A DNA stretch of 15,639 bases from Clostridiales bacterium. GTDB taxonomy: Bacteria > Bacillota > Clostridia > Lachnospirales > Lachnospiraceae. A program made the position numbers and the translations under genes. This document shows positions 1 through 15,639 of this stretch, piece after piece; the first letter of the stretch is position 1, and each line of letters starts with the position of its first letter. The DNA lies in NCBI GenBank assembly GCA_021203115.1, contig JAJQBV010000059.1:1-15639 (forward strand). The letters are read 5' to 3'. The notes beneath the pieces are model-generated. The model worked only from the letters and a program-made list of their open reading frames with translations, did no database searches and was not told the DNA's origin.

Positions 1-1
1 G

Positions 2-286
2 CATGTGACAGACACCATGTGCAAGACGAAGGGCTACAAGGAATATTACATGAAGTCCATTCTCGCCGACACTTCCGCGGTGACCGGTCTTGAGATGATC
101 CGCCGGACGGTCGGCATGGCAAATGTCAAGGATCTGACCACGATCGAGGATGAGAAAGCCCGGGCGCGCGCGGAGCGCATCTGCATCACGGCGGCGATTG
201 ATTTTATCAAGAACCGGGATGATAAAGCCTGTGGCAAGTGCTTCCTCAGAACCCTGAAAGAGGCCGTAGCGGCCGTGGATGCTTAA
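2..286 (+). CDS. mtnK: 5-methylthioribose kinase, C-terminal fragment (cut by window edge)
   Basis: The reading frame is open to the left edge, so only the last ~94 residues are seen; the full family length is about 400. MtnK phosphorylates 5-methylthioribose (and in some species 5-deoxyribose) at the C1 hydroxyl with ATP, in the cytoplasm. The visible part fits the helical C-terminal end of the family: TSAVTGLEMIRRTVGMANV, a D-L-T-T-I-E-D-E-K-A-R-A-R-A-E-R segment, then an AIDFIKNRD helix. A GTG at 5 is only an in-frame valine, not a believable start, because it lies inside the conserved domain. The stop is 34 bases before the mtnA start, so the two are very probably co-transcribed; the mtnA partner strongly supports the call. 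The sugar specificity cannot be judged from this fragment. Confidence 0.85.
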   Translation, partial: HVTDTMCKTKGYKEYYMKSILADTSAVTGLEMIRRTVGMANVKDLTTIEDEKARARAERICITAAIDFIKNRDDKACGKCFLRTLKEAVAAVDA

Positions 287-320
287 ACGGGCGTAAGATT
301 TGTATAAGGAAGATTTTGAA

Positions 321-1433
321 ATGGCAAACGCACTAAATCTGGATACCGTCGTCCTCTCGGAAGACGGGAAAAGTATCGTGATTCTTGACCAGACACTGCT
401 GCCGGGAAAGACCGAGTATCTTTCTCTGGATAAAGCGGAGGATATCTGGGAGGCGATTTATAAACTGCGCGTGAGAGGGGCGCCGGCGATCGGCGTGACC
501 GGAGGCTTTGCCTACTATGTGCTCGCCTCGCAGGTGGAGACGGACGACATGGATCAGTTCGTCGCGGAGTGTACGAAGATTATGGAGTATGTAAACTCTT
601 CCCGTCCGACAGCGGTGAACTTAAGCTGGGCGCTGAACCGGATGCACGCGGTGCTGCTCGCGGAGAAGGACGGCAAGACCGTTGCGCAGATGAAGGAGCG
701 CCTGAAAGAGGAGTCCATCGCGATCCGCGAGGAGGACATTCAGATCAGCCGCAACATCGGCGCATACGGATACGAGCTGCTTGAACAGCTCGGAAAGGGC
801 GTGGGTGTTATGACACACTGCAACGCCGGTACGCTGGCCACAGCGAAGTACGGCACGGCGCTCGCCCCGATTTACATTGCTCTGGAAAAGGGATGGGATC
901 CGAAAAAGGATCTGCATGTCTATTGCGATGAGACGAGACCGCTCCTGCAGGGGGCACGGCTTTCCGCCTATGAGATGCAGACCGCCGGAGTCGATACCTA
1001 TGTGCAGTGTGACAATATGGCTTCCTACACGATGAAGTCCGGCAAGATCGGAATTATCTTTGTGGGGTGTGACCGCGTGGCGGCCAACGGCGACTTTGCG
1101 AACAAGATCGGAACCAGCGGCGTCGCGATCATCGCGAAGCATTACGGGATTCCGTTCTATGTCTGCGCACCGTCCTCCACCATCGACATGACGATGGCAT
1201 CGGGCGATGAGATTCATATCGAGCAGCGCAAGCCGGAGGAGGTCACGGAGATGTGGTATGAGGAGCGCATGGCTCCGGAGGGAGTGGGCGTCGTGAACCC
1301 GGCCTTCGATGTGACAGACCACAGCCTTGTGACCGGTATCATCACCGAGAAGGGGATCGCGACAGCGCCGTTTAAAGAGTCCTTCGAGAAGATGGGTATC
1401 CGTCCGGTTGAAAAGTTTGTAGACAAAAAGTAA
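321..1433 (+). CDS. mtnA: S-methyl-5-thioribose-1-phosphate isomerase
   Basis: This 370-residue enzyme of the eIF2B-alpha/MtnA fold interconverts 5-methylthioribose-1-phosphate and 5-methylthioribulose-1-phosphate; family members can also take 5-deoxyribose-1-phosphate. Family landmarks are clear: RVRGAPAIG near the N terminus, THCNAGTLAT with the catalytic Cys at 167, and GCDRVAANGDFANKIGT with the catalytic Asp at 251 (roles known from the family). The length is normal. I chose ATG 321 over an upstream in-frame TTG at 300 because AAGGA (306-310) sits 10 bases before it and the conserved fold begins at the later codon. It follows mtnK directly and runs convergent to the deoR-type gene with only 3 bases between the stop codons. 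Its product would feed the class II aldolase gene beyond that regulator. Confidence 0.95.
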   Translation: MANALNLDTVVLSEDGKSIVILDQTLLPGKTEYLSLDKAEDIWEAIYKLRVRGAPAIGVTGGFAYYVLASQVETDDMDQFVAECTKIMEYVNSSRPTAVNLSWALNRMHAVLLAEKDGKTVAQMKERLKEESIAIREEDIQISRNIGAYGYELLEQLGKGVGVMTHCNAGTLATAKYGTALAPIYIALEKGWDPKKDLHVYCDETRPLLQGARLSAYEMQTAGVDTYVQCDNMASYTMKSGKIGIIFVGCDRVAANGDFANKIGTSGVAIIAKHYGIPFYVCAPSSTIDMTMASGDEIHIEQRKPEEVTEMWYEERMAPEGVGVVNPAFDVTDHSLVTGIITEKGIATAPFKESFEKMGIRPVEKFVDKK

Positions 1434-1436
1434 GGT

Positions 1437-2189
1437 TTAATATATGTCGATCTGGTGCTCGGCGAGATAGTCCTGCCACTCCGTCGGAAGCGTGCAGTCC
1501 GTGATGACGCCGTCCACATCGGTGAGCGGTGCGATAAACGAGAAGGAGACGTTGTTGATCTTGGAGTGATCAAACACGAGATACTTCTGGTTCGCGTGGG
1601 CAAGGGCTGTCTGGTGCAGCTTCGCACGGTCGTCGTTGGTATCGGTTATGCCATACTCCAGATCGACACTCCGGCAGGAGATAAAGGCCTTATCCACGTA
1701 ATAGTTCTCAAGTGCGCGGATGGTTCCCACCCCGACAAAGTCCATATAGTCGGATGAGAACTTTCCGCCGATCACATGAAGCTTTACCGTGCCGGAATCC
1801 GCAAGGATATTGGCGATCTCCAGAGAGGATGTCAGAACCGTGATCTTCCGTCCGGTGAGCATCCGGGCGATGGACCAGCAGGTGGTAGAGCCGTCGAGGA
1901 AAATATAATCGCCGGCCAGAATCAGGGAGCTGCACTTTTGCGCAATGATCTCCTTTTCCGGAACCTTGATCACCTTCCGCAGATGCGGATCCAGGTCGTT
2001 CTGGACACCGTCGAGGATATAGGCGCCGCCGTGGGTGCGGATGAGCTCGTTATTCTGCTCCATCTCCTTCAGGTCGCGGCGAATGGTTTCTTTGGTGACA
2101 TTTAACTTTTCAGCGAGGCTTGCGATGCGGACGCTTTTGTGCTCCTGCAGTTCTTCGCGTATCGCTGCTTTGCGTGCGATGGCCAGCAT
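1437..2189 (-). CDS. DeoR-family transcriptional regulator
   Basis: This 250-residue protein has the standard DeoR/GlpR layout. The N-terminal winged helix-turn-helix (about residues 1-57) contains the family signature: VRIASLAEKLNVTKETIRRD followed by L-K-E-M-E. The C-terminal DeoR sensor domain (about 75-235) is of the kind that binds phosphorylated sugars, with a D-G-S-T-T segment and an F-D-H-S-K-I motif. The start ATG at 2189 is preceded by a strong minus-strand GGGAGGGA (2197-2204) at 7-base spacing. It lies between mtnA and the microcompartment operon and is divergent from the latter. It is therefore the likely local repressor of the operon and of itself. The effector is inferred to be a ribulose-1-phosphate intermediate or DHAP, but the sequence does not prove this. 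Confidence 0.9.
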   Translation of the reverse strand: MLAIARKAAIREELQEHKSVRIASLAEKLNVTKETIRRDLKEMEQNNELIRTHGGAYILDGVQNDLDPHLRKVIKVPEKEIIAQKCSSLILAGDYIFLDGSTTCWSIARMLTGRKITVLTSSLEIANILADSGTVKLHVIGGKFSSDYMDFVGVGTIRALENYYVDKAFISCRSVDLEYGITDTNDDRAKLHQTALAHANQKYLVFDHSKINNVSFSFIAPLTDVDGVITDCTLPTEWQDYLAEHQIDIY

Positions 2190-2219
2190 AGTGATGTCCC
2201 TCCCGATTCTGTTTATATA

Positions 2220-2239
2220 TTATGTAAAATATAACATAA
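2220..2239. promoter_or_regulatory. Inverted repeat, probable DeoR operator
   Basis: TTATGT (2220-2225) and ACATAA (2234-2239) form a perfect 6-bp inverted repeat with an 8-base AT spacer. It lies between the divergent deoR-type gene and the aldolase operon and covers the -10 of the deoR promoter. Its position makes it the best operator candidate; binding is inferred. Confidence 0.5.
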
Positions 2240-2256
2240 GTACTGACAAAATGCAA
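2228..2256 (-). promoter_or_regulatory. Promoter of the deoR-type gene
   Basis: On the minus strand a -35 TTGCAT (2251-2256) is separated by 17 bases from -10 TATATT (2228-2233). The -10 is preceded by TGT, an extended -10. Spacing and match fit a sigma-A promoter. It overlaps an inverted repeat at 2220-2239, which fits self-repression. I found no equally clear rightward promoter for the aldolase operon in 2190-2329. Confidence 0.65.
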
Positions 2257-2329
2257 TCAGAGAGCGGCGGGAACTGGGCGGCATCAGTAACATTTACAAA
2301 AATAAGAAATTACACAGTGGGGAAAATAT

Positions 2330-3202
2330 ATGAGTTACCAGTTTGAATCCCAGTATCCGGGAGATTATGAAGTAAAAAAGACCATCCTGGAGATCGGACG
2401 CAGGATGTACGCCAAAAATTTCGTGGCGGCCAATGACGGGAATATCAGTGCAAAGGTCAGCGACGACACGATCTGGTGTACTCCTACGGGAGTATCAAAG
2501 GGATACATGACCGATGATATGCTGGTGCTGATGGATCTGGACGGCAATGTCATAAAGGGAAACTGCAAACCGTCCAGTGAGGTTAAAATGCACCTGCGGG
2601 TCTACAATGAGAATCCGGATGTAAAGGCAGTGGTGCATGCGCACCCGCCGGCAGCGACATCCTACGCGATCGCGGGGCTTCCGCTGAACCGGGCCATTCT
2701 CACCGAGGCTGTTATGGGAATCGGCGAAATTCCGCTGGCTCCCTACGCGATGCCGGGGACTGAGGAGGTGCCGGATTCCATCACGCCGTTCATCCGCTCC
2801 CATAACGGATGCCTGTTGGCAAACCACGGGGCAATCACATGGGGAAAGGATGCCATGGAGGCGTGGATGCGGATGGAGTCCGTGGAATATTACGCGCTGG
2901 TGAGCATGTACACGAACGCTCTGATCGGCCAGGCGAATGAGCTGACCTGCTCGCAGGTGGACCGCCTGATCGAGCGGCGCACCAACAGCGGGATATACAC
3001 CGGAGGACGCCCGCTCTGCCGCAACTGCGGTCCGGACGGCGTACCGGCCTGCGCGAAGGGCGGCTGCAGTCACGACCACAGCGGTGATTCGTCATCGCAT
3101 ACATGTTCCTGCGGCGGCAGCACAGATGAGGAAAAAAATGAGGCCGAGATGGTCGCACAGATCGTGCGGCAGATTCTCTCGGACAACAGATTCCGCGGAT
3201 GA
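2330..3202 (+). CDS. Class II (fuculose-phosphate-type) aldolase with C-terminal encapsulation peptide
   Basis: The 290-residue product has a zinc-dependent FucA/AraD-type domain (about residues 8-222) and a ~68-residue extension that ordinary family members (~215 residues) lack. Visible active-site residues are Glu84 in KPSSEVKMH and zinc ligands His103/His105 in HAHPP and His166 in LANHG. The family splits ketose-1-phosphates into DHAP and an aldehyde. Next to mtnK-mtnA the likely substrates are 5-deoxyribulose- or 5-methylthioribulose-1-phosphate. The extension holds a Cys/His-rich linker (Cys230, 233, 241, 246, 259, 261) and ends in an amphipathic helix, AEMVAQIVRQILSDNR, typical of microcompartment targeting peptides. 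GGGGA (2319-2323) precedes ATG 2330. Alternatives are a fuculose/rhamnulose-phosphate aldolase or the related dehydratase MtnB. The SSE motif and the microcompartment context favour an aldolase. Confidence 0.9.
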   Translation: MSYQFESQYPGDYEVKKTILEIGRRMYAKNFVAANDGNISAKVSDDTIWCTPTGVSKGYMTDDMLVLMDLDGNVIKGNCKPSSEVKMHLRVYNENPDVKAVVHAHPPAATSYAIAGLPLNRAILTEAVMGIGEIPLAPYAMPGTEEVPDSITPFIRSHNGCLLANHGAITWGKDAMEAWMRMESVEYYALVSMYTNALIGQANELTCSQVDRLIERRTNSGIYTGGRPLCRNCGPDGVPACAKGGCSHDHSGDSSSHTCSCGGSTDEEKNEAEMVAQIVRQILSDNRFRG

Positions 3203-3223
3203 CAGAAAGCAGGTGATGCAGGA

Positions 3224-4297
3224 GTGAAATTAGATAAGGCCGCAATCCGGCGTATCGTGCTGACACAGATCGCCGGAAGCGGAGAGGGAAAATACATCCC
3301 GATCGGAATTTCCGCACGCCATGTCCATCTGTCCGCTGCCGATCTGGCCGTACTGTTCGGAGAGGGAAGCACCCTGCATCCGATCCGTGCGCTGACCCAG
3401 CCGGGACAGTTCGCAGCCAGAGAGCAGGTGACCGTCGTCGGACCCGGAGGAAGTCTGGAGCATGTGAGAGTGCTCGGACCGACGCGGGCGAAGAGCCAGA
3501 TCGAGATTTCAGTTTCGGATTCCTTCAAAATCGGCGTGAAGAAATGTCCGATCCGGCTTTCCGGTGATCTGGACGGCTCCATGGGTGTCACGCTCATCGG
3601 CCCGAAGGGACGGGTCACGCTGGATGAAGGGTTGATCGTGGCGGCGCGCCACATACATATGAGCGAAGCGGAAGCGTTAGTTTACGGCGTTCACGACAGA
3701 CAGGTCGTCGCGGTCCGGGTCGGGGGCGAGCGCCCCTGTACCTTGGAAAATGTGATCTGCCGCGTCGGAAGCGGCCATGCGCTGGAGCTGCACCTTGACA
3801 CAGATGAGGCGAACGCCTGCGGTCTGGGTGCGGATGATCTGGTCGGACTGGTATCGTCCGGGGAGATCTCACCGCCGCTGAGAGAGGCAGAAAGGAGTCA
3901 GGCTGTGGAGAAACGGAATTTGACAGACGGTACAAGGTGCCATCCGATGGCTGCGTCAAACGAGGACTGTGATTTCGGCAGCCGGAACGCGGACGCGTCG
4001 GGACTTCCGGATTATATGGAGGGATACCGGCCGTGCATACCCAAGGTGTGGCGGGAGCCGACACCGGCACAGAAGCATGCGGCCCCGATTGTTTCCGGAG
4101 CAGACGCCGCGGCGTGCGGCGAGCCCGTTCTGGAGCTTGTGACGGAGCGGGATATCAACGATGCCTTCCGTGACAACAAAAAGCAGATTTACTGCGAGAA
4201 AAAGGCACTGATCACACCGGCAGCCCGGGAGCGCGCCGAGGCGATGGAGATAAAGATTATCCGTGTGAGAGGAGGCGGGACCGGCGAATGCAGATAG
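3224..4297 (+). CDS. pduL: PduL-type phosphate acyltransferase with extra C-terminal EutQ-like domain
   Basis: PduL swaps CoA for phosphate on acyl-CoA inside the shell, giving acyl-phosphate and recycling CoA. Residues 1-18 form a predicted amphipathic targeting helix. Two PTAC beta-barrel halves follow, each with its zinc-binding motif: ARHVHLS (His33, His35) and ARHIHMS (His143, His145). The normal PduL length of ~210 residues is reached near residue 218, but the frame continues to 357. The extra part has a low-complexity stretch (about 219-300). It ends in a segment at 303-352 containing LVTERDINDAF and ALITPAARERAEAMEIKIIR, which resembles the N-terminal piece of EutQ and similar tails in BMC proteins. 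The GTG start is supported by AGGTGA at 3211-3216, and it follows the aldolase stop by 21 bases. An internal start at 3905 is noted separately. Confidence 0.88.
   Translation: MKLDKAAIRRIVLTQIAGSGEGKYIPIGISARHVHLSAADLAVLFGEGSTLHPIRALTQPGQFAAREQVTVVGPGGSLEHVRVLGPTRAKSQIEISVSDSFKIGVKKCPIRLSGDLDGSMGVTLIGPKGRVTLDEGLIVAARHIHMSEAEALVYGVHDRQVVAVRVGGERPCTLENVICRVGSGHALELHLDTDEANACGLGADDLVGLVSSGEISPPLREAERSQAVEKRNLTDGTRCHPMAASNEDCDFGSRNADASGLPDYMEGYRPCIPKVWREPTPAQKHAAPIVSGADAAACGEPVLELVTERDINDAFRDNKKQIYCEKKALITPAARERAEAMEIKIIRVRGGGTGECR
3891..3907 (+). promoter_or_regulatory. Strong internal ribosome site and GTG start inside the pduL frame
   Basis: AAAGGAG (3891-3897), then 7 bases, then an in-frame GTG (3905-3907). 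This is better than the site of pduL itself and lies just after the end of the canonical PduL domain. It could produce a separate 130-residue protein (3905-4297) carrying only the EutQ-like tail. Whether it is used is unknown. Confidence 0.5.
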
Positions 4298-4605
4298 GAA
4301 GAGTGGTAGGGACTGTGGTGAGCACATCAAAGTCCGAGAAGATCAACGGGTTGAAGATGCTGCTGGTCAAGCCCATCGACATTGAGACCTTTGAGGAAAA
4401 AGGAAACATCGTGGTCGCGTTTGACGCGGTGGGCGCGGGAGAAGGCGAGGTCGTCATGATCGTCTCCGGTTCCTCATCCAGACAGACCGCACTGACGGAC
4501 AACAAACCGTCGGATACGGCGATCATCGCGATCATTGATTATATTGATCTGCACAACGAGCGGATCTTCAGCAAAGAGAAAGATACCAGGGAGGTGAGTG
4601 ACTGA
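4288..4605 (+). CDS. BMC-P (EutN/CcmL-type) shell vertex protein, first copy
   Basis: The 105-residue product is a pentameric shell protein that caps the vertices of the icosahedral microcompartment. The family start is plain, MQIGRVVGTVVSTSKSEKI, followed by GLKMLLVKPI, a V-A-F-D-A-V-G-A-G-E-G-E-V-V core and the closing strand AIIAIIDYIDL. The length is slightly above the usual 85-95 because of a charged C-terminal tail. ATG 4288 overlaps the end of pduL by 10 bases and has GAGGAGG upstream (4269-4275 region), so translation is probably coupled. The stop overlaps the next start (ATGA-type junction at 4603-4607). It is one of three BMC-P genes here. Confidence 0.93.
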   Translation: MQIGRVVGTVVSTSKSEKINGLKMLLVKPIDIETFEEKGNIVVAFDAVGAGEGEVVMIVSGSSSRQTALTDNKPSDTAIIAIIDYIDLHNERIFSKEKDTREVSD

Positions 4606-6017
4606 TGCTAACGAAGGAACAGATCGAACAGATCGTTCGGATGACCATTGAACAGGTGGATCGTCAGGGCGGATCCTCCGCCTGTGCACCGGCATCGGGA
4701 AACGGGTGGATGTTTGACCGCGTGGACGACTGTGTCAGAGCAGCCTCGGCCGCGCAGAAGAAGCTGGCCGGAATGAGCATTGACGCGCGGGAGGCACTGA
4801 TCCGTGCCATGCGGAAGGCATCTGTGGATAACGCGCAGAAGCTGGCGCAGATGGCGCATGACGAGACCGGGTACGGAAAGGTTTCGGACAAGGTCCAGAA
4901 GATTTTGCTGGTGGCCAACAAGACGCCGGGAACGGAGGATATCGAGCCGCGTGTCTTTACCGGCGATCACGGGATAACACTGGTGGAGCAGGCGCCTTAC
5001 GGGGTCATCGGTTCCATCACACCGTCCACCAACCCGCCGGGAACGATCATCAACAATTCCATCAGCATGATCGCGGGCGGAAACGCGGTGGTATATAACC
5101 CGCACCCCGCGGCGGTAAAATGCTGTCAGGAGACAATGCGGATCTTAAACGAGGCAATCGTTGCAGCCGGAGGTCCGATGGGCCTGATCTGCTGCCCGAC
5201 CACGCCGAATATGGATACCAGCGCGGACCTGATGAGCCATCCGGACATCAAGATGCTTTCTGTCACCGGCGGCGAGGCTGTCGTATCCATCGCCATGAAG
5301 AGCGGAAAGAAATGTATTTCCGCCGGACCGGGCAATCCGCCGGTTATCGTTGACGAGACGGCGGACATCCCGCAGGCGGCGAAGGACACCGTGGACGGCG
5401 CATCCTTTGACAACAACGTGCTCTGTGTTGCGGAAAAGGAGTGTTTTGTGGTAAACTCTGTATTTGACATGTTCATGAGTGAGATGCAGAAGCACGGCGC
5501 GTATCTTGTCCGGGGAAATGACATCGACAAAATCGTCCGGACGGTCATCAACGAGAAGGACGGAAAATATTCGGCAAACAAGAATTTTGTAGGGCATGAT
5601 GCCACCTACATCCTGCAGCAGTCCGGCGTATCCTACACCGGAGATCCGCGGCTGATCATTGCGGATGTCCCGAAGGATCACCCGTTCGTGATCGTGGAGA
5701 TGCTGATGCCGGTGCTCGGCTGTGTCCGCTGCTCCGATGTGGATCAGGCGATCGACTGGGCGGTGGAGGCAGAGCACGGATGCCAGCATTCCGCGATGAT
5801 GCACTCCACAAATTATAAGAACATGACAAAAGCGGCACGGGCAGTCAACACGACGATCTTTGTGAAGAACGGACCGTCCACCGCGGGGGTCGGCTTTAAC
5901 GGCGAGGGCTATGCGACACTCACCATTGCGACGCCCACGGGCGAGGGTCTGACCTCGGCCCGAAGCTTTACCAGAGCACGCCGCTGCGTTTTAAAAGACG
6001 GATTCCGCATTATTTAA
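4605..6017 (+). CDS. pduP: CoA-acylating aldehyde dehydrogenase, microcompartment type
   Basis: The 470-residue enzyme is of the PduP/EutE family. It oxidises an aldehyde with NAD+ and CoA to acyl-CoA within the shell. Residues 2-20 form an amphipathic N-terminal targeting helix (EQIEQIVRMTIEQV), separated from the catalytic domain by a Gly/Ser/Ala linker. Family landmarks include ITPSTNPPGTIINN, SVTGGEAVV and ISAGPGNPPVIVD. The catalytic Cys274 sits in FDNNVLCVAEKE. The length is normal. The start overlaps the BMC-P stop and has GGAGGTGAG just upstream. The expected substrate is acetaldehyde (from 5-deoxyribulose-1-phosphate) or 2-(methylthio)acetaldehyde; the sequence does not tell which. 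The EutE/PduP distinction is also uncertain, although the N-terminal peptide favours PduP. Confidence 0.93.
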   Translation: MLTKEQIEQIVRMTIEQVDRQGGSSACAPASGNGWMFDRVDDCVRAASAAQKKLAGMSIDAREALIRAMRKASVDNAQKLAQMAHDETGYGKVSDKVQKILLVANKTPGTEDIEPRVFTGDHGITLVEQAPYGVIGSITPSTNPPGTIINNSISMIAGGNAVVYNPHPAAVKCCQETMRILNEAIVAAGGPMGLICCPTTPNMDTSADLMSHPDIKMLSVTGGEAVVSIAMKSGKKCISAGPGNPPVIVDETADIPQAAKDTVDGASFDNNVLCVAEKECFVVNSVFDMFMSEMQKHGAYLVRGNDIDKIVRTVINEKDGKYSANKNFVGHDATYILQQSGVSYTGDPRLIIADVPKDHPFVIVEMLMPVLGCVRCSDVDQAIDWAVEAEHGCQHSAMMHSTNYKNMTKAARAVNTTIFVKNGPSTAGVGFNGEGYATLTIATPTGEGLTSARSFTRARRCVLKDGFRII

Positions 6018-6023
6018 ACAGAT

Positions 6024-7322
6024 ATGGGAATGATTCAAATGATTCGGGATGCCGGCGTCGTGGGTGCAGGCGGAGCCGGATTTCCAACCGATCGAAAATT
6101 AGACTGCAAGGCGGAGATCCTGATTATCAACGGGATCGAGTGCGAGCCGCTGCTTCGGACAGATCGCCATGTTATGGAGAACTATGCGATGGAAATTGTC
6201 CTGGCTGTCCGAATGATTCGGGACAACCTGAAGGCAAAGCGGGCAGTGATCGCACTGAAAAAGCATTATGAGAAGGCCGTGGAAGCCCTCCGCGATGCCG
6301 TAAAAGGGATGAAGGTGGAGCTTTACCTGTCGGATTCCTTTTACCCGGCGGGTGATGAGCAGAATCTGGTGTACTGCGTGACCGGACGGACGGTTCCGAC
6401 CGGCGGGATTCCGCTGGATGTGGGATGTGTCGTCAGCAATGTCAGCACGGTGTTAAACATCGCGCGGGCGCTGGAGGGCCAGCCGGTGACGGAGAAGATG
6501 GTGACGGTCGCGGGAAGCGTGGCGAATCCGGTGACGGTAAACTGTGCGATCGGGACACCGCTCTCACTCCTTCTGGATGCGGCGGGCGGTCCGGTGGGCG
6601 ATTGTACCTACATCATCGGAGGTCCCCTGATGGGGCGTGTGACCGATGACCTGTCCGAACCGGTGACGAAAACGACCGGCGGGCTTCTGGCGATTCCGAA
6701 GGGACACACCATTCTCTCAAAGAAAATGTTGGGAGAGCGGGATGCCATGCTGGCGCGGGCAGTCTGCTGCCAATGTTCCATGTGTACGCAGATGTGTCCC
6801 AGAAACGCCATGGGGCTGGATGTGCAGCCGCACAAGGCGATGCGGGCGTTTGCTTCCGGGAACGGCACTTTGCTCGGCAGGGTAAACGGTATTTTCTCCT
6901 GCTGTGACTGCGGCGTCTGTACCTACTACGCCTGCAATTTCGGGTTAAAGCCCGGCAAGGTGATGCAGGAGATGAAGGGCGCGCTGCAGAAGAACAGTGT
7001 CCGACCGGTGAAGGAAGTAAAATACAAGGCGGACAGCGGGATTGAGAACAAGCGGGTGCCCACGGAGCGGCTCCTGCAGCGGCTCGACCTGAAAAAGTTC
7101 GACCGGGATGCCCCGATGGTCGGATTCGTGGACTGCGATGAGGTCCGGATACCGCTGCGGATGCATATCGGCGCACCGGACAAACCGGTGGTACAGGCAG
7201 GGCAGCGGGTACATAAAGGCGATCTGATTGCGGAGCCGCAGGGGATGGGAGCACGGATCCACGCTTCCATCGACGGGACGGTTACCCGGGTGACAGATCA
7301 GGCAATAGAGATAAGGAAGTGA
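6024..7322 (+). CDS. pduS: PduS-like RnfC-family flavin/Fe-S oxidoreductase
   Basis: The 432-residue protein resembles PduS and RnfC. Residues 9-22 carry the glycine-rich RnfC nucleotide/FMN signature (AGVVGAGGAGFPT), followed by NGIECEPLLRTDRH. Two 4Fe-4S motifs follow: Cys248-x2-Cys251-x2-Cys254-x3-Cys258 and Cys293-x2-Cys296-x2-Cys299-x4-Cys304. A C-terminal barrel-sandwich segment ends the protein. PduS reduces cobalamin in B12-dependent compartments, but no B12 enzyme is seen here. Its likelier job is to reoxidise the NADH made by the aldehyde dehydrogenase and pass electrons to the neighbouring BMC-T. It starts 6 bases after the pduP stop with no good Shine-Dalgarno, so coupled translation is likely; ATG 6030 is an alternative start. 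Confidence 0.9.
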   Translation: MGMIQMIRDAGVVGAGGAGFPTDRKLDCKAEILIINGIECEPLLRTDRHVMENYAMEIVLAVRMIRDNLKAKRAVIALKKHYEKAVEALRDAVKGMKVELYLSDSFYPAGDEQNLVYCVTGRTVPTGGIPLDVGCVVSNVSTVLNIARALEGQPVTEKMVTVAGSVANPVTVNCAIGTPLSLLLDAAGGPVGDCTYIIGGPLMGRVTDDLSEPVTKTTGGLLAIPKGHTILSKKMLGERDAMLARAVCCQCSMCTQMCPRNAMGLDVQPHKAMRAFASGNGTLLGRVNGIFSCCDCGVCTYYACNFGLKPGKVMQEMKGALQKNSVRPVKEVKYKADSGIENKRVPTERLLQRLDLKKFDRDAPMVGFVDCDEVRIPLRMHIGAPDKPVVQAGQRVHKGDLIAEPQGMGARIHASIDGTVTRVTDQAIEIRK

Positions 7323-7326
7323 GATT

Positions 7327-7872
7327 ATGAGCGCGATTGGGATGAATGAGATCATGAGCATTCCCACAGGCATGCTCGCCTGCGATACCATGCTGAAGGC
7401 GGCCGATGTAGAGCTGGTCGGCGCCGGCTGTGTCTGCGCAGGCAAATATTACATCGTCGTCACGGGCGAGGTGGCTGCGGTCCGCTCCTCCGTGGAGGCG
7501 GGACGGGAGGCTGCCGAAAGCCTTCTGATCGACAGCCTTGTCATACCGAATGTCGACCCGCAGGTCGCTCCGGCGATTTCCGCGTGCACCATCGTGGATC
7601 ACCTGCAGGCGCTGGGCATCATGGAGACCTATTCGCTCTGTGCGGCGGTTCAGGCGGCGGATGCGGCGGCAAAGGCCGCGGAGGTGGATCTGCTGGAAGT
7701 TCGGCTGGGGCGCGGCCTGGGCGGAAAATCGTTTATCTTGCTGACCGGGGAGGTGGCTGCGGTGCAGTCCTCCATTCAGGCGGCAGAAGCGCTGGAGGAG
7801 ACAAAAGGGCTGATGGCGAAAAGCACCGTCATTCCCTCTCCGCACCCGGATATGCTTCGCGCAATCGGGTGA
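7327..7872 (+). CDS. pduT: BMC-T (tandem-domain, PduT-like) shell protein
   Basis: The 181-residue product contains two BMC folds (about 1-90 and 95-181) and forms trimers that take the place of hexamers in the shell. Each half shows the typical pattern of an opening helix, a strand, and a G-E-V-A-A-V-x-S-S helix start (VVTGEVAAVRSSVEAG and LLTGEVAAVQSSIQAA). In the first half, Cys37 in GCVCAGKYY sits where PduT has the pore cysteine that holds a 4Fe-4S cluster (family knowledge; Cys35 is also close). The gene directly follows pduS (start 5 bases after the stop, AGGAAG at 7314-7319). The same pairing in other metabolosomes supports an electron-relay role. Confidence 0.9.
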   Translation: MSAIGMNEIMSIPTGMLACDTMLKAADVELVGAGCVCAGKYYIVVTGEVAAVRSSVEAGREAAESLLIDSLVIPNVDPQVAPAISACTIVDHLQALGIMETYSLCAAVQAADAAAKAAEVDLLEVRLGRGLGGKSFILLTGEVAAVQSSIQAAEALEETKGLMAKSTVIPSPHPDMLRAIG

Positions 7873-7933
7873 TGAACACAGGTAACTCTTATAGATTACA
7901 TAAATCAAATATAAAATAATGGAGGTAAAAACA
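7873..7933 (+). promoter_or_regulatory. AT-rich leader and strong ribosome site of the BMC-H gene
   Basis: This is the longest gap inside the operon and is markedly AT-rich. It ends in a full GGAGGT (7921-7926) 7 bases before ATG 7934, the strongest site in the operon. TATAAA (7910-7915) could be a -10, but no -35 match lies at the right distance, so a promoter is doubtful. High BMC-H expression is the likely purpose. Confidence 0.4.
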
Positions 7934-8224
7934 ATGAAGGAAGCATTAGGGATGGTTGAGACCAGAGGACTTATCGGTTCGATCGAGGCGGCGGATGCCA
8001 TGGTTAAGGCGGCAAATGTACATCTGATCGGGAAAGAGCAGATCGGATCCGGTCTGGTGACCGTTATGGTGCGCGGGGATGTCGGCGCCGTGAAATCCGC
8101 GGTGGACGCGGGTGCTGCGGCGGCAAAGCGTGTCGGAGAGCTTTACGGAGTACATGTCATTCCGCGTCCGCATGCAGAGGTGGAGTATATCCTTCCGAAG
8201 CTGGATATTCCGGTCGAGGAGTAG
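7934..8224 (+). CDS. BMC-H (PduA/EutM-type) hexameric shell protein
   Basis: The 96-residue single-domain BMC protein forms the flat hexameric tiles that make up most of the shell facets. Typical features are [20 protein letters not shown] at the start, then [12 protein letters not shown], the pore-proximal [18 protein letters not shown], and IPRPHAEVE near the end. The length is usual for PduA/EutM. ATG 7934 is chosen over an ATG at 7919 because GGAGGT (7921-7926) lies between them at ideal spacing and the fold starts at the later codon. It is the only BMC-H gene in the window, so it must either build all facets with BMC-T or be joined by copies elsewhere. BMC-P genes follow at once. Confidence 0.95.
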
Positions 8225-8227
8225 GAA

Positions 8228-8494
8228 ATGTATACCGGTGTAGTGGTCGGCTCGGTTGTCGCGACCGTAAAGGATCCTGCACTTGAGGGAGTTCCGCTGC
8301 TGGTCGTCCGGAAGGTTGAAAACGGGAAGGAGGCCGGGCTGATCGTTGCAGCGGATCAGACCCGGCAGGCCGGCCCCGGGGACCATATTTATATGATCGG
8401 GTCCAAGGAGGCTGCGAGGATTTACCGGCGGGGAAATATCCCGGTGGATGTGGCGATCGTAGGCTTTATCGACACATATAACGAGGAACTGTGA
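8228..8494 (+). CDS. BMC-P (EutN/CcmL-type) shell vertex protein, second copy
   Basis: The 88-residue product is of canonical BMC-P length. It opens with MYTGVVVGSVVATVKDPALE, then GVPLLVVRKV, a central V-A-A-D-Q-T segment, A-G-P-G-D-H-I-Y-M-I-G, and the closing strand VDVAIVGFIDTYNEEL. It would form pentamers at shell vertices. ATG 8228 starts 3 bases after the BMC-H stop, and its GAGGAG ribosome site lies within the end of that gene. It is clearly different in sequence from the copies at 4288 and 8526, so the three are diverged paralogues and not recent duplicates. Confidence 0.93.
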   Translation: MYTGVVVGSVVATVKDPALEGVPLLVVRKVENGKEAGLIVAADQTRQAGPGDHIYMIGSKEAARIYRRGNIPVDVAIVGFIDTYNEEL

Positions 8495-8525
8495 CAGGAT
8501 TTTCGCGCGGACAGGGGGTGTGACG

Positions 8526-8822
8526 GTGCGGCTGGCAAAGGTTGTGGGAAATGTAGTTTCCACAGTGAAGGACGATGGATATTACGGATATAAGCTGATG
8601 CTGGTGGAGTATTTCGACCCGGTCACGGGAGCCCCCGAAGGCCCGCGGATGATCGCGTTTGACGGCGTTGACGCGGGCGTGGGCGATACCGTTCTGGTGA
8701 ACACGGACGGCGGCGCCGGAAACATGGTGTTTGACGATGACTACGGTATTTTTGACCTCGTCATCTGCGGCATTGTGGACCGTTATACGGTCTACGGCGA
8801 GACGAAGGTGTTTCATGGGTAG
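8526..8822 (+). CDS. BMC-P (EutN/CcmL-type) shell vertex protein, third copy
   Basis: The 98-residue product begins MRLAKVVGNVVSTVKDDGYY, a classic EutN/CcmL opening. It continues with GYKLMLVEYFDPVTG, M-I-A-F-D-G-V-D-A-G-V-G-D-T-V-L-V and the closing FDLVICGIVDRYTVYG. GTG 8526 is preferred over the GTG at 8520: the AGGGGG run (8513-8518) then sits 7 bases upstream and the protein begins exactly at the family N terminus. A 31-base gap separates it from the previous gene. It is closest in layout to the first copy (shared M-L-V and A-F-D/G-A-G-x-G-x-x-V pattern), as judged by eye. Confidence 0.92.
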   Translation: MRLAKVVGNVVSTVKDDGYYGYKLMLVEYFDPVTGAPEGPRMIAFDGVDAGVGDTVLVNTDGGAGNMVFDDDYGIFDLVICGIVDRYTVYGETKVFHG

Positions 8823-8872
8823 TCCGGTTTCACATGGATATGAATCCATCATCTGTTTATGGCGGTGATTTT

Positions 8873-9388
8873 ATGGAAGAAAACAAAGCAGCAGACGGCA
8901 CGCTCCTTGCGGAAGCGGAGAAAATCGCGGAGATATACGATGAGTTTACCCAGTCTGTCCGTTCGATCGGCAAAAAGGCAGACGGCTCCAAGCACGCCTC
9001 CGGGAAGATGGCGAGAAGCGTGGTCAACTGGATCGGCGGAAGCCATGTGAAGACCGAGCGGGATATCCTCTGCGACAAGTTTCTGGAGGATGTGCAAAAG
9101 CAACTGGAGTTTCTGGTGACCTGTCTGGAGGGCGTCCCCGCGGAGGAGGCCGCCGGGGTCTGCGGCGTTGCGGCCGACGTCATCACCGAGCCGCGGCCGG
9201 TGAAGTCAGACTCCACGACAGATCTGATGAAGCGCGCCATGATCGGGCAGGTGATTCCGCTGCTTCCCTATCTGCGGCAGGATCAGCTGGTGTCGATCCG
9301 CGACCGGATGGACAAAGCCTACACGAGATGGCAGCTTTTCCCTGTAGAAAAAGATGTGAAAAAAGCGATAGAGCGGCTGATTGCGTAA
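8873..9388 (+). CDS. Unrecognised helical protein, last gene of the microcompartment operon
   Basis: I do not recognise this 171-residue protein. It is rich in charged and helix-forming residues, has no signal peptide or membrane segment, and looks all-helical. Notable pieces are a helix with AEAEKIAEIYDEFTQSVRSI, a basic KKADGSKHASGKMARSVVNW stretch, D-K-F-L-E-D-V-Q-K-Q-L-E-F-L, and a conserved-looking segment with MKRAMIGQVIPLLPYLRQ. Two cysteines (in V-T-C-L-E-G and A-G-V-C-G-V) are visible. ATG 8873 is chosen because GGTGA (8864-8868) precedes it; ATGs at 8834 and 8840 lack a ribosome site. It lies 50 bases after the third BMC-P gene, on the same strand and before a hairpin. It is probably part of the operon, perhaps an assembly or cargo factor, but no function can be assigned. 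Confidence 0.75.
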   Translation: MEENKAADGTLLAEAEKIAEIYDEFTQSVRSIGKKADGSKHASGKMARSVVNWIGGSHVKTERDILCDKFLEDVQKQLEFLVTCLEGVPAEEAAGVCGVAADVITEPRPVKSDSTTDLMKRAMIGQVIPLLPYLRQDQLVSIRDRMDKAYTRWQLFPVEKDVKKAIERLIA

Positions 9389-9405
9389 TCCAATCGCCGC
9401 TCTTT
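9371..9405 (+). terminator. Possible terminator at the end of the microcompartment operon
   Basis: GAGCGGC-T-GATTG (9371-9383) pairs with CAATCGCCGCTC (9391-9402) around a 7-base loop, with one bulged T. The tail is only TTT followed by GCAAT, so termination may be weak. The left arm overlaps the last codons of the preceding gene. Confidence 0.5.
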
Positions 9406-9430
9406 GCAATCTATTCATTGCATTATTTCG

Positions 9431-9448
9431 ACCGGGTCGGTGCCCGGT
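9431..9448 (-). terminator. Short GC hairpin after the TSCPD gene
   Basis: ACCGGG (9431-9436) and CCCGGT (9443-9448) form a 6-bp stem with a 6-base loop just past the stop of the minus-strand gene. No U-run follows on that strand, so this is a weak terminator candidate. Confidence 0.3.
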
Positions 9449-9450
9449 GA

Positions 9451-9705
9451 TTACTGCTGCGCTTCATACGCGGCGCGCACCGCCTTCGAGAGCTGATCCG
9501 GACATGAGGTTGGCTTCATGCCGCAGCGGATGCCGGAGAGGGTGGCCTCCACCTCATCGACGGTTCGTCCGGCCACCAGACGGGACACACCCTGAAGGTT
9601 GCCGTTGCAGCCCCCGGTGAATTTCACATTTTTCACAATATTTCCGTCCAGCTCCACTTCGATCAGGGTGGAGCAGGTTCCCTTTGTTCTGTATCTGTAG
9701 CTCAT
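9451..9705 (-). CDS. TSCPD-domain protein (TIGR03905-like)
   Basis: The 84-residue protein consists of a single TSCPD domain, related to the C-terminal part of B12-dependent ribonucleotide reductases. Small stand-alone versions are common in Clostridia and have no firmly known role. Visible features are MSYRYRTKGTCSTLIEVELD, the glycine/cysteine motif KFTGGCNGNLQGVSRLV, GRTVDEVEATLSGIRCG, and the name-giving TSCPDQL near the end. Conserved cysteines suggest metal or redox involvement (inference). Of two adjacent ATGs (9708 and 9705) the second has the better spacing to GGAGGA (complement of 9712-9717). It has its own promoter and is convergent with the microcompartment operon. Confidence 0.88.
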   Translation of the reverse strand: MSYRYRTKGTCSTLIEVELDGNIVKNVKFTGGCNGNLQGVSRLVAGRTVDEVEATLSGIRCGMKPTSCPDQLSKAVRAAYEAQQ

Positions 9706-9735
9706 CATGATTCCTCCGTATCTTTAAATTTTCCT

Positions 9736-9761
9736 CTGTGACGTGATTATTATTGTCACAG
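9736..9761 (-). promoter_or_regulatory. Perfect inverted repeat in the TSCPD leader
   Basis: CTGTGAC (9736-9742) and GTCACAG (9755-9761) form a perfect 7-bp inverted repeat with a 12-base AT-rich spacer. It lies downstream of the predicted transcription start and upstream of the ribosome site, so it may be an RNA hairpin or an operator. The half-sites recall CRP/FNR sites, but the spacer is far too long for one dimer. Confidence 0.4.
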
Positions 9762-9776
9762 TGAATTGTCTGCGTT

Positions 9777-9805
9777 ATTCTAACATAATGTTCCGGAAGC
9801 GTCAA
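9777..9805 (-). promoter_or_regulatory. Promoter of the TSCPD gene
   Basis: On the minus strand -35 TTGACG (9800-9805), 17 bases, then -10 TAGAAT (9777-9782) with TGT just before it. This is a strong sigma-A match with an extended -10, about 75 bases upstream of the start codon. Confidence 0.75.
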
Positions 9806-9835
9806 ATGATGGCACATTAAATTTTGCGAATCTGA

Positions 9836-9864
9836 TTGAGATATTGCAATTCTCGTGTTATATT
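9836..9864 (+). promoter_or_regulatory. Promoter of the GH13 gene
   Basis: -35 TTGAGA (9836-9841), 17 bases, then -10 TATATT (9859-9864) with TGT just before it. This is a strong sigma-A match, about 40 bases ahead of ATG 9905. The gene is therefore probably transcribed alone. Confidence 0.75.
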
Positions 9865-9904
9865 CAGTGATAAAGTGAACTTGATGAAATGGGAGGAACA
9901 AAAC

Positions 9905-11455
9905 ATGCCGAAGTGGTTAAAGGATGCCGTATTTTATGAGATCTACCCGCAGTCATTTTACGACACCAACGGGGACGGAATCGGTGATTTCAACGGGATT
10001 ATTGAGAAGCTGGATTACATCCGTGATCTGGGGTGCAACGCCCTGTGGATCAATCCCTGCTATGATTCGCCGTTCCACGATGCCGGATATGATGTGCGGG
10101 ATTACAAGAAGGTGGCGCCGCGCTACGGGACGAACAATGACCTCTACCGACTGTTCGGCGAGGTGCACAAGCGGGGGATCCGCGTGCTGCTGGATCTGGT
10201 GCCGGGGCACACCTCGGAGGAGCACGCGTGGTTTCTGGAGAGCCAGAAGGCCGAGCCGAATGAGTTCTCCAACCGCTATGTCTGGACGCACCACTGCTTT
10301 CAGCCGATGCCGGGCTACCCCTATATCGGCGGGGAGTGCGAGCGCAACGGCACCTACATGCTGAATTTCTTTAAGTGCCAACCCGCGTTAAACTACGGCT
10401 TCCTGAAGTGTGAGGAGGACTGGCAGCTTCCGACGGATCATCCGGACTGCATCGCGACGCGCGAGGCCATGAAGGATGTGATGCGGTTCTGGCTGGACCA
10501 CGAGTGCGACGGCTTCCGCGTGGATATGGCGGCCTCCCTCGTGAAGAACGACGATGCGGTGAAGTCCGGTACCTGTGCGATCTGGCGTAATGTCCGGGAG
10601 ATGCTGGACGCGGAGTATCCGGAGGCGGCCATGGTCGCGGAGTGGGGCAATCCGCAGCTCTCGCTGAAGGCCGGATTCCACATGGATTTTTACCTGAACG
10701 ATCGGGACAACGGATACAACACCCTGATGCGCGATTACGGGATTGTGGAGAATCCCCGCGAGGAGGATCATACTTTTTTCAAGAAGGATGCAAACGGGGA
10801 TATCACCCGCTTCCTGAAGGAGTATCTTCCGAACTATGAGGCGACGAAGGAGGACGGATATTACTGTCTGATCACCTGCAATCACGACACGGTCCGCCCG
10901 AAATACAACATGGACGATAAGGAGCTGAAGCTCGCCTACGCATTCATTTTCACAATGCCGGGCGTGCCCTTCCTCTACTATGGCGACGAGATCGGCATGC
11001 GCTACCTGCATCTGCCGACGAAGGAGGGCGGATATTTCCGCACCGGCGCCCGCACGCCCATGCAGTGGACGAACGGGAAAAACGCCGGATTTTCCACGGG
11101 TGAGCCGGATGCGCTGTATCTCCCGGTGGACCCGGCGGAGGATGCGCCCAGCGTGGAGGCGCAGGAGGCGGATGCCGGATCCCTGCTTCACACGGTAAAG
11201 GCGTTGCTGGCGCTGCGGCACGCCGAGGAGGATTTGCAGGCGGACGCGGACTTTGCGGCCGTCTACGCCGAGAGCGGGAAGCTTCCCTTCGTGTATCGCC
11301 GGGGCGGTCTCCTGATCGCGGTAAATCCGTCGTCAGAGACAGCCATCGCGCCTGTTGACTCGGCAGACCGTCACGAGATCTTCTCCATCGGAAAGGGGGA
11401 GGCGAAGGACGGCGCGATCACGCTGGAGGCGCAGTCCTTCCTGATTTTGAAGTAA
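9905..11455 (+). CDS. GH13 family alpha-glucosidase-type glycoside hydrolase
   Basis: The 516-residue enzyme has no signal peptide, so it acts on imported alpha-glucosides or oligosaccharides in the cytoplasm. The GH13 TIM barrel starts at once (VFYEIYPQSFYDTNGDGIGD, with the N-G-D-G-I-G-D calcium-loop pattern of oligo-1,6-glucosidases). Conserved regions are DLVPGH (Asp97, His102), GFRVDMA with nucleophile Asp207, VAEWGN with acid/base Glu246, and CNHDT with Asp328. PGVPFLYYGDEIGM and RTGARTPMQW follow. A short C-terminal beta domain ends the protein (about 430-516). In region I the usual Asn before His is Gly. GGGAGG (9891-9896) precedes ATG 9905 at 8-base spacing. The exact GH13 subfamily and substrate (isomaltose, trehalose, sucrose and others) are not resolvable by eye. 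It is not linked to the microcompartment genes. Confidence 0.9.
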   Translation: MPKWLKDAVFYEIYPQSFYDTNGDGIGDFNGIIEKLDYIRDLGCNALWINPCYDSPFHDAGYDVRDYKKVAPRYGTNNDLYRLFGEVHKRGIRVLLDLVPGHTSEEHAWFLESQKAEPNEFSNRYVWTHHCFQPMPGYPYIGGECERNGTYMLNFFKCQPALNYGFLKCEEDWQLPTDHPDCIATREAMKDVMRFWLDHECDGFRVDMAASLVKNDDAVKSGTCAIWRNVREMLDAEYPEAAMVAEWGNPQLSLKAGFHMDFYLNDRDNGYNTLMRDYGIVENPREEDHTFFKKDANGDITRFLKEYLPNYEATKEDGYYCLITCNHDTVRPKYNMDDKELKLAYAFIFTMPGVPFLYYGDEIGMRYLHLPTKEGGYFRTGARTPMQWTNGKNAGFSTGEPDALYLPVDPAEDAPSVEAQEADAGSLLHTVKALLALRHAEEDLQADADFAAVYAESGKLPFVYRRGGLLIAVNPSSETAIAPVDSADRHEIFSIGKGEAKDGAITLEAQSFLILK

Positions 11456-11494
11456 AGTAAAGATAGTTTTATCAGGCATCATATCCGTAATTAT

Positions 11495-11543
11495 TTTGGA
11501 GACCTTGATCGTATATTCAAAGCGATTGGGGTCTCCAAATTTT
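11495..11543 (+). terminator. Long-loop hairpin after the GH13 gene, possible terminator
   Basis: TTTGGAGACC (11495-11504) and GGTCTCCAAA (11530-11539) form a perfect 10-bp stem with a 25-base loop, followed by TTTTAT. The loop is long for an intrinsic terminator, but stem and T-run fit. It begins 40 bases past the stop codon. Confidence 0.5.
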
Positions 11544-11549
11544 ATAATT

Positions 11550-11636
11550 GAATTAATTGCACCAAACGGTGACTTTTTGTTTGAATTAATTGCACCAAAC
11601 GGCAACTTTTTATTTGAATTAATTGCACCAATACGG
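11550..11636. repeat. Three tandem copies of a 33-bp repeat
   Basis: Copies lie at 11550-11582, 11583-11615 and 11616-11636 (third incomplete). The common core is GAATTAATTGCACCAA, with ACGG and a T-rich end. The first two copies match at 30 of 33 positions, and all three differences are transitions. The period equals about three helical turns and is also a multiple of three, so it creates repetitive but unconvincing reading frames on both strands. AATTAATT inside the core is palindromic. The role is unknown. Confidence 0.85.
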
Positions 11637-11742
11637 GACAAAATAGATATATTTATTTGCACCTTTGTACCAGTCAGTGTGTAGCAGTCAAGAAAAGCAG
11701 ACACAAAATGTGCCGGTGAAGTACATTGCCGTGTGGCGAAAG

Positions 11743-11760
11743 TGTGCGTTATTCCGCACA
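11743..11760. repeat. Short inverted repeat in the 11456-11910 gap
   Basis: TGTGCG (11743-11748) and CGCACA (11755-11760) are perfect inverted copies with a 6-base spacer. This may be an operator or a hairpin about 90 bases before the promoter of the surface-protein gene. Apart from this, the long hairpin, the 33-bp repeats and the promoter, I see nothing in the 455-base gap. Confidence 0.4.
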
Positions 11761-11809
11761 ATATCCTACCAATAAAATAGAAATACACGGAAATCTTCAC
11801 CCATATTTT

Positions 11810-11852
11810 TGCCGAAATGGGTGTGCCGAAACTGCAAAAATTCCTTTATAAT
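11810..11852 (+). promoter_or_regulatory. Promoter of the surface-protein gene with tandem TGCCGAAA boxes
   Basis: A perfect -10 TATAAT lies at 11847-11852, giving a ~50-base leader before ATG 11911. No good -35 is found at 17 bases. Instead two direct copies of TGCCGAAA (11810-11817 and 11824-11831, 14 bases apart) cover the -35 zone, which suggests an activator-dependent promoter. Confidence 0.55.
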
Positions 11853-11910
11853 AGTCTTAAGACACTAGGCAAAATGACCTATAGAACCCACAGAACGGAG
11901 GTTACAGAAT

Positions 11911-14900
11911 ATGAAAAGAAAACGAAGCGCAAAACTACTCTGCCTGCTGCTGGCTCTGGCCATCTGCCTGGGCATGCCGCCATTTCTCTCGCTTGCCGGA
12001 TCTATTGAGGCATATGCGGCCGATACTAACACATGGGAAATCCCGATTGAGCTAAAGATTGAGACCAGCGGTAGTGCGGCGGCACCGGAGGAGACCTTTA
12101 CGCTGGAGATTCTCAACAATGATTATCAGCCGTGGGATATTACAGACACAACATACTGTAACTATGAAGCGACGATTGTTAACAATACGATAACTATAGG
12201 CGATAGTAATAGTACAAAAGTTTCGTATAGCGGATATGATTCATACACCGGAACACTTGAATTTACCGGAAATGGTGATTTGGCAGACGAAATCGCCTTT
12301 GGCTTTTTCGTGTGTCTGGAAAGTAATGATACGAATGGGTGGGAGTATGATGATACAATATATTATATTGAGCCTACTTATAGTGGTCAAACTTTGACGG
12401 GATATATAATTTACGATGATGATGATAAAAATAAGACCACCTTGCTTGACCGTGCTTCCTTCACCTGCACCTACACCGGCTACACCCTGACCCTTGACTC
12501 CGGTGAAGGCACGATTGACGGTGAAACCATTGCCAGCGTGACCGCGGCATCCGGAACCGCAATCGACCTTTCCTCCTATGTGCCGACCAGAGCCGGCTAT
12601 ACCTTTACCGGTTGGTATTTAAACGGCACTAAGGTAGACAGTATTACCCTGACCGGAGATACCGAAGTCACGGCAGGCTGGCAGAGATCCGCGATCACAG
12701 TCAGCTCCTACCTCGCGCTGGGCGACGACATCACCACCGGCTCCGGGGTAAGCAGCAGTGAGAGCTTCACTTCTCTTTTTGCCACCAAAGCGCTGGACAC
12801 CACGGGCGGCACGACATCCACAGTCAACGCGGGCGGGGAGGACAAGACAGCCGCCGGACTCCTCACCGAGATAAACAACGGCACTTACAATAGCGCGATT
12901 GACGCGGCGGACATCATCACCGTCACCGTCGGACAGAATGACCTGATGGATGCGTTCTATGAATTTATCGCGGACCTTTACTACACGGAGTATGGGGAGT
13001 CCATCACCGCCGATGCGGTCGAGGTCGCAATCATGGATCCCGGCGCAAGCACCGCGGTATTAAAGCAGGCGCAGAACCTGTTCACCATCTTAAACGGCGC
13101 AGACAACAGTGAAGCGTTGAAAGCAGATACGGATTTCAGCAGTGCCGTTGACGCCTGTGTGGCAAATATCAACGAGATTGCCGCACAGATCCACGCCATC
13201 AATCCGGATGCGGTCTTTCTGGTCGCCAACCTGTACAACCCCTACCAGTGGCTGGAGGACTGCGACAATATCTCCGGCCTGTTTGGCGCCGGACTCACGA
13301 TTTTTAACAACGCGCTCGCCGGCGGAAAGACTTCCGATTACACGATCGCGGATATCAACAGCGCATTTGCCGCTTCCGATACCTCGCTGACCAATGCCTC
13401 CGCGAATTTCTCTCCGCTGGAGTTCAGTTTTGATTTCCTTCCCAATGCGGCAGGACATCAGGTGATCGCAGACACGATGAAGGAAGCCTGCGATACCGCG
13501 ACGGCCGCCTACACATGGGAGATTCCGGTCATGGTAACCGTTCAGACCGGAGGCACCGCGGCGGTGCCGGAGCAGACGATCCAGTTTGAAATTTTAGATC
13601 CGGAAGGAAATGCGGTCGATATGTCCGGCGGGACGATCGTCGCCGACACCATAAACGTAAACGATGCCGGGGACTATGTCACCATATTTGAATTCTACGG
13701 AAACACTTCGTTTTACGAGAAACTGAACGACGGCTTTCTCGTGCGGCTGGTCAGCAGCGGCGCGGACGGCTGGAGCTATGACAGCACGGTTTATTATGCA
13801 GTATCTTATTTTGACGAGGGAACCACGGAAATTTCAAACAACAGCAGCGGTGCAGCTGTGACCATGGCCTCCTTTGCCTGCACCTATACCGGTTACACCC
13901 TGACCTTTGATACCAACGGCGGCAGCACCATTGACAGCGTGGGCGGCATTTCGATTGACCTGTCTGCTTATGAGCCGACCAGAGCCGGTTACAATTTTAC
14001 CTCGTGGTATTCTGACAGCGCACTGACTAATGCGGTGACAAGCCTCACGCTGACCGGAGACACCACCGTCTATGCGGGCTGGCAGGCAACGGTAACCGGT
14101 TCGGCGACTGCCACGGCGGCCAATTACACGACGCTGGGCGACAGCATTACCACCGGCTCCGGGCTGAGCAACGCAAGCAGCCAGAGTTATGTCTCCCTGT
14201 TTTCCGGAAACATTCAGGCGACGAACACGAACAACCAGAGCAGCGACGACTGGACCACCACCGATCTTCTGAGCGCGGTGCAGAGCGGCTCCTATGACGA
14301 TGCGATCGAGGATGCGGATGTGATCACTATCACCATCGGGGAAAATGATCTGATGAACACCTTCTGCTCCGTTCTCGCGGATATTTACAATGAAGAGGTC
14401 GTAACGGCATCCTCCACCGCTGCAACCGGCACAGGCGGTACGATTCAGCTGGCAGGCATGTCGGGCAGCAGCGCGAAAGACTATCAGCTCACAACGCTTT
14501 CGGAGACCACAGGCATCACCATCACGGCCGACGACATCCGCAGCATCCTGTCGACGGCAGGCAGTTTGTCCGGAACCGCGCTGGGGCAGGGCTACGATCT
14601 GTTCGTCCTGTTTAACAGCACGGACTACGGCAGCATCGTGACCTCCTCCGACACATTTACCGTCGCCGTTGACAAATGTATCGATAACATCAACAGTATT
14701 GCCGCCGCGATAAAGGCAATGAATCCAAACGCGACCATCCTTATCGCCAACCAGTACAACCCCTATCAGTGGCTGTCCGGATGCGACAATCTTGTCAGCA
14801 TGTTTGATGCGGGAATCACATCCTACAACAGCAGGCTCGCCGAGAAGCAGACTTCGGATTACTCGATCGCGGATGTCTATTCCGCATTTACTGCCTCCAA

Positions 14901-15300
14901 GGCATCGCTGACCAACGTGGAAGTGAAGCTTTTGACAATGACCTTCAACTTTGACACCAATCCCAATGCGGCGGGGCATCAGGTACTTGCCGATACGCTG
15001 TATGTCGCCTACGCATACGCTGCGTCCTCAGATACTGAGTCCGGCAATGTTGTGTCCGATAATACCGCATCCGGAAAAGTTGTGTCCGATAATACCGTGT
15101 CTGCTGACACCGCATCCGGCAATACCACTTCTGCAGATGCTGCAGCCTCCGATATCACAACCGGCACAGCCGCGACAACTGCCGCCGCAGCGAATACAGG
15201 CGACAGCAGACTCATCCGATACTATCTGATCGTCCTCGCTGCCGCTGCCTGTGTGCTGATTGGATTGTATGCCAGGGATAAGAAACTGAAGCAAAAATAA
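11911..15300 (+). CDS. Cell-surface protein with two pilin-like/InlB-like/SGNH-like units and C-terminal anchor
   Basis: The 1129-residue secreted protein starts at ATG 11911 (CGGAGGT at 11896-11902). A signal peptide (1-36, cleavage near AYA|AD) is followed by two homologous units (about 41-534 and 535-1035). Each unit has three parts. The first is a ~150-residue beta domain resembling Spy0128-type pilin modules, starting TWEIP. The second is an InlB/Flg_new-type repeat (191-258 and 662-726, with PTRAGYxFTxW). The third is an SGNH-hydrolase-like domain. In SGNH copy 1 the GDS serine is Asp273 and the HPN histidine is Leu510. In copy 2 Ser745 is present but the histidine is Asn1017. Both keep GxND (341-344, 810-813). 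A Ser/Thr/Ala/Asp-rich stalk (about 1038-1094), an NTGD motif (1095-1098), a membrane helix (about 1104-1120) and a Lys-rich tail suggest sortase or membrane anchoring. Its role may be binding or structural. Confidence 0.82.
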   Translation: MKRKRSAKLLCLLLALAICLGMPPFLSLAGSIEAYAADTNTWEIPIELKIETSGSAAAPEETFTLEILNNDYQPWDITDTTYCNYEATIVNNTITIGDSNSTKVSYSGYDSYTGTLEFTGNGDLADEIAFGFFVCLESNDTNGWEYDDTIYYIEPTYSGQTLTGYIIYDDDDKNKTTLLDRASFTCTYTGYTLTLDSGEGTIDGETIASVTAASGTAIDLSSYVPTRAGYTFTGWYLNGTKVDSITLTGDTEVTAGWQRSAITVSSYLALGDDITTGSGVSSSESFTSLFATKALDTTGGTTSTVNAGGEDKTAAGLLTEINNGTYNSAIDAADIITVTVGQNDLMDAFYEFIADLYYTEYGESITADAVEVAIMDPGASTAVLKQAQNLFTILNGADNSEALKADTDFSSAVDACVANINEIAAQIHAINPDAVFLVANLYNPYQWLEDCDNISGLFGAGLTIFNNALAGGKTSDYTIADINSAFAASDTSLTNASANFSPLEFSFDFLPNAAGHQVIADTMKEACDTATAAYTWEIPVMVTVQTGGTAAVPEQTIQFEILDPEGNAVDMSGGTIVADTINVNDAGDYVTIFEFYGNTSFYEKLNDGFLVRLVSSGADGWSYDSTVYYAVSYFDEGTTEISNNSSGAAVTMASFACTYTGYTLTFDTNGGSTIDSVGGISIDLSAYEPTRAGYNFTSWYSDSALTNAVTSLTLTGDTTVYAGWQATVTGSATATAANYTTLGDSITTGSGLSNASSQSYVSLFSGNIQATNTNNQSSDDWTTTDLLSAVQSGSYDDAIEDADVITITIGENDLMNTFCSVLADIYNEEVVTASSTAATGTGGTIQLAGMSGSSAKDYQLTTLSETTGITITADDIRSILSTAGSLSGTALGQGYDLFVLFNSTDYGSIVTSSDTFTVAVDKCIDNINSIAAAIKAMNPNATILIANQYNPYQWLSGCDNLVSMFDAGITSYNSRLAEKQTSDYSIADVYSAFTASKASLTNVEVKLLTMTFNFDTNPNAAGHQVLADTLYVAYAYAASSDTESGNVVSDNTASGKVVSDNTVSADTASGNTTSADAAASDITTGTAATTAAAANTGDSRLIRYYLIVLAAAACVLIGLYARDKKLKQK
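15049..15097 (+). repeat. 30-bp direct repeat in the stalk region
   Basis: GTTGTGTCCGATAATACCG occurs at 15049-15067 and again at 15079-15097, a 30-bp period encoding V-V-S-D-N-T repeats in the low-complexity stalk. Such repeats commonly expand and contract by slippage, changing stalk length. Confidence 0.7.
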
Positions 15301-15316
15301 TGTTTTGAGATACGCC

Positions 15317-15348
15317 TTTTCCCGCTTTGAATAGCGCGAAAGGGAAAA
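15317..15348. repeat. Inverted repeat just past the surface-protein gene
   Basis: TTTTCCC (15317-15323) and GGGAAAA (15342-15348) can pair, with a few extra inner pairs. It has no T-run and precedes a much stronger hairpin, so it is probably not the main terminator. Confidence 0.35.
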
Positions 15349-15351
15349 CAA

Positions 15352-15397
15352 AACAGTCATGGTAAGGAATTATTTTCCTTTCCATGGCTGTTTTTCT
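15352..15397 (+). terminator. Strong intrinsic terminator of the surface-protein gene
   Basis: An 18-base left arm (15352-15369, starting AACAGTCATGG) pairs with 15375-15392 (ending CCATGGCTGTT) around a 5-base loop, with one mismatch and one G-U pair. A T-run follows (TTTTTCT in all). This is the best terminator in the window. In the 339 bases after the gene the other elements are the neighbouring inverted repeat, a promoter and a structured segment. Confidence 0.88.
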
Positions 15398-15454
15398 GCT
15401 TCGTTTTCAACACTTTCCTCTTCCTTCCTTATTGTTCAACGGCGTTTTTTTGTG

Positions 15455-15518
15455 AACTTTTCGTTGGCCAAAAATAAATGGAAAAGTTACTGACATTTTC
15501 CTCCTGATATGTTATACT
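15455..15518 (+). promoter_or_regulatory. Promoter with upstream inverted repeat, leading out of the window
   Basis: -35 CTGACA (15490-15495), 17 bases, then -10 TATACT (15513-15518) with TGT just before it. Immediately upstream an 8-bp inverted repeat, AACTTTTC (15455-15462) and GAAAAGTT (15481-15488), abuts the -35 and may be an operator. Transcription would start near 15525 and run off the right edge. Confidence 0.65.
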
Positions 15519-15532
15519 CCACTCAAGCATTT

Positions 15533-15627
15533 AATTCTATAGCGTGTCGGGTTTTCTTATATCCGACAGACATCTGATGACAGCTTTGTCATTCTGCATT
15601 TACTGCGGTGTTCCGCATCTTAGAATT
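15533..15627 (+). ncRNA. Possible structured RNA leader with a four-way junction
   Basis: Just after the predicted transcription start, AATTCTA (15533-15539) pairs with TAGAATT (15621-15627). Between them lie three hairpins: TGTCGGGT/ATCCGACA (15545-15552 with 15561-15568), ATGACA/TGTCAT (15577-15582 with 15587-15592, GCTT loop) and TGCGG/CCGCA (15604-15608 with 15613-15617). Together they form a closed cloverleaf-like fold. It does not match a tRNA (no T-loop or D-arm signals) or any riboswitch I can recall. It may be a 5' leader or a small RNA. This was read by eye and not folded by a program. Confidence 0.45.
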
Positions 15628-15639
15628 TTCGATGCTTAC

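Follow-up and report, generated by a model that had tools for sequence, protein, structure and literature searches.

The 15.6-kb stretch of DNA analysed here (15,639 nucleotides, a whole contig of a gut-type bacterium, hereafter called the window) most probably encodes a metabolosome for 5-deoxypentoses, and we put the probability of this reading at about 0.78. That is, the DHAP shunt would run here with its aldehyde-producing step inside a bacterial microcompartment (BMC). This reading, which was also the original prediction, is supported by the linkage of mtnA to one class of BMC loci, by the clades of the aldolase and PduP, and by the genes upstream of the same locus in a congener (L256).

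Radical-SAM and polyamine reactions give off 5'-deoxyadenosine and methylthioadenosine as by-products, which are inhibitory if they accumulate. If the reading is true, anaerobes use the sugar part of these compounds as food with a shell for the aldehyde-releasing step, and the toxic aldehyde from 5-deoxyribose or methylthioribose stays within protein. It would also give a testable substrate to BMC loci otherwise readable as fucose/rhamnose-like. E. coli with the unenclosed shunt showed no fermentative growth on 5-deoxyribose, according to the parts of PMC10986504 consulted. A 5-deoxypentose metabolosome could let anaerobes ferment this sugar, and enclosure may explain such fermentation where the open E. 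coli shunt fails.

Gene content of the window and its upstream region

The window begins with the 3' end of mtnK, followed by mtnA, a deoR gene on the opposite strand and then a tight BMC operon. The kinase gene mtnK (5-methylthioribose / 5-deoxyribose kinase; 2..286, + strand) is present only as its C-terminal 94 codons because the contig starts there, and it matches positions 323-389 of 401 in TIGR01767 (E 6.1e-18). The methylthioribose-1-phosphate isomerase gene mtnA (300..1433, +) scored 409.3 bits against TIGR00512 (cut-off 279), and it probably starts at the ATG at 321, matching the start in the congener. The DeoR-family regulator (1437..2189, - strand; PF00455 E 2e-44, PF08220 E 9.8e-16) is divergent from the aldolase operon. 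The region between them (2190..2329) is presumed to be the control region; an operator and promoter search found neither a sigma-70 match nor a clear palindrome in it.

The operon lies on the + strand throughout, with internal gaps of -10 to 50 bp. Its first gene encodes the class II aldolase, the proposed signature enzyme (2330..3202; PF00596 E 2.5e-52). This is followed by a PduL phosphate acyltransferase extended by about 150 aa at its C-terminus (3224..4297; PF06130 E 1.8e-71, residues 26-201 of 357), a BMC-P (EutN/CcmL) shell pentamer protein (4288..4605; PF03319 E 4.8e-28), a PduP/EutE-type CoA-acylating aldehyde dehydrogenase with an N-terminal amphipathic stretch (4605..6017; NF011927 646.7 bits, cut-off 403), and a PduS/RnfC-like flavo-iron-sulfur protein, which presumably regenerates NAD+ (6024..7322; PF01512, PF13534, PF13375). 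Then come a PduT-like tandem-domain BMC-T shell protein (7327..7872; two PF00936 domains), a BMC-H shell hexamer protein (7919..8224; PF00936 E 1e-29), and two further BMC-P shell proteins (8228..8494, PF03319 E 5e-18; 8520..8822, PF03319 E 2.4e-19). The final gene (ATG at 8873, to 9388) encodes an all-helical 171-aa protein (model pLDDT 81.8), which matched 26 proteins, itself included, had no Pfam or NCBIfam match, and gave no match in a fold search at E<=0.001.

Every gene named in the original prediction was thus confirmed by profile matches. The metabolosome enzyme pair, CoA-acylating aldehyde dehydrogenase and phosphotransacylase, is present above cut-off (NF011927, NF011652). PF00936 occurs three times in two proteins and PF03319 in three proteins, and all three PF00936 matches of the host genome (79.75% complete) sit on this contig. 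Genes for diol dehydratase, glycyl radical enzyme and fucose/rhamnose use were all missing from the scanned window ORFs, as were both SPU markers (pfam01791 aldolase, pfam02502 RpiB). The GRM5 markers (glycyl radical enzyme and activase) were found neither in the window nor in L256, and the same was true of a core alcohol dehydrogenase. PduS is present, and we assume that it recycles NAD+ without an alcohol dehydrogenase in the window; metabolosomes lacking a core alcohol dehydrogenase are described in the consulted parts of PMC4207490.

The same gene arrangement recurs in L256, which has 97% DNA identity to the window. To the left of mtnA, this locus reads SBP-RbsA-RbsC-MtnK-MtnA, that is, a ribose-type ABC transporter and an intact mtnK, the product of which scored 374.9 bits (cut-off 275). 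Genes for 6-deoxyhexose use immediately to the left would have refuted the original prediction; none was found there in L256, where the transporter and mtnK-mtnA stand instead. In a second congener (L257), the stretch ends at the aldolase. Ten further congeners gave a weaker aldolase match, and five of these were looked at. The predicted feed of waste nucleosides was left unsupported, because a transporter of this kind points to free sugar being taken up and the locus showed no nucleosidase; the host genome (about 80% complete) gave only a sub-cut-off match for MTA/SAH nucleosidase.

Linkage of mtnA to one class of BMC loci

In an order-wide sample, we classified 97 stretches of up to 20 kb (G208:C19 was added later as L231), labelling loci by tblastn/blastp within the stretch. 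Eight weaker matches (E 5e-35 to 3e-31) were left out; one of them, G080:C16, is a contig-start fragment that is 60% alike and adjoins a PduP, and it is a possible further locus with its upstream part missing. A second sample consisted of named loci, the best 80 of at least 577 confirmed; these were chosen by how closely their aldolase resembles that of the window, so that their shares are not unbiased. Three loci were reached twice (L036/L137, L045/L167, L047/L181), and counts of distinct loci omit these repeats while tree rows keep them. L134 was labelled as lacking a BMC because PduP was not found, despite its PduL, PduS and shell genes.

The check proposed with the original prediction gave a clear result. 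In the order-wide sample, mtnA was nearby in 13/13 BMC loci with a window-clade aldolase and in 0/45 other BMC loci (12/12 and 0/44 when loci 95% alike were merged). On this result, we rejected a chance neighbourhood of mtnK/mtnA and the BMC. Over both samples (the named loci being the best 80 of at least 577), mtnA, PduP and BMC genes occurred together in 35 further distinct loci. Including the window, these 36 loci carried MtnK in 35, an RbsA-like protein in 32 and an RbsC-like protein in 32. Among the 36 listed, mtnA was always on the aldolase's strand; it was directly upstream of the aldolase (12-194 bp) in 13, and DeoR lay between the two in 16. Glycyl radical enzyme, activase, Zn-ADH and PduO-like protein were each found in 0/36. 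In contrast, the listed BMC loci outside the clade, which include a few rows in neither large clade, had these in 20/46, 19/46, 46/46 and 34/46, respectively. Among the named loci (best 80 of at least 577), the type also occurred in Lacrimispora, Anaerocolumna, Paenibacillus, Gracilibacillus, Clostridium and a Treponema MAG.

Finding this BMC operon in related genomes with no mtnK/mtnA close by would refute the reading. The nearest listed loci by aldolase and PduP (L133, L135, L136, L256) all have both genes, and L138, from a second lineage of BMCs, genuinely departs from this: it combines a same-clade aldolase with a BMC, and its genome has no mtnA match. Among the loci listed, five BMC loci of the clade lack mtnA in the stretch. 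The mtnK-mtnA pair follows further downstream in L158 and L161, the mtnA of L148 sits on a different contig, and a contig edge is close by in both L148 and L150; the genome of L150 (G396), whose locus begins near such an edge, gave no mtnA match. L138 is thus the sole clear case among the five. Across the 15 genomes searched, mtnA was absent in six (those of L138, L150, L192, L210, L195 and L159).

Aldolase, PduP and the C-terminal tail

Our trees were quick ones with SH-aLRT support only and some long branches. In the aldolase tree (matches listed, duplicates included), one clade with support 100 holds 38/38 mtn+BMC rows and 45/46 mtn rows without BMC. The window aldolase lies outside the clade of rows with fucose/rhamnose genes and BMC (support 100); the tree knowingly includes no Planctomycetes/Verrucomicrobia PVM rows. 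In the PduP tree, from which rows below 380 aa were left out, the window PduP first joins that of a DeoC compartment (97) and next E. coli EutE (92), and it is separate from the fucose/rhamnose-type PduP at 83-86. The predicted distinction from the fucose/rhamnose aldolase type is therefore clear in the aldolase tree and has weaker support in the PduP tree. By its grouping, the window PduP appears to belong with acetaldehyde enzymes. The DeoC compartment (L232) has BMC-H proteins 84-86% identical to the window's and a PduP 56% identical.

E73, H92, H94 and H155 of FucA, which we take to be the metal and catalytic positions, are kept in the window aldolase as E84, H103, H105 and H166. The pocket residues separate the aldolase clades without naming the substrate. 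The best fold match was DrdA (6btd), narrowly ahead of FucA and YgbL, and phmmer against the PDB gave YgbL 92.5 bits, a FucA 83.8 and 6btd 81.7. Judged by sequence, the aldolase is no nearer to DrdA than to FucA.

The AlphaFold2 model places a helix at residues 266-285 of the aldolase (3125..3184, +), preceded by a low-confidence Cys-rich linker; this helix is the presumed encapsulation peptide and may hold the aldolase in the shell. A C-terminal tail was present in 41/41 distinct BMC-linked clade aldolases listed and in 16/54 without BMC in range. Of the predicted targeting, the tail and helix were borne out for the aldolase, and the kinase and isomerase have no tail. Since only the aldolase carries it, MtnK and MtnA are probably cytosolic. 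Amphipathicity is weak evidence as a targeting marker: 15/43 tails (duplicates included) beat shuffles in hydrophobic moment at 0.05, the window's tail does not (0.095), and the MtnK C-terminus scores as high as the PduP N-terminus. Shell genes occurred elsewhere in the genome for 6/9 tailed clade aldolases without BMC in range and for 3/10 tailless ones (L171 left out).

Proposed route and alternative readings

We propose that the ribose-type transporter would import 5-deoxyribose, and perhaps also 5-methylthioribose. In the cytosol, MtnK would phosphorylate C1 and MtnA would isomerise the product to 5-deoxyribulose-1-phosphate, which would enter the shell. There the aldolase, retained by means of its C-terminal helix, would release DHAP and acetaldehyde. 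DHAP would exit to glycolysis, PduP would turn acetaldehyde into acetyl-CoA and NADH, and PduL would form acetyl-phosphate and free the CoA. PduS with BMC-T would pass electrons out of the shell, and DeoR would regulate the operon.

The clustering of mtnK, mtnA and a class II aldolase in the window and L256 is that of known DHAP shunts (Bacillus thuringiensis DrdK-DrdI-DrdA; E. coli ATCC 25922 MtnK-MtnA-Ald2). Unlike these, the window aldolase, although closest to DrdA in fold by a small margin, is only distantly similar by sequence, has a tail, and shares its operon with PduP, PduL, PduS and shell proteins, next to which the transporter lies. The SPU and DeoC-type compartments, in which 2-deoxyribose-5-phosphate yields acetaldehyde, also have an aldolase feeding an aldehyde dehydrogenase, and the shell proteins of L232 are near the window's. 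In the window, however, DeoC (TIGR00126) gives way to a class II aldolase whose expected substrate is a 1-phosphate, and no RpiB was found. Acetobacterium woodii cluster 2 (pduU-pduV2) likewise has a shell gene beside a methylthioribose kinase gene, but it has two BMC-related genes only, and in the parts of PMC7593272 consulted the kinase is regarded as having nothing to do with BMC function. In the main texts of the open-access literature, we found no paper linking BMCs to the DHAP shunt. It seems fairly likely that the aldolase was recruited into BMCs separately in two BMC lineages, one EutE/DeoC-like and represented by the window, the other found in Lacrimispora, Paenibacillus, Gracilibacillus and others, and that the 5-deoxypentose metabolosome is a new functional type.

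The same compartment might instead use mainly methylthioribose, giving methylthioacetaldehyde and serving sulfur/methionine salvage, which we consider rather unlikely. The kinase and isomerase match profile models named for methylthioribose, and such enzymes take both sugars (PMC6079011, PMC10986504, in the parts consulted), so that the identity of the aldehyde is not fixed by them. Among the 36 distinct mtn+BMC loci listed, 29 have a CoA-disulfide reductase and 28 a CoA-transferase pair, and the three nearest named loci (best 80 of at least 577) have a RuBisCO-like gene, whose best NCBIfam models, below cut-off, are those of MtnW. In contrast, the grouping of the window PduP with acetaldehyde enzymes argues against this reading; neither the window nor L256 showed a CoA-transferase, a CoA-disulfide reductase or a RuBisCO-like gene, and no RuBisCO-like gene was found in the host genome.

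It is still less probable that the compartment is a generic one, in which several 1-phosphoketoses would be accepted by the aldolase, with mtnK/mtnA as one front end among several interchangeable ones. L138 fits this idea: a nucleoside hydrolase (PF01156) lies upstream of its aldolase and BMC, and downstream come a second aldolase, a kinase weakly resembling FucK and what looks by eye like an epimerase-type TIM barrel. DrdA also accepts several aldehydes, according to the consulted parts of PMC6079011. Against it, L138 stands alone as a clear case.

An ordinary fucose/rhamnose metabolosome (PVM-like or GRM5) with mtnK/mtnA as chance neighbours was already disfavoured and is scarcely credible beside the 5-deoxypentose reading: such systems share the enzyme superfamily, a tailed class II aldolase, PduP, PduL and often DeoR, and PVM-like loci occur in gut Firmicutes (PMC4207490, PMC8156839, in the parts consulted), but the window aldolase and PduP fall in other clades, mtnK/mtnA with their mtnA linkage stand in place of a 6-deoxyhexose kinase, and glycyl radical enzyme and Zn-ADH are missing. 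A rhamnose isomerase is present in the host genome, and congener locus L258 is GRM5-like with RhaB, RhaA and RhaD. We rejected a fucose route, since PF02952 (fucose isomerase) had no match in the host genome, and also rhamnose as the substrate of the window's BMC, since the host's rhaB-rhaA-rhaD set lies elsewhere and has its own aldolase. On contig C199 the host has another gene of the class II aldolase family, its third, which is a point to weigh against the 5-deoxypentose reading.

Association of mtnA with microcompartment loci

The aldolase of the window, which is the proposed signature enzyme cleaving 5-deoxyribulose-1-phosphate, was searched against 392 genomes of the order, its own genome included, and a match at E<=1e-30 was obtained in 96 of them. 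We annotated the 97 order-wide stretches against reference proteins taken from the window, from L040 (a reference locus of a second lineage) and from the fucose and rhamnose pathways of E. coli. The original prediction held that a microcompartment (BMC) aldolase would co-occur with mtnA, apart from the fucose/rhamnose type, and this was supported: mtnA was present in 13 of 13 BMC loci with an aldolase of the window's clade and in 0 of 45 BMC loci outside the clade (Fisher p 3e-13, for loci that are related to each other). After loci 95% alike were merged, these values were 12/12 and 0/44.

That the BMC operon goes with mtnA thus held throughout the clade BMC loci of the order-wide sample, but it did not hold for L138. 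This locus (L138 and L233) has a clade aldolase with a BMC and no mtnA match in its genome. A nucleoside hydrolase gene lies upstream; the downstream genes encode a kinase weakly resembling FucK, a TIM barrel that by eye is epimerase-like, and another class II aldolase. No mtnA match was found in genome G396 either, where the locus (L150) begins near a contig edge. In L158 and L161, which seemed to lack mtnA, the transporter, mtnK and mtnA are present further downstream.

Named loci were the best 80 of at least 577 from a contig database in which 84,980 species are represented by a single genome each; because they are ranked by likeness to the window, they are not an unbiased sample. Together with the order-wide sample they gave 36 distinct loci, the window included, in which mtnA stands with PduP and shell or PduL genes. 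A locus of this type is present in the type strains Anaerocolumna aminovalerica DSM 1283 and Lacrimispora xylanisolvens DSM 3808. Among these 36 loci listed, MtnK was found in 35, the exception (L039) being cut by a contig end. RbsA-like and RbsC-like transporter proteins were found in 32 each, a CoA-disulfide reductase in 29, a CoA-transferase pair in 28 and PduS in 8. The glycyl radical enzyme, its activase, the Zn-ADH and the PduO-like protein each occurred in 0/36, versus 20/46, 19/46, 46/46 and 34/46 of the BMC loci outside the clade, respectively. The mtnA gene shares its strand with the aldolase gene in all 36; it lies directly upstream (12-194 bp) in 13, upstream with a DeoR gene intervening in 16, and downstream in 7.

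Several further features of these loci were observed. A solute-binding-protein-like gene (PF01547) lies within the BMC operon in 19 of the 36 (e.g., L040:14279-15394), and its product in L040 and other such loci has no obvious signal peptide by eye. In the second lineage, the shell genes are followed by a CoA-disulfide reductase, a CoA-transferase pair, an Fe-ADH and a Dak1 domain (L040:15411-19899). In the three nearest named loci listed, a RuBisCO-like gene stands between deoR and the aldolase gene (L133:8827-9993, L134 and L135); it is absent in the window and in the congener locus L256. The best PDB match of the L133 protein was 3qfw, and it fell below the cut-off for the MtnW and OiaX models. 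An aldolase fragment, 60% alike, at a contig start (G080:C16:97-372) is followed by a PduP and may represent a further locus of this type.

The left flank in congeners

The window, an entire contig of 15,639 bases from a genome of 1.69 Mb, starts inside mtnK. Next come mtnA and, on the opposite strand, a DeoR-family gene, and then a one-strand operon encoding the class II aldolase, PduL, BMC-P, PduP, PduS, BMC-T, BMC-H and two further BMC-P, with the gene for a 171-aa helical protein last. Among 20 genomes of the genus, its own included, an aldolase 98-99% identical was found in two other congeners, G421 and G417. The G421 locus (L256), with 97.3% DNA identity to the window over 9.4 kb, has the order substrate-binding protein, RbsA-like ATPase, RbsC-like permease, full MtnK (TIGR01767, 374.9 bits; cut-off 275), MtnA, DeoR, aldolase and BMC operon. 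The part of L256 left of the window's start had no match to the fucose/rhamnose reference proteins. 6-deoxyhexose genes just left of the window, which would have spoken against the reading, were not found in this congener. The G417 locus (L257), on a 5.5-kb contig, begins at the aldolase and extends into the shell genes.

A weaker aldolase match (44-50% identity) was present in ten further congeners, five of which were examined. In three (L258-L260) the aldolase lies within a glycyl-radical-enzyme BMC locus, which in L258 also has RhaB, RhaA and RhaD; in L261 and L262 no BMC gene was in range. The window's own genome has a rhamnose isomerase with a kinase and an aldolase of its own, and a third class II aldolase-family gene. 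No fucose isomerase was found in this 80% complete genome and its MTA/SAH nucleosidase match was below the cut-off, absences that are weak because the genome is incomplete.

Aldolase and PduP lineages and the proposed pathway

In a quick aldolase tree of 179 rows, the window's clade comprised 98 rows (SH-aLRT 100, branch length 0.81): 38 of 38 rows with mtn and BMC genes, 45 of 46 with mtn genes without BMC (L119 being outside), 5 other BMC rows, 9 other rows and one fucose/rhamnose-labelled row, L060, whose label rests on a weak FucK match. All 12 rows combining fucose/rhamnose genes with a BMC fell in a different, 64-row clade. The PduP tree divided the mtn-type rows into two lineages, both separate from the PVM-like and GRM5 rows, with a support of only 83-86 for that separation. 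Both trees agree with the predicted distinctness from the fucose/rhamnose aldolase type.

The first PduP lineage (ten rows: the window, L133, L135, L136, L165, L166, L175, L176, L178 and L193) groups with PduP from the DeoC compartment L232 (support 97) and with E. coli EutE (92). The second has 36 rows, 30 of them labelled as having mtn and BMC genes (support 99). L232 is 84-86% identical to the window in BMC-H, 56-62% in BMC-P, 50% in BMC-T, 49% in PduS and 56% in PduP. Its shell proteins are thus near those of the window, but its aldolase is DeoC, with the family match beginning at residue 41 after an N-terminal extension of 40 residues, whereas that of the window is class II. The PduP grouping, taken with this likeness, points to acetaldehyde as the aldehyde, and hence to 5-deoxyribose as the substrate, in the window's PduP lineage; this is less clear for the second lineage. 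Another BMC (L231) has a distant class II aldolase (33%), a FucK-like kinase and an Fe-ADH, adjoined by RpiB-like and triosephosphate isomerase-like proteins, named by eye.

We consider that the free sugar is probably taken up and that MtnK and then MtnA would act on it in the cytosol. Aldolase cleavage would probably occur within the shell, from which DHAP would exit; acetaldehyde would probably be converted to acetyl-CoA and then acetyl-phosphate, with PduS probably returning the electrons. According to the accessible part of PMC6079011, the B. thuringiensis kinase takes both 5-deoxyribose and methylthioribose, and the three enzymes together convert methylthioribose to DHAP. E. coli with the open shunt is described, in the part of PMC10986504 available, as showing no fermentative growth on 5-deoxyribose. 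We infer that a shell saving the aldehyde as acetyl-phosphate could permit such growth.

BMCs with class II aldolases have already been described (PVM, PVM-like, GRM5, ACI and some MIC), and the substrates named in the accessible parts of these reports are fucose/rhamnose derivatives (PMC4207490, PMC8217296, PMC8156839, PMC6620236). In the main texts of the open-access papers searched, we found no microcompartment tied to 5-deoxyribose, methylthioribose, methylthioadenosine, the DHAP shunt or mtnK/mtnA. The available parts of PMC5311937 (MTA as a possible activase product) and PMC11046441 (kinase fold), and the reference titles of PMC8147161, have no bearing on such a link, and the E. coli shunt paper PMC12632272 does not mention microcompartments. 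The nearest published case is A. woodii, in which a shell gene adjoins a methylthioribose kinase that the authors, in the part available, call unrelated (PMC7593272). The present loci may well have been catalogued already as BMC loci, without this substrate.

The aldolase tail and other genes of the window

A tail of at least 25 residues past the conserved core was present in all 41 distinct BMC-linked aldolases of the clade, versus 16 of 54 clade aldolases that had no BMC in range, and also in 46 of 46 BMC-linked aldolases outside the clade. In the genomes checked, shell genes stood elsewhere in the genome for 6 of 9 tailed loci without a nearby BMC versus 3 of 10 without the tail. L156, L160, L163 and L169 keep the tail with no BMC in the examined stretch, and their genomes have shell genes elsewhere. 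The model of the window's aldolase (mean pLDDT 73) places a helix at 266-285, after a linker modelled with low confidence; the hydrophobic moment was no clean marker of targeting. The top fold match was DrdA (6btd), with FucA and YgbL close behind. The FucA positions compared, which we take to be the metal and catalytic residues, are retained in both aldolase clades. A Cys-rich linker lies between core and tail (window 3014-3124); many other BMC aldolases, both within this clade and beyond it, have one too, and a metal or redox role for it is possible.

Directly after the BMC operon, on the minus strand, lies a gene for a TSCPD-domain protein (TIGR03905; window 9451-9708). An alpha-amylase gene is also downstream, as is a gene for a 1129-aa, perhaps surface-attached protein that contains Listeria-Bacteroides repeats in addition to two GDSL-lipase regions (window 11911-15300). 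These three do not seem to be part of the operon. PduL (window 3224-4297) has a C-terminal extension, the end of which (VTERDI...KALITPAA) resembles the end of the aldolase homologue P0048 and presumably also the N-terminus of EutQ.
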